NCBI GenBank assembly: GCA_020852705.1
Contig: JADZAP010000001.1
Coordinates: 1-64,000 of the forward strand
DNA from: Ignavibacteria bacterium
GTDB taxonomy: Bacteria > Bacteroidota > Ignavibacteria > Tepidaquicellales > OLB5
DNA: 64,000 nt
Direction of reading: 5' to 3'
Shown here: positions 1 through 64,000 of the stretch, in pieces
Position numbering within the stretch: the first letter of the stretch is position 1
How the letters are laid out: the number at the start of each line of letters is the position of its first letter
Program-made: the position numbers and the translations under genes
Notes under the pieces: generated by a model
Told to the model about the DNA's origin: nothing
Databases searched by the model: none
The model's input: only the letters and a program-made list of their open reading frames with translations

Positions 1-528
1 AAAAGAGATATTCCTAACCTTACCCTTGAATGGGATCCATATCTGGAAGAAAGAGGCATCACACCCGAGATCGCCAAAGAATATGAAATTGGATTAGTCA
101 AACAAAGGAGCGTAGTTGCAGGCAAAATAGCTTTTAAGATTAATGACCATTTTGGCAAGCATATTGGATATATGGGTTATAAGCGAGAAGATGACTCCTG
201 GTTCTTTCCTAAAGGATTTAAACGCCCTTTATACAATGTTTTCAGGCTCAAAGATTCTAAATCAGTCATTGTGACAGTTGACCCGTTTGATGCCCTTAGA
301 ATTGCCTCCTTAGGCTTTCAGCAGGTTGTATCGTTACTAGCTAATTCCATGACTTTAGAGCAGGAGGAACAGCTTAAACGATTTAGGTATATCCTTCTAT
401 TTCATCCAAAACCTGAGAATATTGTAAATCGTTTATATAATACTAGTTTTGTTAAAGCACCTGTAATTTCAAAGTATATTAAAGAAATGTCAGAACACGA
501 ATTAATTGTGTTAATAAAGCCTTCGTAA
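1..528 (+). CDS. TOPRIM/DnaG-primase-like protein, 5' truncated by window edge
   Basis: The frame is open from base 1, so the gene starts outside the window; an ATG at 172 is only internal. The first visible part (YLEERGIT, then EIAKEYEIGLV) resembles the segment of DnaG-type primases after the zinc finger. VIVTVDPFDALRIASLGF followed by a hydrophobic strand resembles a TOPRIM fold, although the usual EGxxD glutamate reads as VDPFD, so catalysis is uncertain. Such CHC2/TOPRIM proteins are common on Bacteroidota mobile elements, which hints that the left edge lies in or next to one. The stop codon sits inside the loop of a terminator hairpin. It could also be a non-catalytic relative of a primase. 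Confidence 0.6.
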   Translation, partial: KRDIPNLTLEWDPYLEERGITPEIAKEYEIGLVKQRSVVAGKIAFKINDHFGKHIGYMGYKREDDSWFFPKGFKRPLYNVFRLKDSKSVIVTVDPFDALRIASLGFQQVVSLLANSMTLEQEEQLKRFRYILLFHPKPENIVNRLYNTSFVKAPVISKYIKEMSEHELIVLIKPS

Positions 529-543
529 TTGAAGGCTTTTTTT
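516..543 (+). terminator. Rho-independent terminator of the primase-like gene
   Basis: A perfect 9-bp stem (AAAGCCTTC at 516-524 with GAAGGCTTT at 531-539) has a 6-nt loop that contains the TAA stop codon, and a T tract follows. It separates the primase-like gene from the lanthipeptide cluster. Confidence 0.85.
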
Positions 544-666
544 AAAATGTCTTGCTGCTTATTAAGCATCGCATTTTTTTTATAACCAAAATACATGATT
601 GGAGCTAAAGTAAAATAAGCATGATATTTCAATACTCTAATTTACAGATTTAATCGCAAAATAATA

Positions 667-696
667 TTTGGGTTAACCACATTTTGCATAAATTTG
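667..696 (+). promoter_or_regulatory. Possible Bacteroidota-type promoter of the lanthipeptide operon
   Basis: TAAATTTG at 689-696 fits the Bacteroidota -7 consensus TAnnTTTG, and TTTG at 667-670 lies 18 nt upstream as a -33 element. The usual spacing is 19-21 nt, so the match is slightly short. It is the best candidate found between the upstream terminator and the ATG at 781. Confidence 0.35.
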
Positions 697-747
697 AAAT
701 CAATATCATTACCTTGCGAATTTATATTTTTTTATTGCCATTTATTG

Positions 748-772
748 TTTATTTTAAAGCACTTAAAATAAA
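748..772. repeat. 25-bp inverted repeat just upstream of the exporter gene
   Basis: Ten-base arms TTTATTTTAA (748-757) and TTAAAATAAA (763-772) flank the 5-nt centre AGCAC and end 8 nt before the ATG at 781. It could be an operator or a 5' UTR hairpin that affects translation start. The arms are pure A/T, so chance in an AT-rich region cannot be excluded. Confidence 0.4.
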
Positions 773-780
773 TAAACATA

Positions 781-2964
781 ATGAGAAACTTCCCAATATA
801 TAGACAACTTGATGAAACTGATTGTGGTCCAGCATGTTTGAAAATTCTCTCTTTATACTATAATTTGAGTTTTGATATTGAATATTTGAGGGATATATCA
901 GTAAAAAAGTCCGATGGAATTTCAGTCTATAATTTAATGAATGCCCTTAAGATATTAGGGTTCAATTCTTTGACCGTTAAAGCTTCTGTTGATACAATTG
1001 AGAGTTCAATTGAGTTACCTGCTATACTTCATTGGAATGATAATCATTTCGTTGTTTTATATAAAATATCTAGAAAATTCGTTTATATATCTGATCCCGC
1101 TTTTGGTCGTATAAAATATACAATTAAAGAATTTGAAAGTCACTGGTTAACTAAAAATTCTAATGAAGGAATATTAATAATTATTGAAAAATTTGAATTA
1201 GATCAAAACGTAAACTTTTCAAATGAGAAGTTGAAGTCTTACTTCAAATTGTATCTTAACTATTTGCATAATCATTTTCATAGTTACTTAATAATTTTTA
1301 TATTATTAATTTTAGGGAGCATTTTTATAGCTGTTTCTCCAAAACTAACCCAAATGATGGTTGATCATGGTATATCAAAATCGCCAGCTTCTTTAATAAT
1401 TAATCTATTTATTGCACAATTAATAATTATAGTTAGTAGCCTAAGTGTCGAAGTAATTAAGAATAAAATACTTTTAAAAATTGGTACTAAAATAAATATT
1501 AATATTATTTCAAAATATTTAATCAAGTTGATGAAGTTACCAATCTCATTCTATGATACAAAAGGGATTGGTGATCTACTTCAAAGAATAACTGATAATT
1601 TCAGAATACAATCTTTCTTAACAAATTCAATTCCAAATTTCATTTATTCAATTTTAACTATAATTATTTTTGGAGTAGTACTTTTTATTTTCAACTCTAC
1701 TATTTTCTTTTTTTATTTAATATTTACTATACTGAGTACTGTTTGGGTATTAGTTTTCATGAAAGCACGTAAAGTCATCGACTATAAAAGATTTAATAAC
1801 TATTCAGAAAATCAGAAAACACTTGTTCAAATTATCTATGGAATGAAGGAAATCAAACTTAATGGAATTGAAGAGAGTAAGCAAAATGAATGGCAGCAAA
1901 TACAAAATAAAATTTATGATAATTCTAAACATATTTTAAAAATTAGTCAATATCAAACAATTGGAAACAGATTTATTACACAAACTAAAAATTTAATCAT
2001 TTTATACTTTTGTATTTATCTAATAAACGATAATACAATGTCAATAGGAACAATGTTTGCCATTTCCTTTATAGTTGGTCAGTTAAATAGCCCAATAGAT
2101 CAAGCAATAACTTTTTTACAGAATCTTCAAGATGCAAATTTAAGCTTAGAAAGATTAAATGAAATTCATCTAATCCGGGAAGAAAGTGAGTCATGCAATA
2201 AGGAGTACATTATTTCTGAAGGTAATATAAAATTTAATAAAGTATCATTCAGATATAATAGAGATAGTGTAAGTAATGACTTACATGAAATAAATTTTTC
2301 AATACCCCAAAATAAGGTTACTGCAATTGTTGGTTATAGCGGGGGAGGGAAATCAACATTATTAAAGCTTTTGTTAAAATTTTATGATCCAGAATCTGGT
2401 AGTATTACTGTTGACGATAAAAATTTACAGGATATAGATTCTAAATATTGGAGAAAAAAATGCGGTGCTGTAATGCAGGATGGCTATATTTTTTCGGATT
2501 CAATCCTAAATAATATAGTTATGAATGTTAATGACTATGATAAGGAGAGGTTAGAGGAAACTATCCATATTTCATGTTTAGATGAATTTGTGTCTAATTT
2601 ACAATTCGGTTTAAATACTAAGATTGGAGAATGGGAGCATGGCCTTAGTATGGGCCAAAAACAAAGAATTCTAATTGCTAGGATAATATACAAAAATCCA
2701 AGTTATATATTTTTAGATGAAGCTACAAGTAATATTGATGCAAGAACAGAATCTAATATTATACAAAACGTTAAGAAATATTTAAATAATAAAACTATGT
2801 TAATTATTTCGCATCGTTTTAGTACAATATCTCATGCAGACCAAATAGTAGTAATCGGAAGTGGTAAGATTTCTGAAATTGGGACCCATAGTTCACTTTT
2901 GAATAAAAAAGGTGATTATTTCAGTTTAATGAATTATCAAACCCATAATATAAAAACTAACTGA
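781..2964 (+). CDS. Lanthipeptide leader-peptidase/exporter: C39 peptidase-containing ABC transporter (PCAT, LanT-like)
   Basis: The protein has 727 residues in three parts. The N-terminal C39 peptidase has catalytic Cys15 in DETDCGPACL, His89 in NDNHF and Asp105 in SDPAFG. A six-helix ABC membrane domain follows (about 160-440). The C-terminal ATPase has Walker A at 518-526 (GYSGGGKST), signature LSMGQ at 622-626 and Walker B YIFLDEAT around 642-649. The family cuts double-glycine leaders and exports the mature peptide across the inner membrane. The precursor encoded at 8692-8904 carries a Gly-Gly site, which fits. It is the first gene of the operon; the dehydratase follows after 2 nt. No clear Shine-Dalgarno precedes the ATG, as is common in Bacteroidota. 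Confidence 0.93.
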   Translation: MRNFPIYRQLDETDCGPACLKILSLYYNLSFDIEYLRDISVKKSDGISVYNLMNALKILGFNSLTVKASVDTIESSIELPAILHWNDNHFVVLYKISRKFVYISDPAFGRIKYTIKEFESHWLTKNSNEGILIIIEKFELDQNVNFSNEKLKSYFKLYLNYLHNHFHSYLIIFILLILGSIFIAVSPKLTQMMVDHGISKSPASLIINLFIAQLIIIVSSLSVEVIKNKILLKIGTKININIISKYLIKLMKLPISFYDTKGIGDLLQRITDNFRIQSFLTNSIPNFIYSILTIIIFGVVLFIFNSTIFFFYLIFTILSTVWVLVFMKARKVIDYKRFNNYSENQKTLVQIIYGMKEIKLNGIEESKQNEWQQIQNKIYDNSKHILKISQYQTIGNRFITQTKNLIILYFCIYLINDNTMSIGTMFAISFIVGQLNSPIDQAITFLQNLQDANLSLERLNEIHLIREESESCNKEYIISEGNIKFNKVSFRYNRDSVSNDLHEINFSIPQNKVTAIVGYSGGGKSTLLKLLLKFYDPESGSITVDDKNLQDIDSKYWRKKCGAVMQDGYIFSDSILNNIVMNVNDYDKERLEETIHISCLDEFVSNLQFGLNTKIGEWEHGLSMGQKQRILIARIIYKNPSYIFLDEATSNIDARTESNIIQNVKKYLNNKTMLIISHRFSTISHADQIVVIGSGKISEIGTHSSLLNKKGDYFSLMNYQTHNIKTN

Positions 2965-2966
2965 AA

Positions 2967-5675
2967 ATGAATATCTTTCCATATTTTTTACTTCGTGTTT
3001 CACCAGAATCAATGAATATTTTTGAAAACCTTAGCTTCGCAAAGGTCCCTAAATTGCTTGATAATTTTTACGATTTGGAAATGAAAAAGCAAGTATCCAA
3101 AGATGATATCAATGAAATATTATTCCAATATATAAAAGACATTAAAAGCGATGACCTTAGAAAAAAAATAATTAATCTGAAAAGGGATATATTCAATAAT
3201 AGGACTGCTGTTCAGAACACTCTGTTAGAATTACCGATTTATATTAAAAATAAATTGGATAATTTAAAACTGTTAGAGTTAGAGATAGTTGGTTTAAATG
3301 AAATGATAGAGTGCAATTATTATCAAGAATTGGATACTATCAATTATAATTTTAGAACACTTTTAAACACTGAATATTTTCTCAAAGGAGTTTTGCAATC
3401 AAGTGATAATTTATTAATAAGGTTAAAAGAATATATAAATAGTGAAACCGAATCGAAGTATCATTCAAGATCTAAATTTACTCTTTTAAAGTATTTGTCA
3501 AGAATTTTCACAAAAACATCACCATTCAGCACTTTTACTAATTTAGCCTTAGGGGTGTTTGACAATCAAAAAGCTTTAATTAATGTTGCTAATATTAATC
3601 ATAATAACAATAAAATTGTAAATCACAGAATAATATTAAATATTGGAATTTTGAGATTCTTGACGGGTGTTTTATTTCAATATTTTCCTATTACTAAAAA
3701 TTTTTATTTAGTACTCAATCCATCAATTAAAATAAAAAATAATTTTATAGAATTTCTTGTAAATACGAACAACATTGAATTTTTTCAAAGCCTTGAAATT
3801 AATGATAATATAAAATTTATTTTGAATGCATTTAAAGGGGTTAACAAAATTGAATTTAAAAATCTTTCAACAATTTTAAGTTCTAATTTTGAAGCTGAAG
3901 AAGATGAAATTAGAGAATTTATATATAAAGTTATTAGTATTGGTTTGCTCGAATTTGATTTTGACGTTTCAGGTTTAGATTACAATTGGGATGTAAAATT
4001 AGTACAACTATTAAAACAGTATAACTATCATAATGATAAAAATATTTTCAATCTGTATGAATCCCTAATTCAGATACGAAAAAAGATTACAGAATATGAA
4101 AAGGCTGATTTTGCAACAAGAGATCACATTTTGAATGATATATTTTCGGGTTTTAAAAAAGCTGCTCTAGATTTACACGAGGCTGCAAATCTTCCGAAGA
4201 TCGAAAGAGAACTTTATAAACTACATTCAAAAGAAGATGATGATTTTTATGAAGAGATTATTAACAAAGTTCACCTAGACAATTTTGAGAAATTTCACAT
4301 AACATACTTTAACTTTAGAAAAAATAATATTCTATTTGAAGATACATACTATGATGAAAAATTCGTATTCGATATTAAAAGGATTAATCATCATTTAACT
4401 TCTATCAATCAATTAATAGATAATTGTTTTGTAATGGATAAACTAGTGATTGAAAGAAAAAAAATATTAGATTTTTTTAAGTCTAAATTTGCTTTATGGG
4501 AAGAAGTAAATATTTTAGATTTTTATAAAAAATACTATGAGTTTAAAAAGGAAACCGGAGATACAGTTGATTATTCAATTTTGGATTTATCTAATGAAAA
4601 GATTAATGTTTGGTTAGAAAAATTAATAGACGTTTCAAGTAATGGGTATAATGCAAATACTCATTCTTTTATGCTGAAGAATGAGTATTTGCAAAAGGTA
4701 AATGAAATCTTAAACTTAAATAGAAAGTTTAAAAACACATCTTCACGATGTGTTTTTTTACAATACATAGATGGAGTAGAATCTAAAATTGTTATAAATA
4801 ATTACACTATTGGATTCGGTAAGTGGTTCAGTCGTTTTTTGCATTTGTTTGAAAGTTCTGTAACTGAAGAAATTCTGCATGACAATTTTATTAATAATGA
4901 ATATATTCAAGCAGAATACAACGGAGCCTCATATTTTAATCCTAACCTTCACCCACCTTTGTTAAATTATGAAATACGATCACCTGGTAGTCAGCATAGA
5001 TTGAATCTTGAGAATCAAATACAGGTAAGTAATATCTATGTTAAATATATGATTGACCAGGATCGAGTAATTCTAATTGATAAGCAAACAAATAAAGAAA
5101 TTTATATATATGATCTTGGTTTTGAAGCACAATCAAGTAAGTCGGAATTATTTAAATTGTTGTCAATATTTTCAAACTCAGAAATGATTTTCTTGCCACT
5201 AATAACAAGTAAGATCAGTAATTCTTACAAAAGGGCGGTTCTGAATGAGAAAGGCATTATTGAATATCCTGAAATAACCTTGGATTCTGACATTATTCTG
5301 CAAAGAAAAGTATGGTATATACCAGTTGATTATTTCGAAACTAAACTTAGTGATGTCGATTTTTTTATTAATATCAATTTAATGAGAAAACGAATAGGTA
5401 TTCCAAAAGAAGTTTTCGTTAGATTTTATTCTAAATCAATATATAATAAAATTAAGAAAACAAAAAATAATATTAAAAATTCAAGGGCGTCACATAAGCC
5501 ACAGTATATTAACTTTGATAATCCTTTATTAGTTGAATTACTGCATAAATTAGTTTTAAAATATAAAGAGGGAGTATTTATTGAAGAAATGAGACCTAAT
5601 TCAGATGAAATATTAAATATTGTCAAAGAGAAACATATCTCAGAATTAATTATACAATGGAAAAGCCATGAATAA
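2967..5675 (+). CDS. Class I lanthipeptide dehydratase, glutamylation half (LanB N-terminal domain)
   Basis: This 902-residue protein has the Lant_dehydr_N hallmarks: the opening PYFLLRVSPES, KTSPFSTFTNLALG at 183-196, and a conserved stretch around YNGASYFNPNLHPPLL. In the family this domain transfers glutamate from glutamyl-tRNA to Ser/Thr of the precursor. The elimination domain that completes dehydration is absent here and is supplied by the next gene, which overlaps by 8 nt. Such a split enzyme is known from pinensin-type clusters of Bacteroidota and from thiopeptide clusters. The gene is extremely A/T-rich in codon use, like its neighbours. Confidence 0.88.
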   Translation: MNIFPYFLLRVSPESMNIFENLSFAKVPKLLDNFYDLEMKKQVSKDDINEILFQYIKDIKSDDLRKKIINLKRDIFNNRTAVQNTLLELPIYIKNKLDNLKLLELEIVGLNEMIECNYYQELDTINYNFRTLLNTEYFLKGVLQSSDNLLIRLKEYINSETESKYHSRSKFTLLKYLSRIFTKTSPFSTFTNLALGVFDNQKALINVANINHNNNKIVNHRIILNIGILRFLTGVLFQYFPITKNFYLVLNPSIKIKNNFIEFLVNTNNIEFFQSLEINDNIKFILNAFKGVNKIEFKNLSTILSSNFEAEEDEIREFIYKVISIGLLEFDFDVSGLDYNWDVKLVQLLKQYNYHNDKNIFNLYESLIQIRKKITEYEKADFATRDHILNDIFSGFKKAALDLHEAANLPKIERELYKLHSKEDDDFYEEIINKVHLDNFEKFHITYFNFRKNNILFEDTYYDEKFVFDIKRINHHLTSINQLIDNCFVMDKLVIERKKILDFFKSKFALWEEVNILDFYKKYYEFKKETGDTVDYSILDLSNEKINVWLEKLIDVSSNGYNANTHSFMLKNEYLQKVNEILNLNRKFKNTSSRCVFLQYIDGVESKIVINNYTIGFGKWFSRFLHLFESSVTEEILHDNFINNEYIQAEYNGASYFNPNLHPPLLNYEIRSPGSQHRLNLENQIQVSNIYVKYMIDQDRVILIDKQTNKEIYIYDLGFEAQSSKSELFKLLSIFSNSEMIFLPLITSKISNSYKRAVLNEKGIIEYPEITLDSDIILQRKVWYIPVDYFETKLSDVDFFININLMRKRIGIPKEVFVRFYSKSIYNKIKKTKNNIKNSRASHKPQYINFDNPLLVELLHKLVLKYKEGVFIEEMRPNSDEILNIVKEKHISELIIQWKSHE

Positions 5676-6639
5676 ATCAAGTAATTGGATTAGTTTATAT
5701 CTTTATTATGAAGAACCTTGGGATCGTTTTATAAGTACAACGATTAATAATTATGTAAATCTATTATTCAAAAAAAAATTGATATCCAAGTTTTTTTTTG
5801 TGAGATATTGGGAATTAGGACCGCATGTTAGATTAAGGTTAAAAGTTGAAAATAAGGCAGATATAATTAATGTTACTAATATGTCTATGAAATATTTTTC
5901 AGAATTTTTTAGAGAAAATCCTTCTATAAGAAGGGATCTATCATTTATCGATAGTAATAAACTAATCGATAACAATTTAGTTGTTGAACGACAATATGAA
6001 CCCGAAACTGAAAACTATGGGGGGAAAGATTTCATGGATATAAGTGAATCTATCTTCTTTAGTTCTTCTAAGGCTGTAATATCCGCCATCAAAGCTAACC
6101 CTAAAATAGATTATTCTAGCAAAATCGGAATCTCAATATTACTGAATTTAGGATTATTAAATAGATTCAATCTAAGTAAAAGTTGTATTGTTGATTTCTG
6201 TAATTTTTACTTTAAGCATTGGTTAGAAGTTTATGATTTTCCCAAGGGATATTCTCAAACTCAGAAAATTAAAAAGGTTAAGATTATTTTCGATCAATTG
6301 ACAGAGAATCAATCAAAGGTGATGCTAAATTTATTGTCTGAGTATTGGAATAAATTACAAAAAAATGAATATAATGATCTTAAATGGCTTGATAATTGGT
6401 TAATGGAAATATCAAATATTTATAATATAATTAATAAAAAATCTTTTCAAAAATTATTGATAATACCTGAATGGTATAAGGAACTTTATAGCATTTCAAA
6501 TCTAACTTATAATAAAAAGTTGTTTTTCCTTTTTGAACGTCACGTTCATATGACAAATAATAGACTTGGTATTTATACAAAAGATGAGCCTTTTATTGTT
6601 TATTTAATTAATAAAATTTTATTGAATAATGGAAAATAA
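5668..6639 (+). CDS. Lanthipeptide dehydratase, glutamate-elimination half (SpaB_C / thiopeptide-type domain)
   Basis: This 323-residue stand-alone protein is of the SpaB C-terminal type. It opens with WISLYLYYEEPWDRFI, continues with FFFVRYWELGPHVRLRLK and ends with the family's typical FFERHVHMTNNRLGI near the C-terminus. In full-length LanB enzymes this region removes the glutamate added to Ser/Thr, leaving dehydroalanine or dehydrobutyrine. It overlaps the glutamylation half by 8 nt and the cyclase gene by 11 nt, so the three are almost certainly translationally coupled. The presence of a LanC rather than a cycloaddition enzyme next door argues for lanthionine rather than thiopeptide chemistry. 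Confidence 0.87.
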   Translation: MNKSSNWISLYLYYEEPWDRFISTTINNYVNLLFKKKLISKFFFVRYWELGPHVRLRLKVENKADIINVTNMSMKYFSEFFRENPSIRRDLSFIDSNKLIDNNLVVERQYEPETENYGGKDFMDISESIFFSSSKAVISAIKANPKIDYSSKIGISILLNLGLLNRFNLSKSCIVDFCNFYFKHWLEVYDFPKGYSQTQKIKKVKIIFDQLTENQSKVMLNLLSEYWNKLQKNEYNDLKWLDNWLMEISNIYNIINKKSFQKLLIIPEWYKELYSISNLTYNKKLFFLFERHVHMTNNRLGIYTKDEPFIVYLINKILLNNGK

Positions 6640-8635
6640 TAATTTTAAGATTGATTTAGATAAAGCAATATCTGATGAAATTATAGATATTGCAAATAAA
6701 TTAATCCAATATTCTAATAAAGATAAAAACGGGATTTTTTGGAAAACTCAAGGTAGGAATAATGATATTATCATTGAACAGATAAATGAAAATTTATATA
6801 ATGGTAATTCCGGAATTTTGATTTTCTTTTTGGAGTTGTATGGAATTACAAAAAAGAATGAATATTTAAGTATAGTTTTGCAGTCTTTAAATTGGATCGA
6901 AAAATATTGTCAAAGAAATCCCAAAACAAATTATTCTCTGTATGTTGGTCGAATGAGTTTAGTTTTAGTGTATTTAAGAATGTTTAGTATTTTTAATGAT
7001 GAAAAATACATTCGCAGGGCTATATATATATCCAAAAAATCACTAAATTTTATCCAATATCCTCAAAACATTGAATTATTAAGCGGGATATCAGGAACTT
7101 TATTGTGTTTACTAAAGCTTTATAAAGAAGTGAATGATAAATGGATTAAAGAGTATATAGATATTGGCGTAGATGTAATTACATCTAATTATTATGTTGG
7201 GGAAAAAGGAATTTTTTGGGACAGAGCAGATTATAATTTAAGAGGATTATGTGGTTTATCTCATGGTACTTCTGGAGTATCTTACGCGCTAATGGAGATT
7301 GTAGAATATTTTCAAAATTATAGTCTCACCCCATTTATTGAGGAATCAATTAAATATGAGAACTCTTATTATATAAATGAGGAAAAGAATTGGTCAGACT
7401 TTAGAAAACCTTTATATATTACAGAAAATGAAATTTACAACAAAAGACATGTATTTTATAATAATAGTTTCATAAAAAGAAAAAATGAAAAAAATATTAA
7501 TGCATGGTGTCATGGGTCTGCTGGAATTATTCTTAATAGATTTATGGCTTATAAATTATTTAAAAATATAAAATATTTAAAACAAGTTAAGGATAACCTG
7601 GACCCAGTAATTAATTATAGGATTTTAGATCAGAAAAAAAATGAGTTGTTTATTTTGTGTCATGGTAGATGTGGAAATTCAGAAATCTTATTTCAATTAT
7701 ATAATTATTATGGTGATTTAAATTATTTAAACAAGGCTAAATCTATTGGTCTAAAGGCAATTGAACAGAAAAGTCAATTAAAGAAGTATTTAAATGGAAT
7801 GGAATACTATGGTGCAAAGGAAGATCCAGGTTTGATGATTGGTGTTGCAGGGATTGGACACTATTTATTAAGACTTCTTAATCCTACGAAAGTTTCTTCA
7901 GTATTATTTCCTTCAGTAAATGCAGTTACAAGAGATGCTGATAATTATAAAAAAGTAAGATTTGATTTAGAGGTTACTTATCGAAAGCTAATTGATAAGT
8001 CATTTCCCAAGACATCTAATATTTTAAGATATTTCAATAAAATAATGTACGATGATATATTATCTAAGATTGTTGTTGCAAATCCTAAAGATATTAAAAA
8101 GTATTTTTATTCAAAAGTTAACAACAGAATGAAAGATTTAGCATTACTGGAAAAAAGAGTATTACGGGATGTCTTAAAATTCGAATGGGAAACTAATAAA
8201 GTATATTTATCAATAAGAAATGATTATCTGTTTAACAAAATGATAAATAGAGAATTTGATTCTTCAAAAAAACGACTGAAAAAATTAAAAATTCATGCTA
8301 CTGTTAAAGTAAGTCCATTCCTAAAAGTTATATCATGTAAATGGGATTGGACAAAGAATGATTACTTTGATTTATTGAAGGAGAATATTCAAGAGGAAGA
8401 ACATGCTAATATTTTACTAAAACCGAATCTTGAAAGTGTATATGCAATGAAACTAGATAATTTAAGTTACTTAATTCTAAAAAATATTTATCCTAATGAA
8501 TCTATCGAAAAATTAATTGATAGGATATCGAAAGTGTTAGATATTGATTCAAGTAAATACCTTAAAGAATCCCAAAAAGTGATTTTGAAACAGATACATG
8601 AATTAATCTTCTCAAAATTAATAATTGTTAATTAA
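6629..8635 (+). CDS. LanC-type lanthionine cyclase with C-terminal PqqD/RRE-like extension
   Basis: Residues 1 to about 425 form a LanC barrel: GNSGILIF, GLSHGTSGVSYAL, then WCHGSAGI with Cys294 and LCHGRCGN with Cys344 and His345, the three zinc ligands expected for thioether formation, and a final GVAGIGHYLLRL. Known LanC proteins have roughly 400-450 residues; this one has 668. The extra 240 residues are unrelated to the barrel. A helical linker (about 430-590) leads to residues 592-668, whose pattern (DNLSYLILKNI, then IEKLIDRISKVLDID, then a final helix ending KLIIV) looks like a PqqD-type RiPP recognition element. That would let the cyclase bind the leader peptide directly. The fusion assignment is inferred from pattern only. 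Confidence 0.85.
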   Translation: MENNNFKIDLDKAISDEIIDIANKLIQYSNKDKNGIFWKTQGRNNDIIIEQINENLYNGNSGILIFFLELYGITKKNEYLSIVLQSLNWIEKYCQRNPKTNYSLYVGRMSLVLVYLRMFSIFNDEKYIRRAIYISKKSLNFIQYPQNIELLSGISGTLLCLLKLYKEVNDKWIKEYIDIGVDVITSNYYVGEKGIFWDRADYNLRGLCGLSHGTSGVSYALMEIVEYFQNYSLTPFIEESIKYENSYYINEEKNWSDFRKPLYITENEIYNKRHVFYNNSFIKRKNEKNINAWCHGSAGIILNRFMAYKLFKNIKYLKQVKDNLDPVINYRILDQKKNELFILCHGRCGNSEILFQLYNYYGDLNYLNKAKSIGLKAIEQKSQLKKYLNGMEYYGAKEDPGLMIGVAGIGHYLLRLLNPTKVSSVLFPSVNAVTRDADNYKKVRFDLEVTYRKLIDKSFPKTSNILRYFNKIMYDDILSKIVVANPKDIKKYFYSKVNNRMKDLALLEKRVLRDVLKFEWETNKVYLSIRNDYLFNKMINREFDSSKKRLKKLKIHATVKVSPFLKVISCKWDWTKNDYFDLLKENIQEEEHANILLKPNLESVYAMKLDNLSYLILKNIYPNESIEKLIDRISKVLDIDSSKYLKESQKVILKQIHELIFSKLIIVN

Positions 8636-8637
8636 TA

Positions 8638-8669
8638 AAAAAGCAGCACATTCAATTGTACTGCTTTTT
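8638..8669. terminator. Bidirectional terminator between cyclase and precursor genes
   Basis: A 13-bp stem with one mismatch (8638-8650 against 8657-8669) is flanked by A runs on the left and T runs on the right, so it can end both the rightward biosynthetic operon and the leftward precursor transcript. Confidence 0.85.
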
Positions 8670-8691
8670 AGAAATAGCATAAATCAGGTGT

Positions 8692-8904
8692 TTAGCCAGT
8701 GCATTGTGGTCTGTCTCCATGGCAAGCTGAACATGCTGAAGAACTTGAGCAACCACTAACATCTGTTGTTTCGCAAGAGCTAGTAGAACATATACAGTAG
8801 GATGTTCCACCTTTAAGTTTTTTTACCTCATCTTCTTTCAACGAAGTAACAAAACTTTGAACTCTTAAATCTTCAAGTTTTAGTTTCCTTTTGAGATTTT
8901 TCAT
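8692..8904 (-). CDS. Pinensin-like class I lanthipeptide precursor
   Basis: This 70-residue peptide has an amphipathic leader of 33 residues ending in LKGG, the cleavage site for the C39 exporter. The leader segment LEDLRVQSFVTSL resembles leaders of pinensin-family lanthipeptides of Bacteroidota. The predicted core has 37 residues with 7 Cys (core positions 4, 6, 11, 19, 25, 28, 35) and 15 Ser/Thr, giving many possible (methyl)lanthionine rings. One Cys must stay free or pair in another way if six rings form. AGAAAGG upstream gives a ribosome site 8 nt from the ATG. It is transcribed towards the biosynthetic operon from its own promoter. Confidence 0.9.
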   Translation of the reverse strand: MKNLKRKLKLEDLRVQSFVTSLKEDEVKKLKGGTSYCICSTSSCETTDVSGCSSSSACSACHGDRPQCTG

Positions 8905-8938
8905 TTCATTAACCTTTCTAAGTTAAAGATTATTATGA

Positions 8939-8961
8939 AATTCATATATTTTATATGAATT
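8939..8961. repeat. 23-bp inverted repeat at the precursor transcription start (operator or 5' hairpin)
   Basis: Ten-base arms AATTCATATA (8939-8948) and TATATGAATT (8952-8961) surround a 3-nt centre. The repeat starts 5 nt downstream of the putative -7 box of the precursor promoter, where a repressor would block transcription start or where the RNA would begin with a hairpin. Confidence 0.5.
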
Positions 8962-8966
8962 GTAAT

Positions 8967-8997
8967 CAATACTAAATGTATTAATATAGAAAATCAA
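8967..8997 (-). promoter_or_regulatory. Bacteroidota-type promoter of the lanthipeptide precursor
   Basis: On the minus strand, TTG (8995-8997) is followed after exactly 20 nt by TAGTATTG (8967-8974), one mismatch from TAnnTTTG. Spacing and position, about 60 nt before the start codon, fit the sigma-A promoter of this phylum. Confidence 0.55.
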
Positions 8998-9040
8998 GGT
9001 ATTTATTTGTCTGTAAATTAATTACCTAGGAATTCGTAAA

Positions 9041-10780
9041 TTGCTGTTTAATAGAATGTTTAATTTTTTATTCTTATCATCGATAAATATGGAATATAAC
9101 ACACTACATAGATTAACCTTCACTAATAAATATGTAAAATATATTTTGAGTATTATTAGTGGCATCACTATTGGAATTTCTTATCCCCCAACCGGAGAAT
9201 ATTTTTGGTTTTTTATTTATTTTGGCATTATTCTGTTATTATACTTTGTGTATTCTGAAGATACTTTTAGGAGCGTTTTTAAATATACGTATTTTTCATT
9301 ACTGATTTCAAACATTATAGGCATTTACTGGATTTCTGCTTGGCATAGTGATGATACCTTCTTGAAAATTGGGGGAATACTTGCGATTATTATTCATCCA
9401 TTATTTAATATAATACCTATTTTAATCTTTTTCTTTCTTGTAAAATTAAACAATCAGAAAAAAAGATATGAACTATTATTTTTTTTCCCATTTCTATGGG
9501 TTGGTTATGAATTTTTTGACAACCAATGGCAGCTTAACTTCCCATGGTTGGAATTAGGTAATACAGAAGCATATAATATTAACAGAATTCAGTATATCGA
9601 GTATACAGGTATACACGGAGTATCTTTCTTAATTTGTTTGGCTTCGTCATTATTATTGTATTTATTTTTCCAAATTGTCTTTAAGAATTGGAAAATATAT
9701 TCATTTAAGTCATTTATTCTGTTTTTAAGTATAATTATTATATTAATCTTTCCTAATATATTTTCGTATTTTACTTTGAAAAATATTCAAAATAATATTA
9801 ATAATTCATATAACTCAGATGTATTATCTATTAGCGTCATACAAACTAATATCGATCCATTCGAAAAATGGAAAGGAGATCCAAATTGGGTTGTTGAAAA
9901 AAATTTGAAAGGGATAAGAGAAGCTTTAAAATCAAATCCAGATCTAATAATTCTAAATGAAACTGCAACTCCTTTTTTCTTTCTAGAAGATCATAATCTA
10001 CTTAGGTCAAAGAAATTTACTGATATTGTAGATTCCAGTATGAAAAGTTTATTAATGGGCATACCACATTTAGAATATTACAAAGATACAATAAACGTCC
10101 CGGAGGATGCTTTGAGGATGAGCAATAGTGGTAAATTGTATGATAAATTTAATTCCGCAATCCTAATTGAACCAAATTCAAAATTAAGCAATTCAACGAT
10201 ACACAAAAAAGTGAAATTAGTTCCATTTAGTGAAAAATTTCCTTATCAAAGTTATTTAAAAAGTCTTAAAAGCTTATTTACTTGGCAAGTTGGAATTTCT
10301 GGTTGGCAATTTGGTAAAGTCAATACCTTGTTTAATTTTAAAAGTCCAAAACATAATATTAATCCAAAATTTTCTGTGTTAATATGTTTCGAATCGGTTT
10401 TTAGTGATTACGTTCGAGAGTCAACTAAAAATGGTGCTCAATTCTTAGTTATTATTACAAATGATGGTTGGTTTGGTCACACATCAGGACCAATCCAACA
10501 TGAGAGATATGCTGTATTAAGGGCAATTGAAAATCGTAAATGGGTTAGTCGATGTGCCCAAACTGGAATATCATGCTTTATAGATCCATTTGGGGTTATT
10601 CATACTACCATTCCTTATGGAGAAGAAGGAGTAATTACAGAAAAAATAATACTTAATAGTGAAAAGACTTTTTATTCTGAGAATGGTGACATATTGGGTA
10701 GAATTAGTTTTTATTTACTAGGATCTTGTATTTTAATTCTTCCAATTTATGGAATTTTTTTAAAATATGGTCGTAAGTGA
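9041..10780 (+). CDS. lnt: Apolipoprotein N-acyltransferase (Lnt)-like membrane protein
   Basis: The 579-residue protein has an N-terminal membrane domain (several helices up to about residue 250), a periplasmic carbon-nitrogen hydrolase domain and a final helix. The hydrolase triad is visible: Glu in LNETATPFF (codon 9959-9961), Lys in KKVKLVPFSEKFP, and Cys in LICFES (codon 10385-10387), followed by TNDGWFG. Lnt adds the third acyl chain to lipoproteins in the inner membrane. A TTG at 9041 has AGGAA 8 nt upstream; ATGs at 9056 and 9089 are alternatives, the last giving a more usual N-terminus. It is divergent from the precursor gene, and whether it belongs to the lanthipeptide cluster is not known. 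Confidence 0.85.
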   Translation: MLFNRMFNFLFLSSINMEYNTLHRLTFTNKYVKYILSIISGITIGISYPPTGEYFWFFIYFGIILLLYFVYSEDTFRSVFKYTYFSLLISNIIGIYWISAWHSDDTFLKIGGILAIIIHPLFNIIPILIFFFLVKLNNQKKRYELLFFFPFLWVGYEFFDNQWQLNFPWLELGNTEAYNINRIQYIEYTGIHGVSFLICLASSLLLYLFFQIVFKNWKIYSFKSFILFLSIIIILIFPNIFSYFTLKNIQNNINNSYNSDVLSISVIQTNIDPFEKWKGDPNWVVEKNLKGIREALKSNPDLIILNETATPFFFLEDHNLLRSKKFTDIVDSSMKSLLMGIPHLEYYKDTINVPEDALRMSNSGKLYDKFNSAILIEPNSKLSNSTIHKKVKLVPFSEKFPYQSYLKSLKSLFTWQVGISGWQFGKVNTLFNFKSPKHNINPKFSVLICFESVFSDYVRESTKNGAQFLVIITNDGWFGHTSGPIQHERYAVLRAIENRKWVSRCAQTGISCFIDPFGVIHTTIPYGEEGVITEKIILNSEKTFYSENGDILGRISFYLLGSCILILPIYGIFLKYGRK

Positions 10781-11338
10781 GTATTTGGAATAAATTTTCA
10801 ATTGAATTATGATGCCATTGATGTCGATATTATTACATGAGAAGATAGTCTAAAATCTAAAATATAATGACTCTTCATATGCCTTCTTACCTTTAAAGCT
10901 GATTTCATTTAATCATCACTGATTGAGATGGAGTCGGGATGAACCTTTATCAGTTACCCTTTGAGTTTATGCTCTGCAGTATTCCATTCTCTATACATAA
11001 ATGACAGAATAAATATCTCAAAGAGTTTACGTTTTAGAGTAAATTCAACAGTTGATATGACAGAATTTAACTGGTTACTGAAGGAAAACTCAAAGATCAA
11101 GTGGAAGCGTGACATATTTAAAAGACCACAATATGCTATTTACAACACGAAAAGTGGTTTACAGTTTTAAAATGTGTCACAGATACAATTCAGTCTTGAA
11201 AATATGAGTAAAGTACTCAAAGCGGGTATATTGCATACTCAAGAAGTCTCAAGGCATAAAGATAAGGGTCAAATATGAGCCTATTATACTAGATAAGAGA
11301 GGTTTACGAATGAAGCAATTTTGGTTAAAACAAAAAAA
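10781..11338. other. Gene-poor stretch, possible decayed sequence
   Basis: I see no convincing gene. An open frame at 10961-11170 (69 codons, TTG start, no ribosome site, no recognisable domain) may be a relic, because a second frame starting at ATG 10939 runs beside it and stops early. The stretch joins the lnt-like gene to a terminator shared with the lipoprotein gene. Confidence 0.5.
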
Positions 11339-11370
11339 GGTAACCCCATCCATTTCTGGACGGAGTTACC
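11339..11370. terminator. Terminator hairpin, probably bidirectional
   Basis: A 13-bp stem with two mismatches (11339-11351 with 11358-11370) has A residues on the left and CTTTA on the right. It lies downstream of the leftward lipoprotein gene and could end it. Confidence 0.7.
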
Positions 11371-11443
11371 CTTTATACGCATGTTCTTAAATATAAATCT
11401 TAATGTTTCAAAAAGCAAATTACAAATACTTGAAAAGCAAAAG

Positions 11444-12832
11444 TCACTTCTTTTGCGAAAATTTATTGATATTTATTGTATTTTTATTATCACTTAAACT
11501 CCCTGTAGTAGCCCTGCTTGTCTTATAAAGATAACCATCATTCAATAGTAGATAAGCGTAATCCTGAAGTAGTGCGAGTGAAACAGGACGGTAGCCTTCT
11601 GGCAAGCCGCCGTCTATTAATTGCCATGTTTGGCATTTATCAATAGATTTATATATACCATAAGCATTATTGCTTTCGTTATTGACAATGCTCACTATTT
11701 CATTATTGCTATTGAATCTAAATTGATTCGGTCGTGGGAAATAAGTAATATTTGTAGATAGAGTGCTCCAATTTTGCCCATCATCATACGAGATAACATA
11801 TCCTGAAGTACCGGCATTTGAAACCATTTCGCCTGTTGGCAAGGTTACTGAATTGATTATATAGCTACGGAATGAGCTTGTTACTACTCTCTTAGTCCAG
11901 TCATTGCCATTTGTTGAGTAATACATACTGTCGCTGTAATCAGCTATATAAATCTTACCGGAACTGGTTTTGTTTAGCCCGCTGACATTATATTGGCTGA
12001 CGGGACTATAGCTTGTCCACGAACCACCCTGATTAACCGACTTATAGAAATGAAAATAATGGCTACTGTTATTCCATCCATACATATTTAAAAACAATGT
12101 ACTGTTATTCATGCCGACTAATTTGTGCCCATCTATTTGCTCGAGATTTAAATCAATCTGTTCCTGCCAAGTAGCACCATAGTCACCGGAACGATATAAC
12201 TTGTTTTCGCCGATATAATGACCCAAGCCGTCCTGTCCCATAGCTGTAAAGATAAACAGGTTATTATCTGCTATCGGAAATATCTGTGTTGCGCTTCCAT
12301 TGGAAATTGCGGATTGCCAGTTATCACCTAAATTCGAGGTCTTAATAAATCCGCCTAAGTTATATCCTATCCATGAACCGGGACGGTTAGAGGCAAAAAT
12401 AACCTGCGAAGGATTAATGTACAGGTTTTGGTAGGAATTGGCGGCTTGTAGTGTAGTGGAATTCAAACGATACCAATATGTTTGCTCAATTTGAAAATCC
12501 GCCTGTACAGTATCGCCTTGAGAAACGGTCACATTTAAGGTGTCACTGGTATAACCATTCTTATATGTATAAACCAGATGATTGCCGGCAGGTAAGCTCG
12601 TAATGGTATATTGCCCTGTAGTATCTGAAAATCCATAGTAATAATTTCCGTTAAAAACAGCAGTCACGGAAACTCCATTTACCCCTACATTAAATACATC
12701 AGTCACTTTGCCGACTATTGTGCCGAGAGTATCTGATGGGTTAGGGGGAGGATCTACGATGATGGGATTATCATCAGAACAGGAAACTAAAAAGATGATA
12801 CTTAATATTGCTAAGAAATATATTTTACCCAT
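11444..12832 (-). CDS. Lipoprotein with carboxypeptidase-regulatory-like and beta-propeller (BNR-type) repeats
   Basis: The N-terminus is a lipoprotein signal with lipobox LVSC. After a Pro/Asp-rich linker, residues about 38-110 form a CarboxypepD_reg-like beta-sandwich (GTIVGKVTD to VQADFQ). The rest contains at least five Asp-box-like repeats of the form S-x-D-x-G-x-x-W (GDYGATW, VNQGGSW, NGNDW, DDGQNW, DKCQTW), typical of sialidase/Vps10-like propellers. It is probably surface or periplasmic and may bind glycans, but no catalytic residues were recognised. It is followed on the same strand, 40 bases upstream, by the beta-barrel protein gene, so the two may be co-transcribed. Confidence 0.7.
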   Translation of the reverse strand: MGKIYFLAILSIIFLVSCSDDNPIIVDPPPNPSDTLGTIVGKVTDVFNVGVNGVSVTAVFNGNYYYGFSDTTGQYTITSLPAGNHLVYTYKNGYTSDTLNVTVSQGDTVQADFQIEQTYWYRLNSTTLQAANSYQNLYINPSQVIFASNRPGSWIGYNLGGFIKTSNLGDNWQSAISNGSATQIFPIADNNLFIFTAMGQDGLGHYIGENKLYRSGDYGATWQEQIDLNLEQIDGHKLVGMNNSTLFLNMYGWNNSSHYFHFYKSVNQGGSWTSYSPVSQYNVSGLNKTSSGKIYIADYSDSMYYSTNGNDWTKRVVTSSFRSYIINSVTLPTGEMVSNAGTSGYVISYDDGQNWSTLSTNITYFPRPNQFRFNSNNEIVSIVNNESNNAYGIYKSIDKCQTWQLIDGGLPEGYRPVSLALLQDYAYLLLNDGYLYKTSRATTGSLSDNKNTININKFSQKK

Positions 12833-12871
12833 TTTTATCTTTCATTTTTTTTGTTTTTTATAAATGATTAT

Positions 12872-13639
12872 TTAGAATCTAAATGTCACGCCGCCACTGG
12901 CATAAAAGGGGAACCCTCCTGTAACGGACAGGGAAAACCCTTTAGCAAAGAAATAATTGAAACCAGCTTGTCCGCCATAACCGATTCCCGAAGCCTCAGC
13001 TTTTGGAGTATATGTAAAACCTGTAGGTTTCTTAGGACTCCACTTGCTTTCTGAGTTAATAAGAAAATAGCCAAAACCCGCCTTGAGAAACGGGTCGAAT
13101 TTTTCACCGGGATTAAAATGATAGGAAAAACCAGCTAATAGTCCGATCAGACTGTAATCATATTTAAGCGTATAATTCGTGTAGCCCGATGATGTATCAT
13201 AGTCACCGAATGAATAAGCCATGTCGTCCCATGCGGTATAAGCTCCGTCTATGCCAATACCGAAATAGTTTGAAATCGCATATTCAAAGCTCAAGCCATA
13301 GGTGACAGTGCCCCAATCCCCGTAGCCCGCTTTCGGGCTGATATAGAATTTTTTGGCAATAAATCCGTCAGCGCCTAATTTCTTGTATTCATCTGTGTAT
13401 AACGAACCTTTAATCTCCTCTTTGGCAAACTTCTCTATTTCTTCATATTTGTAAGCGAATATGCTTCCATCCTTTGTTTTGATCTTAATTGAAACATTGG
13501 GAGTTTGTTCGGTAATAATTCCCCGGATTATGCTCCCATTTTTTAAATACAACACGTCTTCCATTTGTTGTGAGTAAGATGTATCTGATAATATGAAGAT
13601 ACATGCAAAAGCAAAAAATAATAACAAATAGTACTTCAT
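12872..13639 (-). CDS. Outer-membrane beta-barrel protein with N-terminal 'YLKNGSIIRG' domain
   Basis: The 255-residue protein has a signal peptide (to about residue 23), then a short domain with DVLYLKNGSIIRGIITEQ and IKIKTKDGSIFAYKYEEIEK that often precedes barrels in Bacteroidota proteins. The rest has alternating strands rich in Gly and aromatic residues and ends in Phe (VTFRF), the usual beta-signal for outer-membrane insertion. It is likely an eight-strand porin-like protein. The role is not known. It is expressed before the propeller lipoprotein, if they form an operon. Confidence 0.72.
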   Translation of the reverse strand: MKYYLLLFFAFACIFILSDTSYSQQMEDVLYLKNGSIIRGIITEQTPNVSIKIKTKDGSIFAYKYEEIEKFAKEEIKGSLYTDEYKKLGADGFIAKKFYISPKAGYGDWGTVTYGLSFEYAISNYFGIGIDGAYTAWDDMAYSFGDYDTSSGYTNYTLKYDYSLIGLLAGFSYHFNPGEKFDPFLKAGFGYFLINSESKWSPKKPTGFTYTPKAEASGIGYGGQAGFNYFFAKGFSLSVTGGFPFYASGGVTFRF

Positions 13640-13805
13640 TACTTTACCTCCTCTGGTTTTTTAATTTGGATTAATTTTAGCATTCTAAAATATATATAAA
13701 ATTCCTGAAATACAACTTTAAAAGTGTGTGATTAAGAAGCTACTTGCAATATATATACACTTTTAAATATGTTAATTGATAGCCTTTATATCAATAATTT
13801 TGTAT

Positions 13806-14255
13806 ATGGCAAAAATAAAAAGTAAGTCGGTTGGCGAAGTAATTAAACAGTATAGGATTTTAAAAGATATAACTCAGGAAAAGTTAGCTGAAACTCTTAA
13901 AATATCTTACCAAACGGTACAAAAGTATGAATACAACAAAATAGTGCCGCCACTCAGCAAATTAGCGCAAATTGCTAAAATCTTAGAAATTCCGTCAGAA
14001 GCATTTTTTAAAGAAAATGCACGACAGGATCTGCTTGACAGAATTGAGACATATCTTTCCAAGAACTATGAATTTGCAAAAATATTAAAGGAAAATCATG
14101 AGTTGCAGGAGATTATTAGATTTTACCTTAAGCATAAAGCGAACTTAAAAGCTAGTGACATTTTGAAATTCATGAAAGTTATTTCAAATGTGCCAAATGA
14201 TAAAAAAGCCATTTTCCTGAATACCATATATAGAGTTGTTAACCTCACCAAATAA
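13806..14255 (+). CDS. XRE-family transcriptional regulator
   Basis: The N-terminal half is a Cro/CI helix-turn-helix (VGEVIKQYRILKDITQEKLAETLKISYQTVQKYE, shown by LKDITQEKLAETL and SYQTVQKYE). The C-terminal half is a helical region of about 75 residues that may mediate dimerisation. ATG 13806 is preferred over a TTG at 13776 because the protein then begins directly before the HTH domain. It lies next to tRNA-Pro and the integrase module but points towards them from outside, so it could be a resident gene or an island regulator. Confidence 0.8.
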   Translation: MAKIKSKSVGEVIKQYRILKDITQEKLAETLKISYQTVQKYEYNKIVPPLSKLAQIAKILEIPSEAFFKENARQDLLDRIETYLSKNYEFAKILKENHELQEIIRFYLKHKANLKASDILKFMKVISNVPNDKKAIFLNTIYRVVNLTK

Positions 14256-14355
14256 TTTAAATATTATATTGGAGAATCCTTGCTATTTATTATGATGTAC
14301 AAGATTAAAAGTTTATAAGTTTATAAGAGAATTATCCATGTAATACACAAATAAA

Positions 14356-14375
14356 CGGAATATTGATTTATTCCG
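14356..14375 (+). terminator. Weak hairpin after the XRE gene
   Basis: CGGAATA (14356-14362) pairs with TATTCCG (14369-14375) over a 6-nt loop, but only a short mixed T tract follows. It may end the regulator transcript before tRNA-Pro. Confidence 0.4.
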
Positions 14376-14514
14376 CTATTTAGTATAAGATATAGCCACT
14401 TCTCGCTCTATTGCCTGCATCACAAAGTTGTGACGCTATTGTGCCGTAGAAGTGACCGCATCAGATATTTACAGATAGTTAATGTAACTGCATAAGTTAA
14501 TATTGTTCAGTAAA

Positions 14515-14585
14515 CGGGGTGTCGTATACCGGTAGTACGCATGCTTTGGGAGCATGTCGACAGGGTTCAATTCCCAGCACCCCGA
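14515..14585 (+). tRNA. tRNA-Pro(TGG)
   Basis: A cloverleaf can be drawn: acceptor CGGGGTG/CACCCCG, D stem GTAT/GTAC with GG in the loop, anticodon stem CATGC/GCATG with loop TTTGGGA (anticodon TGG), T loop TTCAATT and discriminator A. CCA is not encoded. One A-A mismatch in the T stem (CAGGG/CCCAG) is unusual. The 3' end lies 57 bases from a tyrosine integrase gene, so the tRNA probably served as the integration site. Confidence 0.88.
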
Positions 14586-14641
14586 CATTCTGAAATTTAT
14601 AAATATTAATATTTTGTTAAGGATTTTTGAGACTGATTGTC

Positions 14642-15724
14642 TTAAGAGACTACCTTATCTTGCATTTGTGCCGTTAGCGTGCCGTTGAGATTAAATGCAG
14701 GTTCAAGAGTCTGCATTGCCTTGTTTAGTGATGATAGATTTACATGAGTATATCGCATTGTCATCTTAATATCTGAATGACCCAAGAGATCTTTAATCGT
14801 TAATATTGTAGCTCCATTTGCCTCCAGGTGTGATGCAAAGGTATGTCGCAGGTCATGCCAGCCTATTCTTCGCAAACCTGCTTTTTTGCACAGCCTGATA
14901 AGGTTGTTTAGGCAGTAATTGTACTTAAGAACGTCACCATCTGCTTTACAGAAAATATAACTGTCTTTACCGCTTCTTTGTCTTAACACCTGATAAACAG
15001 ATTCGATTAATGGGATTATTCTTGTCCTGTTGTTTTTCGGCGTACCCTCAAATCCTCTGACATTGTTTCTTTGAACAGTTAATAATCGCTTTTCAAAGTC
15101 GATATCTTCTGCCTTGAGTGCAATCAGTTCACCGATTCGCATTCCTGTTCGTGCCGCAGTCAGGATCATATCATACCATAAGCCACTAGCGCTGCTTAAC
15201 AACTGCTGTAGCTCGGTTTCAGAGAGAAAATCGAATGTTTGAGGTGGTACTTTCAGAAGCTTAATTCGCGGGATATGTTCTATAATCTCCCATTCAAGAG
15301 CAGCTTTAAAGCAACAACTTAAGATTGACAGGTTGTTATTAACGGTTTTGGCAGATAACTTTTCATCTTGTATAAGCTGACTCTTAAACTCCTCTATATC
15401 ATAGGTCGTAATTTTGTTAATGATTTTTTTTCCGAAGAAAGGAATAATTCTTCTATTTAGAAGGTAACTTCTTATTTGGATTTCCGAAGGCTTGTTATTG
15501 TTCTTAACGTTAACATCAAACCATTTTAGAGCAATGTCTCTGAATATAGGTGGGGTAACAGGCTCCGATTCTTCTAATGGTTTTCCAGAAGCCAGTTTTT
15601 GCCTGATAACAACTTCGTATGCTTTAGCCCCTCTACATGTATTTAACGGGCTTCGTTTTCTATACCGCCGATGGTTAAAGCCTATGTCAATCCAGAAAGA
15701 TTTTCCACGCTTTATTACAGCCAT
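14642..15724 (-). CDS. Tyrosine recombinase/integrase of the tRNA-Pro element
   Basis: The 360-residue protein has an N-terminal SAM-like core-binding region (about 60-165) and a C-terminal catalytic domain. Visible catalytic residues are Arg in ARTGMRIGEL, the HDLRH box, His in LLGHSD and the nucleophile Tyr in MRYTHVN. Its 3' end faces tRNA-Pro, the usual arrangement for site-specific integration into a tRNA 3' end. The excisionase-like gene lies only 3 bases upstream on the same strand, so the two form one transcript. Confidence 0.92.
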   Translation of the reverse strand: MAVIKRGKSFWIDIGFNHRRYRKRSPLNTCRGAKAYEVVIRQKLASGKPLEESEPVTPPIFRDIALKWFDVNVKNNNKPSEIQIRSYLLNRRIIPFFGKKIINKITTYDIEEFKSQLIQDEKLSAKTVNNNLSILSCCFKAALEWEIIEHIPRIKLLKVPPQTFDFLSETELQQLLSSASGLWYDMILTAARTGMRIGELIALKAEDIDFEKRLLTVQRNNVRGFEGTPKNNRTRIIPLIESVYQVLRQRSGKDSYIFCKADGDVLKYNYCLNNLIRLCKKAGLRRIGWHDLRHTFASHLEANGATILTIKDLLGHSDIKMTMRYTHVNLSSLNKAMQTLEPAFNLNGTLTAQMQDKVVS

Positions 15725-15727
15725 AGA

Positions 15728-15940
15728 TTATTTGAACTGGTCTATCCGCTGAGCTTTCAAATAAGCGATTATGTCCTCTCTATGAAAACGCAATGATTTT
15801 CCTATTTTGAATGCAGGTAATGTACCGCTTTCAATAAGCCGGTATATCGTGAGGATTGATACACCAAGAAAATCTTTTAACTCTTTGGGAGATAAAAACG
15901 GTTTTTTTATAAGATTGTCAGGAATAGACCATGATTCCAT
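15728..15940 (-). CDS. Excisionase-like helix-turn-helix protein (HTH_17/AlpA type)
   Basis: This 70-residue protein has the pattern LSPKELKDFLGVSILTIYRLIESG followed by FKIGKSLRFHREDIIAYL, shown here by KDFLGVSILTIYRLIE and KSLRFHREDI, typical of excisionase/MerR-like winged HTH proteins. Located directly before the integrase gene, it likely controls excision direction or integrase transcription. Confidence 0.85.
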   Translation of the reverse strand: MESWSIPDNLIKKPFLSPKELKDFLGVSILTIYRLIESGTLPAFKIGKSLRFHREDIIAYLKAQRIDQFK

Positions 15941-16026
15941 TTAATTGTCAAGGAGACAATAGAGCGTTAAGGACGAAAAATCCCCAAACGACTATCTTAT
16001 CCTAACATTAATTTAAAAAGGCTTCA

Positions 16027-16058
16027 AAGCCCCCTAATCCGACTACATTAGGGGGCTT
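16027..16058 (-). terminator. Strong terminator hairpin
   Basis: A perfect 12-bp stem (AAGCCCCCTAAT at 16027-16038 with 16047-16058) has an 8-nt loop. It lies just downstream of the leftward DUF5659-like gene and upstream of the xis-int pair, isolating the two. Confidence 0.85.
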
Positions 16059-16066
16059 AAAACTGT

Positions 16067-16321
16067 TTATTCTATAACCGAATACAATCGGTTTTTGAGC
16101 ATTTTTAGGTTGTCATAGAATGACCGCACAGGCAGTATCAGCTTGTCGTCCCAATATTCATCAACCTTTTTGTCTATATGCTCATCACGATTGAATATGA
16201 ACTGGCTTTTCTTTTCGCCAAGCTTATCAACCTTGTGCAGGCTGTAGCCGAGTGTTATAAGAGCAGCAGCCAAGCCAAGATCGTACGTGAGAAATTTTAC
16301 GTCTGGTTTATTCGCATTCAT
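16067..16321 (-). CDS. DUF5659-like small protein
   Basis: The 84-residue protein opens with VKFLTYDLGLAAALITLGYSL and continues with KSQFIFNRDE, resembling small DUF5659 proteins found on mobile elements of many bacteria. The family's function is not known. It sits between two terminators and is thus transcribed alone. Confidence 0.65.
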   Translation of the reverse strand: MNANKPDVKFLTYDLGLAAALITLGYSLHKVDKLGEKKSQFIFNRDEHIDKKVDEYWDDKLILPVRSFYDNLKMLKNRLYSVIE

Positions 16322-16399
16322 ATAGTTTTAATTTAAGGAATTAATTAGAAGTACTTCTGTTTATAGATGGTAAAATTCACGATGAATAAGAAAAACAAA

Positions 16400-16425
16400 A
16401 AATCCCTCAATAAATTGAAGGATTT
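16400..16425 (-). terminator. Terminator after the 293-residue unknown gene
   Basis: An 11-bp stem with one mismatch (16400-16410 with 16415-16425) has loop TAAA. On the minus strand the A run at 16391-16400 gives a U tract. Confidence 0.65.
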
Positions 16426-16453
16426 GTATAAAATGAAAAGTAAACAAAATTTA

Positions 16454-17335
16454 CTAAGACTCAATTACCTGAGGGGCGTGTTCGTCTAAGAATTCTCTAA
16501 TACCTAGTGTATCTTCTTCGGCAGTTTCAGTATGGGGTTCATTATATTGCTTAGGGGGCGGGATGAGTGTAAGTTTAATACGATAGGAATTTCCGTGCTT
16601 TTCAGGACTTGACTTGTACGGATAGAACGGGTCAAAGTCTATGGAAAAATAATTTTGCAGGGATTCTGTCAGCAAATGCTTTTGTTGTTTATACGTATCT
16701 TTTGCCGTGTCATCTTTGATTGTTAATTCGCCATTACATTGTGCCAGAACTTTTAAGAATATCCATTGCTCGCTCGGCTCAGGTATTTTGCCTTTGCCGA
16801 CAAACCCCATTTCTTTATAATCTGTAATATGCCTAAGTTTTTTTACATTGATTTCTATCTGTTCGTTATTCAAAAAATTAATTATAACCTGCTTCCAATG
16901 AGTGCCGGAAGGGATTTTATGAGGGAATTTCGGTTCCGTTGGTATAGATTCTTTGAGCTTTATTGCATCAAGCCGTTCATTTAAACCCGTTACTTCTATT
17001 TTACCTGTAATAGGCAAAGGATTAGTAAGGTCAAACAAAGAGAGCTGTCTAAGATTATTAATAGCAGACAGCTTCCGTTGCTTAGAATGCTTTCTTAAAT
17101 AGTTCGGTTGATCCCAATAGTTTTTTCTTTTAGATTGTTCCTGAGGTTGAACAGGTATTCGGGTATTGAGAAAGGTTATAATCATTTCCAGAGTAACAGT
17201 CAAAAAACGGTAATCTACCTGATTTATTATGCCCGTTTCAAAAAAAAGTTTGAGTACTATCTCAAATTTTTTCGCCTCTAATTGTAGGTAATGTTGTGGA
17301 CAAAAATTAAGGTTAGGTTCTTTGGGAGGCTTCAT
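16454..17335 (-). CDS. Unknown island protein, 293 residues
   Basis: I do not recognise this protein. It is soluble with no signal peptide. Residues about 1-60 are helical; 65-110 are basic and proline-rich, like a linker. Residues about 140-250 mix helices and strands (GTHWKQVIINFLNN, EQWIFLKVLAQCNGELTI, HLLTESLQNYF), and the region TESLQNYFSIDFDPFYPY to YRIKLTLIP resembles a winged-helix response/DNA-binding C-terminus. The tail is acidic. Similar small DNA-binding proteins are frequent cargo next to integrases, so a regulatory or replication role is possible but unproven. Confidence 0.6.
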   Translation of the reverse strand: MKPPKEPNLNFCPQHYLQLEAKKFEIVLKLFFETGIINQVDYRFLTVTLEMIITFLNTRIPVQPQEQSKRKNYWDQPNYLRKHSKQRKLSAINNLRQLSLFDLTNPLPITGKIEVTGLNERLDAIKLKESIPTEPKFPHKIPSGTHWKQVIINFLNNEQIEINVKKLRHITDYKEMGFVGKGKIPEPSEQWIFLKVLAQCNGELTIKDDTAKDTYKQQKHLLTESLQNYFSIDFDPFYPYKSSPEKHGNSYRIKLTLIPPPKQYNEPHTETAEEDTLGIREFLDEHAPQVIES

Positions 17336-17463
17336 GGTTAAGTTTTTTATATTAGCAACACTCTTATTTTAGCAGAAAAGTAACTCTTTTATAGCTCAGA
17401 AACGGTTTTTTGCATTATAAGCATGCCCTATTATTGATTTGGCATATGAAAATATTGTTCAAA

Positions 17464-18180
17464 TCATTGCTCATCGTCATCTAAAAAATCATCGACCGAA
17501 AAAAATGTGAAAATCGCAGATTCAAATGTTGACCCTCCTGCTTCACCGGGATTCTTGAGGTTAATGTTCCATGACCAGATCCGGCAACGAAAATCATGAG
17601 GTTCATCTACTACATTGCTCATTTTAAATGTGAAGTTTTTCCTTATTATCTTGCACAACTTGCCGTTATATATGACATTTTTTTCATGCTCACAGGTTCT
17701 TAGATCGTCAAAACAGATATTGCAAATCGGGTCATATATAAATTCTACGCTCATGTACATTGAATCGCCCCAGTTACGGTTAAATACTCCTTCCAGATTT
17801 TTAATATTTGTCATAATAAATTCTAAAAATCCTTCAGGCAGATAATCCTTTACGAATAATGAGCGTTCCTTGCAGTCAATCATTTTTCGCCACACTTCTT
17901 CAATGGTTTTATTGTCCCTCAACCAAGTATTATCATTTGTTAACCCGATAATATCCAGTAAATCATCCAGGCTTTTGAACATTATTCCAAAAATAAGAAC
18001 GTTGTTATAAAAATCATTGTACTTACCCCATGGTCTTGTCTTTAGAATATGCTTAACGTTATTAATTGCTTCAATGGTCTTAAATTTGCAGAGTTCATAA
18101 TTTGTTCTGTTTATCTCCCTGACATTCTCATCCCACATATCATGTAATATCTCTAGATATTGTGTTATCAGCAAACTCAC
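17464..18180 (-). CDS. Unknown cargo protein with a Cys/His zinc-like motif (238 residues)
   Basis: I recognise no family. The first two thirds are helical with no membrane segment. Around residues 150-185 is DPICNICFDDLRTCEHE followed by NGKLC, a CxxC-x6-CxH plus distal Cys arrangement that looks like a small zinc-binding insertion. The C-terminus is acidic. Its start overlaps the stop of the upstream 159-residue gene by 4 nt, so the two are translationally coupled and probably work together. Confidence 0.65.
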   Translation of the reverse strand: MSLLITQYLEILHDMWDENVREINRTNYELCKFKTIEAINNVKHILKTRPWGKYNDFYNNVLIFGIMFKSLDDLLDIIGLTNDNTWLRDNKTIEEVWRKMIDCKERSLFVKDYLPEGFLEFIMTNIKNLEGVFNRNWGDSMYMSVEFIYDPICNICFDDLRTCEHEKNVIYNGKLCKIIRKNFTFKMSNVVDEPHDFRCRIWSWNINLKNPGEAGGSTFESAIFTFFSVDDFLDDDEQ

Positions 18181-18656
18181 TTCCCCAGCTCTTTAATGAT
18201 TTTCATAAATGTTTTTGCATCTCCGTCATATTCAAATTGGAAATCCTCAGAAACGATCTTAATGTGAATACCCATATCTTTTTGATCTTTCGCATCTTTA
18301 GGGGTTATCGCTTTTCTTGACTGGAGTTTTTCATATAAATATCTTGAAAGCAGGGACCAGTACATACCTATCATTCCGCTTTGAATAAATAGAACAACGC
18401 CAAGCCAAAGTTCATCACCGCCACGCCGTTCAATTAATTTTCCGTTTAATTTTAGATCAACTGAATTTGCAGCTTTGATACCGTTTGTTTTGAGGTATTT
18501 ATAAAATTCTAAGGAATCTTCCGGATCTAATAATTCATCTTCTTCTTTTTTATCCGTTATATTTTCCGGCAGAATTAATAAATCATAATTTTTGTAATCC
18601 ACCTCTTTTAATCCATAGGAGTGCTCTATTTTTAACGCAAACTTTTCCTTTTTCAC
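18177..18656 (-). CDS. Unknown cargo protein with one membrane segment (159 residues)
   Basis: The N-terminal part is acidic and soluble (KEEDELLDPEDSLEFYKYL). One hydrophobic segment (about 103-125, LWLGVVLFIQSGMIGMYWSLL) is followed by a basic stretch and a short C-terminal strand-helix region. It is the first gene of a two-gene operon with the zinc-motif protein. A soluble domain on each side of a membrane helix is seen in some defence effectors, but no known effector motif is visible. Confidence 0.6.
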   Translation of the reverse strand: MKKEKFALKIEHSYGLKEVDYKNYDLLILPENITDKKEEDELLDPEDSLEFYKYLKTNGIKAANSVDLKLNGKLIERRGGDELWLGVVLFIQSGMIGMYWSLLSRYLYEKLQSRKAITPKDAKDQKDMGIHIKIVSEDFQFEYDGDAKTFMKIIKELGK

Positions 18657-18794
18657 AATCTATTGGTTAATTTATAGTAATGATGGCAAATTTAAGTGAC
18701 AATATTTCAAATTAAAATGATAAAGAAAGATTAATGTTGCTGTATCAAGGAAAATAAAGTATAATAATAGTGTAGTTCTTTTTGTAATGTATTA

Positions 18795-18828
18795 CCCGAA
18801 ACTGCAATCATTGAGTTTCGGGCTTTTC
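18795..18828 (+). terminator. Orphan rho-independent terminator
   Basis: A perfect 9-bp stem CCCGAAACT (18795-18803) / AGTTTCGGG (18814-18822) is followed by CTTTTCTTTTT. The only sequence upstream on the plus strand since the divergent gene at 18656 is about 140 bases of non-coding DNA, so it probably ends a short untranslated RNA. Confidence 0.8.
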
Positions 18829-18956
18829 TTTTTCTACCTGTAGAGAAAAAGAAAATTGTCCTATAAGATACATTGCAGAGCATATATATCTAAGGCACTT
18901 TGATAACTGAATATCTAATTTTGATTAACTCAAAATAGAGAAAGGAGTTACTCAAA

Positions 18957-19118
18957 ATGGGTAAATGGACAAGAGAATTCAGCCGCCAAATATTTGGCGG
19001 GAAGAGTAAAAGGCAGTCAGCAGGACAGCGATACATAAAACGCTCGGCTAACAGGATACGGCGACAGCAAAGAAAACAAATGAGACGAGCTAAATCCCTT
19101 TTCAATTCATGCAGATAA
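18957..19118 (+). CDS. Small basic protein (53 residues)
   Basis: ATG 18957 is preceded by AAAGGAG with 8 nt spacing, a strong ribosome site for this genome. The product is very basic (MGKWTREFSRQIFGGKSKRQ at the start, then RRQQRKQMRRAK) and may bind nucleic acid. It is too short for automated calls. It lies directly upstream of the convergent HTH gene of the second integrase module. Similar tiny Arg/Lys-rich genes occur on Bacteroidota mobile elements. Confidence 0.6.
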   Translation: MGKWTREFSRQIFGGKSKRQSAGQRYIKRSANRIRRQQRKQMRRAKSLFNSCR

Positions 19119-19150
19119 AAAAGCCCGCCCCGTCAGTACAGGGCAGGGCT
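19115..19150 (-). terminator. Terminator of the small HTH gene
   Basis: On the minus strand, AGCCCTGCCC (19141-19150) pairs imperfectly with the GC-rich arm at 19122-19131 and is followed by a run of U from the A tract at 19117-19121. It ends the gene at 19157-19390 and overlaps the stop of the 53-residue gene. Confidence 0.65.
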
Positions 19151-19156
19151 CAGATG

Positions 19157-19390
19157 TTAGTCCATCAGACCGTGCCGGTCATCGGTACGGTTTTGACGGA
19201 ACTTTTTAGTGTTCTTTAACTGGTTTGTAGCAATTGTCTTAAGCGTTTCAGCTAAAATGGCTCTGTCAAAGAATATGCTGTTTGCTAATCTGAAGTAGCC
19301 GGGTATTATAGCCTGATGCTTATACACCCACTTCTGACTTCTTTTTAGTAGCAATGCAACATCTGCGACAGACAGGTAATTGGAATCCAT
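19157..19390 (-). CDS. Small helix-turn-helix protein of the second integrase module
   Basis: This 77-residue protein has YLSVADVALLLKRSQKWVYKH followed by GYFRLANSIFFDRAILAETL, seen as DVALLLKRSQKWVYK and IFFDRAIL, which fits an excisionase-type HTH. ATG at 19390 is chosen because GAGGAG lies about 7 nt upstream; a longer frame from 19444 lacks a ribosome site. It is divergent from the integrase at 19535, a layout common for directionality or repressor genes. Confidence 0.7.
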   Translation of the reverse strand: MDSNYLSVADVALLLKRSQKWVYKHQAIIPGYFRLANSIFFDRAILAETLKTIATNQLKNTKKFRQNRTDDRHGLMD

Positions 19391-19534
19391 ATGGATCGCT
19401 CCTCTGATTCCCAACACCCATTTTATTTTAACTTTGCCTAACACACCACCACCATATATAAAGACACATATTTTACCGCAGTAAAAAATAATTCATTTAA
19501 AGTCAAAAATCAAAATAAAAAGAAAGGAGGAATA

Positions 19535-20494
19535 ATGTCTGCCTACGTAAGAAAACTGAAGAAAGGCACTTTTTGGTACTATAAATTCAAATACAAAGGA
19601 ACGGTTTATTTCTCCGAATGTATTTATGAATCAAAAAGCGAGGCGAAGAGAGCTGAAGCCATTAAATACGAGGAAGTGAGCAACAAAAAGAAAAATACCC
19701 TTGAGCCTGTTTTGAGCCTTAAAGACGCTATCATTGAAAGACTGGATTATGTTCAGGCTAAAAAAAGCATTGACTACTATAAGGATAATAAGAGATATTA
19801 TTCAATGTTGTTAAAATCTCTTGGCAATACTCCAATAGACATCATTACCCGAAAAGATATTAATGATTTTATATTCAAGCAGGCAAAAGAAGCAAAGGAG
19901 AAGGGCAGGGATAATTATGCTGTTAACTATATGCTCAACTTGTACAAAGCGCTTTTTAATTATGCTATTGAAAGTCATGAGTTGAATATGAGAAATCCCT
20001 GTTTAGGTATAAAACCCTTTGCAGTGAAAAAGAAATTAAAATATATTCCGAGTGATGAAGAAATTGAAGCAGTAAGAAAACTGTGTGATCCAGCCCAAAG
20101 ACTCTTAATTGATTTCGTATCTGAAACGGCAGCACGGATTAACGAACCGCTTAAAGTTACAGGGAACGATATATTTGATACTTATGTAGTATTGTATACA
20201 AAAAAAAGTAAAAACTCGAATGTAGTTCCCCGAAAAGTGCCAAAACCTGATTGCATTAAAGATATTAAACTTGAACCTGATGAAAGGTTATTTAAATTAT
20301 GGTCTGATACGCCGAAGTTTTTAGAAAGGAAGATTCAGACTTTAGGGCAGCATTGTTGGAATTGGCACAATCTTAGACACAGGCGGGCAAGTATTTGGCA
20401 CACTGTCGAAAAACGACCTTTATATGAAGTAATGTGCTTACTAGGACATAGCCAACTATCTACAACTCAAAAGTACCTTCAAATGTTAGGATAG
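19535..20494 (+). CDS. Tyrosine recombinase/integrase of the second module
   Basis: The 319-residue protein has an N-terminal strand region (GTFWYYKFKYKGTVYFSE), a helical core-binding domain (about 65-155) and a catalytic domain with Arg in SETAARINEPL, HNLRH box, LLGHS and nucleophile Tyr in TTQKYLQM. AGGAGG sits 7 nt before the ATG. It shows no close sequence similarity by eye to the integrase at 14642. A terminator follows, so it is not co-transcribed with the defence operon. Confidence 0.9.
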   Translation: MSAYVRKLKKGTFWYYKFKYKGTVYFSECIYESKSEAKRAEAIKYEEVSNKKKNTLEPVLSLKDAIIERLDYVQAKKSIDYYKDNKRYYSMLLKSLGNTPIDIITRKDINDFIFKQAKEAKEKGRDNYAVNYMLNLYKALFNYAIESHELNMRNPCLGIKPFAVKKKLKYIPSDEEIEAVRKLCDPAQRLLIDFVSETAARINEPLKVTGNDIFDTYVVLYTKKSKNSNVVPRKVPKPDCIKDIKLEPDERLFKLWSDTPKFLERKIQTLGQHCWNWHNLRHRRASIWHTVEKRPLYEVMCLLGHSQLSTTQKYLQMLG

Positions 20495-20586
20495 AAACTC
20501 GTAGACCTATAAAGCCGTCTTTTGTATGGTTATTGCTAGTTTTAATTTAAAAAGTATAATAACAACGAAGAATTAACATACACTGA

Positions 20587-20619
20587 GGGCAATTCCAAAA
20601 AAATGGAATGCCCTTTTTT
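20587..20619 (+). terminator. Terminator after the second integrase
   Basis: GGGCAATTCCA (20587-20597) pairs with TGGAATGCCC (20604-20613), with one bulged A, then T6. It separates integrase and defence operon transcription. Confidence 0.8.
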
Positions 20620-20866
20620 ATTATCCGGATTGTTTTAAGTAATACCCTTTCATATTTTAAAAACGTATTATTTGCGTGTTGAACCATATTTATCTTTCAT
20701 GATTTTCTCATTATATTTGTGAAGACAAAATAGAGGGTAATTTTCAGAGCAATATCTGAAGTTACCTTATTTTACTTTATGATAATCCAAATAAAACTCT
20801 AAAGTTACTTTTTTAATAAGATATTAGTTATAATGTATTATAGATTTAGAATCAACATTTAACCGT
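20620..20866 (+). promoter_or_regulatory. Upstream region of the Shango operon with a possible -7 box
   Basis: No gene is visible. TATATTTG at 20712-20719 fits the Bacteroidota -7 consensus, but I found no TTG at the right distance upstream. If used, the 5' UTR would be about 140 nt long. No strong ribosome site precedes the ATG at 20867. Confidence 0.3.
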
Positions 20867-22843
20867 ATGACGGCTATACTTATAATAATGGCTATAGTAA
20901 TTCTAATTATCATTGTGGGACGTTATATGGTTGATAAAAGCCAGAATACAGACAGATTAAAGTCAGCTTCTAAAAACAAATATGATTATCAAAGATCAAA
21001 AATAGACTTAAATAATCAATTGGAAAATAGTAAACAAGACATGAAAATTACTATAACAACGTCAAGTAGCTATAAAGATGATTCAATTATTGATATTACA
21101 GGTCAATCAAGTAACATTCCATCGAACATCGATTTGAAGAAATATGCCGATGGTGTTCCTTTTTGGGCACACCATTATGTCTTTTCTTATGATGAGATAA
21201 CGAGAGCCACATATGAACAAAAAGGTTTTTATTCCTTTTTCAAGGAAAGTTTTCTCAAGGGTGAATATTTAGATCTGGAAGGAAACACAAATTATGCATT
21301 CATTCTATTATTTGATCTGCTAAATGAATATGAAACCAATAAAAAATTACTTAAGCTTGAAAATTATCTTAATATATTAGGGCAATATTATCCCAAGACA
21401 AAGCCTTATGGGAATGCTAACTTTGCTAAAATATTAGCGGGTGATGAAAGTGATGATGCTGCAAAAATAAAAAGCGAAAATGCGTACAGTCAAAATTATT
21501 ATTATAACAATGACTATTGGTCTTTAGGTACAAAATATAAAGCTAAACTTAAGCTTAACGATGAGGAGGTTAAACTTCTTAACAAACTTTGGTATCCATC
21601 AAATAATTTCTGTGGTATTGAGTATTGTTTTATGGAAATTCTCAAGCTCTATATTTCAGTAATAGTAGAATTGAATAAAAAATTTATCCAAGAAGGAAGT
21701 ACTATTGATTCACAATTCACCTTGGTGGCAGATGTCGTTGCAAGAAAACACTATAATTACAGAAATGGAAGTTCTAATTACAAGTATTGTTTAGAAACAA
21801 CTACAAAAGAATTATATTCTTATATCTTTAAACATTGCGAAAATGCGGTTCGAGAATGTTATGGGCATAAACGTAAGATAAGTACTGATGTATATTATTC
21901 AAATAAAGAAGTCAAAGCAATATATGAGTCTATAATTGTTTCCCGGGTATCTGAAATACTTCCGATTCTGATTAATACGGTTGCTCCCCCTGACGAAGAA
22001 ACAGAAATTGAGCTTTACGCAAAAAACACTAGTCGGTGGAAATCAACATTTGAAGAGTTAACTAAAAATTACGATGGAAATATTAAGAAGTTTATTGACT
22101 CGATTCATATTTTAGCAAAACTAAATAAAAGGAATCCATCAATCGAAAATATTTTCTTTGATGCTTCTAAATTTATTGCTAAGTACGATAAGGAATCTGC
22201 ACTTACTCTTTATGTTCATTACTTATATTATGATTTAATGTCAACTTCTTTTGATAATAAACCATTCACAAAAACTATTCAAAAAAATTTATTTAAGACG
22301 AATGAACAATTACATGATTTTGAGATAATTGTAAGTGAACTGATTAATGACAAAAACCTAGACAAGGCTATAAATGGTGTTTCCAAAGTATATGAGATAA
22401 AGAGAAAGAAAATTCAACTTGATACCGCTTCAATAAAAGAAGTTCAACAACAACATTCTGGAACAGTTGAACTTTTGAACGAATATTTAAAGGATGATTA
22501 TGAAGATGAAAATAATTCAATAAGAGCTGAAGAATTAAATATAGATGAAATTATTATGGAAATAGTCCCCAAAAATGATAGATCTCAGAAATCAGTGACC
22601 GAAAGCACTATTGACTTTACTCCACTACATTTAGAAACATTAGAGTTGTTTGTAAAAAGTAATTATTCTGTACCTCAATTTGATCTTGATATATTTGCAA
22701 AATCAAAGGGAATCTTTAAAAATCAATTAGTAGAAAGTATCAATGAAGCATGCTATGATTTATTAGATGATGTGTTAATTGATGAAGAAGATGAATATTA
22801 CACAATTAATATTAATTATTATCAAAAAATTTCTGCAAAATGA
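20867..22843 (+). CDS. sngA: Shango component: membrane-anchored TerB-domain protein (SngA-like)
   Basis: The 658-residue protein starts with one transmembrane helix (about 3-20) and a polar linker. A TerB-N-like domain begins near residue 99 (VPFWAHHYVFSYDEI, then EGNTNYAFILLFDLLNEY and LNILGQYYPKTKPYG). The middle is helical, and the C-terminal ~70 residues (TLELFVKSNYSVPQF to LIDEEDEYYTINI) look like a TerB-C winged-helix. TerB domains were named after tellurite resistance but occur in phage-defence loci. The gene overlaps the ATPase gene by 4 nt. In the Shango system the TerB protein acts with an ATPase and a helicase; here it may place the complex at the membrane. Confidence 0.8.
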   Translation: MTAILIIMAIVILIIIVGRYMVDKSQNTDRLKSASKNKYDYQRSKIDLNNQLENSKQDMKITITTSSSYKDDSIIDITGQSSNIPSNIDLKKYADGVPFWAHHYVFSYDEITRATYEQKGFYSFFKESFLKGEYLDLEGNTNYAFILLFDLLNEYETNKKLLKLENYLNILGQYYPKTKPYGNANFAKILAGDESDDAAKIKSENAYSQNYYYNNDYWSLGTKYKAKLKLNDEEVKLLNKLWYPSNNFCGIEYCFMEILKLYISVIVELNKKFIQEGSTIDSQFTLVADVVARKHYNYRNGSSNYKYCLETTTKELYSYIFKHCENAVRECYGHKRKISTDVYYSNKEVKAIYESIIVSRVSEILPILINTVAPPDEETEIELYAKNTSRWKSTFEELTKNYDGNIKKFIDSIHILAKLNKRNPSIENIFFDASKFIAKYDKESALTLYVHYLYYDLMSTSFDNKPFTKTIQKNLFKTNEQLHDFEIIVSELINDKNLDKAINGVSKVYEIKRKKIQLDTASIKEVQQQHSGTVELLNEYLKDDYEDENNSIRAEELNIDEIIMEIVPKNDRSQKSVTESTIDFTPLHLETLELFVKSNYSVPQFDLDIFAKSKGIFKNQLVESINEACYDLLDDVLIDEEDEYYTININYYQKISAK

Positions 22844-24153
22844 TAGACAATATTAAACCTAAAGAAGCTACTTCCATTATCAATTCATTGATTAGTGGTG
22901 TAGTCCCTAGAATTGGAGTACAACACATAACCGTTGGACGCTCTGAAGAAATAAATGCAGCTGTAGCAGCCTTACAGGATGTAAAAAATGGACATAGTAT
23001 GGTAAAATTTTGGATTGGAGATTTTGGCTCCGGTAAGTCCTTTATGCTCCATTTATTAAACACAGTTGCTTTAAAACAAAAGTTTGTCGTAGCAAATGCT
23101 GACTTTACCCCTGATAATCGTTTGTATTCAAATGACGGAAAAGGTGTTGCACTATATTCTGCCATTATAGATAATATCTCAATTCAAACTAAACCTGAAG
23201 GTGGAGCATTACCAACTTTACTGGAAAAATGGATTGAACAAATTATCACGAAAACGGCAGGTGAAAATAATATTTCATTGACTGAAATTCGTAATGAGCA
23301 ATATCTAGAGCTTATTCAAAGAAATATCATGAAAACCATTAACGAGATTACGGATGTCGGGGGTTTCGACTTTGGAACTGTTGTAATGAAATACTATGAG
23401 GGCTATATCAAAGACGATGAGCATTTAAGGCGAAGCGCCCTGAAGTGGTTGAAAGGCGAATATAGAACCAAAACTGAAGCAAAACAGGACCTAGGGGTTA
23501 GAGAGGTTATCAATGATTTGAATTATTATGATATGCTCAAAAACTTTTGTAAACTTTTTGTGAATATGGGTTATAGCGGTTTTATGGTAAATCTTGATGA
23601 AGCTATCAATCTCTATAAGATTTCAACTTCTGTTATGAGAGAAAAAAACTATGAAAAAATACTTACAATATATAACGATTGTTTTCAAGGAAAAGTAGCT
23701 AACCTGTTTTTCAATTTTGCAGGTACTAAGGAAGTTTTAGAAAATGAACGCAGAGGACTTTTCAGCTATAGTGCTTTAAAATCAAGACTTCTTACAAATA
23801 AGTTTGAAACATTAGAAATAAGAGATTTTGCACAACCGGTAATTCGTTTAATGCCTTTAGACCACAATGAAATATTTGTATTACTTAAAAAACTTAAAGC
23901 AATTTTTAATTATAATTATAAAACCGACATTCCAATAAGTGATAATGAAATTCAACTGTTTATGGAGGAATTGTTCAATAAACCTGGTGCATCAGAATTT
24001 TTGACACCAAGAGAAGTAATAAGAGATTTTTTAAATATTCTGAATATCATTCGTCAAAATCCTACAGTTGATATAAATAAGTTATTTGGAGAACTTGAAA
24101 TTTCAGACGAAAGACCTGATGAAGTTTCATTAGACAGCATTGAAGAACTATAA
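22840..24153 (+). CDS. sngB: Shango component: BrxD/DUF2791-type P-loop ATPase (SngB-like)
   Basis: The 437-residue protein has the DUF2791 opening (AINSLISGVVP-type start, then GVQHITVGRSEEI), Walker A GDFGSGKS at 60-67, and a Walker B-like GFMVNLDEAINLY around 245. The same family includes BrxD of BREX type 2 and phage-protection ATPases. Its start overlaps the TerB gene by 4 nt and its stop overlaps the helicase start by 1 nt, so stoichiometric expression is likely. It probably couples ATP hydrolysis to DNA sensing or loading of the helicase. Confidence 0.85.
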   Translation: MIDNIKPKEATSIINSLISGVVPRIGVQHITVGRSEEINAAVAALQDVKNGHSMVKFWIGDFGSGKSFMLHLLNTVALKQKFVVANADFTPDNRLYSNDGKGVALYSAIIDNISIQTKPEGGALPTLLEKWIEQIITKTAGENNISLTEIRNEQYLELIQRNIMKTINEITDVGGFDFGTVVMKYYEGYIKDDEHLRRSALKWLKGEYRTKTEAKQDLGVREVINDLNYYDMLKNFCKLFVNMGYSGFMVNLDEAINLYKISTSVMREKNYEKILTIYNDCFQGKVANLFFNFAGTKEVLENERRGLFSYSALKSRLLTNKFETLEIRDFAQPVIRLMPLDHNEIFVLLKKLKAIFNYNYKTDIPISDNEIQLFMEELFNKPGASEFLTPREVIRDFLNILNIIRQNPTVDINKLFGELEISDERPDEVSLDSIEEL

Positions 24154-26279
24154 TGTCATTTGACTTACTCTCTGAACCAATACGGAAATTCATTCGGGAT
24201 AAGGGATGGGAACAATTACGTCCAATACAAACCGCCGCTATTGTCAAAATTTTGGCATCAGACGACAATTTTATTCTAGCATCAAGGACGGCATCAGGTA
24301 AAACAGAGGCTGCTTTTTTACCAATTCTTTCAAAAGTAGATTTTAAACAATCGGGTGTTCAAATACTCTACATTTCACCTTTAATCGCCTTAATCAACGA
24401 TCAGTTTTATCGTATAGAAGAACTCTGCAAAAATCTTGATATCACAGTTACCAAGTGGCATGGAGAAGCAAATAAAACTCTTAAAGACAGATTGATTAAA
24501 CAGCCAAATGGAATTGTTTTAATAACGCCTGAATCATTGGAAGCAATGTTTGTAAACAAACCTTTTAATATCAAGCAATTGTTTTCAAACCTAAAATATA
24601 TTGTAATTGATGAAATTCACTCCTTTATTGGTACAGATAGAGGAATTCAACTAAAATCAATCATATCAAGACTTCAAAAGATAAATTCAAAAACGTTCAG
24701 CATAGTAGGGTTATCGGCTACAATTGGTGATTACAATGAGGCAAAGAAGTTTACAGGTAATGAACTGAGAACAAAAGTTTTATTAGATAGAACGGCAAAG
24801 GAAATTAATGTTGTTTTTCGTTATTTTGAAAATCTGAAATCGGAATTGCCGTTAGAATTGTTAAAAGATTTATATATTGAGACTAAAGACAATAAAGTTT
24901 TAATTTTTCCTAACAATAGAGGTCGAGCAGAAGAAGTCGCAGTAAAGCTCAAAAAGATCTCAAGCCGGGTAAAGGGTCATTCAAATTATTTTTCACATCA
25001 TTCTTCAGTAGACAAAGAAGTGAGGGAATATGTTGAATATTTTGCCAAGAATAACCGAAGACAAAACTTTTGCATATCTTGCACATCTACACTAGAATTA
25101 GGTATTGATATTGGCACTGTTGATGAAGTTGTGCAAATTGATGCAACTCATAGCATTTCCTCATTAATTCAAAGAGTAGGAAGAAGCGGCAGAAAGGAAG
25201 GCGAAAGCAGTAACCTATATTTATATGCAACTACTAAATGGAATTTACTTCAATCTATTGCTTGTTGGCTGCTATACACAGAAGGCTTCATTGAACCTCC
25301 TCAGAAAAACGAAAAACCATATGATATTTTACTTCACCAAGCTTTATCAATAACCAAAGGACATTCCGGGATTTTATTAACCGAACTAGTAAAACAATTA
25401 AAAGATAATGCAGCTTTTAATCAAATTGAAGTATCTGAAATAGAGCAAATCTTAAATCATCTGATTGAAATTGACCTTTTGGAAAAATTGCGGTCAAAAG
25501 TTATTATCGGTATTGAAGGAGAAAAAATCGTAAATAGTCGGGATTTCTACAGCGTTTTTAAGACAGAGGAAAACTTCAAAGTAGTAAATTCAGGTAATAC
25601 CGTGGGTGAAATTCCTTTTTCTCCGCAAATTATTGAAGATGAAAATATTTTATTATCTGCTAAAATTTGGAAAATAAAATTTGTAGACCATAGAGCAAAA
25701 AAGATAGAAGTAATTCCTGCAAACGATGGAAAGAAACCTATGTTTTTCGGTGGCAGTGCTGATATTCATCCCAAAATTAGAGAAAAAATGTTCGAAATTC
25801 TTTTTTCTGATGTAACATTTGACTTTCTTGATCAAGCAAGTAGTGATGAATTAGAAACAATGCGTAAAGAATTCTCAGTTTTTAATATTAAAAATTTGAA
25901 AAAGGAACGACCTTTGTTAATGACTGAATTACATGCTCAATTGTTTACATTCACGGGATCACGCATAAACAGAACATTACAACTTTTATTGAATGTATCA
26001 GCAATTAAAAACATAATAGACACAATTAGCAGTTCATTTTATTTCGATGGGTTAAATGAGAATTTCTGCGAGAAGCTTGATAATCTAAATTACCCTATAG
26101 AAAACATTGATTCACACATACGTGACCTTCTAAATGCAAACCCGGGATTATTAAGTTTCTCTAAATGGGGCTTGTATTTACCTGAAAGTTTTCAAGTTAA
26201 GCTTCTAAAAGAAAAGTATTATGATATTGAAGGTACTAAAGAGTATCTATCTAAAACAAAATTCATTGTAAATTCATAA
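24153..26279 (+). CDS. sngC: Shango component: Lhr-like DEIH-box helicase (SngC-like)
   Basis: The 708-residue superfamily 2 helicase shows Q-type start (WEQLRPIQTAAIVKIL), Walker A region ASRTASGKTEAAF, DEIH in VIDEIHSF, SATIG, the TLELGIDIG segment and motif VI QRVGRSGRK. The C-terminal third resembles Lhr/BrxHI extensions, rich in helix with a winged-helix-like region. It is the last gene of the operon and is followed by a terminator 120 bases later. A BREX system is ruled out locally because no PglX methylase, PglZ or BrxC is present. Confidence 0.87.
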   Translation: MSFDLLSEPIRKFIRDKGWEQLRPIQTAAIVKILASDDNFILASRTASGKTEAAFLPILSKVDFKQSGVQILYISPLIALINDQFYRIEELCKNLDITVTKWHGEANKTLKDRLIKQPNGIVLITPESLEAMFVNKPFNIKQLFSNLKYIVIDEIHSFIGTDRGIQLKSIISRLQKINSKTFSIVGLSATIGDYNEAKKFTGNELRTKVLLDRTAKEINVVFRYFENLKSELPLELLKDLYIETKDNKVLIFPNNRGRAEEVAVKLKKISSRVKGHSNYFSHHSSVDKEVREYVEYFAKNNRRQNFCISCTSTLELGIDIGTVDEVVQIDATHSISSLIQRVGRSGRKEGESSNLYLYATTKWNLLQSIACWLLYTEGFIEPPQKNEKPYDILLHQALSITKGHSGILLTELVKQLKDNAAFNQIEVSEIEQILNHLIEIDLLEKLRSKVIIGIEGEKIVNSRDFYSVFKTEENFKVVNSGNTVGEIPFSPQIIEDENILLSAKIWKIKFVDHRAKKIEVIPANDGKKPMFFGGSADIHPKIREKMFEILFSDVTFDFLDQASSDELETMRKEFSVFNIKNLKKERPLLMTELHAQLFTFTGSRINRTLQLLLNVSAIKNIIDTISSSFYFDGLNENFCEKLDNLNYPIENIDSHIRDLLNANPGLLSFSKWGLYLPESFQVKLLKEKYYDIEGTKEYLSKTKFIVNS

Positions 26280-26401
26280 TAAAAATTAATTTGAATCTTA
26301 CAGAATTGTTGTTGAAAGAGTATTTTTTAAACGGATATTATGATAAACTTTCTCCCAAAAGTGTAGCCAAGGTGTAGCGAGAATAAACAAGAGTAAAACA
26401 G

Positions 26402-26431
26402 AAAGGGTTAGCAACTTATGCTAACCCTTTT
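26402..26431. terminator. Terminator after the Shango operon
   Basis: A perfect 11-bp stem AAAGGGTTAGC (26402-26412) / GCTAACCCTTT (26420-26430) has a 7-nt loop. It also lies downstream of the leftward tRNA-Ala and could serve both directions. Confidence 0.85.
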
Positions 26432-26453
26432 AGTTTCCCTACTTTATCTGCTG

Positions 26454-26515
<62 letters not shown>

Positions 26516-26526
<11 letters not shown>

Positions 26527-26961
26527 AAAATCAAAAAACGAATTTAATATTTATGAAGAACGAGCGATTAAACCCAACTAAATCAGCTGCCTGTCTGCTT
26601 AAGCCGATAGGCGCAGGCAGAAGCTATAGCCCCAAAATCCAAAAACGAATTTAATATTTATGAAGAACGAGCGATTAAACCCAACTAAATCAGCTGCCTG
26701 TCTGCTTAAGCCGTTAGGCGCAGGCAGAAGCTATAGCCCCAAAATCCAAAAACGAATTTAATATTTTTGAAGAACATGAGTTTAAAACTCAACTAAATCC
26801 GCTGCCTGTCTGCTTAAGCCGATAGGCGCAGGCAGAAGCTATAGCCCCAAAATCTAAAAACGAATTAATTATTTTTGAAGAAGGAGCGTTTAAAACTCAA
26901 CTAAATCAGCTGCCTGTCTGCTTAAGCCGTTAGGCGCAGGCAGAAGCTATAGCCCTAAAAT
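26516..26961. repeat. Four tandem 107-108-bp repeats carrying the tRNA-Ala 5' end
   Basis: The block GCTATAGCCCC, which is the first 11 nt of the tRNA on the minus strand, recurs at 26516 (in the tRNA itself), 26623, 26730, 26838 and 26946. Each unit then has the tRNA's upstream flank and a hairpin CTGCCTG...CAGGCAG with an inner GCTTAAGC palindrome. Units are nearly identical, with small substitutions growing towards the right. The array looks like repeated duplication of the tRNA start plus its promoter region. The rest of this gap up to 27144 shows no gene. Confidence 0.92.
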
Positions 26962-27144
26962 GAATAAAGAGAACTATAAATATATCAAAAAATCGATTAA
27001 ATTTTAATTCTTTTACCAATACCTGCAATCAATTGTTTTAACAAGCATATTTTATGCAGTTGCCATTTATAATTTCATATTTCTTTCATTTTAAAGAAGT
27101 TATTTTTGTTAATAAAATCATAAATTTTCAATAATTTTTAAGTT

Positions 27145-28326
27145 ATGAGCACAGAAAATACAGGTTTTAATACAAAACTTATCCATGGCGGTAAATTTAA
27201 AGATAAACTTGGCAGCGTAAATGTGCCTATTTATCAATCATCAACATTTGAGTTTGAAAGTGCTGAAGAAGGTGCAAAATGTTTCCTTGGTGAAAGCGGC
27301 GGTTATATTTATACCCGCCTTGGAAATCCAACAATTAATGCACTTGAAAATTCAATTGCTGAACTTGAAGGCGGATTTGGCGGCATTGGTACAAGCTCCG
27401 GTATGGCTGCTGTGAATATTGTATATATGGCTTTGCTTTCAAAAGGTGACCACATTATAAGCTCACAGGCAATTTATGGTCCTTCAAGAGGATTAATTGA
27501 AGATCAGTATTCACGCTTTGGCGTTGAATCAACTTATATAAACACCTCTGATATTAATAATATTAAAAGAGCTGTAAAGCCAAATACAAAATTACTTTAT
27601 GTTGAAACACCGGCTAATCCGACACTTGAAATAACTGACTTAAAAGCTTGTGCAGAAATTGCAAAAGAAAATAATATTTTACTTGTTGTTGATAATACTT
27701 TCTCCAGTCCTTACCTGCAAAGACCAATTGAGCTTGGTGCTGATATAGTACTTCACTCAATGACTAAATTCATTAACGGTCATGCGGATATCATTGGCGG
27801 AATAGTAGTTACAAAAACAGAATCATTGTATAAAAAATTAAGATCAATGATGACAGTTCTGGGATGCAATTTAGATCCGCATCAGTCTTATATGGTGTTA
27901 AGAGGTTTAAAAACACTTGCAATCAGAATAGAACGCTCTCAGCAGAATGCAATGATACTTGCTGAATATCTGGAAAAACATCCCAAAATTGAATGGGTAA
28001 AATATCCCGGACTTAAATCTCATCACCAATATAAATTAGCAAAAGAGCAAATGTCAGGTCCAGGTGCAATTATTAGTTTTAGTGTAAAAGGCGGATTAGA
28101 TGCAGGTAAGACATTAATGAATAATGTTAAACTTGCAATTTTGGCTGTTTCTCTTGGAGGTGTTGAAACACTTATTGAACATCCCGCTTCTATGACTCAT
28201 TCAAAAGTATCATCTCAAGATAAACTAAAAGGGGGAATAACCGATGGACTTGTCAGATTGTCAGTTGGTATTGAAGATTCAAATGACCTTATTAAAGATT
28301 TAGATCAGGCATTACAAAAAGTATAA
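27145..28326 (+). CDS. Cys/Met metabolism PLP-dependent enzyme (methionine gamma-lyase / cystathionine gamma-synthase family)
   Basis: The 393-residue protein is a full-length trans-sulfuration enzyme. It shows YTRLGNPT (phosphate and tetramer contact), ASSGMAA-type loop (GTSSGMAAVNI), the PLP stacking region IYGPSRG, ETPANP, VVDNTFSSPYLQRP, and Lys in HSMTKFINGHAD that forms the Schiff base. GCNLDPHQSYMVLRGLKTL resembles methionine gamma-lyases and O-acetylhomoserine-using enzymes more than classical MetB. Methionine gamma-lyase, cystathionine gamma-synthase/lyase and O-acetylhomoserine sulfhydrylase cannot be told apart here. It is followed by a strong terminator, so it is transcribed alone. 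Confidence 0.88.
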   Translation: MSTENTGFNTKLIHGGKFKDKLGSVNVPIYQSSTFEFESAEEGAKCFLGESGGYIYTRLGNPTINALENSIAELEGGFGGIGTSSGMAAVNIVYMALLSKGDHIISSQAIYGPSRGLIEDQYSRFGVESTYINTSDINNIKRAVKPNTKLLYVETPANPTLEITDLKACAEIAKENNILLVVDNTFSSPYLQRPIELGADIVLHSMTKFINGHADIIGGIVVTKTESLYKKLRSMMTVLGCNLDPHQSYMVLRGLKTLAIRIERSQQNAMILAEYLEKHPKIEWVKYPGLKSHHQYKLAKEQMSGPGAIISFSVKGGLDAGKTLMNNVKLAILAVSLGGVETLIEHPASMTHSKVSSQDKLKGGITDGLVRLSVGIEDSNDLIKDLDQALQKV

Positions 28327-28354
28327 TTTATTAAATTATTTTAATGATAACAAA

Positions 28355-28386
28355 AAGGGTTAGAAATTTCTAACCCTTAATTTTTT
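28355..28386 (+). terminator. Terminator after the PLP enzyme
   Basis: A perfect 24-bp palindrome (28355-28378, AAGGGTTAGAAA on the left arm) is followed by AATTTTTT. Confidence 0.85.
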
Positions 28387-28424
28387 ATAAATAAATTATT
28401 ATTTTATTATTTATTTATAAAAAA
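28381..28424. repeat. 16-bp A/T inverted repeat immediately before the phosphoesterase start
   Basis: TTTTTTATAAATAAAT (28381-28396) is exactly complementary to 28409-28424 with a 12-nt spacer, ending one base before the ATG at 28426. In RNA it would form a hairpin covering the normal ribosome-binding position. Confidence 0.6.
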
Positions 28425-28425
28425 T

Positions 28426-29265
28426 ATGCTGGCAATACATGTAAGCGATCTTCATGGCAGTATTGAAAAGTACGGAAAGCTTGGAGAATTTATAAAAGAA
28501 AACCTTCCGGAAGCAGTATTTATTACAGGTGATGTTTTACCAAATTATTATGCAGAAGATCCTGAGGAGTTTGTATTAAATTTTCTGGAACCTTTCCTAA
28601 ATCTGCTTAAGCTTAAATTAAAAGAAAACTACCCTGCAATTTTCATAATATTCGGTAATGATGACCCGGCACAAAGTTCATATCTGTTTGAAGATTTAAA
28701 TAAGCTTGCGCTTATTAAATTTATTAATAATAAATATATCAGTTTTAAAGGATTCAATATCCTTGGCTATCCTTATATTCCGCCTACTCCGTTTATGCTT
28801 AAAGATTGGGAAAAATATGATATTTCACGATTTGTTCCCCGCGGTGCTGTTTCTCCGGAAGATGGCATAAGAACAATTGAAATTCCTAAGAATATAATTC
28901 AGAACAATAAAATAAAAGATGATCTTGAACTGCTGAAAGGTATGATAGCAGATTTTGGAAAAACTATTTGCCTTTTCCATTCACCTCCCATTGATACATT
29001 TCTTGATAACCTTGAAGCAGCCGATATTTCTGGTAACAAAATTATTTCTCATGCTGGTAGTTATGCAATACGGAAATTTATTGAGTCTAAGCAGCCATTA
29101 TTATGCCTTCATGGCAATTTACATGAATCAACTGAACTAAGCGGAAGTTGGAAGGATATAATTGGAAATACATTTTGTTTTAATGCAGCTCATTCGGGAA
29201 GAGAACTTTCTGTAATAAAATTCAATACTGATTCACTTCAAAATGCTGAAAGAGTATTAATTTAA
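28426..29265 (+). CDS. Calcineurin-like metallophosphoesterase
   Basis: The 279-residue soluble protein has the metal-binding motifs in order: DLH in HVSDLHG, GD in FITGDVLP, GN in IFGNDDP, H in LFHSPP and a final HGNLHES in place of the usual GHxH. These coordinate two metals in calcineurin-like phosphoesterases, which hydrolyse phosphomono- or diesters. The substrate cannot be inferred. No Shine-Dalgarno is visible; the start lies at the foot of a long A/T inverted repeat. Confidence 0.85.
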   Translation: MLAIHVSDLHGSIEKYGKLGEFIKENLPEAVFITGDVLPNYYAEDPEEFVLNFLEPFLNLLKLKLKENYPAIFIIFGNDDPAQSSYLFEDLNKLALIKFINNKYISFKGFNILGYPYIPPTPFMLKDWEKYDISRFVPRGAVSPEDGIRTIEIPKNIIQNNKIKDDLELLKGMIADFGKTICLFHSPPIDTFLDNLEAADISGNKIISHAGSYAIRKFIESKQPLLCLHGNLHESTELSGSWKDIIGNTFCFNAAHSGRELSVIKFNTDSLQNAERVLI

Positions 29266-29311
29266 CTAAACGCTATTCAAATCATTTTATTGAATTAAAG
29301 CGAATCAGAAT

Positions 29312-32300
29312 TTATTTGCCTAGTTTAAGCTGTTTGGCGGGGTCTGTAATTGCACCTATCTTGCTGGCAAAACTTGTACGCTGTTTTATATCTTCATCTG
29401 TTACATAATGTATATCCAATAAACCTTCTGACTGATAGCCGGTTTTTAAATAATTAAGCTCGCTTAAACATTCACTCCATCCTTCAAACCATAAATTAAG
29501 TTTTTCAATATCAGTATTTTTTTCATCTATATGAACAATCAGATCTATATCGCTTGAAGGACCGGCATTTGCATTTTTAGAACTTCCAAATATATAAAAT
29601 CCCTTTATACCGAATTTTTCTGCGGGAACAAGCTCAGCCATTCTTTCTGCCATTTTATAACGCCATTGCCAATAGCTGCTTGGCTGCCACTCAACATATT
29701 CACTTGTATCAAGCTCAGAAATTTTATTTTTCATCGGCTCATTTAAAAATGCAACTGCTTCTTCAAGTTCAGCATTAATCAAAATTCTTAATATCTGTCC
29801 TTCGGCTGATTGTGTTACATCTATTACTTTTATAACTTCCTCAAGATGAGAGTATTCAGGCAAAAGGTATTTAAGCATATTTTCCGATTTCCTGAAAAAT
29901 GGCTCATTGAATATTACTTCCTCTTCATCGGGATATAAGGGCAGGTATCTGATTGATGCTTCAACTAAATCCTGAAAAAAATGCGTTCCAAAAGAAAGAT
30001 CAGGAGTGTAATTACCTAACTTTTTGGCAATTTCTATTAGCATTGAGGTATTATTAATATCAGAATATGTAACATTAACTCCTAACTTAATATCACCTCT
30101 TGAACCCCATCTGCCCGGACCCATTAAAATAAATCTTCTCTTAGGAAGTATTTTATTCAGCTTGCTCACTGCTCTGCCTATTTCCACAAGTTCTTCTTTT
30201 GAACCAATATCATTATATGTTTCAGGATCAACATATACTATGTGAGAAATTTCCGGTACCTTGCCGTTTGAAACATATTTGTTTGCTGTGAATATTATTT
30301 TTTTTCTTGGAATATCTCTGGGAATCGGGTCCGGCTGGATTTCTCTTGATTTTGTTTGTGAACGGCACTGCAGTATATAAAAATCTGTTCCGTTTGATGC
30401 AAACTCCAAATCAACAGGGCAGCGCATTCCTTCCTGCAGAGTTTCTAGCAGGAACTTTATCTGTGAAACAAATGTCGTGTTATTTATCAGTCCTTCAAAA
30501 GTTAATATAATATCATCATTATCATAATCAGTATTTAAGCCAATTGGCTGAGTAATATGGTTATCTTTTACAATAGATATCATATTTCTTATTCCGGGAA
30601 ATTCATTTCCCGTTTCAGCAATTATATTCCTTATTTTATGAGTTTCAAATTCATTTGTGTTCAAATCTATTACATCAATATATTGAGGAGTATATTTCCT
30701 TTTTTCTAGAAATGAAACGTTAACCCTTAAATTTGGCTGTCCTGGTGCCAAGAGTATTGGGTAATCATCGCCAAGACGGTCAACAGCACGGGTTCCCAAA
30801 CCTGGAACTAATCTGATTAATCCATCTTCCCGCTTAATTCTGGGTGACCAGCGGAACTCATTGTTGCTGAATGCAACGCCTGCATAAGCAGGCATATAAT
30901 ATTTGCCGATTTTTGTGCCTACTACTTCCTGAATCATAATTCCCATTTCCTCATGAAAATCAAGCAGGTTACGCTCTGCGCGGTATTCAATAGGGTCAGG
31001 TCCAAATGTTGATGCATAAACTTCGCTTATCGCATCAAGCAGGGCTGAAAGCCTTTCGGCTTTGGTTCCCTTATTGGCAATAAAAAGACTCTTATACTTC
31101 CCAGAAAATGCTGCCCCAAACTGGTCTTCAAGCAAACTAGAGCTTCTTACTACAAGCGGGCTTTCGCCAAAATCATCTAATGCAACCGAAACTCCGTTTA
31201 TAAACTCAGGTGTAAAATCAGAATTCTTAAATATCTGCACAATATGCGGATACTCCCGGCGGATTTCTTCAATTTCTTTGTACTTCTGTTCAATTACTTC
31301 TTCAAGTTCGTTGTAATGCAAAAATTGCATAATGCCGTCAGAAGGAATGAACCATGTTTTTGGGATTTTGATATTTTTAAATTTATCTGAACCACGGGTT
31401 TTTTTGGAAATAATTTTGGATGCAAGAAACATACCTGCACTTTTTCCTCCAAGTTTTCCGTAACTCTTCGGAGGCAGTATAATACGATCTATTAGTTCAT
31501 AAAAATCGCTTATCTCTACAAATTCTTTTGCAATTGAAATGTATTCGGTCTGATCAGTAAAAAATCTGCGAATAAGTGATACCTTCAGTCCCTTTTCAAT
31601 AGAAGGGGAGAGATCTCCGTTTGAAATCAATGGGTAGTATTTTCTTAATGTTTCTGAAATTTCATTCAGAGATGTTTCAAGTGTTTCAACTGCTTTTACC
31701 AGACCGCTGCATTTATCTTCAAATATCCATTTTTGCAGTTTATTCAGAATTTCATCATCACTTATATATTCATCCGCTAAACTGATTACGGTATTTGCAA
31801 ATTGAACGTTATTAACTGATTTTTTCTTGAGCGGTTTGTTTTCATCAAACATATCATCATCATAATCGTTATCACTTTTCTGCTCAATTCCCGCTTCTTT
31901 TAAAAGCTGCTGTGCTTCTTTAATTTCCTGCCAGCATAAGTTATGAAGAAGTTTCCTGATTATTGTATTAAAAAGCGGCTTATCTGTTTTTCTCAGCATA
32001 TCAAGAACTACCTGCCATTTTTGTTTCTGTTCATCTGTTGCTGTATCTTGTTTATTCTGCAGTTCTGAAATATATGTAAAAGTCTCTTTATGCAGTATAA
32101 AGTTACCAATCCTCTCAGCAATTGAATTTAGCAATTTATGTTCTTCTTTTAAAAATGGATCTTCTTTAAACTCAATAACTGATTTAACATAAAATACAGT
32201 AATAATACCGGCAGTATTATTGTTTACTTTTATTTCGCAATTTTGAAACCAGTCACTTTCAGAAAAATTTTCACTTGTAAATATTTTATCCCTATACTCA

Positions 32301-32491
32301 AGCTTTACGCGGGTTATTTCAGGATACTGCCAGCCCGCCGGAATTGATTTAACAACTCTGTCAAATGCTTCTTCAAATGAAAGTTCAGAATGATTAAGTA
32401 TTTCTTCAATTTTATACAGACAGTTAAGCTCTTTAGCTCTTTCTTCAAGTTCTTTTACAAGGTTATCTGCTGGTTGAGTTTTTTCATCCAT
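29312..32491 (-). CDS. PEP/pyruvate-binding (PPDK N-terminal) protein fused to a nucleotidyltransferase domain
   Basis: The protein has 1059 residues. An N-terminal GAF-like region (about 15-140) is followed by a helical linker. A PPDK/PEP-synthase ATP-grasp domain begins near 345 (YGKLGGKSAGMFLASKI, then PLVVRSSSLLEDQFGAAFSG and PVDLEFA) and is followed by a conserved RWGSRGD region. The C-terminal ~100 residues hold a nucleotidyltransferase fold: FYIFGSSKNANAGPSSDIDL, with GS and DxD. No phosphohistidine swivel or PEP-binding barrel is present, so it is not a complete dikinase. The protein at 41696-44647 is a paralogue. The role is unknown; it may phosphorylate or nucleotidylate a partner. 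Confidence 0.8.
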   Translation of the reverse strand: MDEKTQPADNLVKELEERAKELNCLYKIEEILNHSELSFEEAFDRVVKSIPAGWQYPEITRVKLEYRDKIFTSENFSESDWFQNCEIKVNNNTAGIITVFYVKSVIEFKEDPFLKEEHKLLNSIAERIGNFILHKETFTYISELQNKQDTATDEQKQKWQVVLDMLRKTDKPLFNTIIRKLLHNLCWQEIKEAQQLLKEAGIEQKSDNDYDDDMFDENKPLKKKSVNNVQFANTVISLADEYISDDEILNKLQKWIFEDKCSGLVKAVETLETSLNEISETLRKYYPLISNGDLSPSIEKGLKVSLIRRFFTDQTEYISIAKEFVEISDFYELIDRIILPPKSYGKLGGKSAGMFLASKIISKKTRGSDKFKNIKIPKTWFIPSDGIMQFLHYNELEEVIEQKYKEIEEIRREYPHIVQIFKNSDFTPEFINGVSVALDDFGESPLVVRSSSLLEDQFGAAFSGKYKSLFIANKGTKAERLSALLDAISEVYASTFGPDPIEYRAERNLLDFHEEMGIMIQEVVGTKIGKYYMPAYAGVAFSNNEFRWSPRIKREDGLIRLVPGLGTRAVDRLGDDYPILLAPGQPNLRVNVSFLEKRKYTPQYIDVIDLNTNEFETHKIRNIIAETGNEFPGIRNMISIVKDNHITQPIGLNTDYDNDDIILTFEGLINNTTFVSQIKFLLETLQEGMRCPVDLEFASNGTDFYILQCRSQTKSREIQPDPIPRDIPRKKIIFTANKYVSNGKVPEISHIVYVDPETYNDIGSKEELVEIGRAVSKLNKILPKRRFILMGPGRWGSRGDIKLGVNVTYSDINNTSMLIEIAKKLGNYTPDLSFGTHFFQDLVEASIRYLPLYPDEEEVIFNEPFFRKSENMLKYLLPEYSHLEEVIKVIDVTQSAEGQILRILINAELEEAVAFLNEPMKNKISELDTSEYVEWQPSSYWQWRYKMAERMAELVPAEKFGIKGFYIFGSSKNANAGPSSDIDLIVHIDEKNTDIEKLNLWFEGWSECLSELNYLKTGYQSEGLLDIHYVTDEDIKQRTSFASKIGAITDPAKQLKLGK

Positions 32492-32550
32492 AGTCTAATT
32501 ATTAAATAAACTGTTCTTCAAATTTTATGAAATTTACTTTAAAATGATGT

Positions 32551-32584
32551 AAAAAAATATAGCCGGTTTTAAACCCCGGCTATA
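32551..32584 (-). terminator. Terminator of glutamate dehydrogenase
   Basis: TATAGCCGG (32558-32566) pairs perfectly with CCGGCTATA (32576-32584). On the minus strand the A7 run at 32551-32557 becomes a U tract. Confidence 0.85.
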
Positions 32585-32610
32585 ATATTAACGCTGTATT
32601 TATTATATTT

Positions 32611-33897
32611 TTACAGCCAGCCTCTATCTTTGCAGGCATGTGCTACCTTTGAAATTGAAATAACGTACGCTGCATCTCTCATATATAGCTTGTTTTTAAC
32701 AGCGGTATTGTAAACAGCTTCAAATGCATCTGACATAATATTATCAAGCTTTGTAAGTACTTCTTCTTTTGTCCAGAAGTAATTCATGTTAGACTGAACC
32801 TGTTCAAAGTAGCTGCAGGTTACACCTCCGGCATTTGCCAGAAAATCAGGAATAACAAATATTCCTTTTTCCTGAAATATTTTATCGGCATCAGGAGTTG
32901 TAGGTCCGTTTGCGCCTTCAGCTATTATTTTAACAGTATCTGCTATTTTTACTGCGTTATCACCTCGTACCTGGTTTTCTAAAGCAGCAGGTATTAAAAT
33001 ATCAACTTTCTGCTCTATCCAAATATCACCGTCTAGAATTTCGTATCCAAGTTTTTTAGCTTCGGTTTTATCTATACCGCCAAATTTATCAGTGATTTTT
33101 TTAAGCTCATCATAATTTATACCTGAATCCCTTTTAAAAGTATATGATGTCTGATCTTTTTGATCCCATGATGAAACACATATTGCCTTGCCTCCAAGTT
33201 TTGTATAAAGCTGAAGTGCATGCTGTGCAACATTTCCAAATCCCTGAAAAGCGGCAGTGGTCTCTTCTATTTTTATTTTATTTTTTATACATGCTTCACG
33301 TAAAGTATAAATAACTCCAAAGCCAGTTGCTTCAGTTCTCCCTAAAGAACCGCCCATACCAACAGGTTTACCGGTTATAAAACCGGGCTGCTTTCCGCCA
33401 TGAATTACTTCAAACTCATCAAGCATCCATAACATGTGCTGAGCATTTGTCATCACATCAGGAGCAGGTACATCATTTATTGGACCAACATTTTTTGCAA
33501 GCTGCCTAACCCAGCCGCGGCAAATATTTTCCTGCTCGCGCATACTTAAGTTATGCGGGTCACAAATTACGCCGCCTTTTCCGCCTCCTAATGGAATTCC
33601 AACTACTGCACATTTCCATGTCATCCACATTGCAAGTGCTCTAACAGTATCAATTGTTTCCATAGGATGGAATCTGATTCCGCCTTTTGATGGTCCAAAT
33701 GCATCATTGTGCTGCACTCTGAATCCTTTAAAAATTTTTGTTGTCCCGTCATCCATTTTTACGGGAATTGAAAAATGGTATTCCCGAAGCGGTTCACGAA
33801 GTAATTGTCTTGTTGGCTCATCAAGTGAAAGTATGTCTGCTACTTTATCAAACTGAGATTGTGCCATCTGGTAAGCATTGAAATTTTTATCGCCCAT
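32611..33897 (-). CDS. gdhA: Glutamate dehydrogenase (Glu/Leu/Phe/Val dehydrogenase family)
   Basis: The 428-residue length is normal for hexameric GDH. The substrate-binding and catalytic segment reads GFRVQHNDAFGPSKGGIRFHP, MTWKCAVVGIPLGGGKGG with the active-site Lys, and PAPDVMTN with the catalytic Asp. A Rossmann GFGNVAQHA follows. It interconverts glutamate and 2-oxoglutarate in the cytoplasm with NAD(P)H. It stands alone between a terminator and a gene-free spacer. Confidence 0.93.
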   Translation of the reverse strand: MGDKNFNAYQMAQSQFDKVADILSLDEPTRQLLREPLREYHFSIPVKMDDGTTKIFKGFRVQHNDAFGPSKGGIRFHPMETIDTVRALAMWMTWKCAVVGIPLGGGKGGVICDPHNLSMREQENICRGWVRQLAKNVGPINDVPAPDVMTNAQHMLWMLDEFEVIHGGKQPGFITGKPVGMGGSLGRTEATGFGVIYTLREACIKNKIKIEETTAAFQGFGNVAQHALQLYTKLGGKAICVSSWDQKDQTSYTFKRDSGINYDELKKITDKFGGIDKTEAKKLGYEILDGDIWIEQKVDILIPAALENQVRGDNAVKIADTVKIIAEGANGPTTPDADKIFQEKGIFVIPDFLANAGGVTCSYFEQVQSNMNYFWTKEEVLTKLDNIMSDAFEAVYNTAVKNKLYMRDAAYVISISKVAHACKDRGWL

Positions 33898-34076
33898 TAT
33901 AATAAATTAAAATTTTTGTAAAATATTAGATTTTTTTGATTGAAATTCATAAGAAAAAAATGAATATCTTAAGAATAATTTACAAATTTAATCAATTTTT
34001 TACTCATTTTCATGAGCAAAATACTGTAATAAATTACATAAAAAAATAATTTAGGTTTAAAGTGTTTAAAGGGTAT

Positions 34077-34940
34077 TTATTCGTAGTTTTCTATAGTTTG
34101 TTTTGCCAGAAATATAACTTTTTCTTTTAATTCATCCGGTTCCAGAACCTTAATTCCTTTTCCGCGGCTTACTATCCACGATGCTATTTCATCAAGTGAA
34201 TTTACCGTTGTTTCGTATATATATTCATCTTTGCCTGCCTGGGTAAATTTTTCATTTTCCATCATCTGTTTTGGAAGTATTCTTTCTTTCCATATTTGTG
34301 TGAATTGAAGTTTAACATTAAATTTCTCTTTCCCAATCCAGCTTTTCCACGAAAACATAAATAATTCGTTTAATACTTCGGGATCAATTTTTTGGAATTC
34401 CTTTTCTGTTTGTCTGGCTTCTAATATTTTATTTAAATGAAACTGCTTAAAATACCCGTTTTCACTTGCCAATACGCGCCAGTATCCTTCATTTTGATAC
34501 ACAAGTACCGGATTTATCTCTCTTCCAAAATCAAGCCTGCCGTTTTCTGTTTCATAATCTATAGCTGCTGAACAGTTTTTTTCAGCACACATTTGAAGTA
34601 TAACTATATTTGCAATAGATTTTTCACCCAATCGGTTTACTAACAATTTAGTTGGTTTATCAGCTACTGATGAATACATTGCAAGTGAAACATATTGCTG
34701 TATCAGTTCGAGTAATTTATTATTTTTGATCTTTTTATTAATGCAAACGCCGTGTTTTTTTGTAGAATGTATATCAATACCAATTGCTCTAAGCTGCTGA
34801 AGATCACGCATTATGGTAAGCTCTTCAACCGTAAAGATGTATGCCAAATCAGCAGCACGAATAATTCCAGAATAGTTTTGCGATAGAATTATTCCCGTAA
34901 TTTCCAACTGACGTTTAAGTTTACTTCGTAGGTCCTGCAT
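34077..34940 (-). CDS. WYL-domain transcriptional regulator
   Basis: The 287-residue protein has an N-terminal DeoR/HTH_11-type winged helix (LEITGIILSQNYSGIIRAADLAYIF, then IMRDLQQLRAIGI) and a central WYL-like domain (YWRVLASENGYFKQFHLNKI). The C-terminal WCX-like part (LDEIASWIVSRGKGIKVLEPDEL) is also present. WYL regulators sense nucleic-acid or nucleotide ligands in several defence and DNA-damage contexts, but this copy sits alone in a housekeeping region. Confidence 0.82.
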   Translation of the reverse strand: MQDLRSKLKRQLEITGIILSQNYSGIIRAADLAYIFTVEELTIMRDLQQLRAIGIDIHSTKKHGVCINKKIKNNKLLELIQQYVSLAMYSSVADKPTKLLVNRLGEKSIANIVILQMCAEKNCSAAIDYETENGRLDFGREINPVLVYQNEGYWRVLASENGYFKQFHLNKILEARQTEKEFQKIDPEVLNELFMFSWKSWIGKEKFNVKLQFTQIWKERILPKQMMENEKFTQAGKDEYIYETTVNSLDEIASWIVSRGKGIKVLEPDELKEKVIFLAKQTIENYE

Positions 34941-35134
34941 ATTACGTTGTAATATACAAATTAATAATATCTAATTAAACTGCTAATAGCTTGTAAAGGA
35001 AATTATTTATCTAAAAATTAAAATAATTAGTTAACAAATATAGTTAGAAAATTTTGAAATTTTATCAATGTATGATATGAAACTGCTAAAGTATTGATAT
35101 AACTTTGAACTAAATTTATTTAAAGGAGGAAAAA

Positions 35135-36619
35135 ATGAAATACAAAAATTCAAAATTGTTTCTTAACAATTCCTGCTTCGTCAGCAGAATGATTTTGATA
35201 GCACTCTTTTTATCTGCTTTCTTAAAAATCTCTGTTTCAAATCCTGTATTTGAAACTAATTTAGAACTAAAGTTACTGGCTGATTCATTAAATTCAGGCA
35301 GTAACATTTATTTTGAATACGGAAAATACACTATTAAAAAAGATGCTTATGATGTACTTAAATTATTAGCTGATAAAATGCTCGCAAATCAAAATTGTAA
35401 ATTAATTGTAACAGGATATACTGACGATATAAGCAGTGATAAATTCAATCTTGAGCTTTCACTAAAAAGAGCAAATGCAGTTAAAAATTTTCTTGTTAAT
35501 TCAGGAATTTTGCCGGATAGAATTTTTGTTGAAGGAAAAGGAAAAACTGAGCCGGTTAATTCTAATAGTAATGAAACCGAAAGGGCTTTAAACAGAAGAG
35601 TTTATTTTGAATTAACTGGTTTAGAAAAAAATATTGGTAAATCTGTTAATAATAAAATTTCAGGCAAAGAATCAGCAGAGGGGACACTGATTAACCAGTT
35701 TTCAAATGCAAACTTTACTAATATAAAAAGAGATGAAATTAGTGCTGAAATTAATTTAAGAGATTCTTCAGGTGTGCCAGTGGAACAATTGTCAGCAGAT
35801 GATATCACCGCTTTATTAAAATGGGATAATGAGGGAAAGATGGATTCAACAGAAGGAACCCCTAGACTAATTCCTATTAATGACAGAAAAAAGCTGGCAA
35901 TTACCTTCACAATGGACTACAGCGGAAGTATGTATGGAACTAAAAACTATAATAGATATACACCAAAGAGCCAAAATATTATTCAAATGGAAAAAAGTGT
36001 AGCTTCTTTTATTAAAAAAATGAACAAACAGATGTATGGAAGAATAATCAAATTTGGCAGCAAAGTAATTCCTGTTTGCAGATTTACAAATTCTAAACAA
36101 GATTTGAAAAATGCTCTGGATAGTTATAGTTACCCGCTTGGAGGAACTGCTCTGTATTCTTCAATTATGACCGCTTTGAGCGATACTATGTTTTCTTCCA
36201 ATCCAACTATAATGAAAACTGTAATTGCCTTTACTGACGGGATGGAAAATTCTTCAAAAGGGGTTAATTTAGAAAATATATTCAAAAAGTGCGAAGAAAC
36301 TGGTACCAGAATTTTTACAATTGGTTTATTTGAGGTAAATGGTGATTACAAGCCCTCATTAGATGAGTTATCCAAAGGTAAGGCAGATCTTCAGTTAATT
36401 GCAAGTAATAGCGGTGGATTTTATTACACAGCAGAAAATTCTTCGGAACTTGGAAATATATATGATAATATATTTAAACAGGTTCTTAACTCGTTTAATA
36501 TAAGTATTGTATGGAATTCATCAAAGCTTCCACCAAAAGGAACACAAGTTACGGCAGAACTTAAAATTAATGTGAAAGGTATTATACGAACAATTTATAA
36601 AAATTATGTAATAGATTAA
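35135..36619 (+). CDS. Surface protein with OmpA-like and von Willebrand factor A domains
   Basis: A signal peptide or anchor (about 10-35) precedes an OmpA-like peptidoglycan-binding domain (GSNIYFEYGKYTIKKDA, then VTGYTDD, ILPDRIFVEGKGKTEP, NRRVYFEL). After a linker comes a VWA domain with a complete MIDAS: DYSGS, Thr in GGTALYSS and Asp in FTDGMENS. The C-terminus is a short beta region. OmpA first and VWA second is an unusual order; it suggests a cell-wall-attached protein that binds a partner through a metal site. AAAGGAGG lies before the ATG. Confidence 0.83.
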   Translation: MKYKNSKLFLNNSCFVSRMILIALFLSAFLKISVSNPVFETNLELKLLADSLNSGSNIYFEYGKYTIKKDAYDVLKLLADKMLANQNCKLIVTGYTDDISSDKFNLELSLKRANAVKNFLVNSGILPDRIFVEGKGKTEPVNSNSNETERALNRRVYFELTGLEKNIGKSVNNKISGKESAEGTLINQFSNANFTNIKRDEISAEINLRDSSGVPVEQLSADDITALLKWDNEGKMDSTEGTPRLIPINDRKKLAITFTMDYSGSMYGTKNYNRYTPKSQNIIQMEKSVASFIKKMNKQMYGRIIKFGSKVIPVCRFTNSKQDLKNALDSYSYPLGGTALYSSIMTALSDTMFSSNPTIMKTVIAFTDGMENSSKGVNLENIFKKCEETGTRIFTIGLFEVNGDYKPSLDELSKGKADLQLIASNSGGFYYTAENSSELGNIYDNIFKQVLNSFNISIVWNSSKLPPKGTQVTAELKINVKGIIRTIYKNYVID

Positions 36620-36652
36620 GTTTTAAAACCATTAAACTATCCTCAAATTAAA

Positions 36653-36673
36653 AACCCCGGCAAAGCCGGGGTT
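36653..36673. terminator. Bidirectional terminator between VWA and response regulator genes
   Basis: AACCCCGGC (36653-36661) pairs perfectly with GCCGGGGTT (36665-36673) with loop AAA. It overlaps the stop codon of the leftward response regulator. Confidence 0.8.
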
Positions 36674-37307
36674 AATTTATTACTAGCTTATGCTTTATTG
36701 CATAGTGGGTTAGCTCAACATTTGATTTTAAATTCATCTTCACCATAATTCTGGTTCTGTAAGTACTTATTGTCTTTATACTTAAATTAAATTTTTCTGC
36801 TATTTCAGTAAGTGAATTTCCTGATGCTAAAAGACAAAAAACCTGAAACTCCCTCTCTGAAAGTAATTCATGAATTGCTTTGTTACTTTCATTATTTATA
36901 TTCATTATTAGTAATTCTGCCAGATTTGAGCTGATATATTTTCCGCCTGCTATAACTTTTTTAATAGCTTTGATAAGTTCTGAAGGGGCGCTTTCTTTGT
37001 TCAAATAACCGTTTGCACCTGATTTTAATGCCCGCATTGCAATTTCTTCCTCCGGATGCATTGAAAGAATTAGTATCTTTAGCTCAGGCATCTTTTGCTT
37101 TATTTCTATTAATACATCAAGACCGCTCTTACCGGGCATTGTGATATCAAGTATTAATAAATCCCATTCTTCTGCATTCAGTTTTTCAATAAGCTCTTCA
37201 CTGTTAGAAGCTTCTCCTACTATTTGCATCTCAGGTTCTTCAGAAAGTATCTGTTTGATTCCCCTTCTTACTACAGAGTGATCATCTGCTATTAGTATTT
37301 TTATCAT
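36672..37307 (-). CDS. NarL/LuxR-family response regulator
   Basis: The 211-residue protein has a receiver domain with acidic pocket IADDHS, phosphoacceptor Asp54 in LLILDITMPG and Lys in LNKES, and a C-terminal LuxR HTH (LSEREFQVFCLLASGNS, then FNLSIKTISTYRTRIM). It lies 6 bases downstream of the histidine kinase, so the two form a pair. The output genes are unknown. Confidence 0.92.
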   Translation of the reverse strand: MIKILIADDHSVVRRGIKQILSEEPEMQIVGEASNSEELIEKLNAEEWDLLILDITMPGKSGLDVLIEIKQKMPELKILILSMHPEEEIAMRALKSGANGYLNKESAPSELIKAIKKVIAGGKYISSNLAELLIMNINNESNKAIHELLSEREFQVFCLLASGNSLTEIAEKFNLSIKTISTYRTRIMVKMNLKSNVELTHYAIKHKLVIN

Positions 37308-37313
37308 AATATA

Positions 37314-38384
37314 TTAATTTGGAATTTTTAATAATATTTCTGTCCCTAAAGAACTGCTGTTAATTTCAAGATTGCCATTAAGAATAGCAGCTCTTTCTTT
37401 CATACCAATTAAACCCAAAGAGTTACTATTTTTTAAAACTCTGTTTACATTAAAACCTTTACCATCATCTTTAATATGCATTTCAATATTATTATTTGCT
37501 GTGTTGCAAATTGAAATATCAATATTTCTTGCATTTGAATGACGGCTAATATTTGTTAATGCTTCCTGTAATATTCTGAAAATTGTAATTGAGTTGTTGT
37601 TATTATTAAGATAGAAATTATCTGAGGCATTGAATTTGAATTTTACACCTGAACGTATTGAAAAATCCTTAAGCTGGCTTTCCATTGCAGAAACCAGTCC
37701 GAGTTGATCCAGAAGCCTTGGACGAAGGTCTGAAGATATTTTTCTTACAGTGCCAATTGTGTTGCTCACAATTTCTGAAAGCATCAACATTCTGTTTACA
37801 ATATCTATATTACTTGAATATTTTTTACCTATCCACAAAACCTCAAGATTTATTGCTGTTAGAGCTTGCCCTAATTCATCATGCACTTCTCTCGCAATTC
37901 TTGTATTTTGATCTTCCTTTATAGTTTCAATTTTCTTATTAAGTTCGCGAAGCTGGGTGCTTATTCTCGTCAGTTCTGCTTTTGCAATTTTATGATCTGA
38001 AATTTCATTTTCAAGGTCTGCAGTCCTATCTCTTACTTTTGTTTCCAGGTTTATCTGAAGTAATTTCAGTTTTGCCAAAAGCAGTGTTATTATAGTAAAA
38101 AAGCCAAATCTTACTATTGCATTCCAAAAAAGTATTGCACCATCAACTGAGTAAGTTATGTTTGAATAATCAACTAAATACCATAATACTGCAGAGCCGA
38201 ATGAAAATATCAATCCGTATTTACTGCCAGTATACCATGTAACAAAAACAATAGGAATAAGATAAAAGATTGAAAAAGATAAATTATAAGTTATATAATC
38301 TGTTAAAACTACTAATGAAATCAGAACGATTCCAATTGCTAAAATAACAGGTTTATTTGCTCTGTTTAAAAAATCTCTTACCAT
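37314..38384 (-). CDS. Membrane sensor histidine kinase (HisKA_3, NarX-like)
   Basis: Residues about 12-108 contain four to five membrane helices with almost no periplasmic domain, suggesting sensing within the membrane. A coiled coil (about 110-160) leads to the HisKA_3 box RIAREVHDELGQALTAI with phosphoacceptor His168, and a HATPase with NISRHSNA, DDGKGF and GLIGMKERA. It phosphorylates the adjacent response regulator. Confidence 0.9.
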   Translation of the reverse strand: MVRDFLNRANKPVILAIGIVLISLVVLTDYITYNLSFSIFYLIPIVFVTWYTGSKYGLIFSFGSAVLWYLVDYSNITYSVDGAILFWNAIVRFGFFTIITLLLAKLKLLQINLETKVRDRTADLENEISDHKIAKAELTRISTQLRELNKKIETIKEDQNTRIAREVHDELGQALTAINLEVLWIGKKYSSNIDIVNRMLMLSEIVSNTIGTVRKISSDLRPRLLDQLGLVSAMESQLKDFSIRSGVKFKFNASDNFYLNNNNNSITIFRILQEALTNISRHSNARNIDISICNTANNNIEMHIKDDGKGFNVNRVLKNSNSLGLIGMKERAAILNGNLEINSSSLGTEILLKIPN

Positions 38385-38448
38385 TCAAATCAAATGTGTA
38401 TAAAAATAGTAATATAATATTAAATAAGAACTTCAAAATTAATGATTT

Positions 38449-38898
38449 TTATTTTAAAACAGTTTTAAAACCATGTTTCTGCCATTCAATCAAACCGCCT
38501 TCTATCCAATGAACTTTACTGAAGTTCTCTTCTTTAAATAACTGAAATGCCATTGCACTTTTCCTGCCGTTCATATCTATTAATATATATCTTTTTTCTC
38601 TATCTAAATTTATAATCTTTTCAGAAAAATCTGTCATCGAAAAATCAATGTTAATTGCTCCTTCAATATGTAATGAATCATATTCATTTTTTGTATCCAG
38701 GTCAATTAACTTTACATCTTCGTTATTTTTGTCCTTTTGCAAATACTTTTCAGCTTCTGTAACAGATATCTTATCTCCGCTTAATGGAGGGAAAAAATAA
38801 TCACACCCATTAAAACTTAATATTGCAGTAAAAAATAAAATTGAATTTATTATAAAACCTTTAAAGAACTTTAAATTTTGGGGATAATTTCTTTTCAT
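38449..38898 (-). CDS. Rhodanese-fold lipoprotein lacking the catalytic cysteine
   Basis: Start ATG 38898 gives a clean lipoprotein signal (basic N-terminus, hydrophobic core, lipobox SFNGC); a longer frame from 38958 adds 20 residues without one. The mature part is a rhodanese domain: ISVTEAEKYL, KLIDLDTKNEYDSLHIEGAINID, and WIEGGLIEWQKHGF. The usual active-site loop with Cys reads YILIDMNGRKSAMA, so no persulfide can form. It may act as a binding or structural domain in the envelope. Confidence 0.78.
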   Translation of the reverse strand: MKRNYPQNLKFFKGFIINSILFFTAILSFNGCDYFFPPLSGDKISVTEAEKYLQKDKNNEDVKLIDLDTKNEYDSLHIEGAINIDFSMTDFSEKIINLDREKRYILIDMNGRKSAMAFQLFKEENFSKVHWIEGGLIEWQKHGFKTVLK

Positions 38899-39180
38899 TA
38901 ATATGTAATGTTTTTCAAAAATACCTATAATATTCTGAAAAATCAAAGATTTGTGCATTTCTTAAAATAATTTATAACAATTATTTAAACATTAACATCT
39001 ATAATATTATCAATATTTTTCTATACAAAAGTATGTAACTGCATTTACTTTTTATTGATTTGCATAATTTTAACTAACTTATCCTGTTCATTGATTATAA
39101 CTAATTCTTAAAATTGGTTGGTGTTTTAACATTATAAATTTCATTATTAATTTTATAAAACCGTAGTATTTAAATTCCGT

Positions 39181-39213
39181 ATAAATTTATATGTTTTATA
39201 TATAAATTTATAT
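39181..39213. repeat. Two palindromic A/T repeats directly upstream of the oxidoreductase
   Basis: ATAAATTTATAT occurs at 39181-39192 and 39202-39213, exactly 21 bp apart (two helical turns); the core ATAAATTTAT is self-complementary. The second copy abuts the ATG at 39214. Confidence 0.45.
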
Positions 39214-40377
39214 ATGAAAAAGATAGTTAAGCTTGGAATTATTGGATGCGGGTCAGTTGCCAGGTTGATGCATATTCCGGTTCTGTTAAATCTTGCAAAC
39301 AGATTTAAAATTGATGCAATATATGATATTGATAAAACTTCTTTAAACCATACAGCTGAATTAATTTCAAATAAATACAGTACATATAAAGCTGTATCTC
39401 CTGAACAAATATTCCGCTCAAAAAACATTGATGCAGTTGCAATTCTTTCTCCAACATCCACACACTTAAAATATACCCTTAATACTTTAAAAAACAGAAA
39501 ACATGTTTTCCTTGAAAAACCTGTAACAGTTTTACCCCAAAATATTGAAAAAATTATTGCAGCTGAAAAAAAATTTAATAAACATGTTCAGGTTGGGATG
39601 GTATTAAGATATAGTTCTTTTTTCAAAAAATTAAATGAAATTATTAATTCAAAAAAATACGGACGTTTGCTATGGATGAACTGGCTGGAAACCAGGCCGT
39701 TTGACCCAATGCTTTGGAGATACACAAATTCAGCTGCAGATGGTGATGCAATTATACATGATAAAGCTGTTCATCAGATTAATCTGTTTAATCATTTTGC
39801 AGGTGCAAAACCCGTTGAAGCTGCTGCATTTGGCGGACAATATCTGATAAACTCCAAAACTTTCAAAAGTGTCAGAGCTTTCACCAGTATGGTTAAACTC
39901 AAAGGAAATTCAAATGATAATTTGATGGCTATAATTAAATATAAAAACGGAGTTAAAGCATCAATTACAATTTCTTATGTTAGTCCGCATTCACGCGAAT
40001 CAAGATGGATAATTCAGCTTGAAAAAGCAAAAATTGCAGCTCATTTTGAAACATTTGTTAAATCATCCGGTGTTTCAAAAAATAAATGGAAAGGGCATCC
40101 TTCTTCTATTTATTTATTCAAAGATAATAAAAATTATAAAGTGCCATGGAAATATCCAATGAGCTATCCGCCCTCTGAAAAAAATTTAGTATTTTATGAT
40201 GAATATAAAAATGAACCGCTGCATCCCGGTTCTGCTGACCAATGGAAAGAATTCTATAAAACCGTAACTAATAACATTAAACCTGAAAGTTCACTATTAA
40301 TTGCCCTTAATGATATGATAGTTCTAAAAGCTATAGATGAGTCAATAAAAAAAGGTAAAATTATTAAAATTTTATGA
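39214..40377 (+). CDS. Gfo/Idh/MocA-family NAD(P)-dependent oxidoreductase
   Basis: The 387-residue protein has an N-terminal Rossmann fold (KLGIIGCGSVARLMHIPVL) and the family signature EKPVTV (HVFLEKPVTVL) with its catalytic Lys. A C-terminal sheet domain follows, with the characteristic His/Asp segment DGDAIIHDKAVHQINLFNHF. Members oxidise or reduce sugars and inositols with a bound dinucleotide. The substrate is not clear. It precedes a cell-wall glycosidase gene, so a sugar recycling role is possible. Confidence 0.85.
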   Translation: MKKIVKLGIIGCGSVARLMHIPVLLNLANRFKIDAIYDIDKTSLNHTAELISNKYSTYKAVSPEQIFRSKNIDAVAILSPTSTHLKYTLNTLKNRKHVFLEKPVTVLPQNIEKIIAAEKKFNKHVQVGMVLRYSSFFKKLNEIINSKKYGRLLWMNWLETRPFDPMLWRYTNSAADGDAIIHDKAVHQINLFNHFAGAKPVEAAAFGGQYLINSKTFKSVRAFTSMVKLKGNSNDNLMAIIKYKNGVKASITISYVSPHSRESRWIIQLEKAKIAAHFETFVKSSGVSKNKWKGHPSSIYLFKDNKNYKVPWKYPMSYPPSEKNLVFYDEYKNEPLHPGSADQWKEFYKTVTNNIKPESSLLIALNDMIVLKAIDESIKKGKIIKIL

Positions 40378-40437
40378 TTCTAAACTTTTAAAAAGTTAAT
40401 TTTGTAATTGAAAACAAACAAAGGAGTAAATTTTTAA

Positions 40438-41655
40438 TTGTTTAAAATTTATATAGTATCAATTTTTTTACTTATTAATATTAATTGGCAAGGTGAAGCC
40501 AATAAAGCTTTGGATAATAAATTCAAACTTGGTAATCAGATTTTACTTGAAAAAAGCAATGAACTTACCGGCAAAAAAATTGCTCTGCTTACAAATCAAA
40601 CCGGAATTCTGCCGGATGGCTCACATATATTAGATGCTATGATTGCAAATGGATTGAATGTTGTAAAAATTTTTACTCCTGAACATGGTATCAGAGGTGA
40701 TGAAAATTATTCCGAAACTGATAAAACCGGAATTCCTGTAATCTCACTATATAATGGAAAAGTTAAACCTTCAAATAGTGATCTTGAAGATGTTGATATG
40801 ATTGTTTATGATATTCAGGATGTTGGAGCACGGTTTTACACATATACATCTACTTTATATTATACCATACAAGCTGCCGCAGAAAATAAGGTTCCGGTTT
40901 GGATTTGTGACAGACCCATGGTAACAAATGCTGAATATACCGATGGATTTTTATTAGACCCTCAGCTTGAATCATTTGTCGGGAAAATTCCAACACCTCC
41001 CGCTTATGGCATGACATGCGGAGAACTTGCATTATTTTTAAATTCAGAAGTTTTTGGAAATACCGCAAAACTTGAAATTTTAAAAATGACAGGATATACA
41101 AGAAATACTGATTATGCTTCTCTTGGTTTAACATGGGTAAAACCCTCGCCAAGTATGTTTTATCCCTCAACTGCTGTTTGTTATTTGGGTACTTGTTTGC
41201 TTGAAGGCACAAATGTTTCAGAAGGCAGGGGAACTGATAAACCATTTGAGTATTTTGGTGCGCCGTGGGTTAATTCCCAAATTATTTCTGCCGAGCTTAA
41301 TGCATACAATTTTGATGGTGTTACATTTGTGCCGGTTAAATTTACACCATCAGAAAAGATTTCTGCTTATCCGCCAAAGTTTTTTAATCAGGAGTGCAAT
41401 GGTATATTTATTAATGTTAAAGATATAAGTAAATTTAACCCGTTTAAATGCGGTGCAGCTATTATATCTGCATTGTATAATAACTGTCCTCAGTTTAAAT
41501 TTAATAAAGATAACTTTATTGATAAACTCGCAGGTTCTGTGATACTTAGAAAAATGATTATTGCAGGTAACACCATTGATGAAATTGAACAAACTTGGCT
41601 TGAAGGGCTTAATTTATTCAGAGAAAAAAGAGCAAAGTATTTGCTCTATAAATAA
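40438..41655 (+). CDS. NamZ-like exo-beta-N-acetylmuramidase (DUF1343)
   Basis: TTG 40438 is the start, because AAAGGAG lies 11 nt upstream and no ATG exists before the conserved region. A short signal peptide (about 1-22) is followed by a full DUF1343 domain: LTNQTGILPDGSHILDAM, FTPEHGIRGD, YDIQDVGARFYTYTSTL, VWICDRP, GMTCGELALFLN. Family members remove terminal N-acetylmuramic acid from peptidoglycan fragments. The export signal suggests periplasmic muropeptide recycling together with the neighbouring oxidoreductase. Confidence 0.85.
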   Translation: MFKIYIVSIFLLININWQGEANKALDNKFKLGNQILLEKSNELTGKKIALLTNQTGILPDGSHILDAMIANGLNVVKIFTPEHGIRGDENYSETDKTGIPVISLYNGKVKPSNSDLEDVDMIVYDIQDVGARFYTYTSTLYYTIQAAAENKVPVWICDRPMVTNAEYTDGFLLDPQLESFVGKIPTPPAYGMTCGELALFLNSEVFGNTAKLEILKMTGYTRNTDYASLGLTWVKPSPSMFYPSTAVCYLGTCLLEGTNVSEGRGTDKPFEYFGAPWVNSQIISAELNAYNFDGVTFVPVKFTPSEKISAYPPKFFNQECNGIFINVKDISKFNPFKCGAAIISALYNNCPQFKFNKDNFIDKLAGSVILRKMIIAGNTIDEIEQTWLEGLNLFREKRAKYLLYK

Positions 41656-41695
41656 ATTTCATTAAATAAATTTAAATCTTTAAAAATTCCGCATT

Positions 41696-44647
41696 ATGCT
41701 TCAGGATGAATTGAAATCAATATTTAAAAAGTATAAAAGTGATAACGAAATTTATCATGACCTTGCACAATATCACGTAAGAGAGATACTGCTTGTAACT
41801 TCATTATACGATGCATTTATTCTTGAAGAAGAAGAAAAACTTAATGAGAAGATATTTGGTGAGTATTTTGGACTTGAGCTTTCAAATGTTCCGCGCATAA
41901 CAAATGCATCAGATGAAACTGAAATTGAAAACCTGCTTAAACAAAAATATTTTGATTTTGTTATTATTACATTGCGGACTCAAAACCTTTCACCGTTTGA
42001 ACTTGCTTCAAAAATTAAAAATTTAAAACCTGAACTGCCTGTATTTTTACTTTTATATGATAACAGTGATATTGAGCTTGTTAATCAGATAAGAGATAAA
42101 ATTGATATTTTTGAAAAAGTATTTGTTTGGAACCGCGATACAAAAATATTTTTAGCAATTATAAAATATTTTGAGGATCTAAAAAACTGTGAAAATGATA
42201 CAAAGGTTGGTCTTGTCAGAGTAATTCTGCTTGTTGAAAACTCCATAAGATATTACTCCCGTTACCTGCCTTTGCTTTATACCGAAATAATAAAGCAGAC
42301 CCAAAGACTCATAACACGTGATAACCTTGACGGAGTTAAAAAAATACTTCGTATGCGTGCAAGTCCAAAAGTACTATTGGCTACTAATTACGAAGAAGCT
42401 GTTGAACTGTATGAAAAATTCCGCAATACTATGCTTTGTGTTATTTCTGATGTTAAATTTCCCTATGAAGGAAAAATTAACGAAGAAGCCGGAATAAAAC
42501 TGCTTCACAAAATTAAGAGCGAAGATAGCAATATTCCCTTTTTGCTGCAATCCTCTGAAAGCACTTATGCAGAAACTGCAGTGCTTCATGATGCAACATT
42601 TATCAATAAAAATTCTGAAACGCTCTCAGATGACCTGAGGGATTTTATACTTGAAAATCTTGGTTTTGGTGATTTTATTTTTAGAGACCGCATCGGTAAA
42701 ACTATTGCTCATGCATCATCAATTGATGAATTTAAACGCTTGCTTAAAAAAGTACCTGCTGAATCAGTCCTTTACCACGGCAGCCGAAACCATTTTTCTG
42801 CCTGGCTTATGGCTAGAGGTGAAATTCAGATTGCCGAGCACCTTGAAGAACTTAAAATCACAGATTTCCCCGGTGCAGATGCTATTAGAGATTACATTAT
42901 CCGTGTTACTAAAAACATTGAAACAACCGTTTCACGGGGCGGTGTTGTTGACTTTAGCCCCAAATTTCTGGATGATGATAATCTTATCTTAAGACTTGCA
43001 CCAGGTTCTTTTGGCGGAAAGGGAAGAGGTATTGCTTTTATAAATACACTGCTTCAGGCAAAAGAAATGTTTAAAGGTATTGAAAATGTTTCTATTAAAA
43101 TTCCTAAAACTGCAATTATTGGTGCCGAAGAATATGAGAATTTTATTAATAAATATGATCTCTACGGAATACATTTAGAGCATAATTATGAAGAAGTAAA
43201 ACAGATATTCCTTTCAAAAGATCTTTCGGAAGAACTTGTTTCTAAGTTAAGAGTTTACCTTGATAAAGTTACTTCTCCTTTGGCAGTCAGATCATCTGGT
43301 TTGTTTGAAGATTCAATTTCAGAATCATTTTCAGGCATTTATCAAACTTTCCTTATTCCTAATAATCACGATAATCTTAATGAAAGATTAAATAATCTTA
43401 CCGATGCAATAAAACTTGTCTATGCCTCTATTTATTCAAAACATGCCAGAAGTTACTTTGAGGCTATCAATTATAAAATTGATGATGAACGAATGGCAGT
43501 TGTACTTCAGGAAATTGCCGGAAAAAAATACGATAATATTTTTTTCCCCCATATTTCAGGCGTTGCGCAATCTCATAATTTTTATCCAATTGCACGTTTT
43601 AAACCTGAAGATGGTATTTGTATTGCCGCTGTTGGTTTAGGCAAATATGTTATTGATGGTGAAAAAGCTTTCAGATTTTGCCCTAAATTTCCGAAAATTG
43701 ATATTGTTAGCCCGGAAACTCAAATTAAAGATACTCAATCATTTTTTTATGCTATTGATATGCAGCGGGGGATTTCTAATTTAATTCAGGGCGAAGATAT
43801 TACCCTGAGGAAAGTACAAATTGCTGATGCTGAAAATCTGGGAATACTTGATGATGTAATTTCTGTTTATGACCCGCAGGATAATAAAGTTAAAGCCGGA
43901 TTAAATTACAAAGGACCCAGAATTGTTAATTTTGCAGGCATACTAAAATATGATCTGTTTCCTTTTGCTAAAATTTTAAGCAGACTGCTTGAAATTATTG
44001 AAAGCTCTATGGGGCTTCCTGTTGAAATTGAATTTGCCGTTAACCTTGATGAAGATAACCCGGGTTTCTACATTCTGCAGCTAAAACCGCTTATTCGTAA
44101 TTCAGAATTCTTTTCTATTAATGAAGATAAGATAAATAAAGAAAATCTTATTTTATATACCGAGTGCGGTATGGGTAACGGCAAAATTGAAAATATTTCT
44201 GATATAATTTATGCTGACCCCAAAAAATTTAATGCTGCCCATACTCAGCAAATGGCTATAGAAGCTGAAATGCTGAATGAAAAAATGAAATCATTAAAAC
44301 GAAAATATATTTTAATCGGTCCCGGCAGGTGGGGTACCCGCGATAGGTGGCTTGGTATTCCTGTGCAATGGACTCAAATTAGCAACGCAAGAATTATTGT
44401 TGAAACTGATTTGGATGATTTTAAAGTTGATGCTTCCCTTGGTTCTCATTTCTTTCATAATATCACTTCCATGAATATTGGCTATTTTACCGTACGTCAA
44501 TCAAACGGCAGTGATTTTATTAATTGGGAGTATCTCAATTCAATTAAACCTGCAAACAAAAGTGAGCATTATATTCATCTCGAGCTCCCAAAACCCGTAA
44601 ATATCCTTATGGATGGCAAAAAAAGTATTAGCTTAATTGAAAAGTAA
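41696..44647 (+). CDS. PEP/pyruvate-binding (PPDK N-terminal) protein with receiver-like domains
   Basis: The 983-residue protein has two N-terminal receiver-like folds: one around 28-165 (REILLVTSLYDAF, FVIITLRTQNLSPFE) and one around 222-320 (PKVLLATNYEEAVELYEKF, LCVISDVKFPYEG with a possible acceptor Asp). The ATP-grasp PPDK N-terminal domain follows: FGGKGRGIAFINTLL, SPLAVRSSGLFEDSISESFSG, PVEIEFAVN, then RWGTRDRW. No swivel or PEP barrel follows. It is a paralogue of the protein at 29312-32491 but has no nucleotidyltransferase. Signal-responsive phosphotransfer is an inference. Confidence 0.8.
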   Translation: MLQDELKSIFKKYKSDNEIYHDLAQYHVREILLVTSLYDAFILEEEEKLNEKIFGEYFGLELSNVPRITNASDETEIENLLKQKYFDFVIITLRTQNLSPFELASKIKNLKPELPVFLLLYDNSDIELVNQIRDKIDIFEKVFVWNRDTKIFLAIIKYFEDLKNCENDTKVGLVRVILLVENSIRYYSRYLPLLYTEIIKQTQRLITRDNLDGVKKILRMRASPKVLLATNYEEAVELYEKFRNTMLCVISDVKFPYEGKINEEAGIKLLHKIKSEDSNIPFLLQSSESTYAETAVLHDATFINKNSETLSDDLRDFILENLGFGDFIFRDRIGKTIAHASSIDEFKRLLKKVPAESVLYHGSRNHFSAWLMARGEIQIAEHLEELKITDFPGADAIRDYIIRVTKNIETTVSRGGVVDFSPKFLDDDNLILRLAPGSFGGKGRGIAFINTLLQAKEMFKGIENVSIKIPKTAIIGAEEYENFINKYDLYGIHLEHNYEEVKQIFLSKDLSEELVSKLRVYLDKVTSPLAVRSSGLFEDSISESFSGIYQTFLIPNNHDNLNERLNNLTDAIKLVYASIYSKHARSYFEAINYKIDDERMAVVLQEIAGKKYDNIFFPHISGVAQSHNFYPIARFKPEDGICIAAVGLGKYVIDGEKAFRFCPKFPKIDIVSPETQIKDTQSFFYAIDMQRGISNLIQGEDITLRKVQIADAENLGILDDVISVYDPQDNKVKAGLNYKGPRIVNFAGILKYDLFPFAKILSRLLEIIESSMGLPVEIEFAVNLDEDNPGFYILQLKPLIRNSEFFSINEDKINKENLILYTECGMGNGKIENISDIIYADPKKFNAAHTQQMAIEAEMLNEKMKSLKRKYILIGPGRWGTRDRWLGIPVQWTQISNARIIVETDLDDFKVDASLGSHFFHNITSMNIGYFTVRQSNGSDFINWEYLNSIKPANKSEHYIHLELPKPVNILMDGKKSISLIEK

Positions 44648-44702
44648 AATGAACTTTTTTGCTTTTATATTACACCGGGTTTGTTGCCCTATTATTGTAA
44701 AG

Positions 44703-44823
44703 ATAACAAATGCAAACAAAAGTAACAAATGATACGATTTTAGTATCATTTTGTGAATTTCTCGTATTCTTCTTATATGCTTAATTGCATATGATTGTTA
44801 CTTATTTGTTACTCATTTGTTAC
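44703..44823. repeat. Phased TTGTTAC repeats, probable integrase arm-binding sites
   Basis: TTGTTAC occurs three times at 44795, 44806 and 44817, spaced exactly 11 bp. The inverse GTAACAA lies at 44722 with a near-copy ATAACAA at 44703. Extended forms GTAACAAATGA and TCATTTGTTAC face each other. Such arrays next to an integrase gene fit sites for an arm-DNA-binding domain. Confidence 0.6.
44729..44749 (+). terminator. Hairpin between PEP-binding gene and integrase
   Basis: ATGATAC (44729-44735) pairs with GTATCAT (44743-44749), followed by TTTGTG. It may be a weak terminator or part of the attachment region. Confidence 0.4.
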
Positions 44824-44855
44824 TTAGAAAATTCAATAAATAAAATAACATAACC

Positions 44856-45908
44856 ATGATCAAACTAAGAAAGAAACAACTCGCCGATGGCAGCGACAGC
44901 CTGTATTTAGATATTTACTTTGAAGGTAAAAGACATTGCCAGACTTTGAACCTGAGACTAACGAAAGATAAAGAAAACAATAAAGAAGTACTTAAACTTG
45001 CCAATAAGATCAGGGCAACAAAAGAACTTGAATATCAAAGTTACCAAAATGGATTCATTCCATCTTATAAAACAAAAATTAATTTTGTTGAATATTTTGA
45101 AAAAATGGCAAATGAAAGAGACAGAAAGAATTGTAAAGTTTACAAAAACACGCTCAATTATCTAAGAAAATATACAAAGTACACAATCCAGATTGGACAA
45201 ATCAATGAAAACTGGATAGCTGAATTCCAAAGATATATGCTTAAATACGTATCGCAAAATTCAGTCTGGGTTTATATGAATACTTTGAAAGCCGGAATTA
45301 ACAAAGCATACCGAGAAAAACTTATCCAGGTAAATCCATTGCACTACTTCAGGGAAAACGTTAAGAGGGTTGAAACCAAGAAAGAATTTTTAACAATCAA
45401 AGAAATTGAGACACTAAATAACACTAAATGTGGCAATGAGGATGTCAGAAGAGCCTTTTTATTTAGTTGTTTCACAGGGTTACGAATTTCGGATGTCAGA
45501 AATCTGGAATGGGAAGATGTAAAAGAGGATATGATAGATTTCAGGCAGAAAAAAACAAAAGGATATGAATATCTACCGCTTTCAAAAACTGCAGTAGATA
45601 TACTTAATTTTAATGACGGGAATATCCATAAACTAAGAACCGGGAAGATATTTGATCTGCTAAGCAAAGATTATGCTAATGTAATTGTAAAAGAATGGGT
45701 GAAAAGGGCAGGGATCACAAAGAAAATAACTTACCATAACAGTAGACATACTTTTGCAACTATGTTACTTTCTCAAGGAGTTGATATATTTACGGTAAGT
45801 AAATTATTAGGTCATTGTAATGTGCGGGTAACGCAGGTTTATGCAAAAATTATTGATTCTGTAAAAGAAGAGGCAGTTAACAAGCTACCTCAGCTCAAAT
45901 TTGCATAA
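44856..45908 (+). CDS. Bacteroidota-type tyrosine recombinase with arm-DNA-binding domain
   Basis: The 350-residue protein has an N-terminal arm-binding domain (IKLRKKQLADGSDSLYLDIYFEG), a SAM-like core-binding domain (about 70-165) and a catalytic domain with Arg in CFTGLRISDVRNLEW, HNSRH box, LLGHCN and nucleophile Tyr in TQVYAKI. This architecture is typical of integrases of Bacteroidota conjugative and mobilisable elements. A terminator follows directly. Confidence 0.92.
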   Translation: MIKLRKKQLADGSDSLYLDIYFEGKRHCQTLNLRLTKDKENNKEVLKLANKIRATKELEYQSYQNGFIPSYKTKINFVEYFEKMANERDRKNCKVYKNTLNYLRKYTKYTIQIGQINENWIAEFQRYMLKYVSQNSVWVYMNTLKAGINKAYREKLIQVNPLHYFRENVKRVETKKEFLTIKEIETLNNTKCGNEDVRRAFLFSCFTGLRISDVRNLEWEDVKEDMIDFRQKKTKGYEYLPLSKTAVDILNFNDGNIHKLRTGKIFDLLSKDYANVIVKEWVKRAGITKKITYHNSRHTFATMLLSQGVDIFTVSKLLGHCNVRVTQVYAKIIDSVKEEAVNKLPQLKFA

Positions 45909-45936
45909 TATATCATATAAATTTATCAGTTACTCC

Positions 45937-45966
45937 AAAACCCGTAGTTATTTTACGGGTTTTTTC
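45937..45966 (+). terminator. Terminator of the third integrase
   Basis: AAAACCCGTA (45937-45946) pairs with TACGGGTTTT (45954-45963) over a 7-nt loop and a T tract follows. Confidence 0.87.
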
Positions 45967-46105
45967 TTTAAAAAATATCATTCAATGATATGGATAGAGT
46001 ATTTAATTTTGTTAAGTTTGATTATTAAAAGTATTTGTTTTTACTCTGATAAGTAGATAACCCTAATTACGGGGAAAACTTAAAATATATCTGAGGAGGT
46101 ATATA

Positions 46106-46486
46106 ATGAAGAAATACATTAGCTTCATTACAGGATTGCTATTGGTTTTATTCTCGTTTCAAGGCTGCGCTACAATCTTTTCCGGTAGTTATGATGAGGT
46201 TGATCTTAGCAGTGAACCAAAAGATGCAAAAGTGCTTGTAAACGGCAAGGAGGAAGGCACAACGCCGCTTACTTTAAGACTCAAGAAAAGTAAGGAATAT
46301 ACAATTGAATTTGTAAAAGATGGTTTCAAAACCAAAAGCCTGAGGATGACTTACGGATTAGGAGCCGGTTGGCTTATACTTGATATTCTTTCCGGGCTGG
46401 TTGGCATTATCGTAGATGCCGCAACTGGTAATTGGAATAGTTTCGATTATGACAGTTATAAAGCTAATCTGGTTAAAAGTGAATAG
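46106..46486 (+). CDS. PEGA-domain lipoprotein
   Basis: The 126-residue protein has a lipoprotein signal with lipobox FQGC (Cys22). A PEGA domain follows: VDLSSEPKDAKVLVNGKEEG, TPLTLRLKKSKEYTIEFVKDGF. A second hydrophobic stretch (LGAGWLILDILSGLVGIIVDAATG) and a DYDSY tail are typical of this group. GAGGAGG lies before the ATG. It probably sits in the periplasm or outer membrane; the role is unknown. Confidence 0.85.
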   Translation: MKKYISFITGLLLVLFSFQGCATIFSGSYDEVDLSSEPKDAKVLVNGKEEGTTPLTLRLKKSKEYTIEFVKDGFKTKSLRMTYGLGAGWLILDILSGLVGIIVDAATGNWNSFDYDSYKANLVKSE

Positions 46487-46513
46487 CATTACAAATTCTA
46501 ACCTTGTAACAAA

Positions 46514-46541
46514 AAAACCTGCCTATCAAGCAGGTTTTTTT
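46514..46541 (+). terminator. Terminator of the PEGA lipoprotein gene
   Basis: AAAACCTGC (46514-46522) pairs perfectly with GCAGGTTTT (46530-46538), then T residues. A runs on the left make it usable in both directions. Confidence 0.87.
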
Positions 46542-46597
46542 AAACTTAGAATTGTTTACAATATATAATTTAAAAGTAATAATTATTAAGTTTGCTT

Positions 46598-46960
46598 ATG
46601 ATCAAATTCTGGAATTCAAATAATTTCAAGTATTTATTTGCCATAACCATTTGCATTATTTTGACTTATAAATGCGATAATGAGTTTGAACCAATACATG
46701 ACATATATTATTTTGTGAATTATTCTGAAGACAGCTTGTTTCAGAAAATTTACTATGTTGATACTCTGGTTGACGGAGATAATCCAAATGTACATATTTT
46801 TAATACGGAAGAGTTCAATAAAAGCCCTAAGCGGTTTATGAGTTATTTCGGTTATAGAGATACTGTAAAGAGATTAAATAGATATGCTCAAATCATTGGC
46901 TTATATAAAAACAATTTGTTTTATAAAAGCAAGGTTGTACATTATAACATACCAAAATGA
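46598..46960 (+). CDS. Unknown exported protein, possible lipoprotein (120 residues)
   Basis: ATG 46598 gives an N-terminal hydrophobic segment (FKYLFAITICIILTY) followed by Lys-Cys, a poor lipobox, and a polar mature part. I do not recognise a family. It overlaps the next gene by 4 nt, so the two are coupled. Confidence 0.6.
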   Translation: MIKFWNSNNFKYLFAITICIILTYKCDNEFEPIHDIYYFVNYSEDSLFQKIYYVDTLVDGDNPNVHIFNTEEFNKSPKRFMSYFGYRDTVKRLNRYAQIIGLYKNNLFYKSKVVHYNIPK

Positions 46961-47328
46961 GAATTTACTGCAAAATCTGCGAAATGGAATTGAGCAATGA
47001 ACTTGTGCCATTACCAGCAGATATTGAACCGGTTTATGAAGATAAAACAGATGTTCTACCACAGGGATTTTATTACACAAGTGATGAAAGACCTATAGAA
47101 AATTCAGTTGGATGGATCTATACACATTTGAAAGATATAATAAATACAGTGTATAACCTTGAAAATGCCGGTGGTTGCTGCGGTATGGATGGACATGCTG
47201 GGCTAAATCTAATCTGTATGAACGGACATGAATTCGCAACAGAGGTTTCGGACTGCTGGACCCCGCACTTTGTTAAAGTAGAACCGGATAAAGTATTTCT
47301 GATGGAAGGTGAAAAGGTTTTATACTGA
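46957..47328 (+). CDS. Unknown Cys/His-rich protein (123 residues)
   Basis: It is soluble. It has CKIC near the N-terminus, GGCCGMDGHAGLNLICMNGHE in the middle and DCWTPH near the end, giving a likely zinc site with CxxC, two adjacent Cys and several His. The family name is not known to me. Translational coupling to the exported protein upstream resembles toxin-immunity or effector pairs, but nothing in the sequence proves this. Confidence 0.6.
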   Translation: MRIYCKICEMELSNELVPLPADIEPVYEDKTDVLPQGFYYTSDERPIENSVGWIYTHLKDIINTVYNLENAGGCCGMDGHAGLNLICMNGHEFATEVSDCWTPHFVKVEPDKVFLMEGEKVLY

Positions 47329-47514
47329 ATTACTTATAACTTTCTTTAATGATTTTATTTGTCTTTTTTGTTTGATGATAATTACAAGCATCCAGATGAA
47401 TACAATAGGCTCTATAATGCAAAAAATAATGACATTAATTTGAACATAAGATAAGCCAAACTGTTTGGCAAGATAGTTTAGCAAATCTACACATAATTGA
47501 AATATTTCACTCAT
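47320..47514 (-). CDS. Small membrane protein (64 residues)
   Basis: One amphipathic N-terminal helix and one transmembrane helix (about 26-48, VIIFCIIEPIVFIWMLVIII) precede a basic tail (KQKRQIKSLKK). It is convergent with and overlaps the Cys/His-rich gene by 9 nt. Small conserved proteins of this shape are found in Bacteroidota, but the role is not known. Confidence 0.5.
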   Translation of the reverse strand: MSEIFQLCVDLLNYLAKQFGLSYVQINVIIFCIIEPIVFIWMLVIIIKQKRQIKSLKKVISNSV

Positions 47515-47663
47515 AATATATACCTTAGAAAAATCATCTTCTTAGTAAAGTCTTGTATCGAATAAGCTGCATAGTCTCAAAAACAGTTATTTAGAAGTGT
47601 TTCTTTCATACAACAGATTAATGGATGTTTGACTTAATGACGTCTTCAATTAATCTTAAATAA

Positions 47664-48968
47664 TCATTTTTCTTCATTTATTACTGCTTTTACTTTGATA
47701 GCTGTTTCAGATTGAAATAAATCTGCATACTCTTCCTGACTGAGAAAGTCGGAACTGGCCAGTTCTTCCAGAAATAATTCATTATCATAATCCTCCAAAG
47801 CAATATCAAATTCATTATGTGAAATTCCTATATTCTTGACAAGATCAATTGGAAAAGGAAACTTTATATAGCTCAATATTTTATCTATTTGGGCACTCAT
47901 TATGGCACGATTGTCTCCAAAACTTAGTTGTTCTGGCATTTCTGGTGCATTATTCTTATAAAATTCAATCAATTCACCTTTAAAAGTTTTTCTACAATTG
48001 CTCAAACCTGTATCTAAGTCCTTTATCAAATCACTCACTGTATTTTTAAGCAAAATTTGGAATTTTGATATTTCACCAAAAATATAGCTTTTATCCTTTA
48101 ACTTCATGAGGTTCTTACTTTTGCACTTACTCTTATACAAATATTGATCTCTAAGCTCATTAATAGATGTTTCTATTTCCTTTATTTTTTTAAATGATTT
48201 ATATTTTTCAACATCATCAAAGATTTTGAGTTTACTTTCAATGTTTTCGATAATTTTTTTGTTCTTAAATGGTAAAGCTCCTTTCGGTAGTTTTAGTTTA
48301 ATACTTTGTATATTTGCACCTTCAAACTTGATATCTATAAATTGGAGTGTTCGGTTGATTACTTCTATCTGTCTTTTTAGGTCCGGTTCTACCGGGGGAA
48401 CATCTTTCAATGTTTGCTTAATGTGCTGCAATTTATGCTCTAATGGAGTTTCAAATTCATCAATCTTCAATATAGACATATTATCAAGCTGATTTAGCTC
48501 CTCCGCTTCGCTTATAGCCTCTTTTACAGCTTCATCCTTAACATAGCTTAGCATTTTGTCACCAAGTTCCCAGAACGAAGTAATTAGCTTTAATGCCAAC
48601 TGTTTATCAATGTGAATAACATTGTAACCTTCGGTATCATCTTTAAATATCCGGGGAACAGGAAACCAAATTATATTGAAACTGTGAATATCAGAAATAA
48701 AGGAAATCGTTTTTGCTTTTGCATCCAATAACGTTACATTTTTAGCATTTAGTAGTTCTTCAATAATGGAGAATTTGCTTACACCGTTATAATCATTATC
48801 TTCATCAACATTGCAAATAATGTTAACTTTTTTCGTTTTACTTCTATTTAGAAGCGCATTTCCAATAATCTCGTTAATGCCAGAACTGCAAAAGAATAAT
48901 TCATGTTCAGAATCTTCAATTAAACCTGCTATTTCAAAATCAGTTAGATTATTTACTGTTTTATTCAT
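47664..48968 (-). CDS. Unknown protein at the end of the defence locus (about 434 residues)
   Basis: Start 48968 is preferred because GGGAG lies 8 nt upstream; ATGs at 48977 and 48995 are alternatives. The first ~125 residues look like a phospholipase-D-like fold without clear HKD motifs (DFEIAGLIEDSEHELFFCSSG, VNIICNVDED, FNIIWFPVPRIF). The rest is helical with coiled-coil stretches and ends with an acidic region. It is the last gene of the leftward locus, which begins with hsdM. It may sense or act in defence, but no active site is seen. Confidence 0.6.
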   Translation of the reverse strand: MNKTVNNLTDFEIAGLIEDSEHELFFCSSGINEIIGNALLNRSKTKKVNIICNVDEDNDYNGVSKFSIIEELLNAKNVTLLDAKAKTISFISDIHSFNIIWFPVPRIFKDDTEGYNVIHIDKQLALKLITSFWELGDKMLSYVKDEAVKEAISEAEELNQLDNMSILKIDEFETPLEHKLQHIKQTLKDVPPVEPDLKRQIEVINRTLQFIDIKFEGANIQSIKLKLPKGALPFKNKKIIENIESKLKIFDDVEKYKSFKKIKEIETSINELRDQYLYKSKCKSKNLMKLKDKSYIFGEISKFQILLKNTVSDLIKDLDTGLSNCRKTFKGELIEFYKNNAPEMPEQLSFGDNRAIMSAQIDKILSYIKFPFPIDLVKNIGISHNEFDIALEDYDNELFLEELASSDFLSQEEYADLFQSETAIKVKAVINEEK

Positions 48969-48973
48969 ATTAT

Positions 48974-49270
48974 TCATTCTCCCAAATGATGCCACTCTTC
49001 TTCTTTCAATTCAAATAAAAATTTTGATATTTCTTCCAATTGGCCGTTACTTTCTGCCCATTCAATATGGTCAATGAAACGCAACACTTTTTGTATTTCA
49101 CTTGTTTCCCACCATGCAGCTAATATTAATGGTAATGCAGGTTCCCAACCGCCACCTTTTCTCTTTGTATTTTTTAATAACTGGTATAATTTATTCCATT
49201 CAGTAGGTATAGGACAAATCCTGTTGTTAGCTTTTACATATTCAAGCAATTTTGATTTTTCTGTATTCAA
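48974..49270 (-). CDS. Unknown small helical protein (98 residues)
   Basis: It is rich in Trp (WNKLYQLL, WEPALPLILAAWWETSE, IEWAESNG, EEWHHLGE), helical and soluble. This pattern resembles small proteins coupled to larger unknown partners in defence islands. It overlaps the upstream exported-protein gene by 4 nt and ends 5 bases before the favoured start of the next gene. Confidence 0.6.
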   Translation of the reverse strand: MNTEKSKLLEYVKANNRICPIPTEWNKLYQLLKNTKRKGGGWEPALPLILAAWWETSEIQKVLRFIDHIEWAESNGQLEEISKFLFELKEEEWHHLGE

Positions 49271-49791
49271 TTATCTTTGTAATATTCAAGTGCAAATTTA
49301 TCAATTAATTCGTTTGTTATACAGTATGAATCTGATTTTATCATTTCTAATGTCGGATTCATTAAATTTACATAATACAAGTCATGAAAGACTCTTACGG
49401 TTATTGGAGCATCAGTTTTTTTATCTGTAAAATCCCTGTATATTCTAAGTTCAATTCCGCCATAGTATATAACATCATTTACACTTTCATGATTTTGAAA
49501 GAAGTTATAAGAAAACCACAAAGTGAAAAATCCATCTGTACCAATCAAAAAGTAATTAGTTGATTCTATTTCCGGTATTTTATATTTTATTTTATCAGTT
49601 ATATATTTTAAATCAGGTAAATAAGATTTAAATCTCTCAGCTTCATCTGAATAATTTATGAATCCAGAATATATTTTAAGATCTTTCATTTCTTGTGAAT
49701 TTATTTCTTGAATATTTATCGACATAAGAATTGTTAGAAACAAAAGATAAGGATAAATCTTAGGTATTAACTTATTTAATATATTTTTCAT
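49267..49791 (-). CDS. Exported unknown protein, paralogue of the one at 54514-55020
   Basis: The 174-residue protein has a signal peptide (about 1-33, with a hydrophobic core LLFLTILMSI). The mature part shares YYGGIELRIYR and a C-terminal LIDKFALEYYKDN with the protein encoded at 54514-55020 (YYGNYELRVLR and LIEQFALDYRSSN). An envelope protein inside a restriction locus is unusual. Function unknown. Confidence 0.65.
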   Translation of the reverse strand: MKNILNKLIPKIYPYLLFLTILMSINIQEINSQEMKDLKIYSGFINYSDEAERFKSYLPDLKYITDKIKYKIPEIESTNYFLIGTDGFFTLWFSYNFFQNHESVNDVIYYGGIELRIYRDFTDKKTDAPITVRVFHDLYYVNLMNPTLEMIKSDSYCITNELIDKFALEYYKDN

Positions 49792-49976
49792 TTCTACAAA
49801 ATATTAATTCTGAATTTTCTTAATCTAACTGGGAGAATATCGTCTAAATTTTGTATATGTTCATTTTCAAGGTTAATTAAATTTAGATTATTGCTCTTAT
49901 ACAAATTCAGTTTTCTTTTCTCTCATCCGGTAGAAAAGGACCGTAATATTGTTCAAAAATATCTGGCATATCTCAG

Positions 49977-51158
49977 CTAATTATTCTGTTTTGAAAGCTG
50001 CTTAAACATCGCAAGAAATTCCAAAACTAAATAAAGTTTCTCAAGGTGAAGCCTAAATTCACTGATTTGCGTGATTATCCTTGAATGAACAAAATTGTTT
50101 CTATCCCGCCCAAGATGTTCCAATTCCTCAATAATTCTTTTTTCTTTTCGTAGATGATCCATCAACCCTTTATCAAATATACTTTCAGCATTTTCCACAT
50201 ATACAAGATTTTCCACAAAGCCAAAATAATGTATTATTTTATACAAATTAGAAATACTATTGATTACTTCAACATTATATCGGTTCTTTTTGATTAATGA
50301 AGCAGTATTTACGATAGATTTGTGATGGGTCGGAACTTTCATTGTTTTTGTTGTATGCAATATCTGTTCAGATATTACAACCAATTTATCTATATATCTT
50401 TCAACCAAATGTGGTACTTCACTTTCTATTGCTTTAACAAAAGGTAATAGAAAGCAACTTAGATCATAATTACTGGTATGGCTATCTACAATTTCTTTAT
50501 CAAAACTTGATATGAGATTTTCACCTGCAATTATTAGTTGCTGTGATTCTTTGCATAAATTTTCAAACCAAATTTGTTTCTTAATATTCTTATTCAAAGG
50601 ACTAATAGTCTTGATCATTAAATCATCTATTTCACCATAAACTCTGTTTTGGTCAAATTCAATATCTTCATCGTATGGTATTCCCGGGTTATCATATTCC
50701 TTTACGGTTAACACCCTGATTTTATCTATGTAAATGTCAATCTGTTTAAGAAATAATAGATACTCACCATTAGAATATGGTATATCGTATCTGATAATAT
50801 CCCATGCCATAAATTTCTGAATTTCATCAAAAACTCCATTTAATCTAAATTGATTAATCGAGGCCACAATACCCTTCAAGAATGAAGTGTATAATTCTTT
50901 ATTTTCTTTATTCTTCTTATTTCTAACTATGTTAAATAAATTTGAAGGGTTTGTAAAAAATTCTTTATTGTAAATGTATCCAATTGGTATAGCGTCTTCT
51001 ATAGGGATTTCTCCAGCTCCTTCATCAGATTCTGCATAAAATTCAAAAGTCAAAATTGCCTCAGCGTCTTGTAATCTATCAAGTATGTCAGTCTTTTTCA
51101 ACTCTTCATAAACTTTCAAGATCAGTTTAATATATTTCTGCTTAATTTCTATGTCCAT
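49977..51158 (-). CDS. Unknown protein with a HEPN-like C-terminal region (393 residues)
   Basis: The protein is helical and soluble. The C-terminal segment has R353-x4-H358 in GRDRNNFVHSRI, between two long helices, which is the arrangement of HEPN ribonucleases. Residues about 1-130 have strand-helix alternation of unknown type. It follows hsdR with a gap of about 130 bases and could be a separate abortive-infection RNase module. The RxxxxH assignment is pattern-based, so it may be a non-catalytic HEPN or a coincidence. Confidence 0.55.
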   Translation of the reverse strand: MDIEIKQKYIKLILKVYEELKKTDILDRLQDAEAILTFEFYAESDEGAGEIPIEDAIPIGYIYNKEFFTNPSNLFNIVRNKKNKENKELYTSFLKGIVASINQFRLNGVFDEIQKFMAWDIIRYDIPYSNGEYLLFLKQIDIYIDKIRVLTVKEYDNPGIPYDEDIEFDQNRVYGEIDDLMIKTISPLNKNIKKQIWFENLCKESQQLIIAGENLISSFDKEIVDSHTSNYDLSCFLLPFVKAIESEVPHLVERYIDKLVVISEQILHTTKTMKVPTHHKSIVNTASLIKKNRYNVEVINSISNLYKIIHYFGFVENLVYVENAESIFDKGLMDHLRKEKRIIEELEHLGRDRNNFVHSRIITQISEFRLHLEKLYLVLEFLAMFKQLSKQNN

Positions 51159-51285
51159 ATCAATTTATTATATGTGTTAGTAGAATACCAAAGCGAACAT
51201 AACGCCAAATTCAATGATTTTTGAATTGAAAGAAAGTTATTGAATAAGTTTCGTATAGATTTTGGTTTCATTTTAACGAGTACCT

Positions 51286-54200
51286 TTACTCATTCACCCA
51301 AAAATCTGCCATCAGTTCAGCCTGTTTCAATACCGTGTCAATTGCTTTTTGCTGCATATCCGGTGGATAGCCGTATTTACGTAATGTCCTGCTGACTAAG
51401 CGCATTAGATTTGCCCTGGCGCTTTCACGGATAGTCCAGTCAATGGTAGCATTACTGCGGACCTTATCAGCGATTTCGCGGGCTATATGCTTTAAAGTAT
51501 CATCACCAAGCACTTGTACAGCGCTCTCATTTACTTCAAGTGCATTGTAGAAGGCTACTTCATCGGTTGATAAGCCAAGTTTTTCACCCTTTTTATCAGC
51601 TTCCTTTACTTCTTTTGCAATATTAATAAGCTCCTGAATGATCTCAGCAGTTGATAACAGATTATTCTGGTATCGCTTGATTGATGCTTCAAGCATTTCA
51701 AGCAATGCCTTACCTTTTACAAGGTTTGTTTTAAGCCTGGACTTAATTTCATCATTAAGTATCTTCTTTAACAGTTCGAGTGCAAGGTTTTTATGCTTCA
51801 TACCCTGTATTTCAAGCATAAATTCTTCTGAAAGTATGGGTATTTCAGGTCGTTTTAAACCTGCAGCATCAAATATATCAACTACTTTTTCGGAGCTGAT
51901 CGCTTCATTTACAATCTGCTTAATGATGGATTCAAGATTTAAGTCTCTTTCACCGCTACCTGTACCGGTGAACTTCGTTAACCTGGCTTTTACTGCCTGA
52001 AAGAATGCAACCAGTTCTGTTATAGCTGCAGCTTCTGGTTTGGAAATTGATAGTGAAAAAGCCTGTGATAACAGAATGACTTCTTTAATGAATCTTTCCT
52101 TGCCATCATCTAAACCAAGGATATGTTCTTCTGATTGAAGGATGATGGATAGTTTATCACGGGATGAAGCTGTAAAAAATCTTTTGTAATCAAAAGCACT
52201 ATTGATATATGCGGAAGGTTCTTCAAGAAGGATATCGCCTTCGGATTTACACTTTTCTGAAAACATTTGCGTAACTACTTCCAGCTTTTCAAGCATAACA
52301 TCAACAGCCCTATCCAGATCTTCTGCAGGTTCACCCTTACCGCCGGAATCAGAATAAAATGATAGCGCTTTCTTCATATCTGTAGCAATGCCAAGATAAT
52401 CTACAATTAAGCCGCCGGGTTTATCCTGGAATACACGGTTCACCCTCGATATTGTCTGCATCAGGGTATGACCACGCATTGGCTTATCAATATACATTGT
52501 ATTCAAACAGGGTACATCAAAACCCGTAAGCCACATATCACGCACTATAACAATTTTTAAGCTATCTGAAGGGTCTTTCATCCTATCAGCAAGTGTTTTA
52601 CGCTGATTTTTTGTAGTGTGGTGTTTAGCCATTACCGGGCCATCAGAGCTAACTGCTGTCATAATAACTTTTATCGAACCTTCATTAAAATCATCGCTAT
52701 GCCATTCGGGTTTTATCTTAATTATCTCATTATACAGATCAACAGCAATTCTTCTGCTCATTGCAACAATCATTGCTTTGCCATCCATAGTTGCTCTTCG
52801 CTCTTCAAAATGTGTTACAATATCACTTGCAAGATTTTTCAATCTCTCTTTATTTCCAATAATAGCTTCGAGCTTTGACCATTTTGCTTTTGCTTTTTCA
52901 GCTTCAGAGAGTTCTTCACTTTCCTCAAGATCTTTATCAAACTCACCAATTAATCTTTTGCCTTCTTCATTCAGGTTTACTTTTGCAAGACGGCTTTCAT
53001 AATATATTTTTACTGTGGTTTTATCTGCAATTGATTGTGATATATCATAGATATCAACATACTTGCCAAATACAGCAGGGGTATTTACATCACTGCTTTC
53101 TATTGGTGTGCCGGTAAAACCAATGTATGTAGCATTGGGCAGCGCATCCCTGAGATATTTTGCAAAACCATAAGCAACACGCTTACCAACAACTTCTCCG
53201 GTTGATTTATCAACTATATCCTTATACTTTGCTTCAAAGCCGTATTGCGTTCTGTGAGCTTCATCAGCAATTACAACTATGTTTTGCCTGTCAGAAAGCT
53301 CATCGTATACTTCCTTTCCTTCATCAGGCCAGAATTTATGAATGGTAGTGAAAATTATCCCGCCGCTTGCAACTTTAAGCAGTTTTTTAATATCCTCACG
53401 GCTTTCCGCCTGGTGAGGTTCCTGTCTCAATAGCTGGGTTGAATTAGCGAAGGTATCAAATAACTGATCATCAAGATCGTTCCTATCGGTAATTACAACA
53501 ATTGTAGGATTATTGAGGCTTAAAACCAGCTTACCGGTAAAGAATACCATTGAAAGTGATTTTCCGCTGCCTGTGGTATGCCAAACAACTCCGCCTTTTC
53601 TATCACCTGAAGGTGATGCTGCCGTAATAGTTTGTGTTACCGCTTTATTGACTGCATAATACTGATGATATGCTGCAAGTTTTTTAACTGTTATTACCTG
53701 TGTTATACCTGTTCCAGGATCTTCTTTTCTGGATTTTTCAAAAACAATAAAATTCCTGATTATATCAAGCAGGGCTTGCGGATTCAGCATTCCCTTTATA
53801 AGTGTTTCCATCTGAGGGATAAACCTTGAAGCATCTTTGCTGCCATCAATGCTCTTCCAGGGAACAAACCTGCCTTTACCTGCAGAAATACTGCCTGCTT
53901 TACACTCAATTCCATCAGATATTATGCATATTTCATTATATGTAAATAATGAAGGTATTACTGCTTTATATGTTTGTATCTGCTCAAATGCATGATCTAT
54001 GGTAGCATTTTCTTCTGCGGGGTTTTTAAGCTCCATTACAACCATAGGCAGCCCATTGATAAACAAAATTACATCAGGCCGTTTATTCTGGTTATTATGG
54101 AGTATTGTAAACTGGTTAACCGCAAGGAAATCATTGTTTAACGGATTATCAAAATCTACCAATGCAATTTCATGGCTTCTTTCAAAGCCATCCTGCTGGT

Positions 54201-54501
54201 ATGGAATCCTAACTTTTTCAACAAGAAGTACATGGAATGTTTCATTGTTATGCAGAAGGTCAGGCGAGTATATTCTTAAAACTTTTTGGACTGCCTGTTC
54301 CAGGGCATCAACCGGAATATGAGGGTTAATTTTGGTTACAGCGTTTCTTAACTTATCCGCCAAAACCACATCTTCAAACGATGTCCTTGCAGGATTTGAG
54401 CCTTCGGGGGATATATCCGGACCGTAGGCATAGTCCCACTCCAGCTTAGTAAGCTCTTCCAATGCAAACTCTTCGATATGTGATTCAGTGATTGGTTTCA
54501 C
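51286..54501 (-). CDS. hsdR: Type I restriction enzyme, R subunit (translocase and endonuclease)
   Basis: The 1071-residue length is typical. The N-terminal nuclease has RPDVILFINGLPMVVMELK with Asp143, Glu157 and Lys159. The SF2 motor follows with Walker A TTGSGKSLSM, DEAH in IADEAHRTQYG, TGTPI, and the MRGHTLMQTISRVNR motif VI. A helical C-terminal region binds the methylase. It cuts DNA at a distance after translocation when HsdM2S meets unmethylated sites. It is separated from hsdS by four cargo genes. Confidence 0.95.
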   Translation of the reverse strand: MKPITESHIEEFALEELTKLEWDYAYGPDISPEGSNPARTSFEDVVLADKLRNAVTKINPHIPVDALEQAVQKVLRIYSPDLLHNNETFHVLLVEKVRIPYQQDGFERSHEIALVDFDNPLNNDFLAVNQFTILHNNQNKRPDVILFINGLPMVVMELKNPAEENATIDHAFEQIQTYKAVIPSLFTYNEICIISDGIECKAGSISAGKGRFVPWKSIDGSKDASRFIPQMETLIKGMLNPQALLDIIRNFIVFEKSRKEDPGTGITQVITVKKLAAYHQYYAVNKAVTQTITAASPSGDRKGGVVWHTTGSGKSLSMVFFTGKLVLSLNNPTIVVITDRNDLDDQLFDTFANSTQLLRQEPHQAESREDIKKLLKVASGGIIFTTIHKFWPDEGKEVYDELSDRQNIVVIADEAHRTQYGFEAKYKDIVDKSTGEVVGKRVAYGFAKYLRDALPNATYIGFTGTPIESSDVNTPAVFGKYVDIYDISQSIADKTTVKIYYESRLAKVNLNEEGKRLIGEFDKDLEESEELSEAEKAKAKWSKLEAIIGNKERLKNLASDIVTHFEERRATMDGKAMIVAMSRRIAVDLYNEIIKIKPEWHSDDFNEGSIKVIMTAVSSDGPVMAKHHTTKNQRKTLADRMKDPSDSLKIVIVRDMWLTGFDVPCLNTMYIDKPMRGHTLMQTISRVNRVFQDKPGGLIVDYLGIATDMKKALSFYSDSGGKGEPAEDLDRAVDVMLEKLEVVTQMFSEKCKSEGDILLEEPSAYINSAFDYKRFFTASSRDKLSIILQSEEHILGLDDGKERFIKEVILLSQAFSLSISKPEAAAITELVAFFQAVKARLTKFTGTGSGERDLNLESIIKQIVNEAISSEKVVDIFDAAGLKRPEIPILSEEFMLEIQGMKHKNLALELLKKILNDEIKSRLKTNLVKGKALLEMLEASIKRYQNNLLSTAEIIQELINIAKEVKEADKKGEKLGLSTDEVAFYNALEVNESAVQVLGDDTLKHIAREIADKVRSNATIDWTIRESARANLMRLVSRTLRKYGYPPDMQQKAIDTVLKQAELMADFWVNE

Positions 54502-54513
54502 AATTATATAAAA

Positions 54514-55020
54514 TTAATTTGAAGACCTATAATCCAAAGCAAATTGTTCAATAAGGTTTGTTATAATTTCCTTAATTTCCTTTTTCCAGGCACTTTTAAT
54601 AGGAAAATTGTTTACGAATGAAGTATTTGATGAAAAAATTTCTGCATGTGGAATCGTATATAACTCAGAATTAGGAATATTCAAAACTCTTAAAACTCTT
54701 AATTCATAATTTCCATAATACTGTTCTTCTGAATATGGATTCTTATTTATTTGATAATTCACTTGTATAAAAATGGTTTTATTAATATCATTCCCAGTAT
54801 CATCATTTAATGCCTTCAATCCGGTTTTATATGCAATTATGTTCTTAATGTCTGATTCATTCATTAGAATATCTTTGAAATACTCTCCATCTTCTGAGTT
54901 ACTAACCATTAAATAAAATGCGTCTATACCATAATAATTTGTGGTTGTATATTTTATTTGAGAAATCGAAAGACTGCTGAAAACAATCAAAAATAATGTT
55001 AATACATTGAATTTTAACAT
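54514..55020 (-). CDS. Exported unknown protein inside the RM locus
   Basis: The 168-residue protein has a signal peptide (about 1-20, ending SLSIS). The mature part has YYGNYELRVLR near residue 110 and a C-terminal LIEQFALDYRSSN, matching the paralogue at 49267-49791. It lies 12 bases before hsdR and 1 base after the UDG-like gene, so it must be co-transcribed with them. Function unknown. Confidence 0.65.
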   Translation of the reverse strand: MLKFNVLTLFLIVFSSLSISQIKYTTTNYYGIDAFYLMVSNSEDGEYFKDILMNESDIKNIIAYKTGLKALNDDTGNDINKTIFIQVNYQINKNPYSEEQYYGNYELRVLRVLNIPNSELYTIPHAEIFSSNTSFVNNFPIKSAWKKEIKEIITNLIEQFALDYRSSN

Positions 55021-55021
55021 A

Positions 55022-55675
55022 TCAAAATTGCTTATTTTTTAAATATTCCAAATAGTTATTGAGATTTTTACCATAAAACTCTTTCCTTATGCTTGGCTGG
55101 TGGGGGAAGGGATATATATCCCGCTCAAGTTTATTATCTTTGGCTTGGCAGAAAGTAAAATTATTATCACATTTTCGGGTTTTGGAGTTGTAACTCCAAA
55201 AGTCTCTTACCTGGGCATTTTCACCTGCTAATAGCTGCAATACAGGCAAACCTAAAGCAATAATTGGAACCTTAGGATATGCTGCCAATTCCTCTTTCAA
55301 TAATTCAAGGTTTGCAGGTAAATGTGAGTGCAGCACACAAATTGTACGTTCAGGCGGATGTGTATAAAAATACTTAAATACATTGGTTGCATAAATATTT
55401 TCAAAACTTATGCCAATTGAGCTGCAAATAGAACTTATGTATGCTTTTAATGAGCCCGCTTTATCCAAGTTTAAAGTATACTCAATTGACTCTCTGCTCT
55501 TTACGTTTTTAACAGTCGGGTCTTGTCCTAATACTATGAGCTTAATTTTATTAGTGATCCTGAAAGGTAGAACCGGTAATAGATTTATATCAATTGGATT
55601 TTCTTTGAAATCATTTTGTGATTTCAAAGAATTTCTGATTTCAAGTGATTTATTAAATATTTCAGTAATTTGCAA
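55022..55675 (-). CDS. Uracil-DNA-glycosylase superfamily protein
   Basis: The 217-residue protein has the UDG water-activating motif LIVLGQDPTVKN, a central NVFKYFYTHPPE, an IALGLPVLQLL strand-helix and a C-terminal FPHQPSIRKEFYG resembling the HPS-type leucine-intercalation loop. In the family these remove uracil or other bases from DNA. Tyr of GQDPY is replaced by Thr, as in several divergent UDG families. Its start overlaps the nuclease gene by 14 nt. In this operon it could excise modified bases from phage DNA. Confidence 0.72.
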   Translation of the reverse strand: MQITEIFNKSLEIRNSLKSQNDFKENPIDINLLPVLPFRITNKIKLIVLGQDPTVKNVKSRESIEYTLNLDKAGSLKAYISSICSSIGISFENIYATNVFKYFYTHPPERTICVLHSHLPANLELLKEELAAYPKVPIIALGLPVLQLLAGENAQVRDFWSYNSKTRKCDNNFTFCQAKDNKLERDIYPFPHQPSIRKEFYGKNLNNYLEYLKNKQF

Positions 55676-56714
55676 TTTTATTGAGTGTTTTAATGGGTGT
55701 TAATTTATATTCATTATCTAAAACATTGCTTGTGAAATTCATAAGATTGAAATAGCCTAAGAGTTTCAATTTTTTCTTTCGCTTTTCAAAATATTTATAT
55801 CGGATACCATTAGTAGCTACAAATTTTGTGCACTTGGGAAAATTTTTTGAATAAGAATTTATTTGATTGTGGGTAAAACTTAGCCCATTACCTAATTGTT
55901 TTATCTCAACAATTATATCAGGAGTAGTGTTGTAATCCCCATCAAATAATCTACGGAATAATGCAATATCTATATGATTATATTCAATTTTAATATTCGG
56001 CTCATTCCAGCCAAGGGTAAAAATAAGCGGCAATACTAAAAACGATACAATCTCGCTTTCTGATGTTTGCCAGTCATTTTTTTGGTAATTGTTAAATAGC
56101 TTAGTTATCTTTTCAATGGCTTTTGAAATTCTTGTAACCTTTTCCGAATTTTTGAAATATTCTTGTAGGTGAATTTTTAATTCGTTTTGTTTAATATTGA
56201 CAGTTTCAGGCAACTTTCTTTTAAGGAATGTTTTTTTAGAATATTCAAATTCTGTTTTATATATCTCTTTATAAACTACAGGATTGTTACAGCCTGATAG
56301 AGTACTTTGGCTTAATGGTGTATTATTAAATTGAATAACTTTATTTTTTGTTTTAGGTCTATACCATTTCACTCTTACAAAATGTTGAAGATCCCAACCA
56401 TCAACATCCTGGAAACAGTTTGAGTAATTATATTCTGATAGAACTTTTCCTATTGCTAAAATTAACCTTGATCCTTTTCGAGCTATTAACCATTGACCTT
56501 TTTTTACATTTTTTAAAACTGCACCCCAATTTTTCCAAGTTGGATTATTTTTATAAAATTCAGTAGTAGAGATATCACCTTCTTTACCCGGTATTCCAGG
56601 GCCAACTAAAGCAACACCATATTTCAAGAATGTGTAAAAAAATGATCTGGTATCATCACCTGTACCAATTTGCCATGTATTTTTTGAATTTAAAATTTCC
56701 TTAGTAAACTTCAT
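55662..56714 (-). CDS. EVE/PUA-like plus HsdR_N-like nuclease fusion
   Basis: The 350-residue protein has an N-terminal half (about 10-125, WQIGTGDDTRSFFYTFL, KKGQWLIARKGSRLILAIGKVL, VRVKWYRP) that resembles EVE/PUA-type modified-base readers. Residues about 205-310 look like an HsdR_N/PD-(D/E)XK nuclease: SFLVLPLIFTLGW, HIDIALF with Asp249, PDIIVEIKQLG with Glu270 and Lys272, and NQINSYSK. A reader plus nuclease is the layout of modification-dependent restriction enzymes. Both assignments are pattern-based. Confidence 0.65.
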   Translation of the reverse strand: MKFTKEILNSKNTWQIGTGDDTRSFFYTFLKYGVALVGPGIPGKEGDISTTEFYKNNPTWKNWGAVLKNVKKGQWLIARKGSRLILAIGKVLSEYNYSNCFQDVDGWDLQHFVRVKWYRPKTKNKVIQFNNTPLSQSTLSGCNNPVVYKEIYKTEFEYSKKTFLKRKLPETVNIKQNELKIHLQEYFKNSEKVTRISKAIEKITKLFNNYQKNDWQTSESEIVSFLVLPLIFTLGWNEPNIKIEYNHIDIALFRRLFDGDYNTTPDIIVEIKQLGNGLSFTHNQINSYSKNFPKCTKFVATNGIRYKYFEKRKKKLKLLGYFNLMNFTSNVLDNEYKLTPIKTLNKIANY

Positions 56715-56744
56715 TAATAAAAATCAGTTGAATTTATTATTTTC

Positions 56745-57164
56745 TCAAAAGCATTTATTCCAACTTGGTAATTTTCTAAACTTCTCAAAATACTCCTGAA
56801 GCAAAAAGGATTCAGTATATAATGGAATGTGCTTTACATTAGTATCAACTGTGACATACCATCTAAAAATTAACTTTGAAATATTTTGTTCCTTCATTTT
56901 TCTAATTAAAGACTTTTCGCCCGACAAATTCCATCTGGTATTTACAATCCGTGTTCTTAGTTTCTGACCTTTGAAATCATTCCTTATATTGTTAAATGTA
57001 CCTGCTTTACCTATATATAATAAATTTTTCACATTTAATGAGTTTTTATAAATTAAATACACTCCGGGCTCATTAACTACATCTTTGCTTACTTTAATTA
57101 ATTTGTATTTTATTTCAAGAATGAACTTTCCATTTAGTTTATATTCGTTCAAAATATTAAACAT
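56745..57164 (-). CDS. GIY-YIG nuclease-like protein
   Basis: The 139-residue protein has GVYLIYKNS, then LLYIGKAG 10 residues later, Arg in LRTRIVNTRW and Glu in YTESFLLQEYF with a final LPSWNK, all positions expected for GIY-YIG domains. The family cuts DNA in restriction, repair and mobile introns. It lies 2 bases after hsdS, so it belongs to the RM transcript. Confidence 0.75.
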   Translation of the reverse strand: MFNILNEYKLNGKFILEIKYKLIKVSKDVVNEPGVYLIYKNSLNVKNLLYIGKAGTFNNIRNDFKGQKLRTRIVNTRWNLSGEKSLIRKMKEQNISKLIFRWYVTVDTNVKHIPLYTESFLLQEYFEKFRKLPSWNKCF

Positions 57165-57166
57165 AT

Positions 57167-58402
57167 TTACCCCTCCATCCGCACTTCGCCGCTCATCAAC
57201 TTGGGTAAAAGTGTATCACGCAATTTGGTTAGTGTGCGGATTTGTACGTTATTCTTTTCTTTCTTATCGAATAATTGCTTTAAAACACTTTCACCATTCA
57301 TTAATTTATTTTTTTCAGGCATTTTAAAGGAAATATCACCGATTTCACCTAAACTTAAATTTGGTTGTACTGCATGAACGATTCTACTTTCAAAATCATT
57401 TACAACATCTCGGGACTTCAATAAATAGTATAAGAAATATGGACTGATAGAATCTTTGTTAACTCTTAACAAGGCTATCGCCTGATTTGTATTTGCTGGT
57501 AGAAATCTTTCTGTTACAATTGCAACTCTTCCTATAGTACCGGCAATTGTGATAATTACATCATTTGCTTCAATTTTAGATCTATTTAGTGCATTATGAG
57601 TTACATCATCGATAAATGCAAATTTGCTCTCTATCAAATCCCCAAGATCTGTAATTGATTCAGCCTTTAAAAAATTTATTCCTGTTTTAGTAAATTTAAA
57701 TCCTAATGTTGTTGGAGTCGTTCCTTTAGTAATTGTCTTACATACATCTCTTACTTTCACTTCTTCCCAACTCTCATCTGCTTCTTCAATAAACCATTGC
57801 CTAAATAGTGTTTCGGCTAATGCTTCAAGTGTTTTGTTTTGCCGGTGCAGCAGATCAATTTTATCATCAAGGCTGCTGAGGATATCAATAATTGATTCAG
57901 CTTCGGTTTGGTATTTTGGATATAATATCGGGAAATCTCGAAGAAAACTAAGAGTTAAATAAGGTTGACTTGTCCCACTTTTATTTGAGTCTAAAATAAA
58001 TTTACCAATTTTTGAATTTAGAAAATAATATAACCATAATGCCTTATGTTCATTGCCAGCTTTTAGAATGCCAACATTTTTGACCGCATAATCTATAATT
58101 TCATTTCTTTCTACATAACTAAATCCGCAATATTCACCAATCATACTAATAATTACGTCCCACTGGTCAACTTTACTTCTAAGATTTATTTTGTTAAAGT
58201 CATCTTCATTTATGAAATAAGCATTATCAAAATCAATATTTCTACCTTTAATATGTTTTGAAGTAATCAAATATTTACCAATATTTTGTTCTTTCGGACT
58301 GTCGTGAGTACCATCTGTTATTCTAATGCAAAATTTCAACGACGGAATCAATTGCCAACTTGAAGGTATTTTGCCGTATATAGTTTCTGTAAATTGATCC
58401 AT
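57167..58402 (-). CDS. hsdS: Type I restriction-modification specificity subunit S
   Basis: The 411-residue protein has two target-recognition domains, one from about residue 15 (WQLIPSLKFCIRITDGTHD) and one from about 215 (WEEVKVRDVCKTITKGTTP). The two are joined and ended by the conserved coiled helices (LLHRQNKTLEALAETLFRQWF and RTLTKLRDTLLPKLMSGEV). It chooses the bipartite DNA site for HsdM and HsdR. Confidence 0.93.
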   Translation of the reverse strand: MDQFTETIYGKIPSSWQLIPSLKFCIRITDGTHDSPKEQNIGKYLITSKHIKGRNIDFDNAYFINEDDFNKINLRSKVDQWDVIISMIGEYCGFSYVERNEIIDYAVKNVGILKAGNEHKALWLYYFLNSKIGKFILDSNKSGTSQPYLTLSFLRDFPILYPKYQTEAESIIDILSSLDDKIDLLHRQNKTLEALAETLFRQWFIEEADESWEEVKVRDVCKTITKGTTPTTLGFKFTKTGINFLKAESITDLGDLIESKFAFIDDVTHNALNRSKIEANDVIITIAGTIGRVAIVTERFLPANTNQAIALLRVNKDSISPYFLYYLLKSRDVVNDFESRIVHAVQPNLSLGEIGDISFKMPEKNKLMNGESVLKQLFDKKEKNNVQIRTLTKLRDTLLPKLMSGEVRMEG

Positions 58403-58454
58403 ATCATATTTACTTCAATTGTGCAACCAGTAGTTGCACAAATGAAAGTTGACT

Positions 58455-60035
58455 TTATAGTTTAATTTTAGCTAAATTTTCAGCTATTTTCTTATTTAAT
58501 TCTGATTCTTCTGCAATCTGTTTTTCAAGCTCTGTTTTTAGTGACGCAAACCGCCCTGCAAAGTTAAAATCATCTTCTTCATCCGGCAAACCAACATACC
58601 TGCCGGGTGTAAGCGCATAATTCAGGGCTTTTACTTCTTCAATAGTTGAGCTTTTGCATAAACCCGCAATATCATTATATTCATTCTCACCAGTCCGCCA
58701 GTTATGGAAAATTGCGGCTAAGTTAGTAATATCTTCATCAGTAAATGCAAGGTTTTTTCTGTTTATTAAATATCCGTGGTTACGGGCATCAATAAAAAGT
58801 ATTTCGCCTTTGCGCTTAGTTTTATTTCTTCTTAAAAACCAAAGGCAGGCAGGTATCTGTGTATTTAAAAACAGCTTCGCAGGAAGGTTAACAATACAAT
58901 CAACCAAATCGTTTTCAACTAATGCTTTTCTTATATCACCTTCACCGGTGGTATTGCTTGTAAGCGCACCTTTTGAGAGCACAAAGCCAGCCATACCGGT
59001 TGGGGCTAAATGATAAATAAAATGCTGTATCCATGCATAGTTTGCATTACCTGCAGGCGGTGTTAGCTTTTGCCCTAAAACGCTCCAACGGGCATCATCA
59101 CGCAGCAGCTCACCGCTCCAGTCGCTATCGTTAAACGGAGGGTTCGCAATAATGTAATCGGCTTTCAGGTCCTTGTGTGCATCATTTAAAAAGCTGCCTT
59201 CATTGTTCCATCTAACATTACTGCTATCAATACCACGGATTGCAAGGTTCATCTTGCATAAACGCCATGTGGTCTGGTTGCTTTCCTGCCCAAAGATAGA
59301 TATCCTGTCCTTGGGGTCTAACTCCAATCCTTTTTTGCCCGGTTTTTTGTAACGGTCTTTATGAGCTTCAACAAACTTTTCACTTTGCACAAACATTCCG
59401 CCAGAGCCACAGCAAGGATCAAACACCCTGCCTTCGTATGGCTCAAGCATTTCAACCAGCAGCTTTACAACACTTGCGGGAGTGTAGAACTGTCCGCCTT
59501 TTTTGCCTTCGGCAAGGGCAAACTCACCCAGGAAGTACTCAAACACTCTTCCAAGTATATCTTTACTTCTTGCTTCCATGGTACCCAATGTGGCAGTACC
59601 AAAAAGATCAATTAGCCCTCCAAGACTTGCCTTATCCAATTTTTCCTGTGCATACACTTTTGGTAATACACCTCTAAGGCTTTTGGGATTATCTTTTTCA
59701 ATCGCATCCATAGCATCATCTACATCTTTTCCAATCGTTGGTAATTTTGCCCTTCCCTGCAGCCAGCTCCATCTTGATGAAGGTGGAACATAAAATATTT
59801 TTTCTGCAGCATATTCGTTTTTATCCTCCGGGTCAGCGCCTTCGTAATTGCCTTTACCCTCAATTAACTTTGCATGAAGCTCTTCAAATGAATCGGAGAT
59901 ATATTTCAGGAAGATAAGACCAAGGACAACATGCTTGTATTCTGCAGCATCCATATTCTTGCGGAGCTTATCTGCGGCTTTCCACAGCTTCTTTTCGAGC
60001 GGCTCTTCTTTTATATCTTTTTGCTTTTTAGCCAT
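58455..60035 (-). CDS. hsdM: Type I restriction-modification DNA methyltransferase subunit M
   Basis: The 526-residue N6-adenine methylase has an N-terminal helical HsdM_N ([29 protein letters not shown]), SAM motif [14 protein letters not shown] and catalytic NPPFNDSDW. It modifies host DNA at the sites named by HsdS. It is the first gene of the leftward locus. The next gene starts 52 bases later. Confidence 0.95.
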
Positions 60036-60398
60036 AGGTTCCCTTGGAAGGGGATTTTGAGAATAATTAAGAATATTGAATATTTAAAATTAGGGTAATT
60101 TTAGGAAAAATAAAAGGTTAATGGATAACAACAAAAGAAAAATCTAAGAACATTTATTGAAGTTCCAAATTAAGGTATATTTTTGAAAATATATTCATTA
60201 CTGTAATAATGCTGTTGTTTGCAAATGATAGGGTTAAAGATATGAAGATCCATTGATTTGTTTAAGAATGTTGAACTACGTTTTAAAGGTATTTTGACAA
60301 TATATGAAACTACCGTCACCGCAGAAGACCTTTTGATTATTGATTTTATATTTGTAAAGCTATGAAAAAATATTGTATAAATTAAAACTAAAAGCGAT
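60036..60398. promoter_or_regulatory. Divergent intergenic region between hsdM and HTH gene
   Basis: No gene is visible. It must hold the hsdM promoter on the minus strand and that of the HTH gene on the plus strand. TATATTTG at 60347-60354 fits the -7 consensus for the rightward gene, though no good -33 element was found. Nothing clear was seen for hsdM. Confidence 0.3.
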
Positions 60399-60680
60399 AT
60401 GAGAAATAACGAATTAGCAGCGAAATTAGAAAAAATTGAGCAAATGCTTGCGAGCCAGGGAATAGTACTAATGACTTTTGATGATGCTGTAAAATATCTT
60501 AAAGTCAGCAGATCAACCTTATATAAGCTCGTTCATTTTAACAAAATCAAGTGCAGCAAGCCGAATGGTAAGCGGCTTTGGTTCTCAAAAACTGATTTGG
60601 ATTCATGGGCATTGAGCAAGACAAGTAAAACTGCGGATGAAATTGAAGCTGAGGCTATCAAAATGGTAAATTCTAAATAG
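60399..60680 (+). CDS. Helix-turn-helix (excisionase-type) DNA-binding protein
   Basis: The 93-residue protein has an N-terminal coiled helix (LAAKLEKIEQMLASQG). An HTH_17 domain follows: MTFDDAVKYLKVSRSTLYKLVHFNK, GKRLWFSKTDLDSWAL. This is the common Bacteroidota mobile-element HTH. It is divergent from hsdM and could regulate it or act in element excision. Confidence 0.85.
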   Translation: MRNNELAAKLEKIEQMLASQGIVLMTFDDAVKYLKVSRSTLYKLVHFNKIKCSKPNGKRLWFSKTDLDSWALSKTSKTADEIEAEAIKMVNSK

Positions 60681-60704
60681 AATAAGTATAAAGAGGGGCT
60701 ATTA

Positions 60705-61316
60705 ATGACGAAACGAATAAGCAGGTTAAATTCAAGAGAGCTATTAATGATGAGGAAATTTTTGATTTCCAGGGATGGCAATAAATGTAATATTTGCGGA
60801 AAGCCGGGAACTGCAAAGAAATTGATAGTTGACCATGTTGATAACGATTTCTTAAATAATGAAAAAGGTAATCTGCAATTATGCTGCCAGAGCTGCAATA
60901 TTAAGAAAAACCCACCGCATTGTTCAAAAAAAGATGTTGACAATTTCTCTCTCTCTATCTCTCTCTCCCCCATACCATCGGATTTGGATGATTCAAAATC
61001 ATATTTAAGTTCTGCACCGGATATAACACTTGAAAACTTTCCAATCTGGAAGAACCTTAGGAGTGAACCGCTATTTCAAAAGTGGCTGTGGGAGGAAATG
61101 ACCCGGAAGTTAACAATGGAAGTAGCGCAGGTAATTAATGATGGCGCTAACATAGCGAAATGTTCTTCTAAAACAACTACCGCGTACCTTGATAAACTTG
61201 TATATGAAACAGGTCCGTTTAAGGTCATTAAGGTACCAGAGACAGGATTAAGGATGCTGTGCTGGAAAGAGAAGCACTTTCCATTTAAAGAACAAGGTAA
61301 GAAATGGAGTGAATAA
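60705..61316 (+). CDS. HNH endonuclease family protein
   Basis: The 203-residue protein has an HNH zinc fold: CNICGKPG, then LIVDHVDND, GNLQLCCQSCNIKK, with two CxxC pairs and the catalytic His of VDHVD. The C-terminal ~100 residues are helical (FQKWLWEEMTRKL) and of unknown type. It follows the HTH gene by 24 bases, probably in one transcript. It may be a homing or packaging-type nuclease of the mobile element. Confidence 0.78.
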   Translation: MTKRISRLNSRELLMMRKFLISRDGNKCNICGKPGTAKKLIVDHVDNDFLNNEKGNLQLCCQSCNIKKNPPHCSKKDVDNFSLSISLSPIPSDLDDSKSYLSSAPDITLENFPIWKNLRSEPLFQKWLWEEMTRKLTMEVAQVINDGANIAKCSSKTTTAYLDKLVYETGPFKVIKVPETGLRMLCWKEKHFPFKEQGKKWSE

Positions 61317-61533
61317 AAATATTGGTATTTGAATTATTTTAAGTTTGAAAAATTATGAAATAAATTGTAGGTAAAAGTTGGTATCTAAACGGATACTTGT
61401 TATTTAAAAATGTTTACAAATGTTGACATTAAAATTGACTACAGAAAAACCAAAAATGCTAAGAAAAGCTAAGGTTTGTCTTTGGAGTTAACCTAACAAA
61501 ACATAACAAAGAAATGAGTAAAATTTAGAAATT

Positions 61534-61770
61534 ATGGATAATTTAAATAAAAACGAAAAATATATTTTTAGCAGAGGGGTTAAATTTACAACGATTGAAC
61601 ATGTAGCCCGTGAAGAGTTAAGTCTGGACCTAACAGAATACGCTATTGCCGACAGCATTTATCATTTAAGCAATGGCCCTTCCAATAAAGTACCAGGCTG
61701 GTGCTTTGCAAGCAAAGTGTATCTTGCCAGATTTATCGGCAGAAAACCAAGACAGATTGAAGGTATGTAA
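61534..61770 (+). pseudogene. Truncated HTH replication/regulator gene
   Basis: The 78-residue product starts like phage/element HTH replication proteins (SLDLTEYAIADSIYHLSNGPSNKVPGWCFASKVYLARFIGRKPR) but stops inside the recognition-helix region after RQIEGM. Full-length members have a further winged part and a long C-terminus. No continuation was found in the next bases. It appears to be a remnant. Confidence 0.6.
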
Positions 61771-62044
61771 TTATTGCACACTATAATGATATAACAAGTA
61801 TATATAAATAAATAAGAACCTCATTTTTTCAAAAATGAGTTAAAAGCTAAATTAAAAAATAAAAATTTGAAGAAGGTAAGAATTGTAAATTTTGGAATGG
61901 TTAAGGAATCATTGCGCCGCCGGTATTTAAAAAGGCAGATGAAACCAAATAGGCGTAAACAGAAAATATTTGTTAAATGACATTTTTTAAAACCAATATA
62001 GCTAACAAAAGCTAACATATAGTTGAAAGGAAACGAATAAAATT
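61771..62044 (+). other. Short stretch with a possible tiny basic ORF
   Basis: An open frame with ATG at 61897 ends at 61980 (27 residues, MVKESLRRRYLKRQMKPNRR and more basic residues). An in-frame open stretch runs from about 61821, so it may be the tail of a disrupted gene. No ribosome site is visible. Confidence 0.3.
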
Positions 62045-62227
62045 ATGAATAATTGCAAAAAATGTAAATTCTGGAACAGGAAAAAAGTTATGAGGCCGGG
62101 GGGATGCGGTATGTGTGAAAACAGGCATAGTGAAAATCATAAAATGGTAACTGGAATTAAATTTGAATGTCCGGATTTCAAAAAGGGAAATTTTAGTAAA
62201 AAGTTCATTATCTTATTAACACAGTAG
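62045..62227 (+). CDS. Small Cys-rich protein (60 residues)
   Basis: CKKCKFW, GGCGMCEN and FECPDF give six Cys suitable for a zinc or iron-sulfur site. The upstream GAAAGGAAACGAATAAAATT offers AAAGGAAA as a weak ribosome site. Such small Cys-rich proteins are frequent on Bacteroidota phages and elements. Function unknown. Confidence 0.55.
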   Translation: MNNCKKCKFWNRKKVMRPGGCGMCENRHSENHKMVTGIKFECPDFKKGNFSKKFIILLTQ

Positions 62228-62499
62228 ATAATTTATAGTAAATTTTCTAAAAATAAGTATATTTATTTTAAGGCAGTTAGTAAATTCATTTTTTGTTTTG
62301 AGAGTGTCGTATTTGGCTGGCTGATAAATATACCATTAATAAAATTAAAAAGGCTTTTAGGGGAAATTGATGAAATTGATTTCTTTGATGAACTACTAAT
62401 TCCATAGGTTATTTGTAAAAGAATCATTGCAGCATTGCGCAACGAGATCAATGTGTGTTAGCAAATGAGTGAAGTAAATAATGTCGATTTTTCAGAATA

Positions 62500-63357
62500 T
62501 TAACGATATGTCCGGTTGACATTAAAAGTGATTTCTACATTGCTAATCTTTTGGTAGATATCCGGTTTAGTCTGAAGATTATCTTTATAATAATAAACTC
62601 CTTCATTTTTAATCAAGTCATTTGCCTTAATTCTTACTTTTTCAAGTGAATAACCGCTTATATCAACAAAAATTATATCGATATTTGTTTCATCAGCACT
62701 TCTACCAAAATATTTATTATATATTTCGATATTAAAGTATAATCGATTATTTTCAAATTTTATTTTAGCATTATAATTTGTTCTTTTGAATTCCCTTTCT
62801 TTTAAAATTTCTTCATTAATTTTATCTTTGACAAAAAATGATGTTAAATAACCCCTGTTAAAATACACTAAAGTTGAGAGTGATAAGACAAAAATTAATG
62901 TTATAAGGATAACCAAATCTTTACGCAATAAAGAATTAAAAATATTAATTTTCTGCAGGAAAGAGATTTTATCAGATTTATGCATATTAGTTGATAGGTT
63001 TAAAGGTATACTTTTTGATAACTTATTTTCTAATTTTTCAATACTAACTTTGTTAGGTTGATAACTAATTTCTTCCTTATTTTCGATTTGTACTTTATCT
63101 ATAATTTCTTTTTTTGCCGTTATTGTATTATTAGAAAATCCGAAAAAAACACCAAGTGAAATCATAAAAGTCAAAAAACCTGTTTTAGTTGGGTCCTTAA
63201 ATATTGCTGTTAATATAAGCAACGATATAATGCCAATAATAAAAGTAGAAGCTAATCTTAAACCATTAGAATGCATTCTATCGTTATACTCCAAAGCAGA
63301 TTTCGTGAAAAACCTTGTAAGCAAGAATACTAATATGCCAATAATTACGATTGCCAT
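62500..63357 (-). CDS. Unknown membrane protein (285 residues)
   Basis: Two or three N-terminal membrane helices (about 2-14, 31-52, 58-76) are followed by a polar stretch, a fourth helix (about 148-168, LVILITLIFVLSLSTLVYF) and a C-terminal beta-rich domain outside the membrane (NYNAKIKFENNRLYFNIEIYN). No family is recognised. It may have a periplasmic binding domain. Confidence 0.6.
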   Translation of the reverse strand: MAIVIIGILVFLLTRFFTKSALEYNDRMHSNGLRLASTFIIGIISLLILTAIFKDPTKTGFLTFMISLGVFFGFSNNTITAKKEIIDKVQIENKEEISYQPNKVSIEKLENKLSKSIPLNLSTNMHKSDKISFLQKINIFNSLLRKDLVILITLIFVLSLSTLVYFNRGYLTSFFVKDKINEEILKEREFKRTNYNAKIKFENNRLYFNIEIYNKYFGRSADETNIDIIFVDISGYSLEKVRIKANDLIKNEGVYYYKDNLQTKPDIYQKISNVEITFNVNRTYR

Positions 63358-63564
63358 AATAAAATTATTCCATTATTCTTTACGTAAAGCAATAGATTTG
63401 TTATTATAAGTATTTTCTAAGTATTTTCTAAGTTCAAAATTACTACAAATTATTTACTAATACAGTACTATTTAAACTAAAATCGTTTAGGTTGTACTGA
63501 TTAGCATATTGGTAGAAGCTATATAAAACATATGATCAATGAAAATAGTAATTCATAAAAGATA

Positions 63565-63768
63565 TCATTTGCAATCGATATTCCTGAAATAATACAAACT
63601 TGGAATTTTGTATTTTTTAGCTAAATAACTATATTTCTCAGTATTACTTTTGAAAACATGATCAGCTTCAAATGCTGGTGTATCGACTTTTGAAAGGCAG
63701 GAATTAAAGATAAAAGCAGAAATGAGTAAAGATAAAAGAGCTTTCAAAGTAGTTAAATTTAAGTTCAA
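63565..63768 (-). CDS. Small lipoprotein (67 residues)
   Basis: It has a signal sequence with lipobox IFNSC and a short polar tail with FRNIDCK at the end. It overlaps the gene upstream by 4 nt (63765-63768), so the two are coupled. Function unknown. Confidence 0.5.
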   Translation of the reverse strand: MNLNLTTLKALLSLLISAFIFNSCLSKVDTPAFEADHVFKSNTEKYSYLAKKYKIPSLYYFRNIDCK

Positions 63769-63980
63769 TACGGACGCATATAAGTAAATGTTTTATACGA
63801 AGGTGCAAAAGCAGGTTCGCCTGAAGGAAAACAATCATATATCTGTACACCATGTTTAAGATAAAGGATATCAATTTGTCCTTTAGCATAAGGATAATAA
63901 ACTATTGCTTTCTGGGACTGTTCAATTGAGCAAGAAATAGAAATAAAAGCAATAAAGATCACAAATAGAATAACTTTCAT
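63765..63980 (-). CDS. Small lipoprotein (71 residues)
   Basis: The N-terminus MKVILFVIFIAFISISCS is a lipoprotein signal with lipobox SISC. The mature part (KAIVYYPYAKGQIDILYLKHGV, YDCFPSG) is short and beta-rich. It is paired with the downstream 67-residue lipoprotein. Function unknown. Confidence 0.5.
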   Translation of the reverse strand: MKVILFVIFIAFISISCSIEQSQKAIVYYPYAKGQIDILYLKHGVQIYDCFPSGEPAFAPSYKTFTYMRPY

Positions 63981-64000
63981 AATAATTAGATTAAACGTTA

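What the first reader, a model, noticed from the sequence alone, without database searches (positions are those of the whole stretch)
781..8904. Compact pinensin-like lanthipeptide cluster with a new precursor core
Seen: C39-ABC exporter, split LanB, LanC and a precursor with leader LEDLRVQSFVTSL and GG site. The core of 37 residues has 7 Cys and 15 Ser/Thr, including an SSSS run, and ends CTG. Known: pinensin-type clusters of Bacteroidota use a split LanB. Inferred: the product has up to six or seven rings, and the odd Cys number leaves a free thiol or an unusual link. No immunity gene is visible.
Basis: partly seen in the sequence, partly recalled or inferred. Interest (0 to 1): 0.75.

Follow-up and report, generated by a model that had tools for sequence, protein, structure and literature searches.

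The report
Pinensin-family lanthipeptide gene cluster
A five-gene set in an uncultured Ignavibacteria bacterium looks able to make, ring-close, trim and export a small cysteine-rich peptide of the pinensin family; the peptide is new, the machinery is of a known kind, and an extra copy of a lipoprotein-acylating gene beside it may be its missing immunity or tailoring gene.

Summary
Window 781-8904 carries a C39-ABC exporter, a split LanB (902 + 323 aa), a 668-aa LanC and, convergent on the minus strand, a 70-aa precursor with a pinensin-family leader (NF038180, E = 1.8e-12), a GG site and a 37-residue core with 7 Cys and 15 Ser/Thr. About 23 related clusters (Ignavibacteria, Cytophagales, KSB1, Aminicenantes and others) share most of this set. 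It is a new member of a known kind: pinensin-type class I lanthipeptides.

The host is Ignavibacteria. 'No immunity gene' is doubtful: the gene beside the precursor is a second, divergent lnt copy, while the housekeeping lnt sits elsewhere in its conserved place.

New details: LanC has a conserved ~230-aa C-terminal extension ending in an RRE-like fold (weak evidence). The elimination subunit has Asn where NisB Arg826 is expected. The usual membrane-fusion protein gene is missing.

Seen in a relative: three pinensin-leader precursors fused to an intein-like HINT domain.

The parts
781..2964 (+). Peptidase-containing ABC exporter (C39 + TMD + NBD), predicted to cut after GG and export the peptide
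   Evidence: Pfam C39 5.5e-31, ABC_membrane 1.2e-30, ABC_tran 4.4e-29; conserved in relatives
2967..5675 (+). LanB glutamylation subunit (split LanB, TbtB-like), 902 aa
   Evidence: PF04738 2.1e-13; nearest solved structure TbtB 6EC7/6EC8, profile E 1.4e-36; model pLDDT 83.5, VIA-align Z 28 to TbtB
3696..3980 (+). RRE (leader-binding domain) inside the LanB glutamylation subunit, about residues 244-338
   Evidence: Model residues ~246-333 align to solved RRE/PqqD folds: 3DEE Z 8.8, PqqD 5SXY Z 5.9, PbtF RRE 8T19 Z 5.6, TruD Z 5.5
5668..6639 (+). LanB glutamate-elimination subunit, 323 aa; Asn116 stands where NisB Arg826 is expected
   Evidence: PF14028 9.9e-36; FFxRYWExGPHxRLR and HMTNNRLG motifs; column check over 17 sequences
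6629..8635 (+). LanC cyclase (about residues 1-430) with a C-terminal extension, 668 aa in all
   Evidence: PF05147 6.7e-58; nearest NCBIfam model is LanM TIGR03897 4.8e-68; Zn ligands Cys294, Cys344, His345 and His212 invariant in 23 relatives; model pLDDT 87.4
7922..8632 (+). [quoted passage not shown]
   Evidence: Extended LanCs of 645-776 aa in the relatives; DSSP order on the model; profile match to the LanB RRE beats 150/150 column shuffles and is the best of 74 segments, but hhalign probability is only 9%
8638..8669 (.). Hairpin with T/A runs, probably a shared (bidirectional) terminator of the operon and the convergent precursor gene
   Evidence: folding z-score -2.85
8692..8904 (-). 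Precursor peptide gene, 70 aa: pinensin-type leader ending KGG, 37-residue core with 7 Cys and 15 Ser/Thr; AGAAAGG ribosome-binding site upstream
   Evidence: NF038180 E = 1.8e-12
8905..9040 (.). Divergent intergenic region between precursor and lnt; holds a perfect 10-bp inverted repeat AATTCATATA-aaa-TATATGAATT at 8939-8961 (possible operator; weak evidence)
9041..10780 (+). Extra copy of lnt (apolipoprotein N-acyltransferase); candidate immunity or tailoring gene, association with the cluster inferred only. True start may be ATG 9089
   Evidence: TIGR00546 4.8e-74; second lnt G000:C45 in the conserved housekeeping place; catalytic-type residues kept

Best explanation
A pinensin-family class I lanthipeptide cluster. 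The precursor's leader (KLEDLRVQSFVTSL) is bound by the RRE of the LanB glutamylation subunit, which glutamylates core Ser/Thr using Glu-tRNA; the separate elimination subunit removes glutamate to give Dha/Dhb; the LanM-related LanC, with Zn bound by Cys294/Cys344/His345, adds Cys thiols to them, giving up to seven (methyl)lanthionine rings; the C39-ABC exporter cuts after GG and exports the product. The LanC extension probably gives the cyclase a leader- or partner-binding domain of its own. The gene set and catalytic motifs are shown; the reactions, ring number and biological role are inferred.
For: Domain matches for every part; pinensin leader model over its cut-off; two same-order relatives with the corresponding genes and convergent pinensin-leader precursors; about 23 wider relatives with extended LanC, most with split LanB and pinensin-leader precursors where the contig allows; leader matches of eight relatives' precursors confirmed with NF038180; LanB model matches TbtB, MadB, MibB, NisB; LanC model matches lanthionine cyclases at Z 34-38. 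Published pinensin-type features agree: split LanB, GG leader with C39 protease, and Bacteroidetes LanCs of family I 17 that are related to LanM domains (PMC7268733).
Against: No product is known. The elimination subunit has Asn at the NisB Arg826 position, which 15 of 17 relatives keep as Arg. The LanB subunit departs from the family at 22 of 108 near-invariant positions, more than most relatives, though branch lengths are not extreme. The membrane fusion protein gene is missing from the cluster and no homologue was found in the genome by one query.
Confidence: 0.87

Rival explanations
1. A decaying or partly non-functional relic: the operon is still open but export and elimination are compromised.
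For: No membrane fusion protein gene (445 aa in Cytophagales/KSB1, 335 aa in G025, 176 aa in G010, absent here); Arg826-to-Asn change; many departures in LanB; patchy presence, LanC in 3 of 13 same-genus genomes including this one.
Against: All five frames are open with tight spacing, RBS and terminator; LanC departs at only 3 of 51 near-invariant positions; the window's branches are long but not extreme in all three trees; AAC at Asn116 is not a single-base error from an Arg codon.
Confidence: 0.1
2. The elimination subunit works by a non-canonical route, because Arg826 is replaced, and the peptide has unusual stereochemistry or leftover unmodified or glutamylated residues.
For: Known syn-lyases replace Arg826 by a hydrophobic residue and Tyr by Lys (PMC9486935); the window has Asn at this position.
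Against: The Tyr that anti-lyases keep (RYW), both substrate Arg (HVRLR), Glu823 and His961 equivalents are all present, so the syn-lyase pattern is not met.
Confidence: 0.12
3. The extra lnt belongs to the cluster, as self-resistance by protecting or duplicating the lipoprotein-acylation target, or as a tailoring enzyme that acylates the exported peptide's N-terminus.
For: Second lnt in this genome only; the housekeeping copy sits in the genus-wide HU - lnt - ispF - radA neighbourhood; no second intact copy in the other same-genus or same-family genomes searched; about 7 of 161 other lnt-bearing genomes of the phylum sample show two or more matches; immediate divergent neighbour of the precursor; low GC like the cluster (0.277 vs 0.327 for the housekeeping copy).
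Against: No lnt lies in any related cluster held; adjacency alone is weak; low GC is shared by other genes of the genome (GC3 within about one s.d. of the mean); lipoprotein acylation has not been reported as a lanthipeptide target in the papers searched.
Confidence: 0.3

Closest known systems
Pinensin-type class I lanthipeptides (pinensins A/B, Chitinophaga pinensis; NCBIfam NF038180; family I 17 of Walker et al. 2020, PMC7268733)
   Same: Leader model, GG site with C39 exporter, split LanB, LanM-related LanC
   Different: New core; Ignavibacteria host; no membrane fusion protein gene; Asn at NisB Arg826; extra lnt next door. Whether the pinensin LanC has the extension, and how alike the cores are, was not tested
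TbtB/TbtC-type split dehydratases (thiomuracin)
   Same: Separate glutamylation and elimination proteins; LanB model closest to TbtB (Z 28)
   Different: No YcaO or pyridine synthase gene; LanC present; so thioethers, not a thiopeptide
LanM cyclase domains (LicM2, CylM)
   Same: LanC part is nearest to LicM2 by sequence (E 1.3e-46) and TIGR03897
   Different: No LanM dehydratase domain; an extension lies C-terminal to the cyclase
Same-genus Ignavibacteria cluster G010:C66 (JAUQWQ010000158)
   Same: Order exporter - LanB - LanB - LanC with convergent pinensin-leader precursors, each with 7 Cys
   Different: Two precursors with other cores; keeps a short 176-aa membrane-fusion-like gene; keeps Arg826; about 32% identity in LanC

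Membership tests
Pinensin-family lanthipeptide | Leader matching NF038180 above its cut-off | tested here: met
   47 bits vs 24, E = 1.8e-12
Pinensin-family lanthipeptide | Split LanB (glutamylation and elimination on separate proteins) | tested here: met
   PF04738 and PF14028 on adjacent genes
Pinensin-family lanthipeptide | LanC related to LanM cyclase domains | tested here: met
   TIGR03897 E = 4.8e-68 best NCBIfam match; LicM2 best PDB match; PMC7268733
Pinensin-family lanthipeptide | GG leader end with C39-ABC exporter | tested here: met
   KGG at 31-33; PF03412 5.5e-31
Pinensin-family lanthipeptide | Core similar to pinensin A/B | not tested
   No pinensin core sequence in the data held
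Class I lanthipeptide | Cyclase zinc ligands and catalytic His in LanC | tested here: met
   Cys294, Cys344, His345, His212 invariant in 23 sequences
Class I lanthipeptide | Glutamate-lyase residues (NisB Arg784, Arg786, Glu823, Arg826, His961) | tested here: inconclusive
   All present except Arg826, which is Asn116
Class I lanthipeptide | Lanthionine or methyllanthionine in the product | not testable with these tools
   Needs expression and mass spectrometry
[quoted passage not shown]
   Order fits; weak but specific match to the LanB RRE; no Pfam or PDB match; extension not folded alone
syn-glutamate lyase | Hydrophobic residue at Arg826 and Lys in place of the anti-lyase Tyr | tested here: not met
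   Asn at Arg826; Tyr kept

The most novel reading that the evidence does not exclude
The cluster makes a multi-ring pinensin-like lanthipeptide using a cyclase that carries its own leader-binding (RRE-like) domain, and a paralogue of the lipoprotein N-acyltransferase Lnt either protects the producer or N-acylates the exported peptide: a link between lanthipeptides and lipoprotein maturation that I found in none of the papers searched.
Probability: 0.15. Interest if true: 0.8.

Novelty: new member of a known kind. Interest (0 to 1): 0.45.

Why it matters
It extends pinensin-type lanthipeptides to Ignavibacteria with a new core and shows, through about 23 relatives in several phyla, that this group's LanC has a conserved, so far unnamed C-terminal extension that may be a leader-binding domain. 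That makes a direct question testable: does the cyclase recognise the leader itself? The extra lnt offers a concrete immunity or acylation hypothesis for a family whose self-protection is not visible in the cluster.

Tried and rejected
Free thiol from an odd Cys count: rejected on chemistry and because 23 of 41 related precursors have odd counts. Syn-lyase reading of the elimination subunit: pattern not met. LanC extension as a known Pfam domain: no convincing match (Spa1_C at E = 0.069 in one member is not significant); PDB sequence search gave only chance-level matches. VIA-align of the whole LanC model lists only cyclase-like folds spanning residues 1-447, so the extension is untested by that search; BFVD search gave nothing with E <= 0.001. 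Accelerated decay of the cluster: branch lengths do not show it. Mobile-element ends around the cluster: no clear direct repeats flank it, and the contig begins at window position 1, so the left border cannot be seen. Membrane fusion protein elsewhere in the genome: one query found none, which is not proof. Literature: no paper found on Ignavibacteria lanthipeptides beyond passing mentions, on HINT-fused lanthipeptide precursors, on RRE-LanC fusions, or on Lnt with lanthipeptides; the library lacks most subscription journals.

Full report
CHECK OF THE OBSERVATION. A + strand operon holds a C39 peptidase-ABC exporter (781-2964), a LanB glutamylation subunit (2967-5675), a LanB elimination subunit (5668-6639) and a LanC (6629-8635); the gap and overlaps between them are 2, 8 and 11 bp. 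The precursor (8692-8904) is on the opposite strand and convergent, with a hairpin terminator between (8638-8669). Its 37-residue core has 7 Cys and 15 Ser/Thr as stated. The leader matches NF038180, pinensin family, at E = 1.8e-12, and the genome has no other such match and no other LanB.

HOST AND DISTRIBUTION. The window starts at the first base of a 180.6-kb contig in a 2.94-Mb genome. Same-genus and same-order relatives correspond to records titled Ignavibacteria bacterium. LanC relatives occur in 3 of 13 same-genus genomes, this one included, and 4 of 44 in the order, so the cluster is patchy; its GC is 0.25-0.26 against about 0.34 for other genes of this genome, which fits acquisition but does not prove it. 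A scan of 84,980 species genomes with a LanC alignment, by patterns lying in the cyclase part, brought 51 loci; 24 of these (L024-L047) carry relatives of this type, from Ignavibacteria, Cytophagales (Adhaeribacter, Rhodocytophaga), KSB1, Aminicenantes, Acidobacteriota, Chloroflexi and others.

WHAT THE ENZYMES SHOW. The glutamylation subunit is closest to TbtB (profile E 1.4e-36; VIA-align Z 28) and keeps an internal RRE at about residues 246-333 that aligns to solved RRE/PqqD folds (3DEE Z 8.8, 5SXY Z 5.9, 8T19 Z 5.6). The elimination subunit keeps the Tyr, both substrate Arg, and the Glu823 and His961 equivalents, but has Asn116 at the NisB Arg826 position; 15 of 17 relatives have Arg and one has Leu. 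Arg826 is described as helping proton removal in anti-elimination (PMC9486935). The codon AAC needs two changes from an Arg codon, so a single base error is unlikely. The syn-lyase pattern (hydrophobic plus Lys) is not met. LanC keeps the zinc ligands and catalytic His and is nearest to LanM cyclase domains, as reported for LanCs of the pinensin precursor family I 17 (PMC7268733).

THE LANC EXTENSION. LanC has 668 residues, about 240 more than the cyclase fold. The relatives that are complete have 645-776 residues with a matching extension. [quoted passage not shown] Pfam and PDB sequence searches found nothing convincing. Profile comparison with the LanB RRE of the same family aligns them collinearly, scores above all of 150 column shuffles, and the RRE is the best of 74 segments of LanB/LanC profiles; but hhalign's probability is only 9%. 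I treat an RRE-like domain as likely but unproven (about 0.6). No paper found here describes an RRE on LanC.

EXPORT. Complete relatives carry a HlyD-type membrane fusion protein of about 445 aa; it is 335 aa in G025, 176 aa in G010 and absent here. One search of the own genome found no homologue, which is weak negative evidence. Export may use another adaptor.

THE EXTRA LNT. Gene 9041-10780 (possible start 9089) is an apolipoprotein N-acyltransferase (TIGR00546 4.8e-74), divergent from the precursor. The genome has a second lnt at C45:73390-74988, 50% identical; that copy sits between HU-like genes and ispF/radA exactly as in all same-genus genomes examined, and groups with them in the tree. 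The window copy branches outside the genus with the longest branch (0.64) and keeps the residues conserved in Lnt. No other same-genus or same-family genome searched has two intact copies; second hits in G003 and G014 look like fragments of a broken or split gene. In a phylum sample about 7 of 161 other lnt-bearing genomes have two or more matches. None of the related clusters held has an lnt nearby. A target-duplication immunity gene or an N-acylating tailoring enzyme are both possible; chance adjacency is too.

THE PRODUCT. Each of the seven core Cys has Ser or Thr upstream within the core, so up to seven thioether rings are possible and no thiol need be free. The ring pattern cannot be read from sequence. 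Cores are very diverse across the family, as in other pinensin-type clusters. Antifungal activity is known for pinensins (reviewed in PMC8358304) but cannot be transferred to this core.

VERDICT. An authentic pinensin-family lanthipeptide cluster: a new member of a known kind, with some unusual details worth testing. The most surprising thing met in this work lies outside the window: HINT-fused pinensin-leader precursors in a related Ignavibacteria genome.

Noticed in passing
L020:12405-14764 (-) = G025:C3 about 110404-112763; also L039: Three paralogous pinensin-leader precursors (241-256 aa) each run leader - Cys-rich core - intein-like HINT domain (PT-HINT E = 7.7e-17 to 9.8e-21, starting CFLEDTLVNT, with TENH and ending VHN-K) - short Cys tail CSxxGSCNCPTTDSPLGGW. 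They suggest self-cleaving lanthipeptide precursors; found in 1 of 391 class genomes.
   Followed up: partly
L044:13464-20549 (+), Ignavibacteria bacterium Clear-D13: At least 14 tandem precursors with pinensin-type leaders and very different Cys-rich cores beside one extended LanC and one elimination subunit: a possible combinatorial set.
   Followed up: no
window 9041-10780: Second, divergent lnt copy beside the cluster; housekeeping copy is elsewhere in its conserved neighbourhood.
   Followed up: yes
window 8939-8961: Perfect 10-bp inverted repeat AATTCATATA-aaa-TATATGAATT in the region between the precursor and lnt; some shorter palindromes are expected by chance in such AT-rich DNA.
   Followed up: partly
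window 14515-15724: tRNA-Pro (14515-14586) with a tyrosine integrase gene (14645-15724, -) just beside it; a second integrase-like gene at 19535-20491: likely integrative element right of the cluster.
   Followed up: no
window 51286-60035: Genes that read as a type I restriction-modification set (HsdR-like 1071 aa, HsdS-like 411 aa, HsdM-like 526 aa) with small genes between; identified by reading only.
   Followed up: no
window 20867-26279: A TerB_C-domain protein, an ATPase-like protein and a DEAD/DEAH helicase in a row, reminiscent of a defence-type gene set.
   Followed up: no
L046:8503-8802 and L047:41-331: Precursors with TCANTCAHTCADTCG-type Thr-Cys repeats and only half of the pinensin leader model, without GG.
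   Followed up: no

Follow-up and report, generated by a model that had tools for sequence, protein, structure and literature searches.

Why should a type I RM operon carry four further genes between its specificity and restriction subunits? The question is raised by the window, that is, the whole stretch of DNA analysed here (64,000 nt from Ignavibacteria bacterium, assembly GCA_020852705.1, contig JADZAP010000001.1, positions 1-64,000, forward strand). In our opinion, and with a probability of roughly 0.57, this is a type I RM operon in an integrase-flanked swap site, carrying an embedded module directed against modified DNA.

All eleven open reading frames between 47,664 and 60,035 are on the minus strand and lie where the initial annotation had placed them (Table 1); on that strand the order is hsdM, hsdS, P0001, P0002, P0003, P0004, hsdR, with HsdM, HsdS and HsdR unambiguous by Pfam. 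The same annotation had taken hsdS through hsdR for one transcript because of very short gaps and overlaps. The gaps are indeed short, all between -14 and 30 bases over this span (hsdS-P0001 2, P0001-P0002 30, P0002-P0003 -14, P0003-P0004 1, P0004-hsdR 12), while 52 bases separate hsdM from hsdS and 127 separate hsdR from P0006. This spacing is compatible with a single predicted transcript; a scan for promoter-like and terminator-like sites adds no enrichment over shuffled sequence (74 vs 63.6, sd 7.7, and 6 vs 8.0, sd 2.8, respectively).

Table 1. Genes of the type I RM locus and its surroundings (feature, position in the window, strand, basis or remark)
hsdM, type I DNA methyltransferase, 526 aa	58455..60035	-	N6_Mtase 3.4e-105, HsdM_N 1.2e-28
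hsdS, specificity subunit, 411 aa	57167..58402	-	Methylase_S 5.8e-21, two target-recognition stretches
P0001, possible GIY-YIG nuclease, 139 aa	56745..57164	-	motif by eye
P0002, probable EVE/YTH-like reader + PD-(D/E)XK nuclease, type IV-like, 350 aa	55662..56714	-	HSDR_N_2, AlphaFold fold
P0003, UDG-superfamily protein, 217 aa	55022..55675	-	sequence profiles; TTG start overlapping P0002
P0004, small predicted exported protein, 168 aa	54514..55020	-	signal-peptide-like N-terminus by eye
hsdR, type I restriction/translocase subunit, 1071 aa	51286..54501	-	T1RH-like_C, SWI2_SNF2, HSDR_N
P0006, island gene, 393 aa	49977..51158	-	without known family; 127-base gap to hsdR; RM operon membership uncertain
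P0007, predicted exported protein, 174 aa	49267..49791	-	distant paralogue of P0004
P0009, 98 aa	48974..49270	-	overlaps both neighbours, by 4 and 22 bases
P0008, 443 aa	47664..48995	-	without informative family match
Integrase-like gene near left island edge	44856..45908	+	tyrosine-recombinase-like C-terminus, by eye
Excisionase-like HTH gene, right edge of variable part	60399..60680	+	HTH by eye; relatives in G004 and G007

The core itself poses no difficulty. HsdM, HsdS and HsdR are encoded together, as in a type I RM system; HsdR has both nuclease and motor (T1RH-like_C 6.3e-123, SWI2_SNF2 4.5e-77, HSDR_N 2.7e-49), and the two target-recognition stretches of HsdS are found by Methylase_S. 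Compared with the same site in a sister genome, G004, hsdM is 92% and hsdR 91% identical, and hsdS only 39%; hsdR is also 70% identical to that of locus L023. Cargo as such is ordinary here, because in this HsdR family 18 of the 19 type I loci that could be assessed carry some between hsdM and hsdR, and we rejected the idea that a filled gap is in itself remarkable. No intact relative of P0001-P0004 was recognised in the 18 HsdR-orthologue loci with other cargo.

P0002 is probably a modification reader of the EVE/YTH-like kind fused to a PD-(D/E)XK nuclease, a type IV-like arrangement. This judgement leans on an AlphaFold model (pLDDT 90.8), in which residues 11-155 resemble PH1033 (Z 10.3, 115 aligned, 2.6 A) and VcaM4I (Z 9.4, 125 aligned, 3.4 A), both of which we take to be EVE proteins; the EVE/PUA-like assignment is one of fold only, because P0002 did not match the Pfam EVE family at E<=1. 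By structure comparison the nuclease fold resembles HsdR 3h1t (Z 10.7) and DrdV (Z 10.9). The HSDR_N_2 match barely clears the Pfam threshold (25.7 vs 25 bits), and D249, E270 and K272, as expected of a PD-(D/E)XK nuclease, are invariant across the 31 rows of the alignment, one of which is a distant plasmid relative. Sequence searches of the PDB with P0002 alone and with its alignment gave nothing relevant. Three plasmid records hold distant relatives, and one viral contig also matches.

Sequence profiles place P0003 in the UDG superfamily, as a probable base-removing enzyme; its fold rests on the profiles because the structure model, made from two sequences, failed (pLDDT 39). The match to the Pfam UDG family PF03167 lies just below threshold (21.9 vs 24.3 bits, E 2e-4), and 7 of 13 family members match that family at E<=0.1. 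In the PDB the single sequence found nothing relevant, and the family profile (A6) found 1ui0 (E 1e-5) and 4zbx (4.4e-4); hhalign of the family against family 4 UDG gives 95.6% and E 1.3e-8. The motifs are GQDPT, IYATN and PHQPS, the last being an altered histidine motif which differs between the two P0003 clades. Family 4 motifs are absent (GQDPT/PHQPS vs GEAPG/HPAALLRNP in the host enzymes), and NCBIfam UDG_fam4 returns 12.2 vs 125.3 bits. We rejected a housekeeping UDG, since two further UDG-superfamily genes are present in the genome, presumably of family 4 by motif (GEAPG, HPA). Relatives of P0003 were found neither in viral contigs nor in plasmids; likewise, profile A3 has no relatives in viral contigs, and the UDG of locus L041 none in plasmids.

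Does this cargo travel with type I systems elsewhere? As a set it does not, at least in the sequences searched: no second copy of the four genes between hsdS and hsdR was seen, and we rejected the idea of a fixed set. P0003 taken singly is another matter. Of the 17 other strong loci with a relative, 7 have type I RM genes no more than 10 kb away, where about 0.1 would be expected. The binomial P of 1.9e-11, for which the null was the hsdS density in 36 other genomes (53 genes per 146.5 Mb), should be read as a guide, because that null comes from other genomes and because the loci do not represent independent lineages (L017, L018 and L157 are of one genus). The count leaves out the window, a relic in L093, L041 (found through P0002 and so biased) and four weak UDG matches (L158-L161, from G768, G130, G218 and G650), which are likely other UDGs and beside which no hsd genes were recognised; adding these four gives 7/21. 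It retains five poor loci: L157 (7 kb contig, stop in gene), L083 (stop in match), and L080, L084 and L156 (at contig edges). At three of these seven the hsd set in view is incomplete (L081 and L082 without hsdR, L156 without hsdM). The position of the P0003 relative varies: L078 and L155 have it between hsdS and hsdR, L086 has it between hsdS and hsdM with overlaps of 1 and 4 bases, and in L156 it directly follows hsdS. Mapped on the UDG tree, the type I label shows no more clustering than shuffled labels do (3 changes; 172 of 500 shuffles needed no more). Other relatives adjoin IIG, ZacBC and GmrSD_N genes. The presence of P0003 relatives in other restriction operons suggests a second defence line against phages that disguise their DNA, and a recurrent UDG-superfamily protein as a rider of type I RM, as predicted from these sequences, is what is new here.

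For P0002, 3 of 37 loci with a relative have type I RM genes no more than 10 kb away, a number that is not a census because the scan relies on two peptide patterns; broader hsd profiles changed neither this count nor the 7 of 17 for P0003. At the other 34, type I genes were not recognised in the stretch examined, some of these stretches ending near the gene; L050 has a methyltransferase gene (E 9e-17) two genes before the P0002 relative. In L023 a P0002 relative sits between hsdS and hsdR, and in L041, a non-orthologous type I operon, relatives of P0002 and P0003 stand together behind hsdS.

Within the genus, one integrase-flanked site is occupied by three type I loci whose likely modified-DNA modules all differ: an EVE nuclease and a UDG in the window, GmrSD and a UDG, and a DCD protein. 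The G004 locus (L078) has a GmrSD_N gene and a P0003 relative, the other surrounding genes differing from those of the window. Integrase homologues (88-89%) flank the type I loci in G004 and G007, and the excisionase-like gene has relatives (46% and 38%) at the same relative place in both. Direct repeats resembling att sites near the integrase reach 15 bases, which is chance size. With the same site, type I RM each time and a different likely modified-DNA module, the three loci amount to a natural experiment.

The initial annotation had proposed that the cargo is built to attack DNA with modified bases while the type I enzymes attack unmodified DNA. The evidence bears this out in part. The fold of P0002, the recurrence of P0003 at 7 of 17 loci, the pair in L041 and the modules at the sister site favour this; the four-gene set occurring nowhere else, the 34 of 37 P0002-family loci without recognised type I genes and the want of RM-linked relatives of P0001 and P0004 in the sequences searched count against it. 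That annotation would have given the idea up if the cargo were confined to this locus or independent of RM genes elsewhere. In part this is what the searches gave.

If our main reading is correct, HsdMSR, judging by family, would mark self DNA by adenine methylation and cut unmarked DNA. P0002 would take up a flipped-out modified base in its EVE/YTH-like pocket, and its PD-(D/E)XK domain would cut nearby, as a type IV enzyme does. P0003, in the manner of Brig1 and Brig3, would excise modified or foreign bases from phage DNA; the resulting abasic sites would block replication or be cleaved by other nucleases. P0001 may add a further nuclease. Phages that escape HsdR through base modification would thereby become targets of the embedded module. 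The modules would be exchanged as cassettes, hsdM and hsdR remaining. One may go further and imagine base excision wired into type I restriction, with P0003-type proteins as a new clade of phage-defence glycosylases extending type I RM operons, their abasic sites in modified phage DNA turned into breaks by P0002, P0001 or HsdR, and one transcript covering unmodified and modified DNA; this more elaborate version we consider doubtful.

Variable genes between hsd genes are familiar from the type I loci of Campylobacter, where they are called R-linked genes (RloA-H); these belong to other gene families than the window cargo. A closer likeness is TgvAB of Vibrio cholerae VPI-2, an experimental precedent for a type IV system inside a type I operon, whose position is likened to that of RloF (also cited there), between hsdR and hsdS, and which is held to complement the type I operon by hitting phages with modified DNA (PMC11411939). 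A weapon against modified DNA within a type I operon thus already has a tested example, and in the window, too, the cargo would be a modification-dependent module embedded in such an operon. TgvAB, however, is GmrSD-like, whereas the window has an EVE-PD-(D/E)XK nuclease and a UDG-superfamily protein instead; Pfam found no GmrSD_N (DUF262) in the window cargo at E<=1, and L078 in G004 does contain it. Fusions of EVE with PD-(D/E)XK, the domain plan of P0002, are predicted type IV restriction enzymes, and EVE and DCD genes are reported near type I RM (PMC7641849); there the type I link is stated for PIN-GNAT-EVE and DCD proteins, and the word 'glycosylase' is absent from the main text.

For P0003 the experimental precedents are the DNA glycosylases Brig1 and Brig3, Brig2 also being named; Brig1 homologues occur near BREX/Pgl, toxin-antitoxin, restriction and CRISPR-Cas genes, and 42 of them are reported from Firmicutes, Proteobacteria, Actinobacteria, Cyanobacteria and Planctomycetota (PMC11078745, PMC13160076). 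P0003, likewise a UDG-superfamily protein in a defence locus, may by analogy be called Brig-like, the comparison being one of description and not of sequence. Its family, in contrast, comes from the class to which the window belongs and from a Bacteroidota contig, and many of its genes lie in type I operons. Should UDG-superfamily glycosylases prove to be a second recurrent embedded weapon, base excision would be a regular partner of one of the most common DNA-cutting defences, and the P0003 family offers about nineteen concrete genes.

It can be argued that P0001-P0004 are passenger defence genes in a recombination-prone gap, sharing the promoter of the locus but working independently both of HsdMSR and of one another. 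Since defence islands gather restriction genes in any case, linkage to type I genes need not mean cooperation. The other cargo of the 18 orthologous loci, the 34 P0002-family loci without recognised type I genes, the P0003 relatives beside IIG, ZacBC and GmrSD_N genes, and the different company of the P0003 relative in G004 are all in keeping with this. Nevertheless, the type I linkage of P0003 is far above the density expectation, with tight packing in several operons, and relatives of P0002 and P0003 meet again in the non-orthologous operon L041. We regard mere passengers as unlikely, while still a serious contender.

That P0003 is a true uracil-DNA glycosylase, acting against uracil-containing phages or in the repair of restriction damage and not on hypermodified bases, is in our opinion improbable. 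Its nearest profile matches are indeed family 4 UDGs and UdgX, and GQDPT resembles the GQDP motif of family 1 UDG; but the two host genes already supply the superfamily, and the P0003 family, which is restriction-linked and occurs sporadically (in 16 of the 391 genomes of the class), does not behave like a repair gene. Moreover, Brig1 and Brig3, for all their likeness to UDGs, have a preference for other bases (PMC11078745, PMC13160076). It is very improbable that some of the cargo is instead an abortive-infection or toxin-antitoxin device, guarding the RM locus against loss or anti-restriction proteins and not attacking modified DNA. Genes of such kinds do occur in this gap, namely an HTH-peptidase gene in L023 together with a HigB-like gene that scores below the Pfam threshold, and an Abi_C gene in L155, and the predicted exported P0004 and P0007 are ill-suited to DNA cutting. 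P0002 and P0003, however, are nucleic-acid enzymes by family, and nothing resembling an antitoxin partner was recognised among the window's genes.

P0001 is a possible GIY-YIG nuclease, its motif being complete by eye (GVY, YIG, R, E, N); it matched no Pfam family at E<=1, its uvrC match is sub-threshold (0.034), and the single sequence gave nothing relevant in the PDB. Weak relatives (27-34% identity) are in G482 and G397, with no hsd genes recognised in the 18 kb examined around them and no Pfam matches of their own at E<=0.05; viral contigs and plasmids yielded none. A P0004-like match in L056 (E 7e-4) was dropped, as a one-round search gave no P0004 relative. Plasmids contained no relatives of P0004, P0006, P0008 or P0012, and phages none of P0012. 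The four genes after hsdR (P0006-P0009) have no informative family matches, and gaps of 127 and 185 bases precede genes in this part. P0004 has 25% identity to P0007 (E 4e-5 for the pair), and P0007 in turn is 81% identical to a gene of the G007 island, which occupies the same site.

Gene content, order and families are established for this restriction-modification (RM) operon, as is the recurrence of parts of its cargo. All eleven minus-strand ORFs of the initial annotation were found at their positions, and its hsdM, hsdS and hsdR are clear in Pfam and PADLOC (among their products, HsdR alone passes the NCBIfam cut-off). The gaps in the series hsdS-P0001-P0002-P0003-P0004-hsdR, P0001 to P0004 being the four cargo genes, are 2, 30, -14, 1 and 12 bases, while 127 bases separate hsdR from the gene after it. 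The annotation regarded one transcript as shown; the very short gaps and the overlap indeed stand, and a single transcript from hsdS through hsdR is a fair inference, by which these genes would be co-transcribed.

Coordinates and lengths of features in the window and in loci of other genomes
Feature	Locus	Position	Length (aa)	Strand	Place
Integrase-like gene	window	44856-45908			
P0007	window	49267-49791			
P0001	window		139	minus	between hsdS and hsdR
P0002	window		350	minus	between hsdS and hsdR
P0003	window		217	minus	between hsdS and hsdR
P0004	window	54514-55020	168	minus	between hsdS and hsdR
Excisionase-like and HNH-like genes	window	60399-61316			
P0003-type gene with ZacC, ZacB	L080	1-5629			
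P0003-type ORF	L085	8856-9971	371		
P0003-type relic	L093	17585-17827			
HsdM-like methyltransferase gene	L050	6058-8028			
P0002 relative with DrmA, DrmB	L052	3658-11008			
DCD-domain gene and P0007 homologue	L146	6497-7833			
hsdS fragments	L098	5451-8082			
hsdS fragments	L099	5320-8030			

The reading of P0002 as an EVE/PUA-like domain followed by an HsdR_N-like nuclease is borne out in both parts by the modelled fold, which we count as established at the level of the model (AlphaFold, from a 31-sequence alignment; mean pLDDT 90.8). In structure comparison, residues 11-155 resemble PH1033 (Z 10.3), MJECL36 (9.8) and the restriction enzyme VcaM4I (9.4), the first and last of which we take to be EVE proteins, and also YTH domains (Z up to 9.1); a YTH domain was the single Foldseek match below 0.001 (8.9e-4). 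Residues 195-350 resemble the nuclease parts of DrdV (Z 10.9), HsdR 3h1t (10.7) and BpuSI (9.0), and D249, E270 and K272 are invariant in 31 of 31 alignment rows, which fits the expectation for a PD-(D/E)XK site. P0002 may recognise modified DNA. YTH domains bind N6-methyladenine, and type I methylases make marks of that kind. Since a YTH-like reader of this base would endanger its own host, P0002 more likely reads a different base. EVE-PD-(D/E)XK enzymes have already been described, and the idea that EVE plus type I loci are able to restrict unmodified as well as modified DNA was put forward in the same paper (PMC7641849).

The UDG fold claimed for P0003 holds as membership of the UDG superfamily by sequence profile, although the Pfam UDG match (2e-4) is under the cut-off. 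When a 13-member profile was run against the PDB, the top 26 of 31 rows all belonged to UDGs or UdgX (best 1e-5). Four of these bear the title 'Phage SPO1 DNA polymerase-related protein', which the UdgX row 6ail shares. The profile matches family 4 UDGs (the host's and its relatives) with 95.6% probability and GINPG-type UDGs with 1.7%. The host's family 4 enzyme has GEAPG and HPAALL, whereas P0003 has GQDPT, IYATN and PHQPS. P0003 may excise bases from DNA. Brig1 removes alpha-glucosyl-hmC and Brig3 removes 5hmC (PMC11078745, PMC13160076), and a larger glycosylase family was anticipated by the Brig1 authors (PMC11078745). A UDG is named in a figure legend of the systems predicted by DefensePredictor (PMC13092281); among titles and abstract openings of mostly non-subscription literature, we found no report that type I operons recurrently include a UDG-superfamily gene.

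In the class, profile A3 of the P0003 family finds 17 P0003-type places, spread over 16 of the 391 genomes, and the 13-member profile A6 has matches in 9 of 164 genomes of the order of G568, with new strong ones in G730, G753 and G787. Leaving out the window and L041, type I genes lie within 10 kb of the P0003 relative at 7 of 17 strong loci (L078, L079, L081, L082, L086, L155, L156) against 0.12 expected by chance; P is 1.9e-11, a guide value, as the loci are not independent lineages and the null density comes from other genomes. The relative lies between hsdS and hsdR in L078 and L155, between hsdS and hsdM in L086 (overlaps of 1 and 4 bases), and beside the RM operon on the opposite strand in L079; the hsd set in view is partial in L081 and L082 (without hsdR) and in L156 (without hsdM). 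Elsewhere the neighbours are IIG enzymes (L083, L087) or a GmrSD_N gene (L089). No type I genes are in view around the relatives in L017, L018, L084, L085, L088 and L157; in L018, an IIG-like gene lies roughly 7 kb away. The ORF in L085, from the congener G006, carries a P0003-type domain. In L080 a P0003-type gene directly follows ZacC and ZacB (PADLOC names). In L093 what remains of a P0003-type gene is a C-terminal relic, directly behind an hsdR with an in-frame stop.

As to the same cargo set elsewhere, two of the cargo genes do occur together again, and L041, from an uncultured Bacteroidota, is the sole such recurrence. Its order is hsdR, hsdS, P0002 relative, P0003 relative, Schlafen/AlbA gene, hsdM and a further gene. 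The HsdR proteins of L041 and the window align over 48 residues only, and the L041 UDG falls in the other of two P0003 clades; hence the pair either has an old origin or came together twice. When 84,980 species genomes were scanned by sequence patterns, 37 P0002-family loci emerged, three with the relative within a type I operon: L041, L058 and L023, where the order is hsdM, YhcG, hsdS, P0002 relative (50%), HigB-like gene, HTH-peptidase gene, hsdR (70%). The others of the 37 showed no recognisable type I genes. In L024 the relative lies next to a GmrSD_N gene as well as a type ISP system. In L052 it directly follows DISARM DrmA and DrmB, and in L050 an HsdM-like methyltransferase gene lies two genes ahead of it. 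By whole-genome searches, 7 of the 391 class genomes, counting that of the window, have P0002 relatives, two of them as weak matches containing stops. The cargo may cooperate with HsdMSR. Experiments on TgvAB have shown that a gene pair lying inside a type I cluster can act as a type IV system on phages with hypermodified DNA; on embedded genes, that paper refers to RloF and to Payne and colleagues (PMC11411939).

In the window and its congeners G004 and G007, the type I locus adjoins an integrase-like gene, which together with the next gene (126 aa) has 88-91% counterparts in both, and is bounded by an excisionase-like gene; the setting of the RM locus is an integrative element or hotspot common to them. 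By eye, the window has excisionase-like and HNH-like genes on the side opposite the integrase-like gene. G004 has closely similar HsdR (91%) and HsdM (92%), an HsdS at 39%, and different cargo save P0003 (84%): a 184-aa gene, a GmrSD_N gene (PADLOC NsnA), an AAA gene, a 272-aa gene and a DUF900 hydrolase. The type I system of G007 (L146) is distant (HsdR 25%, HsdM 27%), and beside it lie a DCD-domain gene and a homologue (81%) of P0007, the exported-protein gene beyond hsdR. DCD is described as a domain that resembles EVE and is associated with type I systems (PMC7641849). Thus one site, with type I RM each time, carries three different modules, each likely directed at modified DNA, in three congeners; the comparison at this site covers these three, out of a genus search that took in ten more genomes. 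Among 20 further HsdR-match loci, none showed a recognisable intact relative of P0002 or P0003, and same-strand ORFs besides hsdS lie between hsdM and hsdR at 18 of the 19 with both genes in view. The type I loci in L098 and L099 each contain three hsdS fragments and, among these, a gene of 153 aa; they may be specificity loci that are shuffling or decaying.

The remaining cargo assignments come from reading by eye: a GIY-YIG motif set is visible in P0001, suggesting the nuclease proposed for it, and the signal-like N-terminus of P0004 is consistent with export. P0004 and P0007 are distant paralogues, so one restriction island holds two members of a small exported protein family.
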